Part shown: in pieces, positions 1-64,000 of the stretch
Position numbering within the stretch: the first letter of the stretch is position 1
Layout: each line of letters opens with the position of its first letter
From: Hymenobacter edaphi
GTDB taxonomy: Bacteria; Bacteroidota; Bacteroidia; Cytophagales; Hymenobacteraceae
Direction: 5' to 3'
NCBI RefSeq assembly: GCF_003258365.1
Contig: NZ_QHKM01000001.1
Span: 1,364,001 to 1,428,000 of the forward strand
Length of the DNA stretch: 64,000 nucleotides
Notes under the pieces: model-generated
Seen by the model: only the letters and a program-made list of their open reading frames with translations
The model's database searches: none
What the model was told of the DNA's origin: nothing
Program-made: the position numbers and the translations under genes

Positions 1-1
1 G

Positions 2-673
2 TTGAGCATCACCGAGCTAATCGAGGTCAGCATCCGCACGCGCCTGATCTACACTCTGTCGCTGCAGCATTCGCCTTGGTGGTTTGAAGACCCTTCGTTG
101 TTCAACAGCCCCGACGAGCACGCCGATTTTCTGGCAGCTGTTGACCGCGAGTTGGAGCATTCGCACGAGGAGTTTATTCGAGATCATCGCCGCCGTTATG
201 GGGACGACGAGCGGCGCCCGCCGGCGTGGAAGACACTGGAAGTGGCCACGTTTGGCGCGCTGTCGCGGCTGTATGGTAACATCCGTCCGACCCTCGCTGG
301 TCGGGGCGACATTGCCGACTTCTTCCTGGTGCCGCGAGAGAACTACCTCTCAGGCTGGCTGCAAAGCATTAGCCAGGTACGCAACATCTGCGCCCACCAC
401 GCCCGGTTGTGGAACCGCACCATCACAGCCACACCCCGCCACATCAAACGGATTCAACGTCCCGAGTTGCGGTACAATCCGATCAGCGACTCGCAGCGGC
501 ACAAGCTTTATGCGGTGCTGTGCGTGATGAACTACCTGCTGTATACCATCGAACCAGCGTACTCGCTGCGCCGTCACTTGGTGGAGTTGTTTGCTGAGTT
601 CCCCGAAGTTGATACCGGCGCCATGGGTTTTCCAACGGATTGGCAGGAGCAGCCCTTATGGAAGAGCAGGTAG
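2..673 (+). CDS. Abi_2-family abortive-infection-like protein (5' partial)
   Basis: The reading frame is open to the left edge, so the N-terminus lies outside the window; the TTG at base 2 is probably internal. The visible 223 residues contain an R-N-I-C-A-H-H-A-R-L-W-N-R motif (about residues 127-139), the signature of the Abi_2 (AbiD/AbiF) family. The Arg-x4-His spacing resembles the HEPN RNase motif. Family members are associated with phage abortive infection, probably as RNases. No toxin-antitoxin partner is visible downstream, where a minus-strand recombinase follows after 28 bp. The family call rests on the motif and the overall helical character. Activity in phage defence is inference. 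Confidence 0.75.
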   Translation: MSITELIEVSIRTRLIYTLSLQHSPWWFEDPSLFNSPDEHADFLAAVDRELEHSHEEFIRDHRRRYGDDERRPPAWKTLEVATFGALSRLYGNIRPTLAGRGDIADFFLVPRENYLSGWLQSISQVRNICAHHARLWNRTITATPRHIKRIQRPELRYNPISDSQRHKLYAVLCVMNYLLYTIEPAYSLRRHLVELFAEFPEVDTGAMGFPTDWQEQPLWKSR

Positions 674-701
674 CATGAAGGGGTATGTGGCCAGTAGGGG
701 C

Positions 702-1397
702 TTATGCTGCTGCAGTACCAACTACTACTGCCGGCTGCTCGGAGTCCAGTGGTAGTAACAAGCGCATCACCGTGGTCTTGTGGAACGACTTGCCTTGGCG
801 CGTGCGGTAGCCGTGAGCGTTGAGTTCGGCCGCGATGGCGGCCAGTGTCAGGCCGTCCCGCCGCAGCAGCGTGGCCAGCCGGCGGGCCTGTTTATTGGGC
901 AACGCCTCCTGCGCGTTACGCTGCACCACGGCCCGGCCCAGCGCCCGCGACGCAGCCGTAAAGTTCTCGGGCTTGCCGAGGGTAAAGCCGCGCGCCTTCT
1001 TGGCCGATAGCCCGCGCTTGGTCGACTCGGAGATGTCCTTGGCCCCTTTTTGGGCGACGGCCGCCAGGATGTTGATGGTAAATTCGTCGGCGTTGGGAAT
1101 GTCGCAGGCCTTAAAGCGCACCCGCTCCTCCATCAGCTTGGAGGTGAAATACACGCTGCGCGCCAAGCGCGACATCTCCGCCACGAGCAGTGTCGCCCCG
1201 GCGGCCTTCGTCTCGGCAATAGCCTTGGCCATCTCCGGCCGGTTGTTCTTGCGGCCACTCTCCACTTCGATGTATTCGGCGACGATCCGGTCGCCCGGCT
1301 GCAGGAAACGGTGGGCAATCAGGCGCTGGCCTTCTAGGCCCAGGCCGCTCTGGCCCTGGCGCAGGGTCGAGGCCCGCAGGTAGAGAATGTAGTCCAT
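702..1397 (-). CDS. Serine recombinase, resolvase-like
   Basis: 231 residues. The N-terminal resolvase catalytic domain begins Y-L-R-A-S-T with the nucleophile at Ser10, and carries the motif E-M-S-R-L-A-R-S (about residues 74-81) that supplies catalytic arginines. The C-terminal part (about 165-215) has two helix-turn-helix-like stretches, the second resembling the Recombinase-family linker (A-A-E-L-N-A-H-G-Y-R-T-R). It would cut and rejoin DNA at a short site through a phosphoserine intermediate. It lies outside the Tn3-type end at 1705, so it is either a separate mobile gene or a remnant of another element. The ATG at 1395-1397 fits the start of the domain exactly. Confidence 0.85.
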   Translation of the reverse strand: MDYILYLRASTLRQGQSGLGLEGQRLIAHRFLQPGDRIVAEYIEVESGRKNNRPEMAKAIAETKAAGATLLVAEMSRLARSVYFTSKLMEERVRFKACDIPNADEFTINILAAVAQKGAKDISESTKRGLSAKKARGFTLGKPENFTAASRALGRAVVQRNAQEALPNKQARRLATLLRRDGLTLAAIAAELNAHGYRTRQGKSFHKTTVMRLLLPLDSEQPAVVVGTAAA

Positions 1398-1704
1398 TAT
1401 ATAAGGAGTCGACCCTGTAAACAGGCCCGTTGAATACCCAAGTTACATCCTAAAGACGACCGTTCTTAACTTGTAACCAGAGGTGCAAACGAACTCTGGT
1501 GCCTGCCAAGCTGACGTAGTGATGGGTGAGGTTAGGGCGTGAAGCCCAATGGCTAACTACTCTCGCCGTCCCCATTGGTGCCAATACCCATGATTTCCTC
1601 TTTCCCTTTGCATCCGGTTTGGCAATCCAAACTACTCTGTTACATTTATGTGAATATTTTCCAATAAAGTAGGAATGTGGTCTGATAGTGAAACCACCAA
1701 TGAT
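1398..1704. other. Intergenic region between recombinase gene and Tn3-type end
   Basis: No gene is visible. The stretch is AT-richer than its surroundings. It carries a loose inverted similarity between AAGTTACATCC (near 1440) and AACTTGTAACC (near 1470), which could be a recombination or crossover site for the adjacent recombinase; this is speculative. Nothing else could be supported. Confidence 0.4.
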
Positions 1705-1742
1705 GGGGTTCTTCTTCCAACGGGGCGGATTTACACGCTAAG
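1705..1742 (+). repeat. 38-bp Tn3-type terminal inverted repeat (left end)
   Basis: Starts GGGGTTC and ends ACACGCTAAG, the usual outer and inner parts of Tn3-family ends, and is exactly 38 bp long. It lies 26 bp beyond the stop codon of the transposase gene, the usual place for the tnpA-side end. The sequence just inside (GAATTCG) resembles that inside the two ends at 9599 and 14294. No matching right end was found by eye. Confidence 0.75.
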
Positions 1743-1768
1743 GAATTCGCCCGCTCTAGCCAAGGCTC

Positions 1769-4739
1769 TTACGGCCGGCGTAAGGGCCGGCGGTGCTGCG
1801 GGTCCACCTGGGCCGCATTCTCGAAGGAGTACTTGCCCAGCCGGTTGATGTGCTCGTAGCGGCTGGGCGAGAGGTACTCGAAATGAGTTTCGTCCACCGG
1901 GTAGCCCTCCGCTTGCAGCTGTTGCAGGGCCTCCTGCATGTAGACCGTGTTCCAGAGCACAACGCAGTTGGTGAGCAAGGTCAGGCAGCGGGCGGCCTCC
2001 GCCTGCTCTTCCTGCTGTTTGCGCCGGATCACGCCCTCGCTGCCGAACCAAAGCCAGGCCCGCAAAGCGTGCAACTCCTCGCCCTTGTTGAGTTGGGCAT
2101 GAATGCGCCGCCGCAGCGGCTGGCTTTGCAGGTAGCGCAAAATGAAGTTGGTCTTGATGAGTTGGCCGTAAGCCTGCAGCACGTAGGTCAGGTGGTTTTG
2201 CCGGGGGTACGCCTGCAGCTTGCGGATGAAGAGCGAGGCCGTCACCCGGCCGGACTTGATCGAGCCGGCCAACCGCAGCAGCTCGTCCCAGTGCCGGCGG
2301 ATGTAGTCCGGGTTAAGCGTGCCCGTGAACTTGAGGTCGGGATAGGTCCAGTCCTCGCCCCGGATTTTGTACAGCTTCTGGTCCGCCAGGTCGCGCATGC
2401 GGGGGCAGAAATACAGCCCCAGCAAATCAAACAGCGCGAAAATGATGTCCGAGTAGCCTGCTGTGTCGGTCGTGTGCTCGACGATGGCCAATTCCGTTTG
2501 GTTGTCGACGATTTCATCGAGCACGATGGTGGCGTCGCGCAAGGTGGCCGGCACGACCTTGCTGCCGTACTGCGCATATTGATCCGAGGAGTGCGTCTGC
2601 ATGGTCACGCCCCGGCCCGTGCCGAAGTAGGTGGGCAGGGACCGGGCGTTGCGCACCTTGCCGCTGACGGCGAAGCGCTGCCCGTCCGAGGAGGAAAACG
2701 TGCCCCTGCCCCAGTACGCAGCCAGCCACTGCCGGTGGTGCTCGTTGACCAGGAGCGTATTGGCCGCTTTGAGCGTGTCGTCGCGCAGGTAATTGGCGGC
2801 CGTCCACCACAGCGACTGGTAGGGCAGCCCGGTGCTGCGGGCCATGTCGGTGAGCGGAATGTTGCAGCCCAGCGCGAGCACCCCGGCCAGCAGGCGCGTG
2901 TCGTGCCCGTCGCCGCGCGGGGCGTGTTCCAGCCCGGGCAGCTGGTCGGGGAAGCCCAGCCAGCCGTTGACCTCGACCAGGATGTCGGTCAAATCCACCA
3001 CGGGCAGCCGGCGGCTGATTTCCTGCTGCAGGGCCTGGGCCCCGGCCGGCACCTCTTCCGCGCTGACCCGGCCCACGACCAGTTCCCCGTCCTCCAGGCG
3101 CACGTCGCCCCCGGCTTCCAGCAGTTGTTGCATCGGGGCCAGCAACTCCTGTAATTCCTGCAGGCGCTGCGTGAGGCGGTCGGTGGTCACCGGCGGCAGG
3201 TTCAACTGCGCGCATAGCTCCCCTTTTACCTGCTGCCATTCGAAGGGACCAATCAAATAGCTGCTCAGGATCGGCATATTGATGCGACGGGGCCACGTAC
3301 ACGTCGCCCGAGCGCAGCCGGTCGCGCAGGGTGGAGAGCACGCACAGCTCGTAGGCGTGGCGCACGTCCGGTTCCGGGCTGTCTTCCGCCACGACCAACT
3401 TGCGCCAGGTCGGTTTGAGAAAGCCCGTGGGCAGGGCCGCCGGCAATTTGCGGCGCCGGCCGGCCTGCAGGTCCGCGACCAGTTCCAACGCGGCCGGGAA
3501 GTCGTCGCCGGTAAAGCCGTGCCGGAAGTCCATCTGCGCCAGCAGCCGGGGCGTGAATTGCTTGAACAGGCTGTAGCGCTTGGCCAGGAACGTGAGGTGC
3601 GAATGGCGCGTCGGGTACAGCATGGTTTGCACGGCCTCCCAGGCCAGCACCAGCTGCTCGCGGGGAATGCGGGCAAACACGCTGGGGCGTACCTGCCCGG
3701 CCGGCGTCTGGTCCTCGTCCAAGACGATTGCCACGGCCTGGGCCAGCGTGCGCAGGGCCGTATCTTTGGCGGCGGCAATTTGCTGCTGGTACTGGTCGTG
3801 GGCACGGCGGGCTTTGGCCAGGCTGTGTTCCCAGTAAGCATCGAACAGGCCCAGCACCTCATCGGTCAGCGTCAGGTAACTCTCGCGCAGGAAGGCCACC
3901 AGCAGCGGGTAGCGTTTGGCTACGGGCAGGCGCTCGAGGTGGCGGTTGGAGCGGTTGCGGGCCAGCAACGCCAAGCGTTTCTGCCGGTTCGGGTGCAGGC
4001 TGCGCACGTCCCAGTCCGGCACGCCCAGTTCGCTCAGGTAGCGGAGTTTGTCCAGGGCCGTGGTGATGGCAGCCGGATTGCCGGCCGTGGCGGTCTGCAC
4101 CAGCCAGCGGTGGCGGGTGATGCGCAGCGCCTCGTCCGGCACCAGCAACTGATCCAACTGCCGGCACACGTTTTCGCTCAGCAGCGGGGCCAACCGGCGG
4201 TAGGTTTCCTGGTGGGCCAGTTCGCTCAGGCTGCCGACCAGCCGCTCCAGTGTGCCGATGGCCGGGCGCACGATTTTCGCCTGCTGCAGGCGCAAGCAGG
4301 TCATGGCAAGCAGCCCCCGCTCGTCGTCGTGCTCCAGGGCCCGTTCCACCAGCCACGGTTCCAGCCACGCCAGGTCCAGCGGCTCCCACTTGCGAAAGCC
4401 CAGGTGCTTGAGCACCGCCAGAAAATGCTCGCTGCGGGTTTGCTGCCGGCGGCCGTACGCGCTCAGTTCCGGCGAGACCTCCTGCAACTGAGCGGCGACG
4501 AACGGCGGCACGTCGGGCGGCAGTTGCTCCCACCAGGTGTCGGGCAGAAAGCCCATCAGCCGCAACAGCCCCAGCTGCACCGCCACCCCCAGCCGGTTAG
4601 CCGCGCCGCGAAAGGCGGCGAGGAACAACCGGTCGGCCTCGGTGAGGTGGAAGTGTTGCCGCAGGTCGGCTTCGAGCAGGGCCGCGGGCACGGTCTGGTA
4701 GCGCGCCCGTTCCGGGGCGGAGAGGAAGTCGAGCGGCAT
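1769..4739 (-). pseudogene. tnpA: Tn3-family transposase, frameshifted
   Basis: Encodes a nearly full-length Tn3-family DDE transposase of about 990 residues split over two frames. The 5' part (ATG at 4737-4739) carries the N-terminal DUF4158 DNA-binding region and ends normally at V-Y-V-A-P-S-H-Q-Y-A-D-P-E. The expected continuation S-Y-L-I-G-P-F-E-W is in the next frame, with the junction at about 3262-3267; one extra C explains it. The 3' part has the core H-T-T-D-T-A-G-Y-S-D with a catalytic Asp, and the typical C-terminal W-N-T-V-Y and H-I-N-R-L-G-K-Y-S-F motifs. It would cut element ends and give cointegrates. A GTG at 4773-4775 is a less likely start. A sequencing error is possible; otherwise the gene is dead. 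Confidence 0.9.
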
Positions 4740-4842
4740 GGGCGGCGGCCTATCGAAAAGGGTGTCCAAACGCACCCCGGTTTTTCGGGGTGTCCGGACC
4801 GATTTTACGCCTGAAAAAGTAGCTTTACAAAGGAGTTCCTTT
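4740..4842. promoter_or_regulatory. Probable res/promoter region between tnpA and tnpR
   Basis: The gap between divergent transposase and resolvase genes is where Tn3-family elements keep res and both promoters. It contains a direct repeat of GGGTGTCC (4760-4767 and 4788-4795) and a perfect 7-bp stem CACCCCG/CGGGGTG (4773-4779 and 4786-4792). Assignment as res is inferred from position; the subsites were not resolved. Confidence 0.5.
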
Positions 4843-4857
4843 TTGATAACCCTACCG

Positions 4858-5502
4858 ATGCCTCTGAACCCGATTGCCCCGCCTCCGCGTGTGGCCCTCT
4901 ACGCCCGCGTCTCCACCCTCGACAAAGGACAGGACCCGGAGACGCAGCTGCAACCCTTGCGCGAGTACGCCCAGCGGCGGGGCTTTGCCGTGGTCGAGGA
5001 ATACGTCGACCAAGCCTCGGGCACCAGCGAGGAACGGACCCAGTACAAACGGATGATGGCCGCCGCCAAGAAACGGCAGCTCGACGCGGTGCTGGTCTGG
5101 CGCTACGACCGCTTCGCCCGCTCCACCCAGGCCTTGGTCAACGCCCTGAAGGAGTTCCAGAGCCTGGGCGTAGACTTCATCTCCTACCAGGAACACATCG
5201 ACACGACCACGCCCATGGGCGAGTTGGTGTTCCACGTCATGGCTTCGCTGGCCCAGTTCGAGAGCGCGCTCATCAGCCAGCGCGTGCGCGCCGGCATGGC
5301 GCGGGCCAAGGCCCAGGGCAAACCCATTTCCCGGCCCGCGCTGCCGCTGCGCCAGCAGCGGGAAATTGCCCGCTTGCACGCGCAAGGCCTGTCGATGAAC
5401 CAGATCAGCAAACAGGCCGCCATTGCCTACGGCACCGTGTACAAATACGTGCAGCTGCTCAAGGCCGAAGCACGGGCCCAGGAGGCATGCCGGGGCTCGT
5501 GA
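4858..5502 (+). CDS. tnpR: Serine resolvase of the Tn3-type element
   Basis: 214 residues from the ATG at 4858. The N-terminal domain reads V-A-L-Y-A-R-V-S-T with the nucleophile at Ser19, followed by W-R-Y-D-R-F-A-R-S with catalytic arginines and the E-helix (A-S-L-A-Q-F-E-S) typical of resolvase dimers. A short C-terminal helix-turn-helix (about 165-200) would bind res. It is divergent from the transposase gene, the standard Tn3 arrangement, and would resolve cointegrates. An in-frame TTG at 4843 lies 7 bp after AGGAG (4831-4835) and is a possible alternative start adding five residues. Family call is secure; link to this element is by position. Confidence 0.88.
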   Translation: MPLNPIAPPPRVALYARVSTLDKGQDPETQLQPLREYAQRRGFAVVEEYVDQASGTSEERTQYKRMMAAAKKRQLDAVLVWRYDRFARSTQALVNALKEFQSLGVDFISYQEHIDTTTPMGELVFHVMASLAQFESALISQRVRAGMARAKAQGKPISRPALPLRQQREIARLHAQGLSMNQISKQAAIAYGTVYKYVQLLKAEARAQEACRGS

Positions 5503-5640
5503 ATGCCAAGGAATTACATCTATATTTGCTCGCCTCGCCCTTCCCGTCCTACCACTCCTTATTGCCAGCTGCCCTGCGTACCGCTCCCCGAGCCGGAGTG
5601 CGCCGGCTGCTGGCATTTGTATTTCACCACGTCCCTTACC

Positions 5641-6189
5641 ATGAACCGCCTATATCTCTACGCGGCTTTGCTGCTGCTCACCCAATGTTCCAAGTGCAAA
5701 GACGACCCGCAGCCCAAGAATCCAGAGGACGCATTGCCCGCCGCCACGCAGGAAGGCAAGAACACCTTCGGCTGCCTCGTCAACGGGCAGGCTTGGACGC
5801 CCAAAGGCAGCCTAGGCGGCGTGCCCAACTTCTACGTCAGCTACGACCCCACCTACGCAGGGGGCACCATCGACATCCGTGCCTACCGTTTGCCTAACTC
5901 CGACGATAGTCGTAGGCAGCGCATTACCCTAGGTGGAGGTGATATAAGCCATGTAGGCACTTATGCCTTGGTTGTATCAGACGCAAGAGGCGCCTCTTTC
6001 TACGACGATTTCCGCCCCAGTAGCTGCCAAGAATACCGAAGCGCCGACCCTTTGGTGCATTGCCAGGGCACGCTGACGCTGACGCGCTTGGACGCGGCGG
6101 TGGCTTCGGGCACGTTCGAGTTCGTGCTGGCCAAGCCGGGCTGCGATACGATCAAGGTCACGCAGGGGCGCTTCGACCGCAAGCTCTGA
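5641..6189 (+). CDS. Lipoprotein of unknown function (DUF6252-like)
   Basis: 182 residues starting M-N-R-L-Y-L-Y-A-A-L-L-L-L-T-Q-C, a short lipoprotein signal with Cys16 as the probable lipidated residue. The body begins F-G-C-L-V-N-G-Q-A-W-T-P, resembling DUF6252-type Bacteroidota lipoproteins, and ends G-C-D-T-I-K-V-T-Q-G-R-F-D. It would be periplasm-facing or surface-exposed on a membrane. No function is recognised. A TATATTTG at 5521-5528 could be the -7 box of a promoter. It lies 34 bp before the secreted hydrolase gene on the same strand and may be co-transcribed with it. An upstream in-frame ATG at 5503 would bury the signal peptide and is rejected. Confidence 0.72.
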   Translation: MNRLYLYAALLLLTQCSKCKDDPQPKNPEDALPAATQEGKNTFGCLVNGQAWTPKGSLGGVPNFYVSYDPTYAGGTIDIRAYRLPNSDDSRRQRITLGGGDISHVGTYALVVSDARGASFYDDFRPSSCQEYRSADPLVHCQGTLTLTRLDAAVASGTFEFVLAKPGCDTIKVTQGRFDRKL

Positions 6190-6223
6190 CCCTTCTTTTT
6201 TCATCCCGACTCCTTCGTCGCGT

Positions 6224-9139
6224 ATGCGCAAAATCTACCTGTGTGTAGCCCTGCTCTGGCTGGGCCTTACTTCTGCGTGGGCCACCACCCCGCCCGACTC
6301 CTTGAGGCTGCGGCTAGATTACCTCTTCGCCCCGCTCGACAAAAGCCAGGTGCCCACCGGCTGCCTGGCCGAGTACGCCACGCCGCTGCTCACGCTCGCG
6401 CCCTTCGCCGGCGCGCTCACCGACAGCAGCCTGACCAACGCGCAGGCCTGGCGCATGCTCTACGCCACCTGGGGCAGCAGCCGCCTGGCGGGCAGCAGCG
6501 CCCTGCCCGGCCTGGAGGACGTCGACACCCGCTGGGACGCGGCCCAAACCGCTGCGCCTGCTAGCATCCCGGTGGCCGTGCAGCGCCTGGACTACGCTAC
6601 GTTGCGGCCCGACGCGCTGACGGCCGGTCTGCTCACGGTGCAGAACGAGCAGTTCCACGACGTGGCCGGCCGTTCGCAAAGCCCCTACCTGCGCCGCACC
6701 CTCTTCGCCGCTGCCCCCCTGCGCAGCTACGACCGCGACGGCGTCCTCTCGCTGATTTTCCCCAGCAACCTGCACCTGCGCACCAGCGGCTACCCCACCG
6801 CCCTGCAGGTGGATTTCGGCGACGGCAACGGCTACGTGCCGGCGGCCCGGGACCAGCCCATCGAAGCCTCCTACACCACCGAGGGGGCCAAGCGCATCAA
6901 AGTGCGCGTGACCTACAGCAGCAGCGCGCCGCCCATGCCGGGCAGCATCCGGGTCGCGGCAGCAGCCCCGCAACCCACTTTTACGGTGCTGGAAAGCTGG
7001 TTCGACGTGCAACTCAACGGCATCGGCTGCGCCGGCTGCCGCTACGACTTGCGCGGTGATTCCGTCCTCTTTTCCCCTACCATCGACCGGCACGAAGGCG
7101 CCATCGCCTTCATTCGCTACGGCGGTAACCATACGCCAAACGCCCGGCCCATCCAGCTGGTCAAGCCGCTGATTGTGGTGGAAGGTTACGATGTATCCGG
7201 CATTGCCTCGAAATTCCCGAACCTTTCCATTCGGGACTTTTTGGATGATATAGATAACGATGGCCCTTTCAACCTTCGCAATGCGCTGGACAACGGCGCA
7301 CTGGGCACCATCGGCAACTACGACATCGTCTACATCGATTTTTTGGATGGCACGGACGACATCCGCCGCAACGCGGCGGCGTTTGAGAAAGTCGTGCGCT
7401 GGGTGAATCAGCACAAAGTGCCCGCTACGCCGGGCGGGCCGCTGGAGCCGAACGTGGTGCTGGGCATCTCCATGGGCGGGCTGGTGGCCCGCTACGGCCT
7501 GGCCGAAATGACCAAGCGCGGCAACGACGATCCGCAGACGCGCCAGTTCGTGACCTGGGACAGCCCCCACCGCGGGGCCAACACCCCCCTGGGGGTACAG
7601 TCCTTTACCCGCGCCATGAATCATTTCCTGACGGCTTACACCATTGCCGGGCCGGCCGGCGGCATCGCCCTGAGTATTGTGTTTCCGCAGATTCGCCAGC
7701 TCAAAGACGTGCTGGAAGCGCCCCTGTCGCGGCAGCTGCTGCTGCAGTACGCCACCAACGCCAACGGCGGCTACGCGACCAACACCTTCCTCGACGGGGA
7801 GTACCGCTCGATGATTACCTTCGGCCCCGGCGACCCGGTGCCCGGCTACACCTTCAAGGCGGCCAGCCTCGGCTCGCAATGCGGCACCGACAACGGCTTG
7901 CAGTCCTACCACGAATTGGCCCGGCTGGAAAGCGGGATGTTTCTGACCCCGCTGCCCAGCATCGGCCGCAGCGACCTGCGCGTGCAGGCCATCATCAATT
8001 CGGTGCCGAACTTTGGGGGCGCCCAGCGCATTTCGCTGCTCAAGCTATACGCCAAGTACCGCATCCTTGGCGTCAGTGTACAGGCCAACCTGTTCCGCGA
8101 AGCCGCCGACTCGCCGCCCAACGTGCGCGACTGGGACCGGGTGCCGGGTGGCCTCTACAACGTAGCTGGTTATGCTGGAATTGAGCCAACCGCTCCTGAT
8201 CCATTCAACTGGCGTAACCTGTTTGGGTTCGATTTGCGTCTGGACGCCGTCGACGCGTTCTGCTTCGTGCCCACCTTCAGCGCGCTGGACGTGCCGGAGC
8301 AGACCAACGCCAGCATCTTCGGCGTCTATGCCAACGGCGGTTCTTCCGCCCGCCGCCCGCTGGCCGAGCGGTTTATCGCCCAAGGGCCCTTGGGGGGACG
8401 TTTTAACCAGTTTCACCCCACCTTCAACGCCCGCAACAGCGAGTGGCTGTTCCGGGAAATCCAGAACCTGGGGCCGGCCGGCAACTTCTGCACCCTCGAC
8501 TGCAACCCCTTCCCGGACCTGCGCATCGCCGGCGACGAGCTGATCTGCGCCAGCGGCCCGAACAGCGCGGGGCACTACACCATTGCCAACCTGCCGGCCG
8601 GGGCCACCGTGAACTGGTACGTCGACCCGCCCGGCGCGCTGACGCCCACCGGCCCCAGTACCGGGCCCGCGTTTGACGTGCAGTACGCCGGCCCCAGCGC
8701 CGCCGATGTCACCATCCGCGCGAACGTTGGGTTCTGCGGCACGCCGCTGGCTTTCCCCGTGGCCATCGGCCAGGGCCGCCTCGACATCGAGCCGATGGCG
8801 GACCCGGTGTGCGCCGGCGACAAAATCATTGCGGACGCGCGCACGGTGGGTGTCGGTTCCACCGCCCGCTATACCTGGAAGGTGGACGGGGTGGTCCGGG
8901 GGGCGCTGACCGGCAGCCACTTTGTGCACCAGCTCTACGACCTGAACGCCACCGGCTCGGTGCTGGTGGAGGTGAGCGTGGCCGATGACTGCGGTGGCCT
9001 CCTCACGGCCCAGCGCTACGTGCAGTTCGCGCCCTGCCCCGGGCCCACGGCCGGCCGTTACGCCGTCTACCCCAATCCCGCCGCCGACGACGTGACCGTG
9101 GAGGAAAGCCAGCAGGCCGCCTTCCAGGCCACCCTCTAG
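6224..9139 (+). CDS. Secreted alpha/beta-hydrolase (lipase-like), cut before its T9SS sorting domain
   Basis: 971 residues. The first 20 form a signal peptide ending S-A-W-A. About residues 310-470 form an alpha/beta-hydrolase region with L-G-I-S-M-G-G-L (nucleophile elbow GxSxG, Ser near 415) and a following W-D-S-P-H-R-G-A motif as in triacylglycerol lipases. About residues 770-940 look like immunoglobulin or PKD-like beta domains. The protein then enters a T9SS sorting domain (Y-A-V-Y-P-N-P-A) and stops at TAG 9137-9139. The same frame runs on to TAA 9284-9286 and encodes the rest of that domain. The present product could reach the periplasm but should fail outer-membrane export. Substrate unknown; lipid or ester hydrolysis is inferred. 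Confidence 0.8.
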   Translation: MRKIYLCVALLWLGLTSAWATTPPDSLRLRLDYLFAPLDKSQVPTGCLAEYATPLLTLAPFAGALTDSSLTNAQAWRMLYATWGSSRLAGSSALPGLEDVDTRWDAAQTAAPASIPVAVQRLDYATLRPDALTAGLLTVQNEQFHDVAGRSQSPYLRRTLFAAAPLRSYDRDGVLSLIFPSNLHLRTSGYPTALQVDFGDGNGYVPAARDQPIEASYTTEGAKRIKVRVTYSSSAPPMPGSIRVAAAAPQPTFTVLESWFDVQLNGIGCAGCRYDLRGDSVLFSPTIDRHEGAIAFIRYGGNHTPNARPIQLVKPLIVVEGYDVSGIASKFPNLSIRDFLDDIDNDGPFNLRNALDNGALGTIGNYDIVYIDFLDGTDDIRRNAAAFEKVVRWVNQHKVPATPGGPLEPNVVLGISMGGLVARYGLAEMTKRGNDDPQTRQFVTWDSPHRGANTPLGVQSFTRAMNHFLTAYTIAGPAGGIALSIVFPQIRQLKDVLEAPLSRQLLLQYATNANGGYATNTFLDGEYRSMITFGPGDPVPGYTFKAASLGSQCGTDNGLQSYHELARLESGMFLTPLPSIGRSDLRVQAIINSVPNFGGAQRISLLKLYAKYRILGVSVQANLFREAADSPPNVRDWDRVPGGLYNVAGYAGIEPTAPDPFNWRNLFGFDLRLDAVDAFCFVPTFSALDVPEQTNASIFGVYANGGSSARRPLAERFIAQGPLGGRFNQFHPTFNARNSEWLFREIQNLGPAGNFCTLDCNPFPDLRIAGDELICASGPNSAGHYTIANLPAGATVNWYVDPPGALTPTGPSTGPAFDVQYAGPSAADVTIRANVGFCGTPLAFPVAIGQGRLDIEPMADPVCAGDKIIADARTVGVGSTARYTWKVDGVVRGALTGSHFVHQLYDLNATGSVLVEVSVADDCGGLLTAQRYVQFAPCPGPTAGRYAVYPNPAADDVTVEESQQAAFQATL

Positions 9140-9286
9140 GACGCGCAGGGCCAGCCCCGCCGCCAGCACAGCGCCCCGCAGGGCCGCCTGCGCCTCGACA
9201 CGCGCACGCTGCCCGCCGGCCTCTACCACCTGCAGCTGCGCCGCGGCCAGCAGGTGGAACACCGCCAGATTCAGGTCACGCACTAA
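9140..9286 (+). pseudogene. Severed C-terminal part of a T9SS type A sorting domain
   Basis: In frame with the hydrolase gene after its TAG. Encodes about 48 residues including D-A-Q-G-Q-P-R-R-Q and ending L-P-A-G-L-Y-H-L-Q-L followed by Q-I-Q-V-T-H, the typical end of a type A sorting domain. One base change in CTC-TAG-GAC restores a 1020-residue product. Sequence decay is otherwise absent, so the stop is recent or a sequencing error. Confidence 0.75.
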
Positions 9287-9319
9287 TGCGCAAAGGAAAC
9301 GATCTGTTTGGCATACCCC

Positions 9320-9351
9320 AAGCCCGTCCCTCTCTGAGGGACGGGCTTTTT
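9320..9351 (+). terminator. Rho-independent terminator
   Basis: A perfect 13-bp stem (AAGCCCGTCCCTC with GAGGGACGGGCTT) with a 3-base loop is followed by T residues, 34 bp after the original stop codon of the hydrolase gene. Confidence 0.88.
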
Positions 9352-9598
9352 CGTGATGACTCCAGGTGCAGCAACCCACTAGGCATCGCTGGTCCACAGG
9401 TTATTCCAATGTGTTGTGCAGACCGGCTTGCCGGAGCAGCAAATGAGTCTGGCCCCGCACGGTTACGGCGGCGTGGTCTCCGGTCCGTTTGCGTTGATGG
9501 GCTACCGCTTCAGCCGCCGCTTGGCAGGCTAGCGCTTCTAGCGCCTGCAGAAGAGAACGATTGCGGCCCGCCCAATGAGCGAAGGCGCCGTATTGTCA

Positions 9599-9636
9599 GG
9601 GGTTCCACTAGAGTAGGAACGAAAACCGACGCTAAG
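9599..9636 (+). repeat. 38-bp Tn3-type terminal inverted repeat (left)
   Basis: Starts GGGGTTCCACTAGAG and ends CCGACGCTAAG. It matches the reverse complement of 14257-14294 at 37 of 38 positions; the sequence inside it (CAATTCGG) also resembles the other ends. Confidence 0.88.
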
Positions 9637-9675
9637 CAATTCGGGCATTGGTAAAGGCACATGACTTCACCAAGA

Positions 9676-9714
9676 CTGGGCGAGGCGGTCCCTTATTGGG
9701 TCCGCCTCGCCCAG
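9676..9714 (-). terminator. Strong stem-loop after the two-gene cargo operon
   Basis: A perfect 13-bp stem (CTGGGCGAGGCGG with CCGCCTCGCCCAG) with a 13-base loop lies 20 bp beyond the stop of the minus-strand gene at 9734. No T-run follows on the minus strand, so termination is likely but not certain. Confidence 0.6.
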
Positions 9715-9733
9715 CAAGCTAGTGAAAGGGCCG

Positions 9734-11305
9734 TTAGTGCGTGACGCTGAGTTTCTGGGTAGCCACGGGGCGGCCTTCCAACAGGAGCGAACAGGTATAC
9801 AAACCCGCCGGCAGGCTGGCCAGCGGCACCGCTACCTCGGTCTGCCCTGCCACCACAGGGAATACGCGAATTGTGCGGCCGAGCGCGTCGCGCAGGGTAA
9901 GCGTGGCGCCGCGGCCCAGGCCGGGCGGCAAGACCACCTGCGCCGTGGCACCGGCGGCCGGGTTGGGGTACACGACCAACGCGCCCAGGCCAGTGGCGCC
10001 GCGCGCGGCGGTGACCTGGCGCGGGGTGGTGGCGCGCAGGCGCGCTATCCAGGCCGCGTTGGGCGTCAGCCCGCCCGCCGGGGCCGAGCCGCAGACCACG
10101 GCCACCGAGTCGCCGGCCACGGGCTGCCAGTCGTAAGCGCGCAGATAGGGCGTGCCCGCCGCGGCCGGCAGCTGGCGCCGGCTCAGCCACTGGCCCGTGG
10201 CCGAGAGCCGGTGCACGTACAGGTAAGGCGAGTACTGGGCCTCGGGGCGGTTGCCGCCGAACTCGTCGTAGGTGGCCGCCAGCAGCGTACCGTCGGCCTG
10301 CCGGTACACGCGCAAGCCAATGATAAGGGAGCTACGCCCGTTGGGCAGGCGCGTGCGCCAGAGCACGTTCAGGGCCGTGTCCACGGCCACCACCCACGCC
10401 TCGCTGTCGGTGGTGCCCGTGGGGCGGTTGGGCGCCTGCACGTCCACCCGGCAGTTGAGCACGTAGCCTTCGCCGTTGGGCAGCTCCAGGGTGCGGCCCC
10501 AGAGGCGGTTGTACAACTCCTTGCTGATTGAGTCCTTGAGGATAACCATCCGGCGGCGCCGCTCCCGGCCCAGCGAGTCGAGCAGCAGCAGCGTCGGGTG
10601 CGCGGCCACCTGCCGGTACTGCGTCGTGCCCGTGAGCAAGTAGCCCCCGCCCGGCCGGGCCAGGATGTCCGTGCCCACGGCGTTGCCATAAGATGTGAGC
10701 GAGTTGTAGGTAGCCTGCCAGCGCACGGCGCCGGCTGTATCGGTGCGCATCACCTGCATGCGTTGGGGGGTGATGCCGGAGCCGGCAATGCGCTCCAAGG
10801 CATAGCCCGCCAAGGTAAACCCACGCCGGTCGGGCAACACGCACGAGGGCAGAAAGCCGGCCGACGCGGCGTCACGATAAGTAATACCCGGCAGCGTGTC
10901 GCCGGTGGCCCGAATTTTCTGCAGAAAGGGCTGCGGATTGATTTGCCCGTTGACCGGCGGGCCGTGGCGGCTGCCGACGAACACCCAGCCGCCGCCCCAG
11001 GGCTGCACGTCCTGTTCGCCCGAAATCATTACCCGCCCGCGCCGCTGCCACACGACGTTGCCGGCCGTGTCGTAGCGGGCCAGCAGGTGCGGAAAGTTCG
11101 GGCTGGCCTGCGCGTTGCCGGTGGCCACGTAGCCACCCGCCGTCGGGCGCAGCCAGATGAAGAAGCTTTGCGTCACCGGCGCGGGCAGGCGGATGCTCTG
11201 CTCCCAGGGCGGCCCCACGCGCTGGGCAACCGCTTGGCCGCCGGCTAGCAGCCACAAGAACAGCGCGGGCAGCCACGCCGCCCGCGCCGGTAGGTACTTA
11301 CTCAT
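9734..11305 (-). CDS. Secreted T9SS type A sorting-domain protein
   Basis: 523 residues. A signal peptide runs to A-V-A-Q (about residue 28). The body has repeated short motifs of the kind seen in bladed beta-propellers: G-G-Y-V-A-T-G-N, G-F-T-L-A-G-Y, G-G-Y-L-L-T-G-T and G-E-G-Y-V-L-N-C. The last 75 residues are a T9SS type A sorting domain (V-V-Y-P-N-P-A ... L-P-A-G-L-Y-T-C-S-L-L ... L-S-V-T-H). It should cross the outer membrane and be anchored or released. Its ATG overlaps the end of the upstream gene by 8 bp, which suggests coupled translation. It is cargo of the 9599-14294 element. Function beyond surface display is unknown; the propeller is inferred from repeat spacing. Confidence 0.82.
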   Translation of the reverse strand: MSKYLPARAAWLPALFLWLLAGGQAVAQRVGPPWEQSIRLPAPVTQSFFIWLRPTAGGYVATGNAQASPNFPHLLARYDTAGNVVWQRRGRVMISGEQDVQPWGGGWVFVGSRHGPPVNGQINPQPFLQKIRATGDTLPGITYRDAASAGFLPSCVLPDRRGFTLAGYALERIAGSGITPQRMQVMRTDTAGAVRWQATYNSLTSYGNAVGTDILARPGGGYLLTGTTQYRQVAAHPTLLLLDSLGRERRRRMVILKDSISKELYNRLWGRTLELPNGEGYVLNCRVDVQAPNRPTGTTDSEAWVVAVDTALNVLWRTRLPNGRSSLIIGLRVYRQADGTLLAATYDEFGGNRPEAQYSPYLYVHRLSATGQWLSRRQLPAAAGTPYLRAYDWQPVAGDSVAVVCGSAPAGGLTPNAAWIARLRATTPRQVTAARGATGLGALVVYPNPAAGATAQVVLPPGLGRGATLTLRDALGRTIRVFPVVAGQTEVAVPLASLPAGLYTCSLLLEGRPVATQKLSVTH

Positions 11306-13694
11306 GGCCTACTTGCAACCGTTGTACGCTCACCGGACGGCCGCCGACCACCAGCGTGCAAACGTAGAGCCCCGGTGTTACCCCGGTCAGCTCCAAGGTC
11401 GTCTCCCGGCTGCCGGCGGCCAGTGGCAGCGTGCGCACGGCGTTGCCCGTGAGCAGGCTGCTCAGGCGCAGCTCCGCGCTGGCCACGCCTTTCGGCAACG
11501 CGTACGCCACCTGCACGCGCCGGCCCGCCGGGTTGGGGTATAGGTCCGTCAGCTGGCCTTCCACGGCCACGCGGCGCAGCCCGGCCGGGGCCGGCGCGGC
11601 TCGTTCGCTGGTCGGCAGCAGCTCCAGGCCGGGGCAGTAGTAGCGCAGCAGCACGGCCGCCGGCTCGGCCGCGCCCGTGCCGGTCAGGGCCACGTGGCGC
11701 AGGGCCAGGCTGTCGGCGGCGGCCAAGGCCTCGCCCGGCCCCGGCCGCACCGTGCGCAGGCGTTCCACCACGGCCAGGTAGCTGGCCCAAGCGCGGCTGT
11801 CGGCGGTGCCGTTGCTCACCAGATGCGCCCGCACGCGGGCGGCCCCGGCCACGTCGAGGCTTTCGTACGTGTAGTGGCGCAGCAACGGTAGCGCCAGCTC
11901 GTTGTACGCGGCGGCATTGGCCGTGGGCAGGCTCAGCGCGTAGGTTTCCAGAGCAGCCGTCAAGCCCAGCGCCAGGTGCTCCCGGGCAATAATGGCGGTG
12001 TATTGACGCAGGCGCTCGGCGGGCGCGGCCTGGCGGCGTACCGTATCCATCAGCGCGGTTACGTAGCTGCTGAGCGTGCCCGTGCCGCGGTTCACGCCTA
12101 CCACGTCGCTGAAGCCGCGCCCCAAGCAGCCGTTGCCGGTGCCGCCGGGAGTAGGCGTAACGCCGGTATTGTTAACAAAACCGCTCGTACCACCATCAAT
12201 GGCCAGGACCAATTCGTCACTTGAATTGTAACGATTGTATGTAAAGAAGCCATTTGTGCCATCATTGGTCACCTTCGAGAAGGTCCCACCCGAAGCAGGC
12301 ACGAACTTATTGCCTGCCGGCACGGATGCCGTCCCCTGATCCTGCAAAAAGGCGCCGCTCTGAATCCAGAGGCCGCGCATGCCGTTGAGCGCGGGCGGGG
12401 CGATGGTGTTGCACTCCAGGGCAAAGTTGGCACTCACGCCGGGATTGGGCAGGATGCGGAAGCCATTGGCGCAGTTGCTGAGGACGTTGGTATTCACCGA
12501 CACCGGCTGGCTCGTGCCGCGCAGGCTGATGCCGTAGGTCAGGTCGGTGAGCGTCTGGCCGGTGAGGTTGGCGGCCATGTCTTCCACCAGAATGCCCGTT
12601 TGGGCCCGTTTCTGATTAGTCAGTGTGTCCTGCCCCCCATCACCTTGCACCGTCACTTTCAGGAGCGGGTTGGTATGCCGGCGCAGTAGGGCGCCGTAGG
12701 CGGGCGTGGTGGCGCTCAGTTGGGGCGTGGTGACGTTGTTGGTGATCAGCTTCACCGAGCCGATCAGCCGGGAGGTCGGCGCTTCGTCCAGCCAATACCC
12801 CACTACCTGAATGCCTTCCAGCTGGTTTTGCTCGAAATCAATATCCGCCGACTTGGTCACGGTGTTGGAGATGCCGTACAGCGCGTTGTGAAGCAGGTTG
12901 TGGTCCACCTGCACGTCCGTGGCGCCGTCCAGCGGGCACAGCGCATTCAGACGCAGCCCTTCGTAGGTGAATATCAGGTTTGCCGCGCCACTGCCGGAGT
13001 TGCTGAAGGGCGCCAGCATGGGTTGGGAATCGGAATACAGCAGGTTGTAGGAAATGGTGCTGGCGCCTGGTCCGCCCGCGGCCCCGTCGTGGCGGCCTTC
13101 GTCGTACACGTGCTGGTAATTGCAATAGAAGACGTTGCGCTCCAGCTGGTAGTGGCTCACTTTGGAGCTGGGCAGCACGTAGACGGCGACGTAGGCTTGT
13201 CCGATCTGGCAATCCAGCAATTCCAGGCGCTGGCCCGCCACGTCCGGGTCGAGCTCGAAGCCGCGCCACATAAACGAGCACGCCGCCCGAAACTGCGCCT
13301 GCTCGGCGTGGAAGACGGCGTTCTTGCCCAGGCGCAGCTTCCGGCCGGTGACTTTGGCCGGCACGCTGCGCCCCAGCCCGTCGATGTAAAACACCGTGCC
13401 GGGCCGCACGTCGACGTAGCCGTTCTCAAACACCAGGTCGCCGACGACGTGGTACGTGCCCGAATACGTCTGGTTGCCGCTGATGACGGTGGTCGTCGTG
13501 GCGTTGCCCAATACCGGCACGTTGCTGGCGAACGTGCAGGGGCCGACGTTCCAGCTGACGTTACCGGGCACTTGCGCGGCCACCGGCGCGGTGCTTAGGT
13601 AGAGCAACCAGCCCAGCAGGCCAGCCAGCAGCCGTACCGAAACACGGGACGCGGTCTGCAGCCGCGTCGGGGGGGGGGTAATTCTGAAATGCAT
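11298..13694 (-). CDS. Secreted right-handed beta-helix-like T9SS protein
   Basis: 798 residues. After M-H-F-R-I-T-P-P-P-T comes a signal peptide ending A-P-V-A-A-Q (about residue 40). Residues 60-460 show the irregular repeats of parallel beta-helix surface proteins (for example N-P-L-L-K-V-T-V-Q and Q-V-D-H-N-L-L-H-N). A helical stretch follows (about 550-690), then a type A sorting domain (L-Y-P-N-P-A-G ... T-P-G-L-Y-V-C-T-L-V-V ... Q-R-L-Q-V-G-H-E). Codons 6-9 are a run of ten C, so slippage would switch the frame before the signal peptide. It is the first gene of a two-gene operon inside the Tn3-type element. Adhesin-like or glycan-binding roles are possible but unsupported. Confidence 0.8.
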   Translation of the reverse strand: MHFRITPPPTRLQTASRVSVRLLAGLLGWLLYLSTAPVAAQVPGNVSWNVGPCTFASNVPVLGNATTTTVISGNQTYSGTYHVVGDLVFENGYVDVRPGTVFYIDGLGRSVPAKVTGRKLRLGKNAVFHAEQAQFRAACSFMWRGFELDPDVAGQRLELLDCQIGQAYVAVYVLPSSKVSHYQLERNVFYCNYQHVYDEGRHDGAAGGPGASTISYNLLYSDSQPMLAPFSNSGSGAANLIFTYEGLRLNALCPLDGATDVQVDHNLLHNALYGISNTVTKSADIDFEQNQLEGIQVVGYWLDEAPTSRLIGSVKLITNNVTTPQLSATTPAYGALLRRHTNPLLKVTVQGDGGQDTLTNQKRAQTGILVEDMAANLTGQTLTDLTYGISLRGTSQPVSVNTNVLSNCANGFRILPNPGVSANFALECNTIAPPALNGMRGLWIQSGAFLQDQGTASVPAGNKFVPASGGTFSKVTNDGTNGFFTYNRYNSSDELVLAIDGGTSGFVNNTGVTPTPGGTGNGCLGRGFSDVVGVNRGTGTLSSYVTALMDTVRRQAAPAERLRQYTAIIAREHLALGLTAALETYALSLPTANAAAYNELALPLLRHYTYESLDVAGAARVRAHLVSNGTADSRAWASYLAVVERLRTVRPGPGEALAAADSLALRHVALTGTGAAEPAAVLLRYYCPGLELLPTSERAAPAPAGLRRVAVEGQLTDLYPNPAGRRVQVAYALPKGVASAELRLSSLLTGNAVRTLPLAAGSRETTLELTGVTPGLYVCTLVVGGRPVSVQRLQVGHE
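13669..13678. repeat. Ten-base homopolymer (G on plus, C in coding strand)
   Basis: Ten consecutive G on the plus strand are codons 6-9 of the gene reading leftward from 13694. Tracts of this length inside the first codons are classic sites of slipped-strand phase variation. It is the longest G/C run noticed in the window. Confidence 0.85.
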
Positions 13695-14256
13695 AAGCAG
13701 GAAAAAGATTGAGGGTGAAGACTAAATGCGGGCAAGCTAAGCGAAAAAAGATACCCAGCGTGCGTAAAAACGACTTGCGATCCCATTAAATCGCTCATTT
13801 CGGGCACAGTAATAAAACCGCCCGTTCCGTACGGTCTAGTGCGCTTACACGGGGCCGGGCAGTTCTCGTTTCCCGCTGCGGGACAGCAGCTGTCACCGCA
13901 TTGTAAACGACGCACACAATCGCACCGCTCACCACGCGCCCTGTTCCGGCAACCAACCAGGAGGGGTTTACAATTGCGCCGCCATCGAGCGCATTATACA
14001 AGGGTAGGGTCGCCACGCCCAGGGACGTGTGTGGAGTATAGCCGGCACTGCTGAGCACGACTTCGCCAGCGAAGGTTGTCGTGTAGGGACAGCACCTGCC
14101 CACGCTGTGTGATGCGCTCTACGAGTGGCTTATGGCGTACCACCTGTAAACGAACCGGCCGCGTTTACGACTGTACGTTACCGGATCGCATTGCCGACGG
14201 GGACCTCCACCCGTTGCGCGACCCCGCCCGTTGGGAAGAACGCTTGGCCGAATTTC
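13695..14256. other. Non-coding right part of the Tn3-type element
   Basis: About 560 bp between the start of the cargo operon and the right terminal repeat. It must hold the operon promoter, but no clear TAnnTTTG box was found upstream of 13694. The last 100 bp (14160-14260) read like the end of a protein in the plus direction (D-G-D-L-H-P-L-R-D-P-A-R-W-E-E-R-L) without a convincing start, which may be a relic of an older passenger gene. No other feature could be supported. Confidence 0.4.
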
Positions 14257-14294
14257 CTTAGCGTTGGTTTTCGTTCCTACTCTAGTGGAACCCC
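14257..14294 (-). repeat. 38-bp Tn3-type terminal inverted repeat (right)
   Basis: Reads CTTAGCGTTGG inward-to-outward and ends CTAGTGGAACCCC. It is the inverted partner of 9599-9636 with one mismatch. The outer GGGG abuts the remnant of a plus-strand gene. Confidence 0.88.
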
Positions 14295-14377
14295 AGTACC
14301 TGGTGCGCGGCGGGCAGCTGCTGTTTGCGGCCACGGTGTCGTTTATCGTATGGTTTCTCACCGCGCTGGCCGGCTAG
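14294..14377 (+). pseudogene. Clipped 3' end of a membrane-protein gene
   Basis: Directly next to the right terminal repeat an open frame encodes 27 residues, including G-G-Q-L-L-F-A-A-T-V-S-F-I-V-W-F-L, a clear membrane segment, and ends at TAG 14375-14377. The stop overlaps the start of the next gene by 28 bp, as in an operon. The 5' part is not found left of 9599, so the element's arrival or a later deletion removed it. Identity unknown. Confidence 0.5.
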
Positions 14378-14736
14378 CCCTGGCCCCGCTGCGCCGTCCG
14401 CTGTTTGTGGCCGGCGCCGCCCTGTACGGGGGCTACCAGCTGCTCAGCCGCGGCCTGCACCAGCCGCTGCCCGGCTGGGTCACGAGCTGGCTGGCCGATG
14501 CGCTGGCCATGCCCGTCATTCTCACGCTGGCCCTGGTGGCCCAGCGCCTGCTGCGCCGCCGCCCGCGGTTTGTGCTGCCCGACGGCTGGCTGCTGGCGGC
14601 CTGGCTGTACGTGAGCGTGTGGTTTGAGCTGCTGGCGCCCTGGCTGCGCCCCGCCCGCTACACCGCCGACTGGCTCGACGTGCTGGCTTACGCCGCGGGC
14701 ACCTGGGCCTTCCGCCGCTGGCTGAACCGGCCGTAA
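14350..14736 (+). CDS. Small polytopic membrane protein
   Basis: 128 residues from the ATG at 14350. Three or four hydrophobic segments are visible: L-F-V-A-G-A-A-L-Y-G-G-Y near residue 20, A-M-P-V-I-L-T-L-A-L-V near 55, the W-L-L-A-A-W-L-Y-V-S-V-W-F-E-L-L stretch near 83, and D-V-L-A-Y-A-A-G-T-W-A-F near the end. Similar short Cytophagales proteins are sometimes named magnesium citrate secondary transporter; I recall this only loosely and the function is unverified. Its start overlaps the clipped gene before it, so the two were an operon before the rearrangement and this gene may have lost its promoter. An upstream extension to 14125 would cross the terminal repeat and is rejected. Confidence 0.6.
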   Translation: MVSHRAGRLALAPLRRPLFVAGAALYGGYQLLSRGLHQPLPGWVTSWLADALAMPVILTLALVAQRLLRRRPRFVLPDGWLLAAWLYVSVWFELLAPWLRPARYTADWLDVLAYAAGTWAFRRWLNRP

Positions 14737-14852
14737 GTCCCGCGCCGCCTGCGCCCGGCCCAACCCCGGCCCCGGCCTTTGCCGTACAACCTTACTCCCG
14801 CCCGCCGCGCCCCGTGCGCGGCGGGCGGTTTGTTTCCCCCAATTCTTCACCC

Positions 14853-15692
14853 ATGATTCTGACCGATTTGCACCGGGTCATCAATACTTACTGGACCCAG
14901 TTTCTGTACCTGCTGCCCAAGCTTGGCGTGGCGCTGGTGCTGCTCATCATTGCCATCTTCGTGGCCAACCGGCTTAGCCGCCTCATCGGCGGGCGGCTGC
15001 AAAACCGCTCCCACGACCCGCTGCTGGCCGAGTTTCTGACGCGCCTGACCAAGTGGGCCCTGCTGCTGGTGGGCCTGATGCTGGTGCTGCAGGTGCTGGG
15101 CATGACGGGCGTGGTGAGCGGGGTGCTGGGCGCGGCCGGCCTAACGGCCTTCGTGGTCGGCTTCGCCCTCAAGGACATTGCCGAGAACTTCCTGGCCGGC
15201 ATGGTGCTGGCCTTCAACCGCCCCTTCCGCATCCACGACACCATTCAGATCAAAGACAACAAGGAGCTGATGGGCCGGGTGGCGGCCCTGAACCTGCGCA
15301 CCACCGTCATTCAGACCTTCGACGGGCGCCACATCTACCTGCCCAACGCCATGGTGCTGCGCGAGGCGCTGATCAACTTCACCCGCGACGGCTACATCCG
15401 CCCCGATTTTCAGGTCACCGTCGACCTCGGGGCCGCGGGCAGCTCCGAGCAGGTGCAGCAGCAGATCATGCAGGTGGTGCGCGCCTCCCCCGACGTCATC
15501 GACGAGGAAGCGCACAAGTGCTACATCATTCTCGACAAGGCCGAGGGCTCCAAGCTGACGCTGCACGTGTATTTCTGGACCAGCGCCGAGGACTACCGCC
15601 GGGGCGTGCTGGAGCTGAAAAGCGAGCTGATGCAGGCCGTGCGCCAGCGCCTGGGCGAACTGGGCTACCCCGAACCGGCCACCGTGGGCTAA
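14853..15692 (+). CDS. MscS-family mechanosensitive channel
   Basis: 279 residues, the size of the minimal small-conductance channel. Three membrane segments (about 20-45, 65-90 and 95-125) are followed by the glycine/alanine-rich pore helix L-G-A-A-G-L-T-A-F-V-V-G-F-A-L-K-D-I and the conserved N-R-P-F-R-I-H-D-T-I entry to the cytoplasmic beta domain. The alpha/beta C-terminal vestibule domain occupies about 180-270. It should release solutes from the cytoplasm during hypo-osmotic shock. The ATG at 14853 puts the first membrane helix at the normal place. The gene appears monocistronic; the next gene is convergent. Confidence 0.93.
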   Translation: MILTDLHRVINTYWTQFLYLLPKLGVALVLLIIAIFVANRLSRLIGGRLQNRSHDPLLAEFLTRLTKWALLLVGLMLVLQVLGMTGVVSGVLGAAGLTAFVVGFALKDIAENFLAGMVLAFNRPFRIHDTIQIKDNKELMGRVAALNLRTTVIQTFDGRHIYLPNAMVLREALINFTRDGYIRPDFQVTVDLGAAGSSEQVQQQIMQVVRASPDVIDEEAHKCYIILDKAEGSKLTLHVYFWTSAEDYRRGVLELKSELMQAVRQRLGELGYPEPATVG

Positions 15693-15766
15693 GCCCCGGC
15701 GGGCCAACGCACCCCGGCATTGTACCTCTGAACGTCAGCCCTTAACCACCGACAGCGGCGCCCGGC

Positions 15767-16402
15767 TCAGATCTGCCCGCGGGCGTGGCGGCTCACCAGC
15801 TCGGTGCGCGAGCTGACCTGCAGCTTGCGGTAGATGCGCTTGACGTAGGTGCGCACGGTTTCCACCGAGAGGTCGAGGCGAGTGGCCACCTGCTTGTCGC
15901 CGAGGCCGTCGACGATGGCCTGCACCACTTCCCGCTCGCGCTCCGAGAGCAAATCGGACTGCGTGGCGGGGCTGGGCTTGAAGTGGGCCAGCACCTTGCG
16001 GGCCACGGCCCGGCTCATGGGCGCACCGCCGCTCACCACTTCCAGCACGGCGGCCTTGATGTCGGCCAGGGGCGTGTTTTTGAGCACGTAGCCGGAGGCG
16101 CCGGCGCAGAGGGCGCGGTAGATACGGTCGGCGTCGTCGAACACGGTTTGCATCAGCACGTCGGCCTCGGGCAGGCGCTGCTTGATGATGGGCAGCGCGT
16201 CGAGCCCGCTCATGCCGGGCAGGTGGATATCGAGCAGGACAACCTGCGGGGCCGCCGCCAGATCGGGCAGCTCGGCCAGGAAGGCCTCCACCGAGTCGGC
16301 CACGAGCACGCAATTCAGCTCGGGCTGGCGGCAGAGGTAGCCGCGCAGCAGCTCGCGCACTTCGGGGTCGTCTTCGACCAGGGCCAGGCGGATGGGATTC
16401 AT
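15767..16402 (-). CDS. NarL/FixJ-family response regulator
   Basis: 211 residues. The receiver domain (1-120) has the acidic pair E-D-D at 10-12, the phosphoacceptor Asp58 in V-V-L-L-D-I-H-L-P-G-M-S-G and the Lys of Y-V-L-K-N-T. The C-terminal LuxR-type helix-turn-helix (about 145-205) has L-S-E-R-E-R-E-V-V-Q-A-I and L-S-V-E-T-V-R-T-Y-V-K-R-I-Y. It should bind DNA when phosphorylated. The most likely partner is the HisKA_3-type kinase at 21881, because both flank two secreted-protein genes whose promoters share a motif. It is divergent from 16568, and the shared motif lies in the intergenic gap. Confidence 0.93.
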   Translation of the reverse strand: MNPIRLALVEDDPEVRELLRGYLCRQPELNCVLVADSVEAFLAELPDLAAAPQVVLLDIHLPGMSGLDALPIIKQRLPEADVLMQTVFDDADRIYRALCAGASGYVLKNTPLADIKAAVLEVVSGGAPMSRAVARKVLAHFKPSPATQSDLLSEREREVVQAIVDGLGDKQVATRLDLSVETVRTYVKRIYRKLQVSSRTELVSRHARGQI

Positions 16403-16452
16403 GGGGGCAAAGGACGGGGCTTCCAGGGGCGCAACCAAGCCGCGGCACGTCC

Positions 16453-16506
16453 CCAAATGCGGTACACGCGGGAGTTGCGAGTGGGATTTTGCCTTGCCAA
16501 GTTTGC
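16453..16506 (+). promoter_or_regulatory. Promoter with shared upstream motif (copy 1)
   Basis: CCAAATGCGGTACAC (16453-16467) is followed, 31 bp after its end, by AAGTTTGC (16499-16506), which resembles the Bacteroidota -7 box. The same motif at the same spacing occurs before the gene at 17981. It precedes the ATG at 16568 by about 60 bp. Confidence 0.55.
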
Positions 16507-16567
16507 ACCGTCGACCCGCCCTGCCCCGGGCGCTTTCCCGGCTGCTTTTCTCCTTTCCCTCTCTTAT

Positions 16568-17767
16568 ATGAACCCACGCTTTACCCTGCTTCCCCTGGCC
16601 CTGCTGACGCTGCCGGCCCTGGCCCAGTCGCCCATCACGCTCACCCAGGCCACCTTCCCGGCTTCGGCCGCCACCGTGGAGCGCTACCAGGACGCGGCCC
16701 TGCCCGCGGGCCTGGGTGCCCCCACCACCGGCGCCAACCAGGCCTGGGACTACCGCGGTCTGACGCCCAGCGGCGCGGCCTACAACCTGCTCAACCTCTC
16801 GGTGCCGCCCAGCCCGGCCTTTGCCGGCGCGCAGTGGACGCGCGCCAACAGCAGCACCGTCGGCAACCTGTCCTACGTGCTGACGACGTACTTCAACCTG
16901 GCCGCCACCGGGCGCATGGCCCTGGGGCGCAGCATCATCCGCCAGCCGTTTTCGCTGGCCGCACGCACCGGGGGCGCCAACGACTCCATCGTGGTGAGCC
17001 GCCAGAACGTGCCCTACGGCGGGCCCGGCGGCATTGCCGACTTCCCGCTGCCGCTCACGGCCGGCAGCCGCTCGCAGCAGAGCTTCCGCGTTGGGGTGAC
17101 GGGCACGCTGACGGTGGCCGCCGCGGGCCTGACGCGCGCCCCGTTTCGCCTGGTGCAGCGCTACACCTACGTCGACTCGGTGGCCGGCTGGGGCACGCTG
17201 CGCATCCCGGCAGCGGGCCGCCCCGCCGGCTCCGACCCGCTGCCGGTGCTGCTGGTGCGCAGCCGCACCATCCGGCAGGACAGCGTGTACCTGAACGGCC
17301 AGCCGGCCCCGGCCACGCTGCTGGCCGCCTTCGGCATGACCCAGGGCCGGGTGACCACCTTCTTCCTCGACCACTTCTGGCGCACGGGCTCGGCCCAGCC
17401 GCTGCTGGAGCTATTCTACCCCAACCGCCAGTACGCCACCCCGAGCTTCGCCGACTATTCCACCGAAAGCAACCTGCTGGCCGCGCAGGCCTCCTCGGCG
17501 CTGGCGGCGCAGTGGCAGGCCTGGCCCAACCCGCTCACGGCCGGCCAGCCGCTGCGGCTGGCCCTGCCCGGGGCCCAGGCCGCGCAGCCGGTGCTGCTGA
17601 CGGTAGCTGACGCGCTGGGCCGCGTGGTGCTACGCGAGCAGCTGCCGCTGCTGCATGGCGGCGCTACGCTGCCGGCCGAGGCGACGGGGCAGCTGCGGCC
17701 GGGGGTGTACACCCTCACGGTACGGCAGGGCGCGCATCAGGCCCGCACGCAACTGCTGCGCCAATAG
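16568..17767 (+). CDS. Secreted T9SS type A sorting-domain protein
   Basis: 399 residues. The signal peptide ends L-P-A-L-A-Q (about residue 20). The body (25-330) is a beta-rich secreted domain of unknown function that begins I-T-L-T-Q-A-T-F-P and has the conserved-looking W-D-Y-R-G-L-T. The C-terminal sorting domain begins W-P-N-P-L-T-A-G and ends G-V-Y-T-L-T-V-R-Q-G. Proteins of this general type are widespread T9SS cargo; no enzymatic motif was found. A terminator follows immediately. Its promoter shares a distal motif with that of the next gene, so the two are probably co-regulated, perhaps by the divergent response regulator. Confidence 0.8.
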   Translation: MNPRFTLLPLALLTLPALAQSPITLTQATFPASAATVERYQDAALPAGLGAPTTGANQAWDYRGLTPSGAAYNLLNLSVPPSPAFAGAQWTRANSSTVGNLSYVLTTYFNLAATGRMALGRSIIRQPFSLAARTGGANDSIVVSRQNVPYGGPGGIADFPLPLTAGSRSQQSFRVGVTGTLTVAAAGLTRAPFRLVQRYTYVDSVAGWGTLRIPAAGRPAGSDPLPVLLVRSRTIRQDSVYLNGQPAPATLLAAFGMTQGRVTTFFLDHFWRTGSAQPLLELFYPNRQYATPSFADYSTESNLLAAQASSALAAQWQAWPNPLTAGQPLRLALPGAQAAQPVLLTVADALGRVVLREQLPLLHGGATLPAEATGQLRPGVYTLTVRQGAHQARTQLLRQ

Positions 17768-17793
17768 CAGGCGGCGGCAACCCGCGCCCTGCA

Positions 17794-17826
17794 AAGCCTC
17801 GCCGGACATCCGGCGAGGCTTTTTTG
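17794..17826 (+). terminator. Rho-independent terminator
   Basis: A perfect 12-bp stem (AAGCCTCGCCGG with CCGGCGAGGCTT) with a 4-base loop is followed by T residues, 27 bp after the stop codon at 17767. Confidence 0.92.
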
Positions 17827-17867
17827 TGGGCCGGAGCCCACAGCGGGCCGGCCACGGACCGGATACC

Positions 17868-17922
17868 CCCATTTGCGGTACACCGAAAAATTGGCATTGA
17901 CTTTCGCGGCGAGGAAGTTTGC
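17868..17922 (+). promoter_or_regulatory. Promoter with shared upstream motif (copy 2)
   Basis: CCCATTTGCGGTACAC (17868-17883) is followed at exactly the same distance as in copy 1 by AAGTTTGC (17915-17922). A TTGACTT at 17897-17903 lies about one helical turn before it and may be the -33 region. ATG of the next gene is at 17981. Confidence 0.55.
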
Positions 17923-17980
17923 GGCATCGGAGGCGGGCCGCAGCTGCTCGGCACCGGCCACGCACTTCTTCTCCACCTGT

Positions 17981-20900
17981 ATGCAACGACTTTTACGATT
18001 CGCGTTTCCGCTGGCCGCGGCCCTGGGCTTGAGCTTCGCCGCGCTGGCCCAGACCGCGCCGGCCTCGGTGGGCATCGGCACGGCCGCGCCCGATGCCTCG
18101 GCCGTGCTGGACCTGACGTCGGTAACCCAGGGCCTGCTGGCCCCGCGCATGACGGCCAGCCAGCGCGCCGGTATCCAGGCGCCGGCCCCCGGGCTGCTGG
18201 TGTACCAGACCGACGGCCTGCAGATGGGCTTCTGGTACTACACCGGCGCGGCCTGGACCTACCTCAACCCCACCCCGGCCGGCGACAACCTGGGCAGCCA
18301 CACCGCCACCCAGAACATGAACCTGGCCGATAAGCTGCTCGTGGGCAACGGCGGCACCCAGGGCCTGCGCCTCAGCAGCACGGGGCAGGCGGGCCTCGGC
18401 GGGGCGACGCCGGCCAACTGGCTGGACATCCAGGGGGCGGGGCGCACGGGGACGCACCCCAGCGGCCGGCCGCTGTACGTGACCGGGGACTTCGACCAGG
18501 CGGCAAACGGGGTGGAGTTCCGGCACTCCAACGCCACCCAGGGCGTGGGCATCGGCTACAACTCGCTCTACGCCGCCGGCACCAACACCGACCAGAACCT
18601 GAACCTGCTGCCCAAGGGCGCGGGCAGCATGGGCATCGGCACCGTGAGCCCGGCGGCTTCGGCGCTGGTGGACATGACCTCCACCACCAAGGGTTTTCTG
18701 CCGCCGCGCCTGACCTCGGCCCAGCGCGACGCCATCCAGAGCCCGGCGGCGGGGTTGACCGTCTTTAACCTCGAAACCCAGAAGCTGAACACCTATAACG
18801 CCGTGACGGGCCGGTGGACCGACGCGGTACAGAGCGTGACGCCGGGCACCACGGGCAACGCGACGTTCAACTACACCGGCGGCACCCAAACCTGGACCGT
18901 GCCCGCGGGCGTGACCAGCCTGCAAGTGGACATGGCCGGGGCGCAGGGCCGCTACTTTGTGCCGCGCTGCGGCAACTGCGCCGCCCCCGGCCTCGGCGGG
19001 CGGGTGCAGGCCACCTTGGCCGTGCAGCCCGGCCAGGTGCTCACCATTGAGGTGGGCGGGGCCGTGGTGAACGGCAGCGGCTGGCTGGCCGGCGGCTACA
19101 ACGGCGGCGGCAGCGGTTCCTACCCCGGCGGCGGCGCCACCGACATCCGCATCGGCGGCACGGCCCTGACCAACCGGGTGCTGGTGGCCGGCGGCGGCGG
19201 CGGTGGCTTCAGCACCACCGGCCCCGGCGGGGCGGGCGGCGGCCTGACGGGCGGCAGCGCCGGCAACGCCACCGGCGGCAGCCAATCGGCCGGCGGCCAG
19301 CGGGCGGGCAACCCGGCCCAGTATTGCTATTGCACCTCCACCCCGGCCGACCTGGGCGTCGGCGGGGGCACCACGAGCACCCCGTGGGCCACGGCGGGCG
19401 GCGGCGGCGGCTACTACGGCGGCGGCGCCAGCCACTCCGACTACAGCGGCGGCGGCGGCGGCTCGTCGTACGCCGACCCCGGGCTGACCAGCAACGTGAC
19501 GCACACCCAGGGCGCCCGCGGCGGCTCGGGCTTCGTCACTTTCAGCTTCAACGTGGGCCCCGAAGCGCCTTACCTCAGCCTCAGCAACGCCACTACTTCG
19601 CAGGCGGCGGGCAGCGTTATCTACAGCGACGGCGCGAAGCTGGCCGGCAACGCCGGGCAGCTGTATTGGGACGCGGTCGGCACCCGCCTGGGCATCGGCA
19701 CGGGCAGCCCGCAGGCCAAGCTGCACGTGGCCGGCGAGGCCCGTATCAGCGGCCTGGCCGGCGGCGGCGCCCGCATGGTAACCACCGACAACAACGGCCA
19801 GCTCGCCGCCCAGCCCCTGCCGACGGACGCGCAGGCGCTGACGCTGAGCGGCCAGCAGCTGAGCATCAGCGGGGGCAACGCGGTGACGCTGCCCAACGGC
19901 GCGGATAACCTAGGCAACCACGCGGCGACGCAGAACCTGAACCTGGCCGGCAACAAGCTGGTCAACGGCGGCTCGGAGGGCCTGGGCGTGACCGGCACCG
20001 GCGGGCTGCTCGTGCCGGCCGGGGTGATTCAGCGCGGCGGGCCGGCCATTACGGCCACCTCCGACCTGGGCCTGTACTCGCGCCTGAACGGCAACTTCCT
20101 GCGCCTGGTCACCAACAACGCCCCCATCCGCTTTTACGCCGACGACGACGCGGGCACCACCGCCAACGTGAGCTTCGAGAGCAACGGCCACGTGGGCATC
20201 GGCACCGGCAACAACACGCCCGCCAACCGGCTCGACGTGCAAACCACCGCCGGGCGTTCCGGTAGCCACGCCTCGGGCCGGCCGCTGTACGTGACGGGCG
20301 ACTTCGACCAGGCCGCCGGCGGCTCGGAGTTCCGGCACTACAACGGCACGCAGGGCGTGGGCATCGGCTACAACTCCCTCTACGCGGCCGGCTCCAACGC
20401 CGACCAGCCCCTGAACCTGATGCCCAAGGGCTCGGGCGGCGTGGGCATCGGCACCACCAGCCCCGCAGCCCTGCTCGACGTAAACGGCAGCCAGCTGGTG
20501 CGCGGCAGCCTGAGCTTCGGGGCCGCTACCCGGCAGATGATCAACCTCTGGAACCAGGATTATGGCATCGGCATCCAGGGCGGCACGCAGTACTTCCGCA
20601 CCGGCGAAGCCTTTGCCTGGTACGCCGGCGGCAGCCACCACGACACGCAGTTCAACGCCGGCGGGGGCTCGACCCAGATGGTGCTGAAAAACAGCTTCCT
20701 GGGCATTGGGGCCGGTTACAGCAACAACTCCGGCCCGAGCGGACCGCTGGAAATCCGCCGCGACAACGCCAGCCCTTACCTCGTGATGCACGACCCGAAC
20801 GACGCCTGGTTTTCGTTTGGCATGGACTTCAACGACGGCCGAAAAATCAAAATATCGGAGGGCAACGGCTTCGGCAGCACCAACTACATGACCTTCAGCG

Positions 20901-21769
20901 GCACGAACGTGGGCATCGGCACGACCAACCCCAGCTTCCCGCTGGACGTGCAGGGCACCGTGACGCCGGGCAACTACGCCTACGGCTGGTTTAACGGCAG
21001 CGGCGCCACCGGCTACTCGGGCAGCAACACCGGTCCGGTGAGTATCCGCGCCGCCGGCCGGGTGGTGGCCACCGAATTCAACGCCACTTCCGACCGCCGC
21101 CTCAAAACCGTCATCGGCCTCTCCGACAACGCCGCCGACCTGGCCCTGCTGAATCAGTTGCGCATCACCGACTACACCCTGCGCGACCGGGTGCAGTACG
21201 GCCCGCGCCGCTTCAAGAAAGTCATTGCCCAGGAAGTCGAGCAGGTCTTCCCGCAGGCCGTCACCCAGCACAGCGGCTTTCTGCCCGACATCTACGCCCA
21301 GGCCGCCCGGGCCACCCTGCTGCCCGGCGACTCGCTGCTGCAGCTGACGCTGCCCGCCGCCCCGGCCACGGCCCCCAAAGCCGGCCAGCGCGTGAAGCTC
21401 ATCACCCAGACCGGCGAAGTCACGGCCACTGTAAAAGCCATCAACGGGCCCCAGCTCGTGTTGCGCGGCGCCCGGCAGCTGGCGGGCCAGCAGGTGTTCG
21501 TCTTCGGCCTGGAGCACCCGGACGTGCGCGCCGTCGACTACGAGGCCCTCTCGATGCTCAACGTGTCGGCCACCCAGGAGCTGGCCCGCAAGGTGGCCGA
21601 CCTCGAAAAGCAGAACGCCCAGCTGCGCCAGCAAAACCAGGCCCAGGGCAGCCGCCTCGACCAGCAGCAGGCCTCGCTGCAAACCCAGGCCTCGCAGACG
21701 GCCGCGCTGGCCCAGCGCCTGAAAGCCCTGGAGAACCACCTGCTCGGCGCCCAGGCCCAGGCCCACTAA
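17981..21769 (+). CDS. Large secreted tail-fibre-like protein with glycine-rich region and S74 self-cleaving chaperone
   Basis: 1262 residues. Signal peptide to A-L-A-Q (about 24). Several G-I-G-T-x-x-P repeats follow, as in trimeric tail-fibre-like proteins. Residues about 300-525 are extremely glycine-rich (V-A-G-G-G-G-G-G-F and similar). A module near 143-226 is repeated at about 749-830 (both contain G-R-P-L-Y-V-T-G-D-F-D-Q-A-A). Near the end is S-D-R-R-L-K with Ser1037 and Lys1042, the catalytic pair of the S74 intramolecular chaperone, followed by I-A-Q-E-V-E-Q-V-F-P. The last 70 residues form a Gln-rich coiled coil. It should trimerise and release the chaperone by self-cleavage. No T9SS domain was seen. 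The ATG at 17981 is chosen for the signal peptide. Confidence 0.85.
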   Translation: MQRLLRFAFPLAAALGLSFAALAQTAPASVGIGTAAPDASAVLDLTSVTQGLLAPRMTASQRAGIQAPAPGLLVYQTDGLQMGFWYYTGAAWTYLNPTPAGDNLGSHTATQNMNLADKLLVGNGGTQGLRLSSTGQAGLGGATPANWLDIQGAGRTGTHPSGRPLYVTGDFDQAANGVEFRHSNATQGVGIGYNSLYAAGTNTDQNLNLLPKGAGSMGIGTVSPAASALVDMTSTTKGFLPPRLTSAQRDAIQSPAAGLTVFNLETQKLNTYNAVTGRWTDAVQSVTPGTTGNATFNYTGGTQTWTVPAGVTSLQVDMAGAQGRYFVPRCGNCAAPGLGGRVQATLAVQPGQVLTIEVGGAVVNGSGWLAGGYNGGGSGSYPGGGATDIRIGGTALTNRVLVAGGGGGGFSTTGPGGAGGGLTGGSAGNATGGSQSAGGQRAGNPAQYCYCTSTPADLGVGGGTTSTPWATAGGGGGYYGGGASHSDYSGGGGGSSYADPGLTSNVTHTQGARGGSGFVTFSFNVGPEAPYLSLSNATTSQAAGSVIYSDGAKLAGNAGQLYWDAVGTRLGIGTGSPQAKLHVAGEARISGLAGGGARMVTTDNNGQLAAQPLPTDAQALTLSGQQLSISGGNAVTLPNGADNLGNHAATQNLNLAGNKLVNGGSEGLGVTGTGGLLVPAGVIQRGGPAITATSDLGLYSRLNGNFLRLVTNNAPIRFYADDDAGTTANVSFESNGHVGIGTGNNTPANRLDVQTTAGRSGSHASGRPLYVTGDFDQAAGGSEFRHYNGTQGVGIGYNSLYAAGSNADQPLNLMPKGSGGVGIGTTSPAALLDVNGSQLVRGSLSFGAATRQMINLWNQDYGIGIQGGTQYFRTGEAFAWYAGGSHHDTQFNAGGGSTQMVLKNSFLGIGAGYSNNSGPSGPLEIRRDNASPYLVMHDPNDAWFSFGMDFNDGRKIKISEGNGFGSTNYMTFSGTNVGIGTTNPSFPLDVQGTVTPGNYAYGWFNGSGATGYSGSNTGPVSIRAAGRVVATEFNATSDRRLKTVIGLSDNAADLALLNQLRITDYTLRDRVQYGPRRFKKVIAQEVEQVFPQAVTQHSGFLPDIYAQAARATLLPGDSLLQLTLPAAPATAPKAGQRVKLITQTGEVTATVKAINGPQLVLRGARQLAGQQVFVFGLEHPDVRAVDYEALSMLNVSATQELARKVADLEKQNAQLRQQNQAQGSRLDQQQASLQTQASQTAALAQRLKALENHLLGAQAQAH

Positions 21770-21880
21770 TACCCGCTCAGCGGCGTTTTCCGGCGGCTGC
21801 CCCGGCTTCGGCCGGTGCGGCCGCTGTGTTTTTCCGGCGGCTCCCGGCTGCTTTGGCCGCTTCCGCCCTACCTTTCACTT

Positions 21881-23692
21881 ATGTTGCCAATGCTCGGCTT
21901 CCTGTTGCGCCGGTTGGGCGCGGGGCGCGGCCGCCTGCTGCGGGTGGCCGGCCTGGGCCTGTGGCTGGGGCTGCTGGCCCCGCCGGCCCGTGCGCAGTAC
22001 ATCAGCCCGGCGCAGACCGACAGCCTGCGCCAGCTGCGGCGCTGGCCCCGGGCCACGCAGCACCGCCTGGCCCGGCTGCGCGCCTCCCGCCGCAGCGGCC
22101 CGGTGGCCCAGGCGCTGCTGCGCCGCCCCGAGCTGCCCCCGCCCCTGCGCGTCGATTTGCTGCTGCACCTGGCCGACTACTCCTTCCTGATGAACCGGCC
22201 CAGCAGCGTGGTGGTGCAGCTGCTCGAAGCCCGGCAGCTGGCCCTGGCCACCCCCGATTCGGCCCGCTGGAGCCGGCCCGCGGCGGGCCTGAGCTACGCC
22301 TACTCGCTGCTGCAGCAGCCCGAGCGGGCGCTGTTTTTCGGCCGCGAAGCCGTGCGCACCGCCGGTGGCCCCGACCGCCTGCACCTGCAGCTGCGCGCCT
22401 ACGGCATGCTGGCCATTGCCGCCGAACAGGCCCGCGACTACACCCTGGCGCTGCGCTGCCACCGGCAGGTGCTGCGGCGCGCCCAGCTGCGCCGCGACTC
22501 GGTCAACGAGGCCATTTGCCGCAGCAACATCGTGCTGAACTACCTTCACCAGCAGCGCCTGCCCGAAGCGGCCCGGGAGCTGGACACCGTGCGGGCCCTC
22601 AGCCACGTGCTCGACGCGCCCGAGCGCGAGGGCATTCCGCTGCTCACCGGCATGCTGGCCCAGCGCCAGGGCCGCCACCAGGCTGCCGTGCAGGCGCTGC
22701 TGCCCACGCTGCGCGCCGCCCGCCGCTCCCACACCCAGTACCACGAGCTGGAGGTGCTGCGGGCGCTGATACCGGCCCTCTCGGGCCTGGGCCGCTACCG
22801 CGAAGCCCTGCAGCATCAGCAGCGCCTGACCGAGCTGCAGGACAGCCTGCACGAGGAGCGCACCCTGCGCCAGGGCCAGGAGCTGCAGACCCTCTACGAA
22901 ACCGAGCGGCGCGAGCGGGAGCTGGCCCGCCAGCGCCAGCGCATCAGCTCGCTGCACGCCCGCGACCAGCAGCGCGAAGCCGAGCTGGACCGCCGCACCT
23001 TCCTGTTCGTGGCCGTGCTGGTGGGCGGTGGGCTGCTGCTGATCCTGGCCCTGGTGCGCCAGCGCGCCCGGCACCTGCTCAACTCCACGGCCGCCGCCCT
23101 GCGCATGCGCACCCGCATTGCCGCCGACCTGCACGACGAAGTGGGCACCCTGCTGACCCGGGTGAACCTGCAGGCCGAGCTGCTGCGCCAGACCCAGCCC
23201 CAGGCCGACGCGGCCCTGGAACGCCTGCTCGCCAACTCGCGCCACGCCGCCAGCACCATGCGCGACATCGTCTGGGGCATCGACGCCGAGGCCGATACGG
23301 TGGGCGCCCTGCTCGACCGCATGCGCGACCACCTCGACCAAACCGCCCCGCCCGCCGGGCTGGCCACCGAGCTGCACGTGCACGGCCTGCGCGACGAGGA
23401 ATACCTGCCGCCCGAGCTACGCCAGCACCTGTACCTGATTTTCAAGGAGGCCGTCAGCAACGCCGCCCGCCACGCCCGCGGCGCCACCGAGCTGCGCGTC
23501 GGCCTGGAGCGCCTCGAGGGGCACCTGCGCCTGCGCGTGGCCGACGACGGGGCGGCCCCGGCCGTGCCCAGCGGCCGCAGCGGCCTGGGCCTGCGCAGCA
23601 TGCAGCAGCGCGCCACCGCCCTGCGCGGCACGCTTAGCACCGGCCCCGGCCCCGAGCGGGGTTTCCTGGTGGAGCTGCTCGTGCCCCACTAA
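21881..23692 (+). CDS. Sensor histidine kinase, HisKA_3/NarX type with TPR-like sensor
   Basis: 603 residues. A signal-like segment ends P-A-R-A-Q (about 40). A helical periplasmic region (about 45-340) reads like tetratricopeptide repeats. It is followed by a coiled coil and one membrane helix (F-L-F-V-A-V-L-V-G-G-G-L-L-L-I-L-A-L, about 370-390). The HisKA_3 dimerisation helix has D-L-H-D-E-V-G-T-L with phosphoacceptor His418. The ATPase domain has N-A-A-R-H-A (N box), A-D-D-G and S-G-L-G-L-R-S-M. It would phosphorylate a NarL-type regulator, most likely the one at 15767. It follows the large secreted-protein gene by 111 bp on the same strand and may monitor the export or state of that product; this is inference. 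Confidence 0.9.
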   Translation: MLPMLGFLLRRLGAGRGRLLRVAGLGLWLGLLAPPARAQYISPAQTDSLRQLRRWPRATQHRLARLRASRRSGPVAQALLRRPELPPPLRVDLLLHLADYSFLMNRPSSVVVQLLEARQLALATPDSARWSRPAAGLSYAYSLLQQPERALFFGREAVRTAGGPDRLHLQLRAYGMLAIAAEQARDYTLALRCHRQVLRRAQLRRDSVNEAICRSNIVLNYLHQQRLPEAARELDTVRALSHVLDAPEREGIPLLTGMLAQRQGRHQAAVQALLPTLRAARRSHTQYHELEVLRALIPALSGLGRYREALQHQQRLTELQDSLHEERTLRQGQELQTLYETERRERELARQRQRISSLHARDQQREAELDRRTFLFVAVLVGGGLLLILALVRQRARHLLNSTAAALRMRTRIAADLHDEVGTLLTRVNLQAELLRQTQPQADAALERLLANSRHAASTMRDIVWGIDAEADTVGALLDRMRDHLDQTAPPAGLATELHVHGLRDEEYLPPELRQHLYLIFKEAVSNAARHARGATELRVGLERLEGHLRLRVADDGAAPAVPSGRSGLGLRSMQQRATALRGTLSTGPGPERGFLVELLVPH

Positions 23693-23813
23693 GCCGGGCC
23701 GGCCCGCCGTTTCGCCCCGCCGATTTCACCATTTCCGCAATTCCCCGTATCATGCGGGCAGCCCGCGACGTTAGGTGCCCTGTTGCCGCCCCGTCGCTCC
23801 TGCCGCGTACTGC

Positions 23814-25592
23814 ATGTCCCAAAGCATTATTCACCGAATCCTGCGGCCCCTGCTGCTCTGGCGCCTGCGCCACGTCAGCGACCGGGTGTACCTGATTCTG
23901 GTGAGCGTGCTGGTGGGCGCCTTGGCGGGCCTGGCGGCGGTGCTGCTCAAAAATGCGGTGCACTGGGGCCAGGAGCTGCTCTACGGCTGGATTCCGGAGC
24001 AAAACCGGGTCTTCGCCCTCTTTCTCTACCCCATCATCGGCATCGGCCTGACGGTGCTCTTCGCCCGCTACGTGCTGCACGGCAACCTCGGCCGCGGCAT
24101 CGGGCCCATTATCTACTCGGTGGCCCGGCAGAGCAGCATCGTGCCGCGCTCCAAGCTGTACTCGCAGTGGGTCAGCTCCCTGCTCACCGTCACCTTCGGC
24201 GGCTCGGCCGGTCTGGAAGCCCCGATTTCCGTCACCGGCTCGGCCATCGGCTCCAACGTGGCCCGCATTCTGCGCGTGAGCCGGCGCGAGCGGCGCCTGC
24301 TGGTGGGCTGCGGGGCGGCGGCGGGCGTGGCGGCCATCTTCAACTCGCCCATTGCGGGCGTGCTGTTCGCGGTGGAAGTGGTGCTGAGCGAGCTGTCGGC
24401 CCCGTTTTTCATTCCGCTGCTGATTTCCTCGGCCACGGCCACGGTGGTGTCCAAGCTGCTGTTTTCGGGCCAGCCCTTCGTGCTCATCACCACCCGCTGG
24501 GACGTCGACACCATCCCGTTTTACATCGTGCTGGGGTTGTGCGCGGCCCTGATGTCGGTGTACATGATCCGGGTGTACTTCGCCGCCGACAAGGTGTTTG
24601 AGCGGTGGAAGGGCACGTTTCGCAAGGTGGTGCTGGGCGGCGTGGGGCTGGGCGTGCTGGTGTTCGTGTTTCCGCCGCTCTACGGCGAGGGCTACAACAT
24701 CGTGCAGGCCCTGCTCAGCGGCGAGCCGCGCCACCTGCTCGACGCGAGCATCTTCTCGGTGTACCGCGACGAGAACGTGTGGATTCTGCTCACCGTGGCC
24801 CTGTGCACCATGCTGCTGAAGGTGCTGGCTACCTGCATCACCATCGGGGCCGGCGGCAACGGGGGCATGTTCGGCTCCTCGCTGTTTTCGGGGGCGCTGC
24901 TGGGCTTTTTCATCGCCCGGCTCATCAATATCAGCGGCTGGTTTGTGGTGCCGGAGGTGCACTTCGTGGTGCTGGGCATGGCCGGGGTGCTGGCCGGGGT
25001 GGTGCACGCCCCGCTCACGGCCATCTTCCTCATTGCCGAAATTACCGGCGGCTACGCCCTGTTCGTGCCCCTGATGGTGGTGACGAGCTGCTCCTACCTC
25101 ATCACGCGCTACTTCGAGCCCTACTCGGTGTACACGCGCAAGCTGGTGCAGCGCGGCGTGTACGTGCACCAGGACCGTGACCGGGGCCTGTTGGCCCAGC
25201 TCGACCTCTCCCGCCTGGTCGAAACCGACTTCGAGCCGGTGCAGCCCGAGGCCACCCTGGGCGAGCTGGTCGACATCTTTCGTCACGCCACCCGCAACCT
25301 CTTCCCGGTGGTCGACGACGACGGGGCCCTGGTCGGCATCATTTCGCTGGATCAGGTGCGCGACGCCCTTTTTGACGAGGAGCACTACACCACCACCCGC
25401 GTGCGCGACCTGATGACCGAGCCCCCGGCCACCGTCAACGTCGACGATACCTTGCTGGACACCTTGCGCTGCATGGAACAGCTGAACGTGTGGTCGTTGC
25501 CGGTGCTCAAAAACGGTCGTTACGTGGGCTTCCTGCTGAAATCGGCCATCCTGGCCAGCTACCGCAAGCAGCTTATCAAGGAAAGCGAGTAA
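23814..25592 (+). CDS. ClC-family chloride channel or Cl-/H+ antiporter with CBS pair
   Basis: 592 residues from the ATG at 23814. The membrane domain (about 20-430) has the ClC signatures G-G-S-A-G-L-E-A-P, where the Glu corresponds to the gating glutamate of the GxExP motif, and G-A-G-G-N-G-G-M-F. Two CBS domains fill about 445-590 (L-F-P-V-V-D-D-D-G-A-L-V-G-I-I and S-L-P-V-L-K-N-G-R-Y-V-G-F) and probably bind adenine nucleotides. The first selectivity motif differs from the usual GSGIP, so ion preference cannot be given. It likely moves chloride or a similar anion across the inner membrane. Confidence 0.93.
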   Translation: MSQSIIHRILRPLLLWRLRHVSDRVYLILVSVLVGALAGLAAVLLKNAVHWGQELLYGWIPEQNRVFALFLYPIIGIGLTVLFARYVLHGNLGRGIGPIIYSVARQSSIVPRSKLYSQWVSSLLTVTFGGSAGLEAPISVTGSAIGSNVARILRVSRRERRLLVGCGAAAGVAAIFNSPIAGVLFAVEVVLSELSAPFFIPLLISSATATVVSKLLFSGQPFVLITTRWDVDTIPFYIVLGLCAALMSVYMIRVYFAADKVFERWKGTFRKVVLGGVGLGVLVFVFPPLYGEGYNIVQALLSGEPRHLLDASIFSVYRDENVWILLTVALCTMLLKVLATCITIGAGGNGGMFGSSLFSGALLGFFIARLINISGWFVVPEVHFVVLGMAGVLAGVVHAPLTAIFLIAEITGGYALFVPLMVVTSCSYLITRYFEPYSVYTRKLVQRGVYVHQDRDRGLLAQLDLSRLVETDFEPVQPEATLGELVDIFRHATRNLFPVVDDDGALVGIISLDQVRDALFDEEHYTTTRVRDLMTEPPATVNVDDTLLDTLRCMEQLNVWSLPVLKNGRYVGFLLKSAILASYRKQLIKESE

Positions 25593-25783
25593 GCCGGCTG
25601 GGCGCGCTGAAGTCTGATTGAACCGGCTGCCGCCAGCGCCAAAACCGGCCAAGCGGGTGCTGAACAGGCCCCGTCCCCGTCCCACCCACCGCCCGGCAAG
25701 GTCCGATCAGCTGCATTTATGACTGGCCTGGCAGCCGCGGAATAGGTTTATTGAGCCGTTGGTCAGCCCTTCCCCGTTGCCCT

Positions 25784-26443
25784 ATGCTGTTGCTCGCGCC
25801 CGTTGAGGCCCCGCCCGCCGCCCCGTCCTTACCCCGCTGGAGCCTGGAGGTTGGGGGCTTGTATCAGCGCTATGCCCGGTTCGAGACGCCGTGGGGACGC
25901 GGGCGGCAGTCGGTGTTTTCCGTGCTGCCGGTGCACCTGCGCCTGGGCGTGCGCCTGAACGATGGCAACACCCTGTACCTGGGCTTGCAGTACCGGCATC
26001 GACGGACGCCCACGACGCTGCTGACAACCTACCCCGAACTGCCACGCTACTACTACTGGCAGACGACCCGGGAGGTAACCACCGTGGCCGTCCCGTTTGC
26101 CGTCGGCCTCCCCATTGCCTCCACCCGGCTGGCGCCTACTGCGTGGCGGGTGGAATTTCGGGCGGGCGTCACCCTGCTTGCGGCCCGGTACCGCCTGCGG
26201 GAGTATTCCACCACGACGAACAGACCCGAGCCGTACGAGCAGCACGCGGAAACCCCGGAATCCTCGGCCGATGTGACTTTCACCGCCGGTGGCCGAGTCG
26301 GCTACGGGCTGGGCAAGCACCTGGAGCTGACCGCTGACGGCGGCGCCAGCTTCTCGCCGCTGATCTTGCTGACCGTTGCGTTCGGGGCCGAAACGTCGCC
26401 TTTCGGCGGCGGCGGGTCCCTGGGTCTGACCTACCGATTCTGA
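25784..26443 (+). CDS. Predicted outer-membrane beta-barrel protein
   Basis: 219 residues from the ATG at 25784. The protein alternates polar and hydrophobic residues and has many aromatic girdle residues (L-Y-L-G-L-Q-Y-R, W-R-V-E-F-R-A-G-V). It ends L-G-L-T-Y-R-F, the C-terminal phenylalanine typical of barrels that are substrates of the BAM complex. The N-terminus M-L-L-L-A-P-V is too short for a full signal peptide, so either the real start lies upstream (TTG 25751 in the same frame) or the gene is slightly truncated. No family was recognised. It overlaps the next, convergent gene by 13 bp. Confidence 0.6.
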   Translation: MLLLAPVEAPPAAPSLPRWSLEVGGLYQRYARFETPWGRGRQSVFSVLPVHLRLGVRLNDGNTLYLGLQYRHRRTPTTLLTTYPELPRYYYWQTTREVTTVAVPFAVGLPIASTRLAPTAWRVEFRAGVTLLAARYRLREYSTTTNRPEPYEQHAETPESSADVTFTAGGRVGYGLGKHLELTADGGASFSPLILLTVAFGAETSPFGGGGSLGLTYRF

Positions 26444-26844
26444 GACGGGCGGCGGCGCAGCCAGCCATCCAACGCCCAGCCCAGCAGCACGCCCCCGGCG
26501 TAACACGCCAGATCAGACCACAGAAACCCGCGGCCCAGCACCAGCGCGCCCGGCGTGGTGCCCCGCAGTGCGTTCAGCCACGGCGCCTGCCACAGCTGGC
26601 TCAGCTCAATAACGAGGGCAAACGCGCTGGCTACCGCCGCTCGCCGCCGGGCCGGCCACGTCGGACGCAGCCCGCTCACCAGCCCGAACACCAGCAGGGC
26701 CCACAGCACGTCGCCGGCGTACAGGCCCACCCAGGCGGGCAGCCCCGCCCGAAACCGCCGCGACGCCAGCCCCAGCCCGAGCACCAGCCCCGAGAGGGCC
26801 GCGTAGCGGAGGCGGACGGCGCAGGCAGCGGGACGGACAAGCAT
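26431..26844 (-). CDS. DUF2809-family membrane protein
   Basis: 137 residues with four hydrophobic helices. The typical DUF2809 features are present: G-L-A-S-R-R-F near the N-terminus, Y-A-G-D-V-L-W-A-L-L-V-F, the middle helix with E-L-S-Q-L-W-Q-A-P-W, and a C-terminal D-L-A-C-Y-A-G-G. The family has no established function. The ATG at 26842-26844 gives the family's normal length; a longer upstream reading adds residues with no family match. It runs convergently into the barrel-protein gene. Confidence 0.8.
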   Translation of the reverse strand: MLVRPAACAVRLRYAALSGLVLGLGLASRRFRAGLPAWVGLYAGDVLWALLVFGLVSGLRPTWPARRRAAVASAFALVIELSQLWQAPWLNALRGTTPGALVLGRGFLWSDLACYAGGVLLGWALDGWLRRRPSQNR

Positions 26845-26961
26845 GGTTTCTGAATCGATGGAAAACGCACCCGCCGCCCGCCCGGCGGCCGTTTGCATCG
26901 GCGGCGGGCCTGACGACCACGCGCGAAGCGGCTTCGGTAGTGGCACCGGCGGTTTTTAATA

Positions 26962-26994
26962 AACTTTGCATTACAAAGTTCTTTGATAACTTTG
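26962..26994 (+). promoter_or_regulatory. Bacteroidota promoter with overlapping palindromic operator
   Basis: The -7 box TAACTTTG lies at 26987-26994 and a TTTG at 26965-26968 sits 18 bp upstream, a good match to the -33/-7 consensus. A perfect 7-bp palindrome AACTTTG-N5-CAAAGTT (26962-26980) covers the -33 box, which suggests repression there. Similar ACTTTG/CAAAGT palindromes occur before PadR-regulated genes in this phylum (recalled, not checked). It serves the gene at 27037. Confidence 0.65.
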
Positions 26995-27036
26995 AATCAC
27001 CAAACTTTCCTGGCTCCTTTTTCTGTTAGCTGCCAT

Positions 27037-27816
27037 ATGGATTACTTCGTCGCGCCGCACTCCATCGTGCGCACCATCTGGGGCAAGGCCGATACGGTCC
27101 TGTTCATTTTCGCCGGGGCCGCGGCCGAATTTGCCCTGAACAAAGCCGTCGATTGGCTGTACTTCACCGGGCGGCTGCCCGCCGACCCGCTGGGCCGGCT
27201 GTTTTCCACGGTCGAGTACGCCCGGCAGATCGTGTTTGCCGAGCGCGCCGGGGCCGAGCGCGCCATCGACACCATTGCCCACATTCACCGCGCGGTGGAA
27301 GCCAAGCGCGGCGCCCGCATCCCCGACTGGGCCTACCGCGACGTCCTGTTTATGCTCATCGATTACTCCATCCGGGCCTACGAGGCGCTGGAACGCCCCC
27401 TGACCCCGGCCGAGCAGGCCGAGGTGTTCGACGTGTTCGGGCGCGTGGGCCGGCGCATGGGCGTGCCCGACCTGCCCGCCACCCACGCCGAGTGGCAGCG
27501 CCAGCGGCAGCAGCACCTGGCCGCCGACCTGGCTCCCAGCCGCTACACCACCGACCTGTACCGCCAGTACCGCCGCCACCTCGGGCCGGTGCGCTACGCC
27601 CTGCTGCGGCAGGCCCAGGGGCTGGTGGTGCCGCCGCTGGTGCGCGCGCAGCTGGGCCTGGGCGCCGGCCACGCGCTGCGGCCGGTCATCGGCGTGTACC
27701 GCCGGGTGCAGCACCTGGCCCCGAGCCGCTGGGCCCGCACCAGCCTGCTGCCGGCCGCGTTTCGGGCCCAAATTGCGGCCCTCGATGTGCCATCCGTTCA
27801 CTTCGTGCATCAATAG
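27037..27816 (+). CDS. MpaB/DUF2236-family oxygenase
   Basis: 259 residues. It fits the DUF2236 (MpaB or latex-clearing-protein catalytic) family: an early G-R-L-F-S-T-V-E-Y-A-R-Q-I-V-F-A block, then H-I-H-R-A-V-E-A-K-R-G (haem-ligand-like His region, about residues 86-96), and Y-R-D-V-L-F-M-L-I-D-Y-S-I. These proteins are haem-dependent oxygenases with varied or unknown substrates, and this one is at the short end of the family. The ATG at 27037 follows a strong promoter with a palindromic operator, so it is probably a regulated single gene. Substrate unknown. Confidence 0.75.
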   Translation: MDYFVAPHSIVRTIWGKADTVLFIFAGAAAEFALNKAVDWLYFTGRLPADPLGRLFSTVEYARQIVFAERAGAERAIDTIAHIHRAVEAKRGARIPDWAYRDVLFMLIDYSIRAYEALERPLTPAEQAEVFDVFGRVGRRMGVPDLPATHAEWQRQRQQHLAADLAPSRYTTDLYRQYRRHLGPVRYALLRQAQGLVVPPLVRAQLGLGAGHALRPVIGVYRRVQHLAPSRWARTSLLPAAFRAQIAALDVPSVHFVHQ

Positions 27817-27928
27817 GCGGGGCGGCCCGAACTCCGGCCCGCCCCGTGCGTACGATTTTTGCGGGGGGCGGCGTAGGAATGTCGCCCTATCCTGCGTTCC
27901 TTTCCTGTTCTTACCCCCTGCAGTGCTT

Positions 27929-30787
27929 ATGGAATCTTCCTTACTCCGCTATCTGCTGCGGCCCGCCCTGATGCCCCTGCTCCTGGCGCTGTGCCTGCTG
28001 GCCCTGCCCGGCCGGGCCAGCCACATCCGCGCCGGCGATATTCAGGCCAAGCCCGACACCACCCCGGCCCGTAACCCGTTGCGCATCTTCTTCAAGATGG
28101 TGACTTACACGGACTCCAATTCGCCGGCCGACACGCCCAGCCAGCAGTCGAGCAACGAGGCCACCATCTTCTTCGGCGACGGCACCAGCCTGGTGGCCGT
28201 GCGCCTGCCCCCGGTGCAGCTGGCCAACAACGTGCGCCGCAGCGTGTACTACTTCGAGCACACCTACAACGCGGCCGGCCTCTACGTGGTCAGCCACATC
28301 GGCGAGCTGCGGGCCACCGGGATTCGCAACGTGCCGCAGTCGGAAAACCGCAGCTTCTACATTCACACCCAAGTCAACATCAACCCCATTATCGGCATCA
28401 ACCACTCGCCGGAGCTCAACGCCCCGGCCGTGGACCGGGCCGCCAGCGGGCAGGTGTACCTGCACAACCCCGCCGCCTCCGACGCGGACGGCGACTCGCT
28501 GGTGTACCGCCTGCGCGTGTGCCAGTACGAGCCGCGCACGGTGGCCTCCATCGTCTCGACCGACAATACCCCGCGGCCGGTGGACATTCCCGGCTACACC
28601 TTCCCGAACGTGTCGAGCGGGGGCAACCAGGTGCCTTACTCCGGGCCGCCGGTGAGCGGCAACGGCCCCTCCATCCTGGAAATGGACGTGCGCACCGGCC
28701 AGATGGTGTGGAATGCGCCCAACCTGACCGGCGACTACAACGTGGCCTTCGTGGTGGAGGAGTGGCGGCGCGACGCGTTCGGGGGCCGGCGCAAGATCGG
28801 GGAAGTGGTGCGCGACATGCAGATAACGGTGTTTGCCAGCAGCAACCGGCGCCCGGTCATCACCGTGCCGCGCGACACCTGCGTGGTGGCCGGCACCACC
28901 ATTACGCGCACAGTCACGGCCACCGACCCGGACGACAACTTGCTGCGCCTCTCGGCCTACGGCGGCATGCTGCCCGCGCCGGCCAGCTTCCAGCAGATTG
29001 TCAACATCGCGGGCCGGGCGGTGGGCCGCTTCAGCTGGGCCACCAGCTGCGCGGACGTGGCCTCGGACCCGCAGCTGGTCGTGTTCAAGGTGGAGGACGT
29101 GCCCGCCTCGGGTCAGACGCTCATCGACGAGCGGCCCTGGCGCATCACCGTGGTGGGCCCGCCGCCGACGGGCCTGCGCGCCGTGGCCGCCGGCACCGCG
29201 GCCACGCTGACCTGGGACCGGTACGTGTGCCAGAACGCGACGCGCATCCTGATCTACCGCAAGGAAAACCAGTCGGGCTGGAGCCCGGGCAGCTGCGAGG
29301 CGGGCATCCCGGCCAGCGCGGGCTACACCCTGGTGGGGGAAGTGGCGGCCAACCTGCAGACCTATACCGACACCAACGGCGGGCGCGGGCTGGAGCGGGG
29401 CAAAACCTACTGCTACCGCATCTACGCCGAGTTTCCGCGCCCCGCGGGCGGGGCCAGCATTGCCTCCCAGGAAGCCTGCGTGCCGTTTGACGGCCGGGCC
29501 ATGCTCTTCACCAACGTGACGGTGGAGCGCACCGACGCGGCCACCGGCCAGATCGGGGTGCGGTGGACGGCCCCGGCTCCGGCCGCCAATTTCGCCGCCC
29601 CGCTGGGCTACCGCCTCTACCGCGCCGAGGACCAGGGCTCCAACTACACGCTGGTACGCACGGCCACCAGCCTGACGGACACCACCCACACCGACACCAA
29701 CCTGAACACCCGTGACCGGGCCTACACCTACCGCCTGGAGTTCTTCCGCGCCACGCCCGAGGTCGTGGAGCCCGCCGGGCCGGCCAGCTCCGTGCGCCTG
29801 ACGGCCACGCCCAACCCGGGCGTGGTGCCCACCATCGGCGTCACCTGGGCGTACAACGTGCCGTGGAACAACAGCGGCAACGTGACGCGCGTCTACCGCA
29901 AAAACCCGGGCAGCGCCACATTCACCCTGATCAGCAGCACGGCCGCCGGCACCCGCACCGAGGGCTCGTACCTCGACAACGACCCGGCCCTGCGCCTGAA
30001 CCAGACCTACTGCTACTACGTGGAAACCGTGGGCCGCTACGACTCGCCGCGCCAGCCGCAGAACCTCGTCAACCGCAGCCAGGAGCTGTGCGTGCTGCTG
30101 GCCCCGCGCCCCTGCCGCCCGGTGCTCAGCCTGCAGGGCCCCGACTGCGACCGGCTGGCCGAGCTGGCCCGGCAGTTTCCCTCGCCCCTGCCTCGCCCGC
30201 TCACCTTCACCAATAACCTGAGCTGGACACTGAGCAACCAGCCCGCCGGCTGCTCGCCCGACATCGTGGAGTACCGCGTGCTCTACAGCCCCGTCTGCGA
30301 CAGTGCGGCCTTCCAGGAAATCGGCCGCGTGCCCGGCTCCTCCACCACGACCACGTTCACCTTCGCCCACACCAACCTGACCTCGGCGGCGGGCTGCTAC
30401 CGCATTCTGGCCGTGGACGGGCAGGGCACCTCGGCCGCCAGCAACATCGTGACCAGCGACAACTGCCGCATCTTCGTGCTGCCCAACGTGTTTTCGCCCA
30501 ACAACGACCAGCAAAACGACACCTTCCGCCCCATTTTCGCCAGCCCGGTAACGCAGGTCAACGTGAAAATCTTTAACCGCTGGGGCGCCCGCGTGTACGA
30601 AGGCAAGGCCAGCCAGGACCTGCGCCTCTGGGACGGCGGCGGCACCGGCACCCCCGACAGCGGCGGCCGCGACTCCGGCGCCAAAGCCACGGCCGGCACC
30701 TACTACTACCTGGTGGAAGTGGAGTTTGCCGACCAGGCCCGCACCCGCCAGACGTTCAAGGGCTGGGTGGAAGTCATCAGTCGCTAA
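27929..30787 (+). CDS. Large secreted protein with type B (gliding-motility-type) T9SS C-terminal domain
   Basis: 952 residues. The signal peptide ends P-G-R-A-S (about 31). Residues 35-340 are a beta-rich region that begins H-I-R-A-G-D-I-Q. Residues 380-820 contain several fibronectin type III-like domains (G-L-R-A-V-A-A-G-T-A-A-T-L-T-W-D-R; V-R-W-T-A-P-A-P; Y-R-L-Y-R-A-E-D). The last 90 residues have V-F-S-P-N-N-D-Q-Q-N-D-T-F, V-K-I-F-N-R-W-G and G-T-Y-Y-Y-L-V-E-V, the type B or gliding-motility-associated C-terminal domain. It should be exported by the T9SS and attached at the surface. A bidirectional terminator follows. Specific function unknown. Confidence 0.9.
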   Translation: MESSLLRYLLRPALMPLLLALCLLALPGRASHIRAGDIQAKPDTTPARNPLRIFFKMVTYTDSNSPADTPSQQSSNEATIFFGDGTSLVAVRLPPVQLANNVRRSVYYFEHTYNAAGLYVVSHIGELRATGIRNVPQSENRSFYIHTQVNINPIIGINHSPELNAPAVDRAASGQVYLHNPAASDADGDSLVYRLRVCQYEPRTVASIVSTDNTPRPVDIPGYTFPNVSSGGNQVPYSGPPVSGNGPSILEMDVRTGQMVWNAPNLTGDYNVAFVVEEWRRDAFGGRRKIGEVVRDMQITVFASSNRRPVITVPRDTCVVAGTTITRTVTATDPDDNLLRLSAYGGMLPAPASFQQIVNIAGRAVGRFSWATSCADVASDPQLVVFKVEDVPASGQTLIDERPWRITVVGPPPTGLRAVAAGTAATLTWDRYVCQNATRILIYRKENQSGWSPGSCEAGIPASAGYTLVGEVAANLQTYTDTNGGRGLERGKTYCYRIYAEFPRPAGGASIASQEACVPFDGRAMLFTNVTVERTDAATGQIGVRWTAPAPAANFAAPLGYRLYRAEDQGSNYTLVRTATSLTDTTHTDTNLNTRDRAYTYRLEFFRATPEVVEPAGPASSVRLTATPNPGVVPTIGVTWAYNVPWNNSGNVTRVYRKNPGSATFTLISSTAAGTRTEGSYLDNDPALRLNQTYCYYVETVGRYDSPRQPQNLVNRSQELCVLLAPRPCRPVLSLQGPDCDRLAELARQFPSPLPRPLTFTNNLSWTLSNQPAGCSPDIVEYRVLYSPVCDSAAFQEIGRVPGSSTTTTFTFAHTNLTSAAGCYRILAVDGQGTSAASNIVTSDNCRIFVLPNVFSPNNDQQNDTFRPIFASPVTQVNVKIFNRWGARVYEGKASQDLRLWDGGGTGTPDSGGRDSGAKATAGTYYYLVEVEFADQARTRQTFKGWVEVISR

Positions 30788-30804
30788 CCGCCTCTTCTGA
30801 ACCA

Positions 30805-30846
30805 CAAAAAACGCCCGGCCGCAGTCAGCGGCCGGGCGTTTTTTGT
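30805..30846. terminator. Bidirectional terminator
   Basis: A perfect 12-bp stem (ACGCCCGGCCGC with GCGGCCGGGCGT) with loop AGTCA is flanked by A-rich and T-rich runs, so it works in both directions for the convergent genes ending at 30787 and 30878. Confidence 0.93.
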
Positions 30847-30877
30847 GGGCGGTGGGGAGTAACGGGCGCGGGCCGGC

Positions 30878-32005
30878 TCAGAGCAGCAGCACGTCGATGC
30901 GGTGGGCGTGCACCATGTTGTGCTTCGGCGACCAGGCAAACACCGTGAAGAAGCCGTCCTGCGAGGCCACCAGGGCCAGCGCGTCGCGCTGGTCGTGCAC
31001 GAACTGGGCGGCGGCCAGGTGGCGGGTGCCCCCGTTCTGGGCCGGGTGCAGGCGGCGGGCCGCGCTGCCCACCACCGGCTCGGTTATCATCATCTCCTCC
31101 ACGGCGGTGCTGCCCTTGGCCCGCGCCACCTTCGCCCCGAAGGCCAGCAGGTGGTAGTCCTGGGTGATAACCGTGGCCCCGTCGACGGAGGTGAAGCCGC
31201 CCACGATGCCGATGGCCCGGCGCAGGTCGCGGGGCCAGTCGGGGTCGTCGTGGCGCTGGGCCAGCACCTGGGCAATGGCCTCGTAGGCGGGCGTGACGGG
31301 GTACGACATGGGCTGCACGATGGAGTGCTGCCACTGCGCGGCCGCGGGCGGCACCACCAGCACCAGCCCGCCGCGGCCGTGGGCGCGCATCACGGCGGCC
31401 AGCTCCACCAGCACCTCGTCGGCCTCGTGGCCGGGCAGGCCGCTGCCGGGCAGAAAGCGGCGCAGGGCCTGGCAGTCGGCCACGCCGTGGTTTTCGGCAT
31501 CGACCACCTGCAGCTGGTCGCCGCGCAGAATGGCCACGTTCACGAACTTACCGAAGCCGTCGACGCGCGGGTGCTTCACCACCAGCAGGCCCGGCTCGAT
31601 GACTTCGAGCACGAAGCACAGCGGCGGCAGCTCCGTGACGGTGCCCCACACGTGCAGCCCGTCCTCGTCGGCCCACACGCCCAGGTGAATGCCGGGCTGC
31701 TCCACGGCCGGGGCCAGCTTGATCAGGCTTTGCGGGGTGAGGCGCTTGGGCTGCCCGAACACCAGCGGCTGCCGGGCCTGCCCGGGCGGCAGCAGGGCCA
31801 GGGTGATTTTGGGCGGATGGCCTTCCTCGCGCCGCAGGCTGGCCCAGAACGTAACGTCGATCAGGGCCTCAATGACGGCGCGCTCGGGCAGCGCGGCCAG
31901 CTGCAGCCGCTGCGGCGCGGTGGCCAGCAGGCGGTGGTCGGCAAAGTGCTGCGCGATGGTGGGCGCCGCCATGCGGGCGGCCAGGTAGGTAGGTTCGGAA
32001 AGCAT
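30878..32005 (-). CDS. DAC-fold protein: putative DACNV sensor plus degenerate diadenylate cyclase-like domain
   Basis: 375 residues. The C-terminal third keeps the two DisA_N/DAC signatures: D-G-A-T-V-I (Asp275-Gly276-Ala277), and G-T-R-H-L-A-A-A (326-333) where active cyclases have G-T-R-H-R-A-A. The N-terminal 220 residues are a mixed alpha/beta region; the order of domains fits proteins labelled as DACNV-containing in public annotation. A working enzyme would make cyclic di-AMP, but the Arg-to-Leu change in the second motif makes activity doubtful and nucleotide sensing possible. It is convergent with the T9SS gene and upstream of nothing obvious. The ATG at 32003-32005 fits; a longer N-terminus has no support. 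Confidence 0.72.
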   Translation of the reverse strand: MLSEPTYLAARMAAPTIAQHFADHRLLATAPQRLQLAALPERAVIEALIDVTFWASLRREEGHPPKITLALLPPGQARQPLVFGQPKRLTPQSLIKLAPAVEQPGIHLGVWADEDGLHVWGTVTELPPLCFVLEVIEPGLLVVKHPRVDGFGKFVNVAILRGDQLQVVDAENHGVADCQALRRFLPGSGLPGHEADEVLVELAAVMRAHGRGGLVLVVPPAAAQWQHSIVQPMSYPVTPAYEAIAQVLAQRHDDPDWPRDLRRAIGIVGGFTSVDGATVITQDYHLLAFGAKVARAKGSTAVEEMMITEPVVGSAARRLHPAQNGGTRHLAAAQFVHDQRDALALVASQDGFFTVFAWSPKHNMVHAHRIDVLLL

Positions 32006-32164
32006 GGCGGGGACGGGGGCGACTTGGAGCACGGGGCGCAACCTACGACGAGCAGGCGAGAAAGTGAGGGGCAGAATGCAACATCAACCGCCGGTGGCGC
32101 CGACTGTTTGCCGGCCGCGCCGGGCAGCCCGGCGCGGCCCCTTCCGCCCGCGGCCCGCGCCCGT

Positions 32165-33511
32165 TCAGCCCGGCTCCCCCGCGCTCAGCGTGAGCGTGAT
32201 GACGGTGCCCACATCCGGGGCCGAGCGCAGCTGAATGCTGCCCTTGTGGAGCAGCATAATCTGCTTGCACAAGCTTAGGCCGATGCCGCTGCCGTTTTTC
32301 TTGGTGGTGAAAAACGGCACGAACACCTGCTCCTGAGTTTCGGCGTCCATGCCCGCGCCGTTGTCGGCCACGCTGAGCACGGTGCGGCCCGGCTCGGCGG
32401 CGCCCGTGAGCGTGATGCGTGGCGCGGCCCGGCCAGCCAGGGCATCGATGGCGTTGATAACCAGGTTGATCAGCACCTGCTCCAGCAGCACGCGGTCGGC
32501 CAGCAGGCGTAGCTGCGGGTCGGGCAGCACCACGTCCAGCCCGATGCCGCGCTCCTGCAGCCGGGGCAGCAGCAGGTGGTGCACGGTTTCGAACAGCTCG
32601 TACACCGGCAGGGGCTGGCGGTTGGGCGCGCTGATTTTGCTCAGGCTGCGGTAAGTGGTCGAAAACTGCAGCAGCCCGTCGCTGCGGCGCTTGATGGTTT
32701 CGATGCCCAGCTCCAGGTCTTCGCGCAGGTCGGGGTCGGCGGGGTCGGCGGCGTGCAGGCGCTGCTGCAGGGTGGCGGCCAGCGAGGCAATGGGGGCCAC
32801 CGAGTTCATGATTTCGTGGGTGAGTACCCGCAGCAGCTTCTGCCAGGCGTCGGCCTCGGTTTCGTCGAGGGTGTCGCCCACGCTGTGCAGGGCCACCAGC
32901 TTGTACTGCCGGCCCTCGGTCTGAAACACGCTGGCGGCCACGAGCAGGCGCAGCACCCCGCTGCCCACGGCCACCGTGGCCACCTGCGCGGGCCCGGGCC
33001 GCAGCTCCGCCAGCTGGGCGGCCAGGGCGGGGTAGCGCCGGACCAGCCCGCTGAAGTGCTTCAGGTGCGGCAGGCGCAGCATTTCCTTCAGGGCCCCGTT
33101 CAGCCACCACACCGCCCCGGTGGCCGGCTCGTAGGACAGGATACCGGTCTGAATCAGCTCCAGGATGCTTTGCAGGTGCTGGTACTGGGTTTCCTTTTCC
33201 CGGCTGAGGCGGCGGAAAGCGGCGTTGATTTCCTGGAAGCCGGCGTGCAGCGCCTGCAGCTCGGGCCGGCCGCTGCGCCGCCCGTACTGCCGCGAAAAGT
33301 CGCCGTAGCGCACGGCGGCCGTGAAGTCCTGCAGCTCCTGCTGCAGCCGGGCCTGGCCGCGGTACAGGTCGGCCGCGGCCCAGAGCGCCGGCAGCAGCGC
33401 CAGCGCGGCCCCGCCCGGGCGCCCCAGCAGCAGCAGCCCGGCCGCGGCGCCCAGGGCCGCGGCCAGCAGCAGCACGGTGGCGGCCAGGCGGAAGCGAAAA
33501 TCAGAGCGCAT
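32165..33511 (-). CDS. Sensor histidine kinase of an NtrC-type pair
   Basis: 448 residues. Two short membrane helices at the N-terminus (about 8-45) are followed by a PAS-like region ([15 protein letters not shown], about 120). The H box is [12 protein letters not shown], then the N box [10 protein letters not shown], the G1 box V-A-D-N-G-A-G-M-D and the late boxes [14 protein letters not shown]. It should phosphorylate the adjacent sigma-54 regulator. Its ATG overlaps the end of that gene by 11 bp, so the pair is co-translated. The pair faces an export operon preceded by a sigma-54 promoter, which points to the export genes as its target. Confidence 0.93.
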
Positions 33512-34841
33512 GCTTGTTGAGGCGGCGGTACAGGGCCGTGCGCGTGAGGCCCAGCTCCTGGGCCGCCCGGGTGATGTTGCCGCCGTGCTTCTCGATAACG
33601 CGCAGGATGGCGTTGCGCTCCACGGCGCTGAGCGTGAGGCCCTCGGCCGCGGCCGAAGCGGTGGACGCCGGCTCCAGCTGCGAGAACAGCAGGTCGTCGG
33701 GCTGCAGCTCGGCCGCGTCGGCCATGATGACGGCCCGCTCGATGGTGTACTGCAGCTCGCGCACGTTGCCGGGCCAGGCGTAGTGCTCCAGCTTGCGCAG
33801 GGCCGCCGGGCTGAGCGTGGGCGCGGGCCGGTGGTACTTGGCCGCGTACTGGGCCGCGAAGTGCCGGGCCAGCACGGCAACATCGGCCGGGCGGCTGCGC
33901 AGCGGGGGCACCAGCAGCTCCACGGTGTTGATGCGGTAGAGCAAATCCTTGCGGAAGCGCCGCTCGTCGGCCAGCTCGCTCAGCGGCACGTTGGTGGCGC
34001 AGATCAGCCGAATGTCCACCGGAATGGCCTGGTTGGAGCCCAGGCGCGTGACCTGCCGACTCTGCAAAGCGGTGAGCAGCTTGGCCTGCTGGGCCAGGCC
34101 CAGGTTGCCGATTTCATCCAGGAACAGGGTGCCGCCGTTGGCCGCCTCGAAGCGGCCGGCGCGGTCTTCGCGGGCGTCGGTAAAGGCGCCTTTGCGGTGG
34201 CCGAACAGCTCCGACTCAAACAACGAGGGCGTCAGCGCCCCGGCGTCGACTTTCACGAAGGGGCCGGCGGCGCGGCGCGAAGCCCGGTGCACGGCCTGGG
34301 CCACCAGGTCCTTGCCGGTGCCGTTTTCGCCCAGAATGAGCACGTTGGCGTCGGTGGGCGCGACTTTCTCCAGCGTGCGAAAAATCTGCTGCATGGCCGG
34401 GGACGAGCCCAATAAATCGGGGTCGGCGGGGGCCGCGGGGGCCGGCGCCGCCCCGGCGGGCCGCAGCGCGTCCTGAATGGTGGTGAGCAGCTTGTCGTTG
34501 TGCCAGGGCTTCACCACGAAGTCGGCGGCGCCTTCCTTGAGGGCGCGCACGGCCAGCTCGATGTCGGCGTAGGCCGTTATCATAATGACGGCCGCGGCGG
34601 AGCCCAGCTCCTTGATGCGCTTCAGCCAGAAAAAGCCCTCGTTGCCGGTGTTGACGGCGCTGTGGTAGTTCATGTCCAGCAGAATCACGTCGAACGAGCG
34701 GGCGGCCAGCAGGTTGGGCAGGGCCTCGGGGCGGCGCTCCACCGTCACCTCGCGCACCTGGGTCTTGAGCAGCAGCCGCACCGCCGTCAGGATGTCGGGG
34801 TCGTCGTCGAGCACGAGTACGGAAGCGGAGCGCAGGTTCAT
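33501..34841 (-). CDS. Sigma-54-dependent response regulator (NtrC family)
   Basis: 446 residues. The receiver domain has Asp56 in V-I-L-L-D-M-N-Y-H as phosphoacceptor. The AAA+ domain has Walker A G-E-N-G-T-G-K-D, the sigma-54 contact loop as G-A-F-T-D-A (Gly to Asp at the fifth position of GAFTGA, common in Bacteroidota), and Walker [11 protein letters not shown]. The Fis-type helix-turn-helix at the end has [19 protein letters not shown]. It activates RNA polymerase with sigma-54 at promoters of the TGGCAC-N5-TTGC type. Such a site lies at 35225-35240 before the divergent macA-like gene. The histidine kinase follows with an 11-bp overlap. Confidence 0.95.
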
Positions 34842-34877
34842 AGCGGAGCGGTAGTAAGAGCGGGAGCAGTGGCATGC

Positions 34878-35029
34878 CGGGGCGTTGTAGCGACGCGTAT
34901 TGCGTCTTGCCGTCCGCATCACTTGGCGGTATGATCAAGAACGAGGCAATGCGTTCGAGCCTTCCGATTGAACGCCTGGGGCGGTAAACTCAACGAGGAG
35001 ACGCGAGTACGCGTCGCTACGACGCCCCG
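34878..35029. repeat. 152-bp inverted-repeat element (MITE-like)
   Basis: Arms of about 30 bp at 34878-34907 and 34998-35029 are inverted copies (CGGGGCGTTGTAGCGACGCG against its complement with few changes) around a 90-bp centre. A shorter relative of the arm (AGACGCGAATACGCGTCT) lies before argB at 53914-53931. It sits between divergent regulator and export genes. Confidence 0.7.
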
Positions 35030-35131
35030 ACAACCCCAACAAAGCACGGCAATTTTCGAGGGCAAAATCAAGTCCCGCCGGAGCGGCTCCCGGCCAGTTT
35101 CGGCCGGGAGCTCCGCCCGCCGTCCGGACGA

Positions 35132-35160
35132 CTGTATCAGCCCCGCACACTGATTGTATC
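35132..35160. promoter_or_regulatory. Possible activator site for the NtrC-type regulator
   Basis: CTGTATCAG (35132-35140) and CTGATTGTATC (35150-35160) form a direct TGTATC repeat with an imperfect palindrome between them. They lie 65-95 bp before the sigma-54 promoter, the usual place for an upstream activator site. Confidence 0.4.
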
Positions 35161-35224
35161 AAAACCGAACACTGCCCGGAAACAGCTATTTAACAAGCTA
35201 TTGAAAATAAGCCAATTGAATTTT

Positions 35225-35240
35225 CGGCACGGCGCTGGCA
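35225..35240 (+). promoter_or_regulatory. Sigma-54 promoter of the export operon
   Basis: CGGCACGGCGCTGGCA matches the -24/-12 consensus: GG and GC doublets are separated by the required 10 bases, with mismatches only at the first T and the TTGC box (TGGC). Transcription would start near 35252, about 50 bp before the GTG at 35301. Confidence 0.65.
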
Positions 35241-35300
35241 GCGCCCCAAGGGAAACCGGCTGAAAATATTTTCGGCCCGACGCAAAAAACTGCTGCCGCC

Positions 35301-36554
35301 GTGGACCGCGCTATTCCCCCCAAGAAATGGACAACCCGCAACGTGCTGCTGCTGGGCGGCCTGCCCCTGGCGGGGCTGCTGGCCGTGGGCGGCTACTACT
35401 ACGGCGCCGGCCCCAGCCAGCTGAACGTGGACCCCGCGCGGCTGACGGTGAGCGAGGTGCGGCAGGGCAGCTTTCAGGAGTTTATCCCGGTGAGCGGGGT
35501 GGTATTGCCCGAAACCACCATCTACCTCGACGCGCTGGAAGGCGGGCGGGTGGAGGAAAAATACGTGGAGGACGGCGCCCTGATGAAGAAAGGCCAGCCC
35601 CTGCTGCGCCTCTCCAACGCCGACCTGGAGCTGAGCCTGGTGAACCAGGAAACGGCCGTGCTGAACTTGTTCACCCAGATGCAGATGTCGCGCAACGCGG
35701 CCCAGCAGAACACCAACGCCCGCCTCAACCAGCTGGCCGACGCCGACAACGCCTACCAGGAGGCCGAGCGGGTGTTCAAGCTCCAGAAAACGCTCTACGA
35801 GCAGAAGGTCATTGCCCTGCAGGACTTCCGGCAGGCCGAAAACGCCTACCACTACCAGACCCGCCGCCGCCGCCTGAGCCGCACCATGCTCCACCAGGAC
35901 TCCGCGGCCACCCGCCAGGAAACCACCCAGGCCGCCCGCTCCTACGCCCGCATGCAAAACGCCCTGACCCTGATGCGCCGCAAAGTGGGCGACCTGGTGG
36001 TGCGCGCCCCCATCGACGGGCAGCTGACTTCGCTCGACGCCGAAATCGGGCAGAGCGTCAACAAGGGCGCCCGCCTGGGCCAGCTCGACGCGGTGACGGG
36101 CCACAAGGTGCGCGCCGACATCGACGAGCACTACATCTCGCGCATCTTCCCCGGCCTGCGCGGCGAGTGTACCGTGGCCGGCCGCGAGTATGCGCTGCAG
36201 ATCCGCAAGGTGTATACCCAGGTGGCGCAGGGCCGCTTTCAGGTCGATATGATTTTTCCCGAGGCCGTGCCCAAGGCCATCCGCCGCGGCCAGTCGCTGC
36301 AGATTCGCCTGACCCTGGGCGACGAAACCCGGGCCCTGCTGCTGGCCAAGGGCGGCTTTTACCAGCAGACCGGCGGCACCTGGGTATACAAGCTCACCCC
36401 CGACGGCCGCCGCGCCTACCGCGCCGACGTGCGCCTGGGCCGCCAAAACCCCGACTACTACGAAGTGCTCGGCGGCCTGCAGCCCGGCGAGCGGGTCATC
36501 ACCTCCGGCTACGACACCTACGGCACCATGCAGGAGCTGGTGCTCAGGCAGTAG
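35301..36554 (+). CDS. Periplasmic adaptor of MacB-type ABC exporter (HlyD/MacA family)
   Basis: 417 residues with a GTG start at 35301. One N-terminal membrane anchor (L-L-L-G-G-L-P-L-A-G-L-L-A-V-G-G-Y-Y) is followed by a lipoyl-like half (G-G-R-V-E-E-K-Y-V-E-D-G), a long coiled-coil hairpin (about 115-235) and the returning half (V-V-R-A-P-I-D-G-Q-L-T-S-L). The beta-barrel region and the membrane-proximal end (L-Q-P-G-E-R-V-I-T-S-G) finish it. It should link the inner-membrane exporter to an outer-membrane channel. The ATPase and permease genes follow on the same strand. A sigma-54 promoter precedes it. Confidence 0.9.
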   Translation: MDRAIPPKKWTTRNVLLLGGLPLAGLLAVGGYYYGAGPSQLNVDPARLTVSEVRQGSFQEFIPVSGVVLPETTIYLDALEGGRVEEKYVEDGALMKKGQPLLRLSNADLELSLVNQETAVLNLFTQMQMSRNAAQQNTNARLNQLADADNAYQEAERVFKLQKTLYEQKVIALQDFRQAENAYHYQTRRRRLSRTMLHQDSAATRQETTQAARSYARMQNALTLMRRKVGDLVVRAPIDGQLTSLDAEIGQSVNKGARLGQLDAVTGHKVRADIDEHYISRIFPGLRGECTVAGREYALQIRKVYTQVAQGRFQVDMIFPEAVPKAIRRGQSLQIRLTLGDETRALLLAKGGFYQQTGGTWVYKLTPDGRRAYRADVRLGRQNPDYYEVLGGLQPGERVITSGYDTYGTMQELVLRQ

Positions 36555-36836
36555 CCCGGAGGCCTTCAGAACGGTCATCCTCACGAAGCAAGGCCCTGAT
36601 TACTGAAGAACAACCTGGGCTGACCGGGCAAGGCCCTTGGCTCCGCCGGCCGCCGGCTCGCAATGCGCAGAATCATAGTCGAATAAACCCCAGCTCCCAA
36701 GGAACGCGCCGAAGCGGTGCTGCCCGGCAGTGACGCAGCCCCGAGTTGTGGTGAATGAGTGGCCCCGACCTTACCGGCCGCGCTGCTTCGCCGCTTTCCT
36801 TTTTTTTCCTTCTCTCTCAACCGCCACCTGACTCCG

Positions 36837-37514
<678 letters not shown>

Positions 37515-37641
37515 CCAGTACGGCGCCAACAGCACGTCCGGTCTCGCCAAGCCCGACAGGACGACCCACTAATTCCGCTGCTTTTTCCGCCCTGCCTTTC
37601 CGAGCTACCCGAAAACACGCTTCCCTCCTTCTCCAACCGCC

Positions 37642-40080
37642 ATGCTCCGTCATTACCTCACCGTCACCGTGCGGAATCTGCTTAAGCACAAGCTGATAGC
37701 CGGCATCAACCTCTTCGGCCTGACCACGGGGCTGACTTGCTGCCTGCTGATTCTGGCTTACATCCTGCACGAAACCAGCTACGACCGCCGCGTGCCCGAG
37801 GCCGAGCGGATCTACCGCGTCACCCGCGACTTTTACAACCCCGACGGGGCCGCCACCCTGCAGCTGAGCGCGGTGGCGCCGGTGGTGGGCCCGCTGCTGA
37901 AAAACGACTTTCCGCAGATCGAGAAAATCACCCGGCTGCTCCTCTTCAGCCCGGTGGTGGTGCGCCACGCGGACCGCATCCTGACCGAGGACAGCCTGAT
38001 GTTTTCCGAGCCGGCGTTTCTGGACATGTTCGCCGTGCGCATGCTCAGCGGCGACGCCCGCACGGCCCTTTCGGAGCCCAATTCGCTGATTCTGGAGCAG
38101 AGCGCGGCCCGCAAGTACTTCGGCGACCAGGACCCGATGAACCAGGAGCTGAAGCTGGACGGGCGCATTGCCTGCAAGGTCACCGGCGTGTACCAGGGCC
38201 TGCCCGAAAACAGCCACCTGCACCCGGCCGTGCTCGTGTCTTTCAGCACCCTGAACGACTCGACCGTGTACGGGGAGCGAAACCTGCGTACGAGCTGGAG
38301 CAACAACGCCTTTCACACCTACCTGCAGCTGCCCGCCGGCTACGACGCCCGCCAGCTCGAAGCCCAGTTTCCGGCCTTCCTCGACCGGCACCAGCCCCAG
38401 AACAAGCGCGCCACCGACTACGTGCGGCCCTCCAAGATGACCGCCCTGCAGCTGCAGCGCCTCACCGACGTGCACCTGCACTCCAACCGCGCCGACGAGC
38501 TGGAGCCCAACGGCGACGTGAACCGCGTGTACATCTTCGGCATCATCGCGCTGTTCGTGCTGCTGATTGCCTGCATCAACTACATGAACCTGAGCACTGC
38601 CCGGGCCGCCCTGCGGGCCAAGGAAGTGGGGGTGCGCAAGGTGGTGGGCGCGCAGCGCTCCGAAATCATCCTGCAGTTTCTGGGCGAGTCGGTGCTGATA
38701 ACGGCCGTGGCCACGGGGCTGGCGGTGGGCTGCACGGTGCTGGCCCTGCCCTGGCTGAGCCGCCTGGCGGGCACGGCCCTGCCCCCGCAGTTGCTGTGGC
38801 AACCGGCGGTGCTGCTCGGGCTGCTGGTGCTGCCCTTGGTGGTGGGCGTGGTATCGGGGCTGTATCCGGCGCTGTTCATGTCCTCGTTCCAGCCCCAGCA
38901 GATTCTGAAGGGCTTCACCAAAATCAGCGGGGGCCTCGCGTTCCGGCGGGTGCTGGTGGTGGTGCAGTTCGTGGTGTCCATCGGGCTGCTGGTGAGCACC
39001 GCCGTGGTGGGCCTGCAGCTGCGCTACCTGCGGCAGGCCCCGCTGGGCTACGACCGGGCGCAGATTGTTACGCTGGCCTATCCGCTGCCCCTCAGGCCCC
39101 AGTACGAAGCCTTCGGCCAAGCCCTGCAGCAGCAAGCCGGCGTGCAGGCCCTGGCCCGCTCCTCGCGCATCCCGACGGGCCGCCTGCTCGACGCCAGCGA
39201 CGCCGCGGCCGGCATCGGCGACTCGCTGCGGCCCACCTCGGCCAACGTGAAGTACCTCGGCATCGATGAGGGCTTTCTGCCCACCTACGGCATCAAGCTG
39301 GCCGCCGGGCGCAACTTCGACCCCAAGGCTTTCCCCACCGACACCCTGGGCTTTATCCTGAACGCCACCGCCGTGCGCATGATCGGCTGGAAGTCGCCGG
39401 CGGAAGCGGTGGGCCAGGCGTTTCGCTACGGCGGAGTGCTGGGCCGGGTGCTGGGCGTGACCCAGGACTACCACTTCGAGTCCCTGCACCAACCCATCGT
39501 GCCGATGGTGATGTTTCTGAGCTCGGCCACCTCCCGCTCGTCCTACAACTACGTGTCGGTGAAGCTGGCCGGGGGCAACGTCGCGGGTTCCTTGCAGCAC
39601 CTGGAGCGCACCTGGAAGGAGTTTCTGCCCGACGAGCCCTTCACCTACACCTTCCTCGACGAGAGCTACGCCAAGCTCTACCAAGCCGAACTACGCCAGA
39701 CCCTGCTCTTCAGCATCTTCGCCGGCATTGCCATCCTCATTGCCTGCCTGGGTTTATTCGGGCTATCGTCCTTCGCCATCACCCAGCGCGTGAAGGAAAT
39801 CGGTATTCGCAAGGTGCTCGGGGCCAGCACCTCCACCATCGTCATGCTGCTCTCCAGCGACTTTATGAAGCTGGTGCTGGTGGCCGCGCTGCTGGCCTTT
39901 CCGCTCTCGTGGTACGTGATGCACCGCTGGCTGCAGGACTTCGCCTACCGCATCAATATGCCCTGGTGGGTGTTTCCGTTGGCCGGACTGGCCGCCGCCG
40001 GCGTCGCCCTGGCCACCATCGTGTCGCAGACGGTGAGCGTGGCCCGCGCCAACCCGGTTAAAAGCCTGCGCACGGAGTAG
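37642..40080 (+). CDS. FtsX/MacB-type ABC transporter permease
   Basis: 812 residues. Two copies of the MacB_PCD plus FtsX unit are visible: an N-terminal helix (I-A-G-I-N-L-F-G-L-T-T-G-L-T-C-C), periplasmic domain, three helices with V-G-V-R-K-V-V-G-A-Q-R; then a second periplasmic domain and three helices with E-I-G-I-R-K-V-L-G-A-S-T. The double arrangement is usual in Bacteroidota for permeases that work as one polypeptide. Substrate is unknown; antibiotics, lipopeptides or envelope components are the usual possibilities. It completes the adaptor-ATPase-permease operon controlled by the divergent two-component system. Confidence 0.93.
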   Translation: MLRHYLTVTVRNLLKHKLIAGINLFGLTTGLTCCLLILAYILHETSYDRRVPEAERIYRVTRDFYNPDGAATLQLSAVAPVVGPLLKNDFPQIEKITRLLLFSPVVVRHADRILTEDSLMFSEPAFLDMFAVRMLSGDARTALSEPNSLILEQSAARKYFGDQDPMNQELKLDGRIACKVTGVYQGLPENSHLHPAVLVSFSTLNDSTVYGERNLRTSWSNNAFHTYLQLPAGYDARQLEAQFPAFLDRHQPQNKRATDYVRPSKMTALQLQRLTDVHLHSNRADELEPNGDVNRVYIFGIIALFVLLIACINYMNLSTARAALRAKEVGVRKVVGAQRSEIILQFLGESVLITAVATGLAVGCTVLALPWLSRLAGTALPPQLLWQPAVLLGLLVLPLVVGVVSGLYPALFMSSFQPQQILKGFTKISGGLAFRRVLVVVQFVVSIGLLVSTAVVGLQLRYLRQAPLGYDRAQIVTLAYPLPLRPQYEAFGQALQQQAGVQALARSSRIPTGRLLDASDAAAGIGDSLRPTSANVKYLGIDEGFLPTYGIKLAAGRNFDPKAFPTDTLGFILNATAVRMIGWKSPAEAVGQAFRYGGVLGRVLGVTQDYHFESLHQPIVPMVMFLSSATSRSSYNYVSVKLAGGNVAGSLQHLERTWKEFLPDEPFTYTFLDESYAKLYQAELRQTLLFSIFAGIAILIACLGLFGLSSFAITQRVKEIGIRKVLGASTSTIVMLLSSDFMKLVLVAALLAFPLSWYVMHRWLQDFAYRINMPWWVFPLAGLAAAGVALATIVSQTVSVARANPVKSLRTE

Positions 40081-40121
40081 GCGGGCATCAGCTTTAGTTG
40101 CTGTTTTTACTTAAGAAAGGG

Positions 40122-40343
40122 TCGTCATCCTGAGCAGAGCGAACCGGAGGAAGGCGAAGCCAAGGAACTTCCTCCGAGCTAGCATCGCCGCTGAGGCCAA
40201 CGAACAAGCGCTAATCCGCTGGAACAACAAAGCGCAGCCACCAACATCAAGGCGTTGGTGGCTGCGCTTTTCGCTTGTGCAGGGTCAGAGGAGGGTCCTT
40301 GGCTTCGCCTTCCTCCGGTTCGTCTGCGGCTCAGAATGACGGC
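40122..40343. repeat. Inverted dispersed repeat pair around a terminator
   Basis: About 54-bp arms at 40122-40175 and 40289-40343 are inverted relatives sharing GAACCGGAGGAAGGCGAAG. Each begins with GTCATxCTGAGC, as do the 38-bp repeats in the arginine region. Confidence 0.75.
40229..40271. terminator. Bidirectional terminator
   Basis: A perfect 17-bp stem (AAAGCGCAGCCACCAAC with its complement) with an 8-base loop ends in a T-run, between the convergent permease and argF' genes. Confidence 0.93.
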
Positions 40344-40362
40344 CCTCTTTTCCGCTTAGCGC

Positions 40363-41316
40363 TTAGCCTTGCGGCTTCAGCATCTCGTGCAGCACCGTCT
40401 GCATGGAAAACACGCGGTTGCCGGCTTCCTGCACCACCAGGGAGTTGGGCGAGTCCAGCACCGCGTCACTCACTTCCACGTTGCGGCGCACGGGCAGGCA
40501 GTGGATGAACTTCGCGTCGTTGGTGAGGGCCATGTGGCGCGCGTCCACCATCCAGCTCGGGTCCTGGGTGATGACCTGCCCGTAGTTCTGGTAGCTGCTC
40601 CAGTTCTTGGCGTACACGTAGTCGGCGCCTTCCAGGGCCTTCTGCTGGTCGTACTCGATGCGGGCACCCTTGGTGAACTGCTCGGCCAGCTCATAGCCCT
40701 CGGGGTGGGTGATGACGAAATCCACCCAGTCGACTTCCGAGAACCAGTCGGCGAAGGAGTTGGGCACGCACTGGGGCAGAGCGCGCACGTGCGGGGCCCA
40801 GGTCAAGACCACTTTCACGCGCTCGGTTTTCTTGGTTTCGGCCACGGTGATGAGGTCGGCGAAGCTTTGCAGCGGGTGCAGGGTGGCGCTTTCCAGGCTG
40901 ATGACGGGCACGGTGGCGTGCTGCAGAATCTTGTTGAAGACCACCTCATTATAGTCCTCGTCGCGGTCCTTGAGGCCGGGGAAGGTGCGCACGCCCAGCA
41001 CGTCGCAGTACTGGCTCATCACGGCAATGGCTTCCTTGATGTGCTCCTGCGTGCTGCCGTTCATCACCGCGCCGTCGGCCATTTCCAGGGTCCAGGAGTC
41101 GGCACCGGCGTTGAGCACCCAGGCTTGGGCCCCGAGGTTGTAGGCGGCCTTGATGGAGCTGAGGCGGGTGCGCAGGCTGGGGTTGAAGAAAATCAGCCCG
41201 ATGGTCTTGTTCTTGCCCAGGTGCTGGTAGCCGAAGGGGTTCTGCTTAATCTCCAGCGCCTGTTGCAGCAGGGCACGGTAGTCGGGTACGTCGGCGAACG
41301 AGGTAAATTTTTTCAT
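40363..41316 (-). CDS. argF': N-acylornithine carbamoyltransferase (ArgF' type)
   Basis: 317 residues. It transfers carbamoyl from carbamoyl phosphate to an N-acylornithine, the Bacteroidota and Xanthomonas variant of the step. Seen: N-P-S-L-R-T-R (carbamoyl-phosphate loop), H-P-L-Q-S-F-A-D (substrate loop), T-W-A-P-H (acylornithine-specific), H-C-L-P-V-R-R-N. Residue 90, in N-G-S-T-Q-E-H, is Gln. As I recall, Pro90 marks the succinylornithine enzyme of Bacteroides and Glu the acetylornithine enzyme of Xanthomonas, so the acyl group cannot be read off. The GNAT gene in the cluster favours acetyl. It is the last gene of the minus-strand arginine cluster, separated from carB by two zinc-ribbon genes. 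Confidence 0.93.
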   Translation of the reverse strand: MKKFTSFADVPDYRALLQQALEIKQNPFGYQHLGKNKTIGLIFFNPSLRTRLSSIKAAYNLGAQAWVLNAGADSWTLEMADGAVMNGSTQEHIKEAIAVMSQYCDVLGVRTFPGLKDRDEDYNEVVFNKILQHATVPVISLESATLHPLQSFADLITVAETKKTERVKVVLTWAPHVRALPQCVPNSFADWFSEVDWVDFVITHPEGYELAEQFTKGARIEYDQQKALEGADYVYAKNWSSYQNYGQVITQDPSWMVDARHMALTNDAKFIHCLPVRRNVEVSDAVLDSPNSLVVQEAGNRVFSMQTVLHEMLKPQG

Positions 41317-41358
41317 GGGGTGTTCTACGGGATTTCAGAACGTCAGACGGCAAAGGCC

Positions 41359-41396
41359 GTCATCCTGAGCTTGTCGAAGCATCTCTACCGCTTCGT
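41359..41396 (+). repeat. 38-bp dispersed intergenic repeat
   Basis: Begins GTCATCCTGAGCTTGTCGAA and ends CTACCGCTTCGT. Copies with one or two changes lie at 46528, 47019 (inverted) and 49880, all in gaps between arginine-region genes. Confidence 0.9.
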
Positions 41397-41407
41397 GGAA
41401 CGCAGGG

Positions 41408-42043
41408 CTATTTCTGCTCTTTCTTGATTATTTCAACCTTGACATGATGCGTCCGACGGTTCTCATAGTACTGAAGGGCTTCCTTTTCAACCTCAGCCTT
41501 GGTCACGCTGGGCCGCCAAGATTTATCTAATGTGTAGCCGTCTTCTGAAACAGCGGGTTGCTCGAAGCTGACGGCGGCTTTCTCATCCTCTGGAATGAAT
41601 TGATACAGCTGCCCCATCCGAATCATCGAATCCAGTGAGGTCAGTCCGTTTTTGTGCATTTCTTCCTCCGTCAACTCTTCACCGCAATTGTCACAGTGCT
41701 TTTCCTGCGCATTAAAGGCTATGTAGCCGCAGACTGGGCACGTGGAATATACAATACCGTCTTTGCTCATCACCTGGCCGGATTGCGGCATCAGAATAGT
41801 TGGTAGTGCCAATCCGATTACCAGAACTACTAGCACAACCACTCGGACGGTAACAGAACGCTTGCTGGTAAAATAATAACCGGCTACCCCTAATGCGCCA
41901 GCGACTAGGCCGGCTAGACCACTGTAAAGAACTTTCATGCCTTTATCAGTCGTGTATGCATCACCAAACTGCATAGCACTTATCAAGGGAAGCACTAGAA
42001 AGGCGACAAACCAGTACTGGTCTGTATTCAGTTTTGATTTCAA
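41408..42043 (-). CDS. Membrane protein with zinc-ribbon motif
   Basis: 211 residues. Three hydrophobic segments (about 12-24, 40-58 and 68-86) precede a cytoplasmic or external stretch with C-P-V-C-G-Y (near 103) and C-D-N-C-G-E (near 118), a four-cysteine zinc-ribbon pattern. The rest is charged. No family was recognised. GC content is visibly lower than in the surrounding arginine genes, which suggests later arrival. It lies between argF' and carB on the same strand and is probably carried on the same transcript; no link to arginine synthesis is evident. Confidence 0.65.
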   Translation of the reverse strand: MKSKLNTDQYWFVAFLVLPLISAMQFGDAYTTDKGMKVLYSGLAGLVAGALGVAGYYFTSKRSVTVRVVVLVVLVIGLALPTILMPQSGQVMSKDGIVYSTCPVCGYIAFNAQEKHCDNCGEELTEEEMHKNGLTSLDSMIRMGQLYQFIPEDEKAAVSFEQPAVSEDGYTLDKSWRPSVTKAEVEKEALQYYENRRTHHVKVEIIKKEQK

Positions 42044-42076
42044 GATATGCGGCCGTTATGCTGGGAGATTCACCAA

Positions 42077-42406
42077 TTACTTATCAGTACGTCTCGCTTG
42101 TGTCTGATACATGACTACAAACTCCTGCGCCTCCCGCATATTCTCCGGGTACTGGACATAGTTTTCAATCTTGGCATTTCGCACGGGGTTCTCATCCACA
42201 TGATAGATGTGCTGATATGAAAAGCCGTTTTCAACAAGAAATTTCACGGTTTCCCATTTAGCCGTTTCCGTTTTCTTCGGCGGGCGAAACCGGTGTGGCA
42301 GTCGAATCATCTGCTGCCCACATTCTCTGCACGTCATTTCGCCAGTCACGCCAAAAGGCATATTGAATGCTTTGCGACAGTTCAGGCAGACGTTTTTGTG
42401 TCCCAT
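42077..42406 (-). CDS. Small zinc-ribbon protein
   Basis: 109 residues beginning M-G-H-K-N-V-C-L-N-C-R-K-A-F-N with a second pair C-R-E-C-G-Q, a four-cysteine zinc-binding ribbon (about residues 7-32). It is followed by P-H-R-F-R-P-P-K-K and K-W-E-T-V. Short proteins of this kind are common in Bacteroidota and have no known function. It is AT-richer than its neighbours, like the gene after it, with which it may have arrived. It follows carB after a 350-bp gap that contains tandem repeats. Confidence 0.6.
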   Translation of the reverse strand: MGHKNVCLNCRKAFNMPFGVTGEMTCRECGQQMIRLPHRFRPPKKTETAKWETVKFLVENGFSYQHIYHVDENPVRNAKIENYVQYPENMREAQEFVVMYQTQARRTDK

Positions 42407-42522
42407 AGCTGGTAAACAAGAATAAGAAGGTCAAACCTGGAAACGCGTGACGGCATGCTCCATCTGGCGTTCTTGTAAACACCGCTGACATAAGGTACAC
42501 TGCGCTAAACTCGCGCCAACTT

Positions 42523-42563
42523 GGTTTCTGAGCACCTGTGAGGTCCCATGTGCTCAGAAACCA
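42523..42563. repeat. 13-bp perfect inverted repeat next to tandem repeats
   Basis: GGTTTCTGAGCAC (42523-42535) and GTGCTCAGAAACC (42551-42563) pair perfectly around 15 bases. The arms match the start of the adjacent 42-bp repeat unit, so this is an inverted copy of its first part. It could also act as a terminator for carB on the minus strand. Confidence 0.7.
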
Positions 42564-42564
42564 T

Positions 42565-42732
42565 TGTTTTTAGGCACATAGGACGTCACACCTGCCCATA
42601 ATCAATGGTTTTCGAGCACATGGGACCTTACACGTGCCTGAAATCAATGGTTTCCGAACACATGTGACCTCACACCTGGCAAAAAACGATGGTTTCCGAG
42701 CACATGTGACTTCACACTTGCCCGGAAACCAT
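42565..42732. repeat. Four tandem 42-bp repeats after carB
   Basis: Units start at 42565, 42607, 42649 and 42691. Each reads TGGTTTCCGAGCACATGTGA with small changes, then CCTCACACCTGCC. Each holds the short palindrome TGTGA-N2-TCACA. They lie between the carB stop codon and the zinc-ribbon gene. Confidence 0.88.
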
Positions 42733-42754
42733 CGGTTCCTGCCGTAGGCCCCGC

Positions 42755-45700
42755 TTACAGCACCGGCTCGGTCTGCGCCTTGAACTCCTTCCAGCTCTTG
42801 ATGCTCAAATCCTGCAGCTTCAGCGTGGTGAAGGCCTTGATAAAGGCTTTGGCCAGGCGGGCGTTGGTGATGAGCGGGATGTTGAAGTCGACGGCCGTGC
42901 GGCGGATTTTGTAGTCGTTGTCCAACTCGCCCTTGGTCAGGTTCTTGGGGATATTGATGACCAGGTCGATTTTCCGCTCGCGCAGGTAGGTCAGGGCGTT
43001 GGGCTCCTGCAGCTCGTCGGGCCAGTAGACCAGGGTGCTGGCCACGCCGTTTTCGGTCAGGAACAGGTGCGTGCCGTGGGTGGCGTAGATGGTGTAGTCC
43101 TTCTGCACCAGCAGCTTGGCGGCGCTGAGCAGGGCCACCTTGGAGAGCAGCGGGCCGCTGGACATCAGCACCGTCTTTTCCGGAATGCGGTAGCCCACCG
43201 ACAGCAGGGACTTCAGCAGCGCTTCCTCGGCCGTGTCGCCCAGGCAACCCACTTCGCCGGTGCTGGTCATGTCCACGCGCAGCACCGGGTCGGCGCCCTG
43301 CAGGCGGGTAAAGGAGAATTGCGAGGCCTTCACGCCTACGAAGGGCAGGTCATATACCAGCTCGCTTGCGTCGCGCTCCACGTGCTGGCCCAGCAGCACC
43401 TTCGTGGCCTTCTTGATCAGGTTGTGGCCCGATACCTTGCTCACGAACGGGAAGCTGCGGGAGGCGCGCAGGTTGCACTCGATAACGCGGATGGCGCCGT
43501 TTTTCTCTAGGAACTGGATGTTGAACGGCCCGCTGATTTCGAAGCGCTTGGCAATCTTCTCGGCAATGACCTTGAGCTTGCGCACCGTGCCCACGTACAC
43601 GCGCTGCGGCGGGTAGTACATGGTGGCGTCGCCGGAGTGTACGCCGGCAAACTCCACGTGCTCCGATATGGCGTACGACACGATTTCGCCCTTGTCGGCC
43701 ACCGCGTCCAGCTCGATTTCCTTGGCTTCCTGGATGAACTCCGACACCACCACCGGGTACTCGGCGCTGACCTCCACGGCCAGTTTCAGGTACTCCTCCA
43801 GCTCCTGCGGGTTCGACACCACATTCATAGCCGCGCCCGACAGCACGTAGCTCGGGCGGATCAGCACCGGGAAGCCGACTTCTTTCACGAAGCCGTAGAT
43901 GGCCTCCATCGTGGTCAGCTCGCTCCAGCGCGGTTGGGCAATGCCCAGCTCGTCCATGATGCTGCTGAACTTGTGGCGGTTTTCGGCCTCGTCGATGCGG
44001 GCGGCGGCGGTGCCCAGGATGGGCGCGCCGGCCTGCTCCAGGCGGGTGGCAATGTTGTTCGGAATCTGCCCGCCGGTGCTCAGAATCACGCCCTGCGGCG
44101 CCTCGAAGTCCAGGATGTCCATCACCCGCTCGTAGCTCAATTCCTCGAAGTACAGGCGGTCCGACACGTCGTAGTCGGTGCTTACGGTTTCGGGGTTGTA
44201 GTTGATGATGATGGACTTGTAGCCCTCCTCGTTCACCGTCTGGGCCGCGTTTACGCCGCACCAGTCAAACTCCACCGACGAGCCGATGCGGTACACGCCC
44301 GAGCCCAGCACCACCACCGACTTGTCGGTTTCGGGCGCCAGGTCGTTTTCGGTGCCGTGGTAGGTGAGGTAGAGGTAGTTGGTTTGGGCCGGGAATTCGG
44401 CCGCCAGCGTGTCGATTTGCTTGACCACGGGCAGTACGCCCAGGGCCTTGCGGCGGGCGCGCACCAGCATTTCGTTGGCTTTCACCTCGGCCGGGCCGAG
44501 CAATTGCACGGCCAGCTGCTGGTCCGAGAAGCCCGCTTTCTTGGCCTGGCGCAGCAGGTCGGTGTCGAGGGCATCGAGGCCGCCCTGCTGGCGCTTTTCG
44601 CCGAGCTGCAGGCCCAGCTGGTAGATGCCGTAGAGGCGCTGCAAAAACCATCGGTCGATGCGCGTCAGCTCGTACACGCGCTCCACGTCGTAGCCGGCCT
44701 GGAAGGCTTCGTTGATGGCGAAGATGCGCTCCTCGTTCGGCTCGCTCAGCAGCGTGTCGAGGTCCGAGAGGTCGATGGGCTCGGGCTTGTTGGCCACGAA
44801 GCCGCGGCGGCCTGTGTCGAGCATGCGCAGGCCCTTCTGCACGGCTTCCTCGAAGGTTTTGCCGATGGCCATAACCTCGCCCACGCTCTTCATGGCCGAG
44901 CCGATCTGGCGCTGCACGCCCGCAAACTTGCTCAAATCCCAGCGCGGCAGCTTCACCACCAGGTAATCGAGCGAGGGCTCGAAGAAGGCCGAGGTGGTCT
45001 GCGTCACGCTGTTTTTCAGCTCGGCCAGCGAGTAGCCCAGGCTCAGCTTGGCGGCCACGAAGGCCAGCGGGTAGCCCGTAGCCTTAGAAGCCAGGGCCGA
45101 GGAGCGCGACAAACGGGCATTCACCTCAATCACGCGGTACTCCTCCGAGTGCGGGTCGAGGGCGTACTGAATGTTGCACTCGCCCACGATGCCCAGGTGG
45201 CGGATGGTCTTGATGCCGATGCTGCGCAGCTTGTGGTACTCGCGGTTGCTCAGCGTCTGCGACGGAGCCACCACGATGCTCTCCCCGGTGTGGATGCCGA
45301 TGGGGTCGAAGTTCTCCATGTTGCAGACGGTGATGCAGTTGTCGAACTGGTCGCGCACCACCTCGTACTCCACCTCTTTCCAGCCTTTCAAGGACTCTTC
45401 CACCAGAATCTGGTCGGAGGTCGAGAAGGATTTCTGGGCCAGGGTGCGCAGCTCGTCCATGTTGTTGGCGAAGCCGCTGCCCAGGCCGCCCAGCGCGAAG
45501 GCGGCGCGCACGATGATGGGGAAGCCAATCCGCTCCGCGGCCGCCAGCGCGTCTTCCATCGTCGTCACCGCTTCGCTGCGGGCCGTGAGCACGCCGATCT
45601 GGTCGAGCTTTTCCTTGAAGATGTCGCGGTCCTCGGTGTCGATGATGCTCTGCACGGGCGTGCCGAGCACGCGCACGTTGTACTTCTCGAACACGCCGGC

Positions 45701-46003
45701 GCGGTACAGGGCCACGGCGCAGTTCAGGGCCGTTTGGCCGCCGAAGGCCACCAGGATGCCGTCGGGCTGCTCCTTCTTGATGACTTCCTCCACGAAGTAG
45801 GGCGTCACGGGCAGGAAGTACACGTCGTCGGCAATGTCGTCCGACGTCTGCACGGTGGCAATGTTGGGGTTGATGAGGATGGTGCGGATGCCTTCCTCTT
45901 TCAGCGCCTTGAGGGCCTGCGAACCGGAGTAATCGAACTCACCGGCCTCCCCGATTTTGAGGGCACCGGAACCGAGGATGAGAACTTTCTGTGGTTTTTC
46001 CAT
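42755..46003 (-). CDS. carB: Carbamoyl-phosphate synthase large subunit
   Basis: 1082 residues, close to the normal 1070-1080. It makes carbamoyl phosphate from bicarbonate, ATP and ammonia delivered by CarA. Two ATP-grasp halves are visible: the first from L-G-S-G-A-L-K-I-G-E-A-G-E-F-D-Y-S-G, the second from L-G-S-G-V-Y-R-I-G-S-S-V-E-F-D-W-C. E-V-N-A-R-L-S-R-S-S and E-C-N-L-R-A-S-R-S-F carry metal and ATP ligands. The C-terminal MGS-fold domain (A-T-H-G-T-H-L-F-L-T, about 945-1075) is the allosteric site. It is separated from carA by two small genes, which is unusual. It supplies argF' and pyrimidine synthesis. Confidence 0.97.
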   Translation of the reverse strand: MEKPQKVLILGSGALKIGEAGEFDYSGSQALKALKEEGIRTILINPNIATVQTSDDIADDVYFLPVTPYFVEEVIKKEQPDGILVAFGGQTALNCAVALYRAGVFEKYNVRVLGTPVQSIIDTEDRDIFKEKLDQIGVLTARSEAVTTMEDALAAAERIGFPIIVRAAFALGGLGSGFANNMDELRTLAQKSFSTSDQILVEESLKGWKEVEYEVVRDQFDNCITVCNMENFDPIGIHTGESIVVAPSQTLSNREYHKLRSIGIKTIRHLGIVGECNIQYALDPHSEEYRVIEVNARLSRSSALASKATGYPLAFVAAKLSLGYSLAELKNSVTQTTSAFFEPSLDYLVVKLPRWDLSKFAGVQRQIGSAMKSVGEVMAIGKTFEEAVQKGLRMLDTGRRGFVANKPEPIDLSDLDTLLSEPNEERIFAINEAFQAGYDVERVYELTRIDRWFLQRLYGIYQLGLQLGEKRQQGGLDALDTDLLRQAKKAGFSDQQLAVQLLGPAEVKANEMLVRARRKALGVLPVVKQIDTLAAEFPAQTNYLYLTYHGTENDLAPETDKSVVVLGSGVYRIGSSVEFDWCGVNAAQTVNEEGYKSIIINYNPETVSTDYDVSDRLYFEELSYERVMDILDFEAPQGVILSTGGQIPNNIATRLEQAGAPILGTAAARIDEAENRHKFSSIMDELGIAQPRWSELTTMEAIYGFVKEVGFPVLIRPSYVLSGAAMNVVSNPQELEEYLKLAVEVSAEYPVVVSEFIQEAKEIELDAVADKGEIVSYAISEHVEFAGVHSGDATMYYPPQRVYVGTVRKLKVIAEKIAKRFEISGPFNIQFLEKNGAIRVIECNLRASRSFPFVSKVSGHNLIKKATKVLLGQHVERDASELVYDLPFVGVKASQFSFTRLQGADPVLRVDMTSTGEVGCLGDTAEEALLKSLLSVGYRIPEKTVLMSSGPLLSKVALLSAAKLLVQKDYTIYATHGTHLFLTENGVASTLVYWPDELQEPNALTYLRERKIDLVINIPKNLTKGELDNDYKIRRTAVDFNIPLITNARLAKAFIKAFTTLKLQDLSIKSWKEFKAQTEPVL

Positions 46004-46064
46004 TCTAGGAGTTAGCGTACCCGACCCGCGCGGGAGTCGTAGTGAAAAGTCTTGTGGAAGCTGA

Positions 46065-46469
46065 CTACAGCTTGTTGAGTTCCGTGAGCGGCACGGTCCG
46101 CTCTTCGCGGAACAGCGTGTCGGTCTTAATCATGTCCCACTGCCCGGAGGGTCGCTTGACCATCCACATCTTGAGGGTGGCCTCGCCCCGCTCGCCTTGC
46201 AGCACAAACTGAAAAACGTTCGTGTCTTTCTTGGCCCCGAGCTGCTTCACCTTGAAGTTGGTGCCGCTTATTTCGCCGATGCGGTTGGTGATGCGCGGGG
46301 AGTATTTGGCCGACTTCATGGCCCGGGCCACCAAGTCGCCCGGCTCCCCGAGCACCGCTTTCAAAATGGTCTTCTGGCCCACGAACTTGCCGAACAAGTA
46401 CACGGCCAGCACCAGGGCACCAGCTACGATAAACACCCAATTCGGCAGACCTCTACGTTTTTCTGGCAT
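46065..46469 (-). CDS. Small membrane-anchored protein, Coa1-like
   Basis: 134 residues. One N-terminal membrane helix (W-V-F-I-V-A-G-A-L-V-L-A-V-Y-L-F, about 11-27) leads to a soluble alpha/beta domain with L-G-E-P-G-D-L-V and, further on, F-Q-F-V-L-Q-G-E-R-G-E-A. This arrangement resembles the Coa1/Tim21-like cytochrome oxidase assembly proteins annotated in Bacteroidota, but similarity was judged by eye only. It lies 61 bp after carB's start on the same strand, between carB and carA. No role in arginine synthesis is evident. Confidence 0.55.
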   Translation of the reverse strand: MPEKRRGLPNWVFIVAGALVLAVYLFGKFVGQKTILKAVLGEPGDLVARAMKSAKYSPRITNRIGEISGTNFKVKQLGAKKDTNVFQFVLQGERGEATLKMWMVKRPSGQWDMIKTDTLFREERTVPLTELNKL

Positions 46470-46527
46470 GTGGACAGTGCGGTTGAGGGAGCGAATTTAG
46501 AGGGTGAGTTTGTGTGGGGTGCAGACC

Positions 46528-46565
46528 GTCATGCTGAGCTTGTCGAAGCATCTCTACCGCTTCGT
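46528..46565 (+). repeat. 38-bp dispersed intergenic repeat
   Basis: Differs by one base from the copy at 41359-41396. It lies in the gap between two small genes of the arginine region. Confidence 0.9.
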
Positions 46566-46576
46566 TAGACGCTCAA

Positions 46577-46993
46577 CTAAGCTTGTTCTTTTTGGTAGCC
46601 CGATATGTTGTCGACATGTATCCAAGTAGCCGTTGCTTGAAAAACGACTCCTTGCGGCTGGGTGGTGAATGTTATCTGAAAGCGTGTCCCATCATGAATG
46701 ATACTCAAGTCTCCTATGCCGCTTCCGCTAGGAATAGTGCACTGGATTAGCTCGGTTTGAATCAGGTTCAGGCTCAGTTGGACCGTATTGTACTTCCGCT
46801 GTACCCATTTGATTGGGGCATCAGTAGGAAAATCCTTCAAATCGAAGTGGAGCTTGCATTGTAGGTCACCGCCACAGACAATAGCCACCTCAGACAACTG
46901 CACTTGCGCTAACGAGGGCGGCTCTGCCGAGTAGATACTCGTTATCGTTTTGGGGTTTACAAGGTGCTCAATCCACATCGAGGCAGTGCTCAT
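46577..46993 (-). CDS. Imm50-like protein of unknown role
   Basis: 138 residues, a beta-rich small protein. The middle reads F-D-L-K-D-F-P-T-D-A-P-I-K-W with N-T-V-Q-L-S-L, and the end W-I-H-V-D-N-I-S-G-Y. This resembles the Imm50 immunity family as I recall it; the match is not verified. Imm50 proteins protect against polymorphic toxins. No toxin gene is adjacent, so this would be an orphan immunity gene. GC content is lower than that of the neighbouring car and arg genes, and it is bracketed by two copies of the 38-bp repeat in opposite orientation. Confidence 0.5.
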   Translation of the reverse strand: MSTASMWIEHLVNPKTITSIYSAEPPSLAQVQLSEVAIVCGGDLQCKLHFDLKDFPTDAPIKWVQRKYNTVQLSLNLIQTELIQCTIPSGSGIGDLSIIHDGTRFQITFTTQPQGVVFQATATWIHVDNISGYQKEQA

Positions 46994-47018
46994 CAGGTTT
47001 AGCGGCTACAGGAAGCCA

Positions 47019-47056
47019 ACGAAGCGGTAGAGATGCTTCGGCAAGCTCAGCATGAC
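47019..47056 (-). repeat. 38-bp dispersed intergenic repeat (inverted copy)
   Basis: The complement starts GTCATGCTGAGCTTGCCGAA and matches the copy at 49880-49917. With 46528-46565 it brackets the Imm50-like gene in inverted orientation. Confidence 0.9.
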
Positions 47057-47090
47057 GTTCTTTTCCGTCGTGCTGAGCTTGGTCGTCCGG

Positions 47091-48176
47091 CTACTTACCA
47101 GCCTTGTATTTCTCTACCTCATCCAGGAACTGGTCGAACAGAAACTCTGTGTCCTGGGGGCCGCCGGCGGCTTCGGGGTGAAACTGGGTGGAGAAGAAGG
47201 GCTTGGTTTTGTGCTTGATGCCTTCGCAGGTACCGTCGTTGAGGTTCTCGAACAGCATGTCCCACTCGGCGGGCAGCGTGGCGGTGTCCACCGCGAAGCC
47301 GTGGTTCTGGCTGGTGATGTAGCTGCGCTGGGTGCCGGTGAGCTTCACGGGCTGGTTGTGGCTGCGGTGGCCGTACTTGAGCTTGAACGTGTCGCCGCCG
47401 GCGGCCAGGCCCATGAGCTGGCTGCCCAGGCAGATGCCGAAAATGGGCTTGTCCTGCTGCAGGGCTTTCTGCAGGTGCTCGATGGTGGGCACGCACATTT
47501 TCGGGTCGCCGGGGCCGTTGCTCAGGAACAGGCCGTCGTAGTCGAGCTGGGTGAAGTCGTAGTCCCAGGGCACGCGGATCAGCTCCACGTCGCGCTCCAG
47601 GAAGCAGCGGATGATGTTGGTCTTGGTGCCGCAGTCCACCAGCACGATTTTGTTTTTGCCGGTGCCGTAGTGCTGCACGCCTTCTGGGCTCACCTGCGCC
47701 ACCAGGTTGTCCTGGTTGGGGTCGTGCATCGGAATGTCCTGCTCCGCCACGATTTTGCCGAGCATGGCGCCCTTCTCGCGCAGCTTCTTGGTGAGCATGC
47801 GGGTATCCACGCCGCAGATGCCGGGGATGTTGTACTCGGCCAGCCAGTCGCCGAGGCTCTTGGCGGCGTTCCAGTGGCTGTGCTCCTCGGAGTAGTAGTT
47901 GACCACCAGGCCCGCCACGTGAATCTTGTCCGACTCGAAAATTTTGGAAATCGACTCGTACAGCTCCTCGCCCGGCACGCCGTAGTTGCCCACGATGGGG
48001 TAAGTCAGCACCAGGATCTGCCCGGCGAAGGACGGATCGGTGAGGTTTTCGGGGTAGCCGGTCATGGCCGTGCTGAACACCACTTCGCCCGCGGCCGAGG
48101 TGAATGCGCCGAAAGATTGGCCCTGAATTTCGGTGCCGTCTTCCAGCACCAGCTTCACCGATTTAGCGTTTTCCAC
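47091..48176 (-). CDS. carA: Carbamoyl-phosphate synthase small subunit
   Basis: 361 residues with a GTG start (48174-48176). It hydrolyses glutamine and passes ammonia to CarB. The class I amidotransferase nucleophile is Cys249 in G-I-C-L-G-S-Q, where most homologues have G-I-C-L-G-H-Q; the His-Glu pair is in T-Q-F-H-P-E-A. The N-terminal half starts L-V-L-E-D-G-T-E-I-Q-G-Q-S-F-G, and G-V-D-T-R-M-L-T-K-K is standard. Unlike most genomes, carB is not adjacent: two small genes and two repeats intervene. It lies downstream of argD, in the arginine cluster rather than with pyrimidine genes. Confidence 0.96.
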   Translation of the reverse strand: MENAKSVKLVLEDGTEIQGQSFGAFTSAAGEVVFSTAMTGYPENLTDPSFAGQILVLTYPIVGNYGVPGEELYESISKIFESDKIHVAGLVVNYYSEEHSHWNAAKSLGDWLAEYNIPGICGVDTRMLTKKLREKGAMLGKIVAEQDIPMHDPNQDNLVAQVSPEGVQHYGTGKNKIVLVDCGTKTNIIRCFLERDVELIRVPWDYDFTQLDYDGLFLSNGPGDPKMCVPTIEHLQKALQQDKPIFGICLGSQLMGLAAGGDTFKLKYGHRSHNQPVKLTGTQRSYITSQNHGFAVDTATLPAEWDMLFENLNDGTCEGIKHKTKPFFSTQFHPEAAGGPQDTEFLFDQFLDEVEKYKAGK

Positions 48177-48220
48177 TCTGTTTTGCGAAAAAGGGTTTAC
48201 TCTGTTGATTTTCTGCGGTG

Positions 48221-48262
48221 CGCCTCACCCCCCGGCCCCCTCTCCGAAAAGGAGAGGGGGAG
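48221..48262. repeat. 42-bp GC-rich palindromic repeat (left of argD)
   Basis: Identical, inverted, to 49922-49963. It contains the hairpin CCCCCTCTCC-N6-GGAGAGGGGG and starts CGCCTCACCCCCCGG. The two copies flank argD. Confidence 0.92.
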
Positions 48263-48678
48263 CCTGACGGGAACTAGCGTCAGCCAAGGGAGCCAAGCGG
48301 CGGTGACCGGGCGCGGGGCGGCGGGTGTGCCGTGTGGCTACTGCCCGTTGTCGGAACCGCCCGGATACAATTTCGGCTGGAACAGAACCAAACATCAGGG
48401 GTCTATTCCAGCCGAACGAGGACTTAAGCCAAACGGGAGCGAAAGAAGGTAGATCAATCGGTCCCGCGCCCGGCCGCTCCCAGATGTCAGGCATCGGGAA
48501 ATCGGGCGGGCAGGCCTGCTGGAAGAAAGGGGCTTGGGTGGCCGTTGTTTCAGGGAAAAAACCGGCCAGGGGCTGCGCAATTCCAGGAAACGGCAGCGTG
48601 CAGCTGATCAGAAGGTGAGCTTTGCTCGTGAACCTTGTGGTGCCACTCATTAAGGCCGCAAGTTAGGCCACAAGTCGC
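48263..48678. other. Intergenic region between carA and argD
   Basis: About 410 bp with no convincing gene. It contains the inverted pair TCGGCTGGAA (near 48372) and TTCCAGCCGA (near 48406), enough for a 10-bp stem. An open frame on the minus strand (from 48650) has no family match and runs into the palindromic repeat; it is not called. The region may hold the terminator of argD or a promoter of carA. Confidence 0.35.
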
Positions 48679-49818
48679 TTAACTCCTTACCTCCGCCGGA
48701 ATAATTGCGTACAGCGCCCGCAAAAACTGGTCTACCTCCTCGCGTTTGATGTTCAGCGGCGGCAGCAGGCGCAGCACCCCGGGGTCGGAGGCGTTGCCCA
48801 CGAAGATGTGGTAGTCGGTCAGCAGCTTGTCGCGCAACTCCTTGATAGGGAAGTCGTACTTGATGCCCACCATCAGCCCACGGCCGCGCACTTCCTGGGC
48901 GCCGGCATTGGCCAGCAGCTCCTGGCGCAGGTACTCGCCCATTTCCGTGGCGTGGGCCAGCAGATTTTCCTGCTCGATGACTTCCAGCACGGCCAGCGCG
49001 GCGGCGCAGGCCAGGTGGTTGCCGCCGAAGGTGGTGCCCAGCAGCCCGTACGAGGCCTGGAACTCCGGCGAAATCAGGATGCCGCCGATGGGAAAGCCGT
49101 TGCCCATGCCCTTGGCCACCGAGATGATGCCCGGCCGCACGCCGGCGTGCTGGTGGGCGAAGAACTTGCCGCTGCGCCCGTAGCCGCTCTGCACCTCGTC
49201 GGCGATGAGCACCGCGCCGTACTGCCGGCACAGCTGCTCTAGGCCCCGCAGGAACTCGTCGGAGGGCATGATGATGCCGCCCACGCCCTGAATCGGCTCG
49301 ATGATGACGGCGCAGGTCTGACCCGCTTGCAACACCCGCTCCACGTCCGTCAGATCGTAGGGCAGAAAGCTGATCTGGTGCCCGGCGTTGAAGGGCGCCA
49401 CGATTTTGGCGTTGTCGGTGGCGGCTACCGCGCCCGAGGTGCGGCCGTGAAACGCGCCCCGGAACGCAATAACGTGGCTTTTGCCGGTGTGAAACGACGC
49501 CAGCTTCAGCGCATTCTCGTTGGCCTCGGCACCCGAGTTGCAGAGGAACAGCGTGTAATCCTGGTAGCCCGATACCTCCCCGAGTTTCTGCGCCAACTCC
49601 CGCTGAATCGGGATGTGCACCGAATTGGAGTAGAACCCGATGTTCTGCAGCTGCTCGGTAATGCGCCGCACGTAATGCGGGTGGCTGTGGCCGATGCTGA
49701 TGACCGCGTGGCCGCCGTAGAAGTCGAGGTACTGCGCGCCCTTGTCGTCCCAGAGCTGCGCCCCGAGGGCGCGCACCGGCGTGATGTCGTTGAGCGGATA
49801 GACGTTGAAAAGCTCCAT
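48679..49818 (-). CDS. argD: N-acylornithine aminotransferase
   Basis: 379 residues from the ATG at 49816-49818. A pyridoxal-phosphate class III aminotransferase that converts N-acylglutamate semialdehyde and glutamate to N-acylornithine. The cofactor Lys236 is in S-V-A-K-G-M-G-N-G-F; L-I-A-D-E-V-Q-S-G-Y-G-R-S-G-K and C-N-S-G-A-E-A-N-E-N-A are also present. A reading from 49884 adds 22 residues of low quality that overlap repeat-rich sequence and is not preferred. Placed between argC and carA in the cluster and flanked by two identical 42-bp palindromes. Some homologues also act in lysine synthesis. Confidence 0.95.
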   Translation of the reverse strand: MELFNVYPLNDITPVRALGAQLWDDKGAQYLDFYGGHAVISIGHSHPHYVRRITEQLQNIGFYSNSVHIPIQRELAQKLGEVSGYQDYTLFLCNSGAEANENALKLASFHTGKSHVIAFRGAFHGRTSGAVAATDNAKIVAPFNAGHQISFLPYDLTDVERVLQAGQTCAVIIEPIQGVGGIIMPSDEFLRGLEQLCRQYGAVLIADEVQSGYGRSGKFFAHQHAGVRPGIISVAKGMGNGFPIGGILISPEFQASYGLLGTTFGGNHLACAAALAVLEVIEQENLLAHATEMGEYLRQELLANAGAQEVRGRGLMVGIKYDFPIKELRDKLLTDYHIFVGNASDPGVLRLLPPLNIKREEVDQFLRALYAIIPAEVRS

Positions 49819-49879
49819 TCTGTAGCGAGAAGTGAGACTGTGAGACATGAGAAGTGAGACGCGGCCGCCTCTACCGAAC

Positions 49880-49917
49880 GTCATGCTGAGCTTGCCGAAG
49901 CATCTCTACCGCTTCGT
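49880..49917 (+). repeat. 38-bp dispersed intergenic repeat
   Basis: Matches 41359 and 46528 with one or two changes and is the exact inverse of the copy at 47019. It lies between argD and the second 42-bp palindrome. Confidence 0.9.
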
Positions 49918-49921
49918 CCGA

Positions 49922-49963
49922 CTCCCCCTCTCCTTTTCGGAGAGGGGGCCGGGGGGTGAGGCG
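49922..49963. repeat. 42-bp GC-rich palindromic repeat (right of argD)
   Basis: Exact inverted copy of 48221-48262, with the CTCCCCCTCTCC arm first. Together they bracket argD and its upstream 38-bp repeat. Confidence 0.92.
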
Positions 49964-49991
49964 CAACAACTTGCATGATCGTGCTAATCCC

Positions 49992-51047
49992 TTAGAAAAG
50001 CACCGATTTGAGATTCAAACCCGTCGTTTCAGGCAGGCCGAACAGCAGGTTCATGTTCTGGATGGCCTGGCCCGAAGCGCCCTTCACCAGGTTGTCGATA
50101 ACCGAGGTGATGAGCAGCTGCTTGCCGAATTTCTGCACGTGCAGCAGGCACTTGTTGGTGTTGACCACCTGCTTGAGGTGCACTTCCTTATCCGACACCG
50201 TGGTAAACGCGGCGTCGGCGTAGAACTGCTGGTACAGCGCCCGGGCCTCGTCCTGGGTCAAATCCGAGGGCGTGTAGACACTAGCGAAGATGCCGCGGGT
50301 GAAGTTGCCGCGGTAGGGCACGAAGTTGATGTCCAGCTCCAGCGGCGTCTGCAGCTGCGCCAGACTCTCCCCTATTTCGCCCAGGTGCTGGTGCGTGAAG
50401 GGCTTGTAAATGGACACGTTATTGCTGCGCCAGGAGAAGTGCACCGTGTCGGCCAGGCTCTGCCCCGCGCCCGTCGAGCCGGTAATGGCCGATACGTGCA
50501 CATCGTCGGTGAGCTTGCCGGCCTGGGCCAGCGGCAGCAGCGCCAGCTGAATGGCCGTGGCAAAGCAGCCGGGGTTGGCAATGCTCTGCGCCTGCTGAAT
50601 GCGTGTCCGGTTCAGCTCCGGCAGCCCGTACACGAACTCCCGGTCCTGGAACTCCCGGTCGGCCTGCAGGCGAAAGTCGTTGCTGAGGTCGATGACGTGG
50701 GTGGTTTCCGGCAGCGGGTGCTTCTCTAGAAACGCCCGCGAGTTGCCGTGGCCCAGGCACAGGAACACTACGTCCTCGTCGCCGCGGAGCTTGTCGGTGA
50801 AAATCAAGTCCGTGTCGCCCAGCAAATCGTCGTGCACGCTGCTCACGTCGTTGCCGGCGTTGGAGGAGCTGACGATGCTGGCAAACTCCACGAACTCGTG
50901 GCGGAGCAGAATGCGAATCAGCTCGCCCGCCGTATAGCCGGCCCCGCCGACGATGCCCACCTTGATTTTCACCCCGTCCGGCGCGGGCGCAGTGGTACCA
51001 CGACTCTGAGTCGCAGTACCACTATCGTTGAACGACTCGTTATTCAT
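49992..51047 (-). CDS. argC: N-acyl-gamma-glutamyl-phosphate reductase
   Basis: 351 residues. It reduces N-acylglutamyl phosphate with NADPH. The Rossmann start is V-G-I-V-G-G-A-G-Y-T-A-G-E-L; the catalytic Cys161 lies in N-P-G-C-F-A-T-A-I. The start ATG at 51045-51047 overlaps the argG stop (TAA 51040-51042), which gives translational coupling and supports the long N-terminus. About 27 residues precede the domain, and codons in this extension are made of a palindromic repeat (50991-51023). A GTG just before K-I-K-V-G would be the classical start. It lies between argG and argD. Confidence 0.94.
   Translation of the reverse strand: MNNESFNDSGTATQSRGTTAPAPDGVKIKVGIVGGAGYTAGELIRILLRHEFVEFASIVSSSNAGNDVSSVHDDLLGDTDLIFTDKLRGDEDVVFLCLGHGNSRAFLEKHPLPETTHVIDLSNDFRLQADREFQDREFVYGLPELNRTRIQQAQSIANPGCFATAIQLALLPLAQAGKLTDDVHVSAITGSTGAGQSLADTVHFSWRSNNVSIYKPFTHQHLGEIGESLAQLQTPLELDINFVPYRGNFTRGIFASVYTPSDLTQDEARALYQQFYADAAFTTVSDKEVHLKQVVNTNKCLLHVQKFGKQLLITSVIDNLVKGASGQAIQNMNLLFGLPETTGLNLKSVLF
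50991..51023. repeat. Palindromic repeat inside the argC coding region
   Basis: Arms AGTGGTACCACGACTC (50991-51006) and GAGTCGCAGTACCACT (51008-51023) pair at 14 of 16 positions. It falls in the 5' codons of argC, outside the conserved domain. Confidence 0.85.
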
Positions 51048-52227
51048 CGAAAGAGGAGTGAATGCGCAGCTGGTTGCTGAAAATCTTGATGAAGCCCTTC
51101 GCGTCGCGCGAGTCCCAGGCGTTGTTCTCTTCGCCGTAGGTGGCCACCTTCGACTGCATCATGTCGAACTTCGACTCCACGCCCAGCAGCTCAAACTGGT
51201 AGGGCTTCAGCGTCACGTACACCGTGCCCGACACCCGCGCCTGCGACGAATCCAGGAACGCCTCCATGTCGCGCATCACCGGGTCGAGGTATTGGGCCTC
51301 GTGCAGCAGCGTGCCGTACCAGTTGGCTATGTAGTCCTTGTGCAGCAGCTGCCAGCGCGAGGACGTGTGCTTTTCCAGCAAATGGTGCCCCTTGATGAGA
51401 ATCAGCGGCGCCGGGGCCTCGAAGCCTACGCGGCCTTTGATACCCAGAATCGTGTCGCCCACGTGGGTGTCGCGGCCGATGGCGTACTGCCCGGCCAGCT
51501 CGTTAAGCGCAATAATCAAATCCACCGGCTTCATCGCCTCCCCGTTCAGGGCCACCGGCTCCCCTTTCTCGAAAGTGATGCTGATTTCCTGCGGCTCGGT
51601 CTTCGTCAGCTGGGTCGGCCAGGCCGACTCCGGCAGGCCCTGCCGCGAAGTCAGCGTTTCGACGCCGCCCACGCTGGTACCCCAGATGCCCTTGTTGATG
51701 GAGTATTTGGCTTTTTCCCAGCTCATCTCCACGCCGTTCTGTTGCAGATATTCGATTTCCTGCTGGCGCGAGAGGCCCAGGTCGCGGATGGGCGTGATGA
51801 TTTCGGTGTTCGGCGAAATCACCGAGAAGGCCACGTCGAAACGCACCTGGTCGTTGCCGGCGCCGGTGCTGCCGTGGGCAATGTAGTCCGCTTTGTTCTC
51901 GCGGGCGTACTCGGCCAGCGCCAAGGACTGAAACATCCGCTCCGCGCTGACGCTCAGCGGGTACGTATCGTTCTTCAGCACATTTCCCGCCAGCAGGTAG
52001 CGCAGGCACTGCTGGTAGAACCGCTCGGTTACGTCGATGACCTCGTGGCGCTTGGAGCCCATTTCGTAGGCGCGCTTTTCGATGCCGGCCAGCTCCTCCG
52101 CCGAGAAGCCGCCCGAGTTGACGATGACCGTGTGGACTTCCAGGCCCAGTTCTTTCGTCAGATACACGACGCAGTAGGACGTATCCAATCCGCCGCTATA
52201 GGCGAGAACTACCTTTTTTTGGGACAT
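51040..52227 (-). CDS. argG: Argininosuccinate synthase
   Basis: 395 residues. It joins citrulline and aspartate with ATP. The PP-loop is V-L-A-Y-S-G-G-L-D-T-S-Y (residues 7-18); the aspartate/citrulline binding G-S-T-G-A-G-N-D-Q-V-R-F and D-T-H-V-G-D-T-I-L-G-I-K-G-R-V are also present. The last codons overlap the argC start by 8 bp. The upstream gap to the GNAT gene holds a hairpin-like repeat (52296-52427). In the acylated route citrulline must first be released from N-acylcitrulline, probably by the argE product. Confidence 0.97.
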   Translation of the reverse strand: MSQKKVVLAYSGGLDTSYCVVYLTKELGLEVHTVIVNSGGFSAEELAGIEKRAYEMGSKRHEVIDVTERFYQQCLRYLLAGNVLKNDTYPLSVSAERMFQSLALAEYARENKADYIAHGSTGAGNDQVRFDVAFSVISPNTEIITPIRDLGLSRQQEIEYLQQNGVEMSWEKAKYSINKGIWGTSVGGVETLTSRQGLPESAWPTQLTKTEPQEISITFEKGEPVALNGEAMKPVDLIIALNELAGQYAIGRDTHVGDTILGIKGRVGFEAPAPLILIKGHHLLEKHTSSRWQLLHKDYIANWYGTLLHEAQYLDPVMRDMEAFLDSSQARVSGTVYVTLKPYQFELLGVESKFDMMQSKVATYGEENNAWDSRDAKGFIKIFSNQLRIHSSFDE

Positions 52228-52295
52228 GAGACTATGAGAAGGTTCTTGAGAGAAGGTTTGCGTTGTTGGGTTGGGCCTTGAGGTTCAATTAGAAC

Positions 52296-52427
52296 GTCAT
52301 GCCGAGCGCAGCCGAGACATCTCGCGGGCTGATGACCGCCCTATCGATTGCCCAGGGTTTAACCCCTGAGCTACTGAGTCGTGCTATCGAAGCGGCAGAG
52401 CTACTTCCACTGCGCTCAGCATGACGT
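52296..52427. repeat. Diverged inverted-repeat element between argG and the GNAT gene
   Basis: Ends start GTCATGCCGAGCGCAG and finish CTGCGCTCAGCATGAC, an inverted pair related to the head of the 38-bp repeats. The centre contains GGGTTTAACCC. It may be a longer form of the same repeat family. Confidence 0.7.
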
Positions 52428-52452
52428 GCTGTTTTGAACGTCAGAAGCGACC

Positions 52453-53085
52453 CTAAATCGTGAAGTTCGAGTTCGAGGCCACGGCCGCTTCTGCCGAGCC
52501 GGGCTCGTCCTTGGGCTTATCGAGGAAGTCGATGGTGGCCTGGGCGCGCTGCCCGTACTCGTCGTTCAGGTTGTCGTACACCATGCCGGTGCAAAGGCAC
52601 ATGCGGCGCTGGTTTTCCTGCAGAATCGGGTAGTACTTGCACGAGGAGCAGCCCTTCCAGAAGTCGTCCGACTGCGTCAGCTCCGGGAAGGCCACCGGCC
52701 GGTAGCCCAACTCGGTGTTCATCTTCATCACCGGCCCGGAGGTGGTAATGCCGAACAGCTTGGCCTGCGGGTACTTCGAGCGCGAGAGTTTGAACACCTC
52801 GTTTTTGATGGCGCGGCCCAGGCCCTCCTTGCGCATCTGCGTATTCACGATCAGCCCCGAGTTGACGACGAATTTCTCGTCCTCGAAGGTTTCGATGTAG
52901 CAGAAGCCGGCCAGCTGGTTGTCGATGAAGGCGATGATGGCGTTGCCACTCTCCATCTTCTTCATCAGGTACTTAGGGTCGCGCTTGGCAATGCCCACGC
53001 CGCGCTGCTTGGCCGATTCCTCGTACCATTGGCAAAGCGTGTCCACATACTGCACGTCGGCAGCATCAGCAACTCGTAGGATCAT
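52453..53085 (-). CDS. GNAT acetyltransferase, candidate N-acylglutamate synthase
   Basis: 210 residues from the ATG with its first base at 53085. The GNAT acetyl-CoA loop is R-K-E-G-L-G-R-A (Arg85, Gly88, Gly90). The C-terminal part has Cys146, Cys149, Cys163 and Cys165 (C-S-S-C ... C-L-C), a likely metal-binding tail unusual for GNAT enzymes. As first gene of the minus-strand arginine cluster, it is the best candidate for acylating glutamate, since no classical ArgA or ArgJ was found here. A TTG at 53116-53118 would extend it by 11 residues but lacks support. Role is inferred from position; the fold is clear. Confidence 0.8.
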   Translation of the reverse strand: MILRVADAADVQYVDTLCQWYEESAKQRGVGIAKRDPKYLMKKMESGNAIIAFIDNQLAGFCYIETFEDEKFVVNSGLIVNTQMRKEGLGRAIKNEVFKLSRSKYPQAKLFGITTSGPVMKMNTELGYRPVAFPELTQSDDFWKGCSSCKYYPILQENQRRMCLCTGMVYDNLNDEYGQRAQATIDFLDKPKDEPGSAEAAVASNSNFTI

Positions 53086-53448
53086 CGGGAGGGAGACAAT
53101 GGTGCCGGCCATTCGCAAGCGGACGCGGCAGGAAAGTCGGAAGGGTCAGGAAACAGCAGCAGATGTACGCGCGGGTACGCGGCGCGAAGCAGCCCCCGCA
53201 CGGGGTTGTCGCAACGACCAGCCGGCTCCGAATGAGCGGCCGGTATCCGGGAAAAGTGCCAGTTGGGGAGGGTTGGCTGGGGCGGGCAACGCGCCCTCAG
53301 GGGCGTCGCGCAGGCGGGGACCAGGTCAACCCACCATCAGTACATGTACCGCGTCCTACACTCGTGCAGCCAGTTTGTGTCGTTAGAGTCCTCTCCGCTC
53401 GTGGGCCGCGCCGACATCGGCGCCGGGTACCACTCCTGAAATTTTTCG
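53086..53448 (-). other. Long leader of the minus-strand arginine cluster
   Basis: About 360 bp between the predicted start of transcription (near 53441) and the GNAT ATG. No gene, leader peptide rich in Arg, or known riboswitch was recognised. It is GC-rich with several short inverted pairs and could carry an attenuation structure. Confidence 0.35.
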
Positions 53449-53479
53449 CAAACATACTCCTCAGTCGTTACAATGCAAA
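53449..53479 (-). promoter_or_regulatory. Bacteroidota promoter for the minus-strand arginine cluster
   Basis: On the minus strand TTTG (53476-53479) and TATGTTTG (53449-53456) are separated by 19 bp, an exact match to the -33/-7 consensus. Transcription would begin near 53441 and read into the GNAT gene. Confidence 0.72.
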
Positions 53480-53913
53480 CGTACGTTGGCGCCGCGCGGG
53501 GCGGGGGTACGCTGACTGGCCGGGCGCGCTTAGCCGGAAAGCTGGCTAACTTCTACGATTCCCGGGACTTCGTGACTGAAAAGCGACGGTGAAAAAAGCG
53601 GCGGTTAGCAAAAAATTAACGCAACCGGCCGGCTTCTCTCGTATCAAATGCGGGCTGAGGACCGCGACGGCTCCGCCCCCAACCGACGCACCCGCCTGGG
53701 GTACGAAAGCAGCGTAATATACGGGGGTCGTCGGAGCATGGCAGGTGCCGAATGGCAATTGGTCATTTTGCTGCCTTAATGCGTACCGGCCAAAAATCGT
53801 TTCAAAAACCTCGTAGAATTGCGGGCTGATTTCGGCCTGTCAGGCCGGCATGTAGAGATGCAGCCTGGCAGTGGCTGATTCATCGGATCTGCCCCAAACA
53901 TCAGCAACGATTG
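53480..53913. other. Intergenic region between divergent arginine promoters
   Basis: No gene is visible. It contains a short palindrome GCCTGTCAGGC (near 53836) and must hold the argB promoter, for which no clear TAnnTTTG box was found. No tRNA-like sequence was seen. Confidence 0.35.
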
Positions 53914-53931
53914 AGACGCGAATACGCGTCT
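53914..53931. repeat. Palindromic repeat just before argB
   Basis: AGACGCGAATACGCGTCT forms a perfect 7-bp stem ending 11 bp before the argB ATG. It is a relative of the arms at 34878 and 34998. Confidence 0.75.
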
Positions 53932-53942
53932 TTACAACGTTC

Positions 53943-54725
53943 ATGAAACACATCCTCAAAGTATTCAAGATTGGCGGCGGCATCCTCGACGACGAGGCGC
54001 AGCTGCTCGCATTCGTGCGCGAGTTCAGCCGGGTAGCGGGCCGCAAAATCCTGGTGCACGGCGGCGGCAAGGGCGCCAGCCAGATGCTGCAGGATCTGGG
54101 CATTCAGCCCCAGATGGTGCAGGGCCGCCGCATCACCGACGCGGCCACGCTGGACGTGGTGACCATGTTCTACGCCGGCAAAACCAACAAGCAGCTGGTG
54201 GCCGCCCTGCAGGCCGCCGGCACCAACGCCCTGGGCCTCAGCGGCGCCGACGGCAACGTTATCCGCGCCGTCAAGCGCCCGGTCAGGGACATCGACTACG
54301 GCTTCGTGGGCGACCTGCCCGCGGGTAGCGTCGACACCGGCCTGCTGGGCACGCTGCTGGAAGCCGGCCTCGCGCCGGTGCTCTGCGCCATCACCCACGA
54401 CGGCCGGGGCCAGCTGCTGAACACCAACGCCGACACCATTGCCAGCACCGTAGCCCGAGCCCTGGCGGCGCAGTACGAGGTGGAGCTGCACTTCTGCTTC
54501 GAGAAGGACGGCGTGCTGGCCGACATCCACGACGAAGCTTCGGTGATTCCGCAGATTGAGCCGGGGCAGTACCAGCAGCTTAAGGCCGCGGGCGTCATTG
54601 CGGCAGGCATGATTCCGAAGCTCGACAACGCCTTTGCGGCCCTGGAAGCCGGGGTGGAAAAAGTGGTTATCGAACACGCGCTGAAGATTAACGCGCCCGT
54701 CAAGACCGTGCTATGCCGGAGCTAA
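53943..54725 (+). CDS. argB: N-acylglutamate kinase
   Basis: 260 residues, normal size. It phosphorylates N-acylglutamate with ATP. F-K-I-G-G-G-I-L-D-D and L-V-H-G-G-G-K-G-A-S are the phosphate-binding glycine loops; Q-G-R-R-I-T-D follows, and T-N-A-D-T-I-A-S and the C-terminal G-M-I-P-K-L-D-N-A are standard. The N-terminal extension that allows arginine inhibition in some homologues is absent, so feedback inhibition is unlikely, though this is inference. ATG at 53943. It overlaps argE by 13 bp and is divergent from the rest of the cluster. Confidence 0.95.
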   Translation: MKHILKVFKIGGGILDDEAQLLAFVREFSRVAGRKILVHGGGKGASQMLQDLGIQPQMVQGRRITDAATLDVVTMFYAGKTNKQLVAALQAAGTNALGLSGADGNVIRAVKRPVRDIDYGFVGDLPAGSVDTGLLGTLLEAGLAPVLCAITHDGRGQLLNTNADTIASTVARALAAQYEVELHFCFEKDGVLADIHDEASVIPQIEPGQYQQLKAAGVIAAGMIPKLDNAFAALEAGVEKVVIEHALKINAPVKTVLCRS

Positions 54726-55783
54726 CCGCTGCTTTAGGCGACGCGGCCATCGGGCTGCTGATTCAGCTGATTCGCACGCCTTCCTACTCGCGGGAGGAGG
54801 CGCAAACGGCCGCGCTGCTGGTAGATTTTCTGCGCCGGCACGGCGCCGAGCCGCAGCGCGCCGGCCACAACGTGTGGGCCCGAAGCCAGCACTTCGATCC
54901 GGCCAAGCCCACCATCCTGCTCAACTCCCACCACGACACGGTGAAGGCCGGTGCTTCCTGGACTTACGACCCGTTCGGGGCCGTGGTGGAGGGCGACCGG
55001 CTCACCGGCCTGGGCAGCAACGATGCTGGCGCCTCGGCCGTGAGCTTGCTGGCGACGTTTCTGCACTTTCACCAACGCCAGGATCTGGCCTATAACCTCG
55101 TCTGCGCCATCACGGCTGAAGAGGAAATATCGGGCGCGGGCGGCATCCGCAGCGTACTGCCGCTACTGCCCCCTATTGCCCTGGGCCTCGTGGGCGAGCC
55201 GACGCAGATGGACTTGGCCGTGGCCGAAAAAGGCCTGGTGGTGCTCGACTGCACCGCCCACGGCCGCACCGGCCACGCGGCCCGCAACGAGGGCGAAAAT
55301 GCCCTCTACAAAGCCCTGGACGATATCAACTGGATTCGCGGCTATCAATTTCCGGACGTCTCGCCCCTGCTCGGCCCGGTGAAAATGACCGTAACGCAGA
55401 TTCAGGCCGGCTCCCAGCACAACGTGGTGCCCGACCGCTGCCTCTTCGTGGTGGACGTGCGCACAAACGAGTGCTACTCCAACGAGCAGGTGGTGGCTCT
55501 GGTGCAGCAGCATATCAGTGCCGAAGTCAAGCCCCGCTCCACCCACCTGAACTCCTCGCGCATTGCCTTGGAGCACCCGCTGGTGCAGCGCGGCCGGGCG
55601 CTGGGCCGCCGCACGTTCGGCTCCGCCACGCTGTCGGATCAATCGATGATGCCCTTCGACACCGTGAAAGTGGGCCCCGGCGACTCGGCCCGCTCCCACA
55701 CCCCCGACGAGTACATCCTGCTCAGCGAAATCCGCGGCGGCATTCAAGGCTACATTGAGCTGCTCGACGGCCTGGTGCTGTAG
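54713..55783 (+). CDS. argE: M20-family deacylase (ArgE type)
   Basis: 356 residues. A metal-dependent deacylase that would release ornithine or citrulline from its N-acyl form. Metal ligands are seen as S-H-H-D-T-V (His73, Asp75), S-N-D (Asp104), and E-E-E (136-138), with G-E-P later and the dimerisation domain at about 165-275. With ArgF' in this organism the likely substrate is N-acylcitrulline. The start overlaps argB by 13 bp, so translation is coupled. DapE-like use is possible from sequence alone; the operon supports arginine. Confidence 0.9.
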   Translation: MPELTAALGDAAIGLLIQLIRTPSYSREEAQTAALLVDFLRRHGAEPQRAGHNVWARSQHFDPAKPTILLNSHHDTVKAGASWTYDPFGAVVEGDRLTGLGSNDAGASAVSLLATFLHFHQRQDLAYNLVCAITAEEEISGAGGIRSVLPLLPPIALGLVGEPTQMDLAVAEKGLVVLDCTAHGRTGHAARNEGENALYKALDDINWIRGYQFPDVSPLLGPVKMTVTQIQAGSQHNVVPDRCLFVVDVRTNECYSNEQVVALVQQHISAEVKPRSTHLNSSRIALEHPLVQRGRALGRRTFGSATLSDQSMMPFDTVKVGPGDSARSHTPDEYILLSEIRGGIQGYIELLDGLVL

Positions 55784-55836
55784 CGCGGGCTTCAGCCCGC
55801 GTCCGCCCGAACGATATTGTTCCGCGCTACGCCTCA

Positions 55837-56301
55837 TCAGGCCTGCTCCAGCGCGGCAATGTCGATTTTGTGCATCCGCAGCATGGCCTGCATGCGGCGC
55901 TCGGCCTGCTCGGGGGTGTCGCCGCGCATCAGCGCGCCCATGTTGGCCGGCATGATCTGCCACGACACGCCGAACCGGTCCTGCAGCCAGCCGCACTGGT
56001 CTGGCCGGCCGCCGTCGGCCGTCAGCGCGGCCCACAGCCGGTCGATTTCGGCCTGGTTCTCACAGGCCACCGACAGCGACATGCCTTCGGTGAAAGTGAA
56101 ATGCGGGCCGCCGTTCAGGGCCACGTACTGCTGGCCCGCCAGGCTGAATTCCACGGTCATTACCTGCCCCGCGGGCATGGGGCCAGCGGCGGGGTAACGG
56201 GTGACGCGGGTAATGGCTGAGTCCGGGAACAGACTGGTGTAAAGCCGCGCGGCGTCCTCGGCCTGGTCGTTGTAGGTAAGAAAAGTGGTGATTTTCTGCA
56301 T
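55837..56301 (-). CDS. VOC-family protein (PhnB-like)
   Basis: 154 residues of the PhnB or 3-demethylubiquinone-methyltransferase-like branch of the vicinal oxygen chelate fold. Seen: F-L-T-Y-N-D-Q-A-E-D-A-A start, G-Q-V-M-T-V-E-F-S-L and G-W-L-Q-D-R-F-G-V-S-W-Q-I, the conserved centre. These proteins are metal-binding or resistance-like with unclear substrates. It interrupts the plus-strand arginine genes on the opposite strand and has no evident link to them. ATG at 56299-56301. Confidence 0.88.
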   Translation of the reverse strand: MQKITTFLTYNDQAEDAARLYTSLFPDSAITRVTRYPAAGPMPAGQVMTVEFSLAGQQYVALNGGPHFTFTEGMSLSVACENQAEIDRLWAALTADGGRPDQCGWLQDRFGVSWQIMPANMGALMRGDTPEQAERRMQAMLRMHKIDIAALEQA

Positions 56302-56465
56302 GGGGGCGGGCGCTTGGTGTCGGCTCAAAAGTAGCGGCCGGGCGTAGCCGTGACCCGGGCCGTCTGCGTCAACTTCCGGGGCATTTGCGACCAAGCCCGC
56401 CCCCTCTCGCCGCGTCCACCGCGGGCAAAGCCCCGCCGCATCGTCCGCTCGTCGCCGCCGTGCGC

Positions 56466-56473
56466 TACTTTTG
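56466..56473 (+). promoter_or_regulatory. argH -7 promoter box, probably leaderless transcript
   Basis: TACTTTTG fits TAnnTTTG and ends 5 bp before the argH ATG (56479), so transcription would start at or next to the start codon. A -33 box is not clear. Confidence 0.55.
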
Positions 56474-56478
56474 CGCCC

Positions 56479-57783
56479 ATGAAGATTTGGGACAAAGGCA
56501 TTGCCGTCGATAAGAAAATCGAGCAGTTCACCGTGGGGCGCGACCGGGAGCTGGATATGTACCTGGCGCAGTTCGACGTGCAGGCGTCGCGGGCGCAGGC
56601 CCGCATGCTGGCGCAGGTCGGGCTGATTTCAGCCGCCGAAAACGAGCAGCTGCAGCAGGGCCTCGCGGAGCTGGCCGCGCAGATCGAGGCGGGCACGTTT
56701 ATTATCGAGGAAAGCTTTGAGGATGTCCACTCCAAAATCGAGTATTACCTGACGGAGAAGTTTGGTGACGCGGGCAAGAAAATTCACACCGCCCGCTCCC
56801 GCAACGACCAGGTGCTGACGGCCATTCAGCTGTTTCTGAAAGACTACACCGAACGCGCCGCCGCCCAAATCCTGCAGCTGGTGGACGTGTTGCTGCGCAA
56901 GGCCGAGCAGCACCAGGCCGACCTGATGCCCGGCTACACGCACTTTCAGGCCGCCATGCCCAGCTCGTTCGGGCTGTGGTTTTCGGCCTACGCCGAGCAT
57001 TTGCTGCTGGACCTGGCCTTGTTCGAGGCCGCCCACACCGTGGCCGACCAGAACCCGCTGGGCTCGGGTGCCGGCTTCGGCTCCTCCTTCCCCATCGACC
57101 GGGCCCAGACCACCCACGACATCGGCTTCGGCAGCCTGGCGGTGAGCAGCGTGGGCGCCCAGATGCTGCGCGGCAAAACCGAGAAGACGGTGGCCTTTGC
57201 CCTGGCCGGCGCCGCCGCTACCCTCTCGAAGATGGCCTACGACCTGGTGCTCTACAACTCCCAGGACCTGGCCTTCGTGGAGCTGCCGGCGGCCTTCACC
57301 ACGGGCAGCAGCATCATGCCGCACAAGAAAAACCCGGACGTGTTCGAGCTGATCCGGGCCCGTTGCAATGCCCTGCAGGGCGTGCCCAACACCCTCATCC
57401 TGGCCACCAATAATCTGCCCTCGGGCTACCACCGCGACTTCCAGATCCTGAAGGAGCTGCTGTTCGAGCCGCTGACGCAATTTCTCGATATTCTCGACAT
57501 CGTGCTCTTTGCCCTGCCCGAGCTGAAGATCAAGCCCAATCTGGTAGAGCAGGCCAAGTACGACGCCATTTTCACCGTCGAAAACATCAACCAGCTGATT
57601 CAGGCCGGTGTACCCTTCCGCGAGGCCTACAAGCAGGTGGGCCGCGCCGTGGAAGACGGCAGCTACCAGCCCCACCGCGACTTTCAGACCACGCACCTGG
57701 GCAGCGTGCACAACCTGGGTCTGGCCGACATCCGGGCGAAAGTGGCGCAGTTCCGGCAGCGCAGCAGGCTGCTGCCCGGCTAG
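56479..57783 (+). CDS. argH: Argininosuccinate lyase
   Basis: 434 residues. It splits argininosuccinate into arginine and fumarate. The signature G-S-S-I-M-P-H-K-K-N-P-D (about 276-287) holds the catalytic Ser; H-T-A-R-S-R-N-D-Q and the H-F-Q-A-A-M-P region are standard for the fumarase/aspartase superfamily. ATG at 56479, almost on top of its promoter. It is separated from argE by the minus-strand VOC gene, so it has its own promoter. A strong stem-loop follows. Confidence 0.96.
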   Translation: MKIWDKGIAVDKKIEQFTVGRDRELDMYLAQFDVQASRAQARMLAQVGLISAAENEQLQQGLAELAAQIEAGTFIIEESFEDVHSKIEYYLTEKFGDAGKKIHTARSRNDQVLTAIQLFLKDYTERAAAQILQLVDVLLRKAEQHQADLMPGYTHFQAAMPSSFGLWFSAYAEHLLLDLALFEAAHTVADQNPLGSGAGFGSSFPIDRAQTTHDIGFGSLAVSSVGAQMLRGKTEKTVAFALAGAAATLSKMAYDLVLYNSQDLAFVELPAAFTTGSSIMPHKKNPDVFELIRARCNALQGVPNTLILATNNLPSGYHRDFQILKELLFEPLTQFLDILDIVLFALPELKIKPNLVEQAKYDAIFTVENINQLIQAGVPFREAYKQVGRAVEDGSYQPHRDFQTTHLGSVHNLGLADIRAKVAQFRQRSRLLPG

Positions 57784-57840
57784 CCTGGCCGCCGGCCCCG
57801 GTTTTCCGCAATCCTTTGTGGCGGGGCCCCAACAGCCCGA

Positions 57841-57885
57841 CCCAACAACAAACCCCGGCCAGATTGGCCGGGGTTTGTTGTTGGG
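57841..57885 (+). terminator. Stem-loop after argH
   Basis: A perfect 20-bp stem (CCCAACAACAAACCCCGGCC with its complement) with loop AGATT. No T-run follows directly; termination or 3'-end protection is likely. Confidence 0.8.
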
Positions 57886-58079
57886 CAAAACCGGTATTCC
57901 AGCCCGTCAGCGCCACTTCGGCCGATATATCAGCACAAAAAAACCACGCAACTTTAAAAAAATTTTCATTACGAAATCAACTTATAGCCAGGCGCTTATA
58001 TTCTACTTCAGCACTGGTGAGTGGATACTCACAAAAAAAAGTAAGCTAACACTTACTTGGATCTGCAATCCTTTGCGTA

Positions 58080-58260
58080 ATATTGCTCTCACTAACGGGC
58101 AATGACTCCCACTAGTTGCTAGTTAGCTTACTACCACGTTCTGTTCTACCGGCTGTTGTCCCACCCCAGCCGGAACCCTTTCGAGAATCAGCTCCCAAGC
58201 TGACTTATCGAGCCCCAAGACCGGCCGATTCGGAAACCCCGAGTCGGCCGGTCGTTTTTT
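58080..58260 (+). ncRNA. Candidate structured RNA ending in a terminator
   Basis: No gene fits between 57886 and 58432, yet a terminator stands at 58219-58260 with nothing upstream to terminate except this stretch. Before it lie two more hairpins: CCGGCTG/CAGCCGG (near 58148-58172) and TCAGCT/AGCTGA (near 58190-58205). The preceding 57930-58080 is AT-rich and contains GTAAGCTAACACTTAC and CCTTTGCGTAATATTG, which could be a promoter. No match to 6S, tmRNA, SRP or RNase P RNA was recognised. Boundaries are approximate. Confidence 0.35.
58219..58260 (+). terminator. Rho-independent terminator without an upstream gene
   Basis: GACCGGCCGATTCGG pairs with CCGAGTCGGCCGGTC (one G-T pair) and is followed by TTTTTT. 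Confidence 0.85.
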
Positions 58261-58432
58261 GTATTGGGGCGGCCCGCTTTCCGGCGGGCGTCCAAGGCTG
58301 CTGACTTGTGGGAAGGGCACCGTAAAAAAATCGCGCAACGAACCGCATAATGGGTGAACTTGCGGCGTTTTGGCCATATTTGGCCGCCAATAACCCAGCG
58401 CGTCGGTTTTTTCGGCCGTACCACCAGCCTCC

Positions 58433-58969
58433 ATGTCTACAGTCAACCGCAAACAGCACATCGCTCAGGTAGCCTTGCAGCTCTTTGGGGAGAAAGGCTT
58501 CGAAAACGCCTCCACGCAGCAGATTGCTAAAGCAGCCGGCGTTTCGGAAGCCCTTATTTTCAAGCACTTCGGCTCCAAAGATCAACTGCTCGACTTCGTC
58601 ATTCGCAGCGGCTACAAGCGCATCATCGAGGAAAACCGCGGCTGGCTTTCCGAACAGGACCCGCTCACGTTCATCCACGCCGTCATCGATCTGCCGGTGA
58701 AGCTGGTGCAGACCGAGCCGCATTTCTGGAAGCTGCAGTACCGTCTGGCCAACGTGGAATCGGCGCGGCAGCAGCACGAGCGGTTTATGCAGCCGGTACC
58801 GGCCCTGCTGGAAAAGGCCTTCAAGGCCCTCGGCTACGACGAACCGGAAAAAGAATCCAGCCTGCTGCTGCTGCTCGTGGAAGCCCTCTGGAAAATCGAG
58901 GCCAACAAGACCGACGAGCACGTACGCGACATGCTCGACTTCATCAAGCGCAAGTACCAGCCGCAGTAG
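58433..58969 (+). CDS. TetR-family transcriptional regulator
   Basis: 178 residues. The N-terminal helix-turn-helix is standard: A-L-Q-L-F-G-E-K-G-F-E-N-A-S-T-Q-Q-I-A-K-A-A-G-V with L-I-F-K-H-F-G-S-K-D in the recognition helix region (residues 12-55). The C-terminal ligand domain has no recognised specificity. It is convergent with the antiporter gene, sharing a terminator, so the regulated gene is not evident from position. A TetR protein normally represses its own or a neighbouring promoter and responds to a small molecule. Confidence 0.92.
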   Translation: MSTVNRKQHIAQVALQLFGEKGFENASTQQIAKAAGVSEALIFKHFGSKDQLLDFVIRSGYKRIIEENRGWLSEQDPLTFIHAVIDLPVKLVQTEPHFWKLQYRLANVESARQQHERFMQPVPALLEKAFKALGYDEPEKESSLLLLLVEALWKIEANKTDEHVRDMLDFIKRKYQPQ

Positions 58970-58986
58970 GTTCCTGGCGGCTACCA

Positions 58987-59041
58987 ACGCCAAAAACGCC
59001 CCACGCAGCCGAGTACAACGGCTGCGCGGGGCGTTTGGCGT
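58987..59041. terminator. Bidirectional terminator
   Basis: A long stem (ACGCC-A4-CGCCCCACGCAGCCG with its near complement) with a short loop lies between the convergent tetR and antiporter genes. Confidence 0.88.
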
Positions 59042-59052
59042 CTCTGCGCGGA

Positions 59053-60249
59053 TCAGTACTCCCCGATCTGCGGCTGCGCCTTGCTGGGCAGCTGCAGCCC
59101 GACGAGCATGAGTACGCCGGTGAGCAGAATGACCACGAAAAGGATGTTTTCGCTGACTTCGCCGATGAGGTGCTTGGCCGGAATGCTGTAGAACAGCAGG
59201 ATGGTAATCAGCCCCTTGGGCGCAATGAACACCTCCGGAATGAGGCTGGTGCGGGCCACGTAGCGCAGGTAGAAATAGCGGATGCCGGTGAGCACGGCCA
59301 CGATGAGCACGCCCTGCAGCAGCAGGCGCGCGTCGAGGATGCCGCTGAGCGAAATGGAGTAGCCGAAGAGCAGGAAGAAGAACGTGCGGATCAGGAAAGC
59401 CGATTCGGCGGTGATGCTCTGCAGCTGGTGCAGCTCGTCCTGCAGGCGCTCCAGCTGAAACCAGCGCCGCAGCGGGCCGCGCAGAAACTGGTCGGCGTTC
59501 TTCACCACGAGGCCGAACACGAGCACCACCAGCAGCGAGGAGAGGTGCAGCTTCTTGGCCAGGGAGTAAATCAGGATCAGGAAAGCCAGGATCAGGAAAA
59601 ACTTGACGTGCAGGCGCAACCGGTCGAGCAGAAAGGCCAGCACGGCGGTGGCCAGCACCGACACGACGAGGATGGCCAGCAGGTCGCGGCTGAAAGTGAG
59701 GGCCGACATGCCGCGGGCGAAGTTGTCCTGGGCCACGAAGTTGAAGAACATGATGCCCAGGATGTCGGAAAACGTGCTTTCGTACACGATAAACTCCTGC
59801 TTTTCGCCCCCCAGGCCGGCCACGCTCGGAATGGCCACCGCCGAGCTGATGACGGCCAGCGGCACGGCGTTGAGCAGGCAGCTCTGAAACGGTACCGTAG
59901 GCCCCAGGTACCACTGCAGCAGCCCGCCGATGGCGTAGGCCTGGCCCAGCAGCATCAGGGCGGCGGCGGCGAAGGCGCGGCGCACCAGCGGGCCCTTGTC
60001 GCGGCTGATTTTCAGGTTCAACGACTCCTCCAGCACAATCATGATCAGCCCCACAATGCCGAGCAGCTCCAGCGTGACGCGCGGCAGCACCACGGTGGCG
60101 TCGGCGTAGTCGACGGCCTGCTTGATGGCAATGCCGGTGAGCAGCAGCATGAGCACGGAGGGCACTTTGGTAGCCCGCGCCACGATGTCGAAGAGGTACG
60201 AGAGAATAACGGCGATGCTCAGGTAAATCAAGATGGAGTAAGGTCCCAT
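59053..60249 (-). CDS. Cation/proton antiporter (CPA family)
   Basis: 398 residues with about 11-12 hydrophobic helices and no C-terminal regulatory domain. L-M-L-L-L-T-G-I-A-I-K-Q-A and I-M-I-V-L-E-E-S-L-N-L-K are in the region that carries the ion-binding acidic residues; S-S-A-V-A-I-P-S-V and Y-E-S-T-F-S-D-I-L-G follow the pattern of helix 5-6 of CPA transporters, with Asp in S-D-I-L-G as candidate transport residue. It should exchange Na+ or K+ for H+ at the inner membrane. ATG at 60247-60249; divergent from the flavoprotein gene. Confidence 0.88.
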   Translation of the reverse strand: MGPYSILIYLSIAVILSYLFDIVARATKVPSVLMLLLTGIAIKQAVDYADATVVLPRVTLELLGIVGLIMIVLEESLNLKISRDKGPLVRRAFAAAALMLLGQAYAIGGLLQWYLGPTVPFQSCLLNAVPLAVISSAVAIPSVAGLGGEKQEFIVYESTFSDILGIMFFNFVAQDNFARGMSALTFSRDLLAILVVSVLATAVLAFLLDRLRLHVKFFLILAFLILIYSLAKKLHLSSLLVVLVFGLVVKNADQFLRGPLRRWFQLERLQDELHQLQSITAESAFLIRTFFFLLFGYSISLSGILDARLLLQGVLIVAVLTGIRYFYLRYVARTSLIPEVFIAPKGLITILLFYSIPAKHLIGEVSENILFVVILLTGVLMLVGLQLPSKAQPQIGEY

Positions 60250-60307
60250 GCAAGCAACATACGCAACCCAGCCGGAACGCGCTGCCCGCGGCCGGCGGCG
60301 GCGTGCT

Positions 60308-60315
60308 TACTTTTG
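60308..60315 (+). promoter_or_regulatory. -7 promoter box of the flavoprotein gene
   Basis: TACTTTTG matches TAnnTTTG and lies 49 bp before the ATG at 60365. A -33 box was not resolved. Confidence 0.5.
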
Positions 60316-60364
60316 CGGCCTGGCTGCCGACTTTTCAGGCCGCGCCTGCCGATTGCCTTCACCC

Positions 60365-61591
60365 ATGCACCACCCTACCGTAGCCATCATCGGCGGCGGG
60401 CCCGCGGGCCTGCTGGCGGCCCAGCATTTGGCCGAGGCCGGCGTGCCGGGCGTGGCCGTGTACGAGGCCCGGGCCACGCCGGGGCGCAAGTTTCTGGTGG
60501 CCGGGCACGGCGGCTTCAACCTCACCAACGGGGAGCCGGTGGCCGACTTTGGGCCGCGCTACGGCGGCCACCAGGCCGAGTTTGAGCAGTTCCTGGCCGC
60601 GTTCGGGCCAGCGGACCTGCGCCGCTGGGCCACCGAGCTGGGCATCACGACCTACGTGGGCAGCAGCGGGCGCGTGTTTCCGACGGAGGAGCACAAGCCG
60701 GCCCAGCTGCTGCGCGCCTGGCTGCAGCGGCTGGCCGCGCTGGGCGTGGCGGTGCACCCGCGGCAGCGCTGGCTGGGCTTCAGCGGCCCCCGCGGCCTGC
60801 GCCTGCGCGACGAGCCCAGCGGGGCAGAATACGAGCTGCGGCCCCGGGCCACGCTGCTGGCCCTGGGCGGGGCCAGCTGGGCTAAAACCGGCTCCGACGG
60901 CCGCTGGGCCGCCGTGCTCACGCGGGAAGCGGGCGTGCCCGTCGTGCCCTTCGAGCCCAGCAACTGTGGGGCGGAAGTGGCCTGGTCGGCTTTCTTGCGG
61001 GAAAAAGTGGGCCGCGCCCCGCTCAAGAACGTGGCCCTGCGCTGCGGCGACGCGCAGGTGCGCGGCGAAATCCTGCTCACGGACTACGGCCTGGAAGGCA
61101 CGCCGGTGTACGCCCTCACGCCCGCCATCCGCCGGGCGCTGGGGGCCGGCGTGCCGGCCCCGCTCCTGCTCAACCTCAAGCCCGACCTGCCACCCGCAGA
61201 AGTGTTACGGCGCCTGCAGCAGCCCCGCCGCGGCCGCTCCCTGCCCGAGCACCTGCGGCAGACGCTGCGCCTGGGGCCGCCGGTGCCCACGCTGCTACGC
61301 GAGCTGGCGCCCGCCGCGGCCCTGGCCGAGCCGGCGCCGCTGGCCGCGCTGCTGCAGGCCCTGCCGCTGCCCGTCACCGGCCTGCGGCCGCTGGACGAAG
61401 CCATCAGCACGGCGGGCGGGGTGCCGTTTGCCGAGGTCGACGGGTGGCTGATGCTGCGGCGGCGGCCGGGCACCTTCGTGGCGGGCGAAATGCTGGACTG
61501 GGAGGCGCCTACGGGCGGCTACCTGCTGCAGGGCTGCTTCAGCACGGGGGCCTGGGCGGCGCGGGGCATCGAACAGTGGCTGCGGGGCTGA
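60365..61591 (+). CDS. FAD-dependent oxidoreductase of the HI0933/BaiN family
   Basis: 408 residues. The FAD-binding Rossmann motif is I-I-G-G-G-P-A-G-L-L-A (residues 8-18), followed by R-K-F-L-V-A-G-H-G-G-F-N-L-T-N, the signature of the HI0933-like group, and a C-terminal G-E-M-L-D-W-E-A-P-T-G-G-Y-L-L-Q. The length and motif order fit the PA4327-type subgroup. The reaction is unknown; relatives bind FAD tightly and include bile-acid reductases in gut bacteria. ATG at 60365. It is divergent from the antiporter gene. Confidence 0.9.
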   Translation: MHHPTVAIIGGGPAGLLAAQHLAEAGVPGVAVYEARATPGRKFLVAGHGGFNLTNGEPVADFGPRYGGHQAEFEQFLAAFGPADLRRWATELGITTYVGSSGRVFPTEEHKPAQLLRAWLQRLAALGVAVHPRQRWLGFSGPRGLRLRDEPSGAEYELRPRATLLALGGASWAKTGSDGRWAAVLTREAGVPVVPFEPSNCGAEVAWSAFLREKVGRAPLKNVALRCGDAQVRGEILLTDYGLEGTPVYALTPAIRRALGAGVPAPLLLNLKPDLPPAEVLRRLQQPRRGRSLPEHLRQTLRLGPPVPTLLRELAPAAALAEPAPLAALLQALPLPVTGLRPLDEAISTAGGVPFAEVDGWLMLRRRPGTFVAGEMLDWEAPTGGYLLQGCFSTGAWAARGIEQWLRG

Positions 61592-61623
61592 GCGGCCCAC
61601 CGGACTCCGGCTTGGTCAACCGG

Positions 61624-61878
61624 TTACTCGTGCGGCTCGACTTCGTGCGCTTCGGCTTCGGCCAGGATGCGCCGGGCTTCCTGCAGCAGGCGGTAGCCGG
61701 GGCTGCGCTGCTCGCGCCAGAGCAGGGCCAGCAGCACCACGAAGGAGAGGCCGGGCAGCGTCAGGCCGAGGGCAAACCACAGCCAGAATGATCGTTCGTA
61801 GCTGTACGCGCAGTAGCCGGTGACCAGCGGCAGCCACAGCAACGCGCAAAGCGCCCCAACCATCAGATCAAACAGCAT
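61624..61878 (-). CDS. Small two-helix membrane protein
   Basis: 84 residues with two hydrophobic helices (M-V-G-A-L-C-A-L-L-W-L-P-L-V and F-A-L-G-L-T-L-P-G-L-S-F-V-V-L-L-A-L) and a charged, Glu-rich tail (A-E-A-E-A-H-E-V-E-P-H-E). No family recognised. It is convergent with the flavoprotein gene and divergent from the DAC-fold gene. The homogeneous helical pattern and the start at 61878 support a real gene. Confidence 0.55.
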   Translation of the reverse strand: MLFDLMVGALCALLWLPLVTGYCAYSYERSFWLWFALGLTLPGLSFVVLLALLWREQRSPGYRLLQEARRILAEAEAHEVEPHE

Positions 61879-62101
61879 AGAACCCGGTAGAGCATCAGCT
61901 CTTTAGTCTAAGGTACGACGGCCGCCGCCCCGACGCAAGCCCGGCCGGCGCCGCAGGCTGCGGGCGGGCCGCGGGGCGGCAAAAAAAAAGAGCCGCCGCC
62001 CCGGGTTCGGGGCCGGTATGTACCTTCCGGCGCGGCTTTGCCGTATGGAAAGCCCGACAACCGGCGGTCCTCCCTAGGCCGGCGGGCCTCTTCTGCTCCG
62101 C

Positions 62102-63553
62102 ATGTGGGATTATCAAAGTCTGTTTCGGGTTTCGGCCCAGCTGTTCGCCGAGGGCGTTTTCAACCTGCTCGACCGCAACCTGCGGCCGGAAGTGCTGCTG
62201 GTGGGCCTTGCGGCCGCCCGCGAAGCCGACGTGCCCGGTGCCGTGCGCGTGGAGCCGGCCACGCACCGCTACAAGCCCGCAACCTTTGCCCACGTGAAGG
62301 ACCGCGCCGCGGCCCTGGAGCTGGATGGCGCCCGGGAGCTGGTGTACCACCTGCAGCACGACGACGAGGACCGGTTTGAGAAGCTGCGCTGGTACAGCAT
62401 GCTGCGCCAGGCCGTGGAGCTGGAGCTGACGCCGCTGGCCGCCGAGGAGGGCAAAAAAGCGTTCTGCGCGCTGCCGGTTCTCATCAACGGCTACCTGATC
62501 ATGACGGTGCTGCAGCTCTCCACGGAGGCGCTCAAGAGCTACTACCGCCTGCCCGGCGAGGTCACCCACGAGTCCAGGGCGCAGTCGTTGCTGCACGCGG
62601 TGGTGCGCGAGTTTCTGCTGGAGTGCAGCAAGGCCCTGCGCGGCTCCGACCTCGACCAGGAAGAAGACCGGCCCATTCTCGACCGCGACTACAACGAGCT
62701 GCTGCGCTCGGCGGCCCGGCGCTTCATGCAGGGGCCGGCCGGCGGCAACCACGGCCTCTACGACGCCTGCAACGGCGTGGCCGGCCTGCGCCACGAGGGC
62801 TCCGAGGTGCACGGCACCATGCTCATCGCCCGGCGCAACCACCCGGCCGTGGTGCCGGTGCTCACGCTGGAGGCTCCGGTGCCGCTGCGCGACCATCGCA
62901 GCATCCGCAAGCTCCTGGAGATGAGCGAGGACCGCACCTCCCTGGTTTCCGACGCGGCCCACGTGTTTGGGCTGGGCTACCTGGCCGAGCCCACCGACCC
63001 GCTGTACGAGCCGCTGTTTACGGTGCGCTTCACCACCCACCACAACTGGGAGCTGAGCTACGCCGACCACATGATGATGCGCGTGGTATCGGGCACGCCG
63101 CGGCTGCCGAAGGGGCGCATCAACGAGCAGGCCTTTGCCGACACGGTGCGCCGCCTCTGGCCCGACCTGCACGACGCGGCCGTGGCCAACCTCTGGGAGC
63201 TGACCATGCAGGCCACCAACCAGACCCACGGCACCATCCTGGTGGTATCGGACAACGCCGGGCTGGAGGCCCAGCGCCTGACGCGGCAGAGCTTCCGGGT
63301 GGCGCCGCGCTACATGACGCCCTCGGTGCTGCGCCTGGTCACCAACATCGACGGGGCGGTGCTCATCGACCCGCAGGGCACCTGCTTCGCCATCGGCGCC
63401 ATCCTCGACGGGCTGGCCACCGAAAAGGGCGACTCTTCGCGCGGCTCCCGCTACAACTCGGCCGTGCGCTACGTCGAATCGGCCCGTTACGCTACGCTGG
63501 CGGTGGTGGTGAGCGAAGACGGCTGGATTGACCTGCTGCCGTCGAAGAAGTAA
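62102..63553 (+). CDS. DAC-fold protein with divergent active-site motifs
   Basis: 483 residues. The C-terminal 130 residues are a DisA_N-like domain: N-I-D-G-A-V-L-I (Asp417-Gly418-Ala419) and R-G-S-R-Y-N-S-A (447-454) in place of the usual G-T-R-H-R-A-A. The first 400 residues contain a sensory part with N-Q-T-H-G-T-I-L-V-V just before the cyclase-like domain, as in DACNG/DACNH-type proteins. It may synthesise or only bind an adenine dinucleotide. The Bacteroidota normally have one membrane-bound cyclase (CdaA), which was not seen here. It ends in a good terminator and has no neighbour suggesting a pathway. ATG at 62102. Confidence 0.75.
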   Translation: MWDYQSLFRVSAQLFAEGVFNLLDRNLRPEVLLVGLAAAREADVPGAVRVEPATHRYKPATFAHVKDRAAALELDGARELVYHLQHDDEDRFEKLRWYSMLRQAVELELTPLAAEEGKKAFCALPVLINGYLIMTVLQLSTEALKSYYRLPGEVTHESRAQSLLHAVVREFLLECSKALRGSDLDQEEDRPILDRDYNELLRSAARRFMQGPAGGNHGLYDACNGVAGLRHEGSEVHGTMLIARRNHPAVVPVLTLEAPVPLRDHRSIRKLLEMSEDRTSLVSDAAHVFGLGYLAEPTDPLYEPLFTVRFTTHHNWELSYADHMMMRVVSGTPRLPKGRINEQAFADTVRRLWPDLHDAAVANLWELTMQATNQTHGTILVVSDNAGLEAQRLTRQSFRVAPRYMTPSVLRLVTNIDGAVLIDPQGTCFAIGAILDGLATEKGDSSRGSRYNSAVRYVESARYATLAVVVSEDGWIDLLPSKK

Positions 63554-63578
63554 ATCCGAAGCGTCCTGTAACACGACA

Positions 63579-63612
63579 AAGGGCCGGCAAACCATGTGGT
63601 TTGCCGGCCCTT
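63579..63612. terminator. Terminator between convergent genes
   Basis: A perfect 15-bp stem (AAGGGCCGGCAAACC with GGTTTGCCGGCCCTT) and loop ATGT. Confidence 0.88.
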
Positions 63613-63665
63613 GCGGAACCTGCACCAGGGCCCGGCGCGGCTGAACGACGCGCCGGGACTTCAGG

Positions 63666-64000
63666 TTATTTCTGCTGCTCGGTGGGCTCGGCCAGCAGTT
63701 CGCCCACGTCGACGCTGTCACCGGCATCCCCTACTTCGGTGGTGACGCGGGTCACGGCGAAGGAGCCGGGGCCGGTCTGGATGACGGCAAACTGGCTGTA
63801 GGACGTGCCCGACGAGGTGTAAGGCGCGGCCTCAATCGACTGGTTGTTGACGGCTACCGTGGCCGTGATTTTGGTGACCAGGCAGACGCCGCGGCCGCCG
63901 GCCGTCCACTGCCCGTTGCCCGACATATTGTAGTTGTCGTCGCTGCAGAAGAACGTGGGATACGTAACGGTGCCCGAAACGGCGTAGGGCGTGGAATTGG
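63666..64000 (-). CDS. C-terminal part of a secreted or surface protein (5' partial)
   Basis: The frame is open to the right edge (111 visible residues), so the ATG at 63924-63926 is internal. The upstream residues read N-S-T-P-Y-A-V-S-G-T-V-T-Y-P and continue into T-F-F-C-S-D-D-N-Y-N. The body is beta-rich with K-I-T-A-T-V-A-V-N-N-Q-S. It ends E-L-L-A-E-P-T-E-Q-Q-K. No family was recognised; a surface or lipoprotein role is guessed from composition. Confidence 0.6.
   Translation of the reverse strand, partial: NSTPYAVSGTVTYPTFFCSDDNYNMSGNGQWTAGGRGVCLVTKITATVAVNNQSIEAAPYTSSGTSYSQFAVIQTGPGSFAVTRVTTEVGDAGDSVDVGELLAEPTEQQK

Follow-up and report, generated by a model that had tools for sequence, protein, structure and literature searches.

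A 26-kb Tn3-family transposon of Hymenobacter edaphi with an internal Tn3-type end and two T9SS-type genes beside its right terminus

Tn1721 contains the smaller transposon Tn1722, and the larger and the smaller unit have one end in common by means of a third repeat. Nested or mosaic elements, formed when a Tn3-family transposon acquires further members of the family, are described in the available part of PMC7157771. TIMEs and TIME-COMPs have Tn3 ends without a complete transposase and are expected to need TnpA in trans; TIME-COMPs are bounded by two TIME copies (PMC4133298 and PMC13367494, available parts). In Xanthomonas, numerous Tn3-type mobile insertion cassettes carry effector genes and no transposition enzymes (PMC6304161, available part).

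The window analyzed here is a whole stretch of 64,000 nucleotides from the genome of Hymenobacter edaphi; its left part belongs to a 26-kb unit, the right 4.7 kb of which lie between two inverted repeats (Table 1). Like Tn1721 with Tn1722, the locus comprises a larger and a smaller unit with one common end and a third repeat; unlike Tn1722, the smaller unit has no transposase, and its mobility is putative. The 26-kb element is an ordinary kind of nested Tn3 transposon carrying its own transposase gene. It shares 38-bp GGGG-ended repeats, a tnpA of the DDE_Tnp_Tn3 type, serine recombinases, passengers, and inner Tn3 members with the nested and mosaic elements in the available part of PMC7157771, and differs from them in its Hymenobacteraceae host, two unlike outer ends, and a cargo of T9SS and GTPase-system genes. 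The 4.7-kb segment is similar to TIMEs and TIME-COMPs, as far as the available parts of their descriptions go, in having Tn3 ends and no complete transposase; unlike them, it lacks a target duplication, ends on the right where a full transposon ends, and has a single end at each border instead of two TIME copies. With the Xanthomonas cassettes it shares Tn3 ends around exported-protein genes, but it is a single segment without a duplication of its own, and its cargo is of the T9SS and not of the T3SS type. An earlier note on this DNA regarded such passengers as lying beyond the usual resistance, toxin, and catabolic kinds; exported-protein cargo was, however, already described in Xanthomonas (PMC6304161, available part).

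The right repeat (IR-R) closes, on its right side, a 26,171-bp Tn3-family transposon, which was inserted into a small gene at AGTAC. This follows from the presence of AGTAC at both outer flanks and from the empty site in relatives: in three of three relatives fetched, the flanks were continuous, and their matches overlapped by exactly 5 bp at one point, with no match to the 26-kb sequence at that site. The left end is outside the window, 11,876 bp (11.9 kb) to the left of its position 0. In a control, identity of all five flanking bases between different handles occurred in 13 of 2093 comparisons, some handles being from the same genome. Residues 1–82 of the interrupted gene were found at C11:1351884-1352129. 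The gene was a single frame in four of the seven same-genus relatives compared (G198, 86%; G202, 86%; G201, 77%; G197, 66%) and had no match in the other three (G199, G200, G203); within the genus, it was split only in the H. edaphi genome. The nucleotide alignment crossed the junction in those four relatives, ungapped in the best two. Nearest to the insertion, the flanks of the three fetched relatives aligned over 0.76–0.80 kb on the left and 1.39 kb on the right; farther out, about another 0.8 kb of the left flank failed to align, as did, in two of the three, the right flank beyond 1.4 kb. The earlier note was thus right, for the 26-kb unit, that this DNA has moved. It had, however, taken the two repeats for both ends of one transposase-less element, while the right one closes a transposon with an open-frame tnpA. 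A tidy inverted-repeat pair can mislead: here it consists of one true end and one internal end, and the real unit was revealed only by the target duplication and the empty site.

Table 1. Features at the left side of the window and at the insertion site (window coordinates; C11, own contig)
Feature	Position	Strand	Remark
Tn3-family transposon, 26,171 bp, part inside window	1..14294	.	C11:1352124-1378294
Abi_2/AbiD-like gene	2..673	+	start outside window
Serine recombinase/resolvase	702..1397	-	
Lone Tn3-type end, third distinct Tn3 lineage (tnpA2)	1705..1742	+	
tnpA2, Tn3 transposase gene over two frames	1769..4739	-	frameshift near 3190-3270
Serine recombinase/resolvase	4738..5502	+	
T9SS-type gene, PKD match under cut-off	6224..9139	+	TAG stop within its sorting domain
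Degraded Tn3 tnpA remnant, ~residues 775-822, with stops	9458..9598	+	adjoins internal repeat from outside
Left 38-bp repeat, internal Tn3-type terminal repeat	9599..9636	+	37/38 to IR-R; adjoining 5-mer TGTCA unpartnered
Strong hairpin just after 523-aa ORF, before internal repeat	9676..9714	-	
Predicted T9SS-exported protein, 523 aa	9734..11305	-	C-terminal sorting domain
Predicted T9SS-exported protein, 798 aa	11298..13694	-	weak right-handed beta-helix match; C-terminal sorting domain
Tn3 tnpA 3' end, 27-44 residues	14124..14258	+	stop codon in IR-R; 26/45 residues
IR-R, right end of 26-kb transposon and right repeat of 4.7-kb segment	14257..14294	-	
3' fragment (residues 78-105) of small gene split by 26-kb transposon	14291..14374	+	
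Target duplication AGTAC, right copy	14295..14299	+	left copy C11:1352119-1352123

Terminal repeats, a 5-bp duplication with an empty site, and a tnpA with a DDE domain place the unit in the Tn3 family. Within it lie two tnpA genes, one with an open frame and one frameshifted, as well as two serine recombinase genes, genes of the AbiD-like and GTPase-system kinds, and the T9SS pair. The open-frame gene, tnpA1, near the left end, is a 1143-aa ORF with a full DDE_Tnp_Tn3 domain (PF01526, E 1.8e-150) and DUF4158. The Tn3 tnpA genes are located approximately 5–8 kb and 17–20 kb left of the left repeat; the presence of two serine recombinase genes in the unit does not imply the assignment of either to tnpA1. 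A scan of 84 kb allowing up to 15 mismatches gave no inverted partner for the lone end next to tnpA2; the one other match, at 15 mismatches, was in the same orientation. A large Tn3-type transposon whose outer ends are unlike and whose cargo includes defence-like and surface-protein genes is hereby documented in Hymenobacteraceae; no paper with both words Tn3 and Hymenobacter was found in the literature searched.

The repeats noticed earlier are real Tn3-type ends: the 38-mers at 9599-9636 and 14257-14294 differ by one mismatch, and 100 shuffles yielded no match. Their similarity extends, imperfectly, to 48 nt, and a genome search with the outer 28 bases (up to three mismatches) returned this pair as the sole match. 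The flanking 5-mers, TGTCA on the left versus AGTAC on the right, show that the segment has no target duplication of its own. Between the repeats no complete mobility gene was found, so that the segment, like a transposase-less Tn3 derivative, has inverted Tn3 ends but no complete transposase between them. The earlier statement that nothing in it moves DNA holds in this respect but missed the tnpA 3' end at the right inner edge. Also overlooked were the tnpA remnant outside the left repeat, the unequal flanking 5-mers, and the Tn3 tnpA genes nearby.

The repeat at 9599 is internal and adjoins a broken tnpA. The DNA alignment of this remnant reaches 9579-9589, and a weak protein alignment reaches 9597; over about 130 aligned bp, it has 68–76% DNA identity to several lineages and fits no one subgroup. 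Ends adjoining a truncated, distant tnpA (within ~10 bases) also occur in G208 C14 and G095 C3. The inner limit of the tnpA stub at the opposite edge is soft, DNA similarity starting at 14157. Over the final 138 bp, IR-R included, the identity is 82% to H. metallicola and 88% to H. gummosus, and the tnpA 3' end is fused to IR-R likewise in intact relatives.

The earlier report of two overlapping genes with T9SS sorting domains between the repeats was confirmed by the ORFs (overlap of 8 bp) and by profile searches. The 523-aa protein matched TIGR04183 (type A sorting domain) at the cut-off and the 798-aa protein did not match it; both scored under the cut-off with PF18962. A sorting-domain HMM built in this analysis gave E values of 2e-25 and 7e-29 for the two proteins, scores that are not independent of its seed, which consisted of these two proteins extended with homologues. 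This HMM is not blind to other T9SS genes, because it also found the host gene at 15785-17767 (E 1e-8) and a gene on G095 C3 (E 3e-6). Judged from these profile matches, both cargo proteins carry a T9SS sorting domain of type A at the C-terminus. By eye, both translations seem to begin with a typical signal peptide. SprA, the T9SS component searched for, is encoded in the host genome (SprA_N, E 5e-137), and the products of the pair would reach the surface via the host's T9SS. The two genes point away from IR-R and are probably transcribed together as far as the hairpin; a fold of 78 bases holding it had -48.1 kcal/mol, and although a terminator scan that requires a T run does not list it, it is a probable transcription terminator. 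Pfam and solved-structure searches yielded little on the folds of the cargo.

Among the best few candidates per genome in 204 genomes of the family, the closest homologues had 36% identity to the 798-aa protein, which has few near-full-length relatives, and 44% to the other. Tandem pairs of homologous T9SS genes exist elsewhere; in another genus, a probable plasmid carries a homologous pair that ends 65 bp outside a Tn3 element. The explanation that the two genes are conserved core genes without the ends was rejected, their homologues being accessory and of low identity. The earlier note had set against its own reading repeats that are single-copy in all relatives and core genes without ends: the ends do occur in relatives, while homologous genes were found without ends, though not as core genes.

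Taken together, the remnants make it likely that the remains of a second Tn3 element are held inside the 26-kb transposon and share its right end. The two short remnants suggest an order of events for this inner part. A second Tn3 element with the T9SS pair would have landed in the tnpA that occupied the right edge of the outer element, and would then have lost its own tnpA except for the short 3' stub. Recombination between the two parallel right ends would have deleted the inner right flank together with the rest of the outer tnpA, and therefore one right end would serve both layers. Replicative transposition of the entire 26 kb would be the expected action of TnpA1.

The oddest feature, which counts against this reading, is that the outer ends of the unit, both 38 bp and GGGG-ended, are only 27/38 alike, versus 34–38 in the other 18 duplicated rows of our survey of inverted-repeat (IR) pairs; two further duplicated pairs beyond that survey had 38 and 31, the latter being a short pair. 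Such unlike ends with a perfect duplication offer a test case for the strictness of Tn3 transposases in end pairing. One outer end may have been exchanged after insertion. Alternatively, and this we propose tentatively, two adjacent Tn3 elements from different subgroups make up a composite outer unit, and all the DNA in between was moved by their distal ends. In its left end and tnpA1, the unit is similar to elements with a tnpA that stops ~0.8–1.2 kb from the end, and in its right end to those with a tnpA that runs into the end; H. jeollabukensis has a second such mixed pair (28/38, 22.8 kb, without a duplication). However, the 26 kb yielded no additional inner ends of either kind. A composite origin is compatible with the nested structure rather than opposed to it.

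Tn3 transposition within one molecule produces deletions and inversions. The internal end could accordingly be a dead leftover of an adjacent deletion by intramolecular transposition, or of another rearrangement, the T9SS genes being mere passengers of the 26-kb transposon and no smaller unit ever having moved. It is in keeping with such an origin that TGTCA has no partner in the 40 kb scanned and that T9SS homologues lie away from IRs and from this tnpA in nine of ten other loci examined. We consider it unlikely, as the internal end is correctly oriented and 37/38 identical to IR-R, and the T9SS genes and tnpA stub between them stand in the order of a deleted element.

It is very doubtful that the 4.7-kb segment is a free-standing transposase-less cassette still moving in trans, for all its near-perfect repeats, the open-frame tnpA1 in the same genome, and the duplicated transposase-poor pairs of the family (below): the genome has one such pair, no close copy of the cargo was found among the best few candidates per genome in 204 family genomes, and we rejected it as a demonstrated unit because the duplication is missing and the right end is shared.

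As to the nested transposon itself, the right end seems to have been accepted by TnpA1, which may therefore also use the near-identical internal end and mobilize the 4.7-kb part by itself. That the locus thus constitutes two nested mobile units with a common right end, TnpA1 moving either the 26 kb with its defence-like and surface genes or the T9SS pair alone, as a non-autonomous passenger that shuttles surface proteins between Hymenobacteraceae replicons, is a speculation to which we give little credence; if true, the homologous pair on the probable plasmid would be another instance of it.

An end was found in 64 of 204 genomes, and 45 inward pairs were tabulated among the matches listed. 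With our HMM, no sorting-domain ORF was detected inside 43 other IR pairs (50 regions), several of which combine the same ends in different ways and among which one 12.5-kb element stands under two handles, two pairs of >20 kb having been fetched in part; a smaller pair set also had none. The expectation that the same ends would surround different T9SS genes was therefore not borne out, and a T9SS cassette family was rejected. The family does contain transposase-poor derivatives flanked by target duplications: G036 C4 (3,327 bp), G053 C4 (1,417 bp), G054 C31 (4,804 bp), and G013 C27 (12,521 bp), as well as, in the same genus, a 1,271-bp element of G203 C3, which has 38/38 ends, is flanked by TATAC on either side, and retains of tnpA just the last 222 residues. 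The screen of pairs used tnpA proteins of three lineages, with coverage counted for two, and therefore a very distant transposase inside a transposase-poor pair could be missed; deletion of tnpA after insertion would also mimic movement in trans. Pairs of 241–274 bp, TIME-like in having Tn3 ends without a complete transposase, occur in relatives. In H. gummosus, read as two separate 8-kb blocks, CAGCC adjoins both ends.

The earlier note read 9599–14294 as a transposase-less Tn3-type element. The sequence feature is real, but the proposed unit was not demonstrated to be an element of its own; the segment lies in the right portion of a nested Tn3-family transposon that starts outside the window. 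A third Tn3 end, directly preceded by AGTAC, was found at C11:1352124 (C11, contig NZ_QHKM01000001.1), 11.9 kb leftward of the window. The left flank of this end and the right flank of the window's right repeat, when joined, gave a single reading frame. In a protein search of 204 Hymenobacteraceae genomes (match in 137), this small gene was present in one frame in 4 of the 7 same-genus relatives, with 66–86% identity, and had no match in the remaining 3. Within the genus it was split only in the window's genome, where residues 1–82 and 78–105 are separated by 26 kb; in a genome of a different genus (G090), it occurred as two neighbouring fragments.

The nucleotide alignment crossed the insertion junction in the four relatives that have the gene in one frame, without gaps in the closest two. 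In three relatives (10 kb fetched for each), the nearest 0.76–0.80 kb of the left flank and 1.39 kb of the right flank adjoined, overlapping by exactly 5 bases, and the 26-kb sequence had no match in these stretches. A stretch of ca. 0.8 kb farther out on the left did not align, nor did the right flank past 1.4 kb in two of the three. Thus, the side-by-side flanks with a 5-base overlap and the lack of the 26 kb in the relatives identify a transposon of 26,171 bp with a 5-bp duplication. It is inserted in the small gene, with the duplication at both flanks. As a chance scale, all five flanking bases were alike in 13 of 2093 comparisons between end pairs of different handles, a few of which represent the same genome.

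Features of the 26-kb transposon. Bare numbers are window positions; L021 is a fetched DNA stretch; the last six rows form the right portion of the unit, in order.
Feature	Position	Strand	Remarks
Whole transposon	C11:1352124–1378294
tnpA1	Left part of the unit		1143-aa ORF; full Tn3 DDE and DUF4158 domains
PNP/EAD1, GAP1-N1/EAD1, DO-GTPase1, DO-GTPase2, GASH domain genes	C11:1356648–1363451 (L021 12648–19451)		After tnpA1
AbiD-like gene	2–673
Two serine recombinases	Window part of the unit
tnpA2 with its single Tn3 end	1705–4739	−	Frameshifted; another Tn3 lineage; strand given for tnpA2
T9SS-type gene	6224–9283		TAG stop within sorting domain; frame open onward to ~9283
tnpA remnant
Internal (left) repeat	9599–9636	+
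523-aa ORF	9734–11305	−	T9SS pair
798-aa ORF	11298–13694	−	T9SS pair
tnpA stub
Right repeat	14257–14294	−

The genes from PNP/EAD1 to GASH are what we take to be a predicted conflict system; with its EAD1/GTPase-type genes and the AbiD-like gene, the transposon resembles a defence-gene carrier. An identical copy of the 38-bp end of tnpA2 adjoined a tnpA2 relative on contig C3 of genome G095.

The two 38-bp repeats that had been noticed are present, differ by one base and are alike above chance; no further copy of the pair was found in the genome when the outer 28 bases were searched with up to 3 mismatches. They do enclose two overlapping genes, as had been claimed; the overlap is 8 bp. The T9SS type of the encoded proteins was also borne out as a sequence-based prediction: both ORFs have a C-terminal T9SS sorting domain, which in the 798-aa ORF falls under the curated cut-offs and was recognised mainly by a custom HMM seeded with both window proteins. 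SprA is encoded in the genome. The 5-bp flanks were unequal, TGTCA at the left repeat versus AGTAC at the right one.

The right repeat was preceded by the end of a Tn3 transposase (last 27–44 codons), with the stop codon within the repeat, as also in intact relatives; the last 138 bp, including the repeat, had 88% identity with H. gummosus. The left repeat, in turn, is reached from its outer side by a degraded remnant of tnpA on the same strand (DNA alignment to 9579–9589, weak protein alignment to 9597, like bases by eye to 9598). A second element bearing the T9SS pair probably inserted in the outer tnpA and then lost most of its own tnpA, and the two right ends, parallel to each other, would have recombined and so deleted the stretch between them. 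Such a history would explain in one scheme why the left remnant ends at the repeat and TGTCA has no partner, where the tnpA stub comes from, and why the right end is shared, but each remnant is short.

Scanning named genomes for the ends yielded 24 stretches, each with Hymenobacter or Hymenobacteraceae in its title, and a looser pattern matched in 64 of the 204 family genomes. The end-pair table comprised 45 inward-facing pairs from 50 regions (43 pairs from other genomes); in some of these, the same ends are paired in different ways, and one 12.5-kb element is entered twice (99.99% identical). Perfect 5-bp duplications were present in 19 rows, the 26-kb pair among them; two rows lacked one flank and were not scorable. 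The ends matched at 34–38 of 38 positions in 18 of these 19 rows and at 27 in the 26-kb pair. Two further duplicated pairs lie outside the table: a 262-bp pair in stretch L105 (3253–3514; 31/38; TTGGA at both flanks) and a 1,271-bp pair in another genome of the genus, G203 (L018 1375–2645; 38/38; TATAC at both flanks). Given the former, the 26-kb pair stands 4 bases below the nearest duplicated pair.

The 1,271-bp pair is a Tn3 deletion derivative retaining the last 222 residues of tnpA. Recognisable tnpA was shorter than 100 residues in 5 of the 19 duplicated rows, representing four elements (3,327, 1,417, 4,804, and 12,521 bp). With the G203 element, these indicate that transposase-poor derivatives with duplications exist in Hymenobacteraceae; deletion after insertion would look alike. 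The 4,804-bp element carried genes for a response regulator, a histidine kinase, PAP2, and an Omp85 protein; dehydrogenases, epoxide hydrolase, patatin/Omp85, and an efflux pump were among the 20 ORFs scanned in three other elements. We failed to find a T9SS sorting-domain ORF in any of the 43 end pairs from other genomes, which speaks against a cassette family with the same ends around different T9SS genes.

Homologues of the T9SS pair in other family genomes had ca. 27–41% identity and were adjacent to each other in 8 of the 10 loci examined. Neither a Tn3 end of the same kind nor such a tnpA was found at nine of these loci, two loci being short (3.3 and 10.3 kb). The tenth (L120, L129, L130) is on G095 C3; this 54-kb contig encodes Rep3 and ParA and is probably a plasmid. 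There, 65 bp separate the end of the homologous pair from a 15.2-kb Tn3 element with unmatched flanks, the other end of which adjoins a truncated tnpA2-like gene. This one case is at most suggestive of an association of the T9SS pair with Tn3.

Passages of PMC7157771 describe Tn3 transposons holding other Tn3 members and diverse passengers, and parts of PMC4133298 and PMC13367494 deal with Tn3 units without transposase mobilised in trans. Exported-effector genes in Tn3-ended Xanthomonas cassettes without transposition enzymes are described in a portion of PMC6304161. No paper on Tn3 and Hymenobacter together was found in the open literature searched; the two matches for type IX secretion and Tn3 were on other subjects, judging by title and start of abstract, and a wider T9SS/transposon search of open papers gave a sole match, on Chryseobacterium genomes. 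Nested Tn3-family transposons are already known; mildly surprising are a perfect duplication around two dissimilar outer ends and the T9SS surface-protein cargo.

H. jeollabukensis has a further pair of dissimilar ends (28/38), of the two kinds seen in the 26-kb transposon and 22.8 kb apart (G205 C7:93781–116589; L088, L089); this pair had no recognisable tnpA of the tested lineages and no duplication, and has only the ends in common with the 26-kb transposon. Short inverted-repeat pairs of 241–274 bp (L101, L102, L103, L087 18937–19198, and L105 3253–3514) are probably miniature elements of the TIME type. No such pair in the end-pair table had a perfect 5-bp duplication, the L105 pair being outside it. 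At three sites (G208 C14:13275, G095 C3:13899, and window 9599), a Tn3 end lies within about 10 bases of a truncated tnpA that belongs to a different Tn3 element, hinting that the Tn3 elements of this group often insert in one another's transposase genes.
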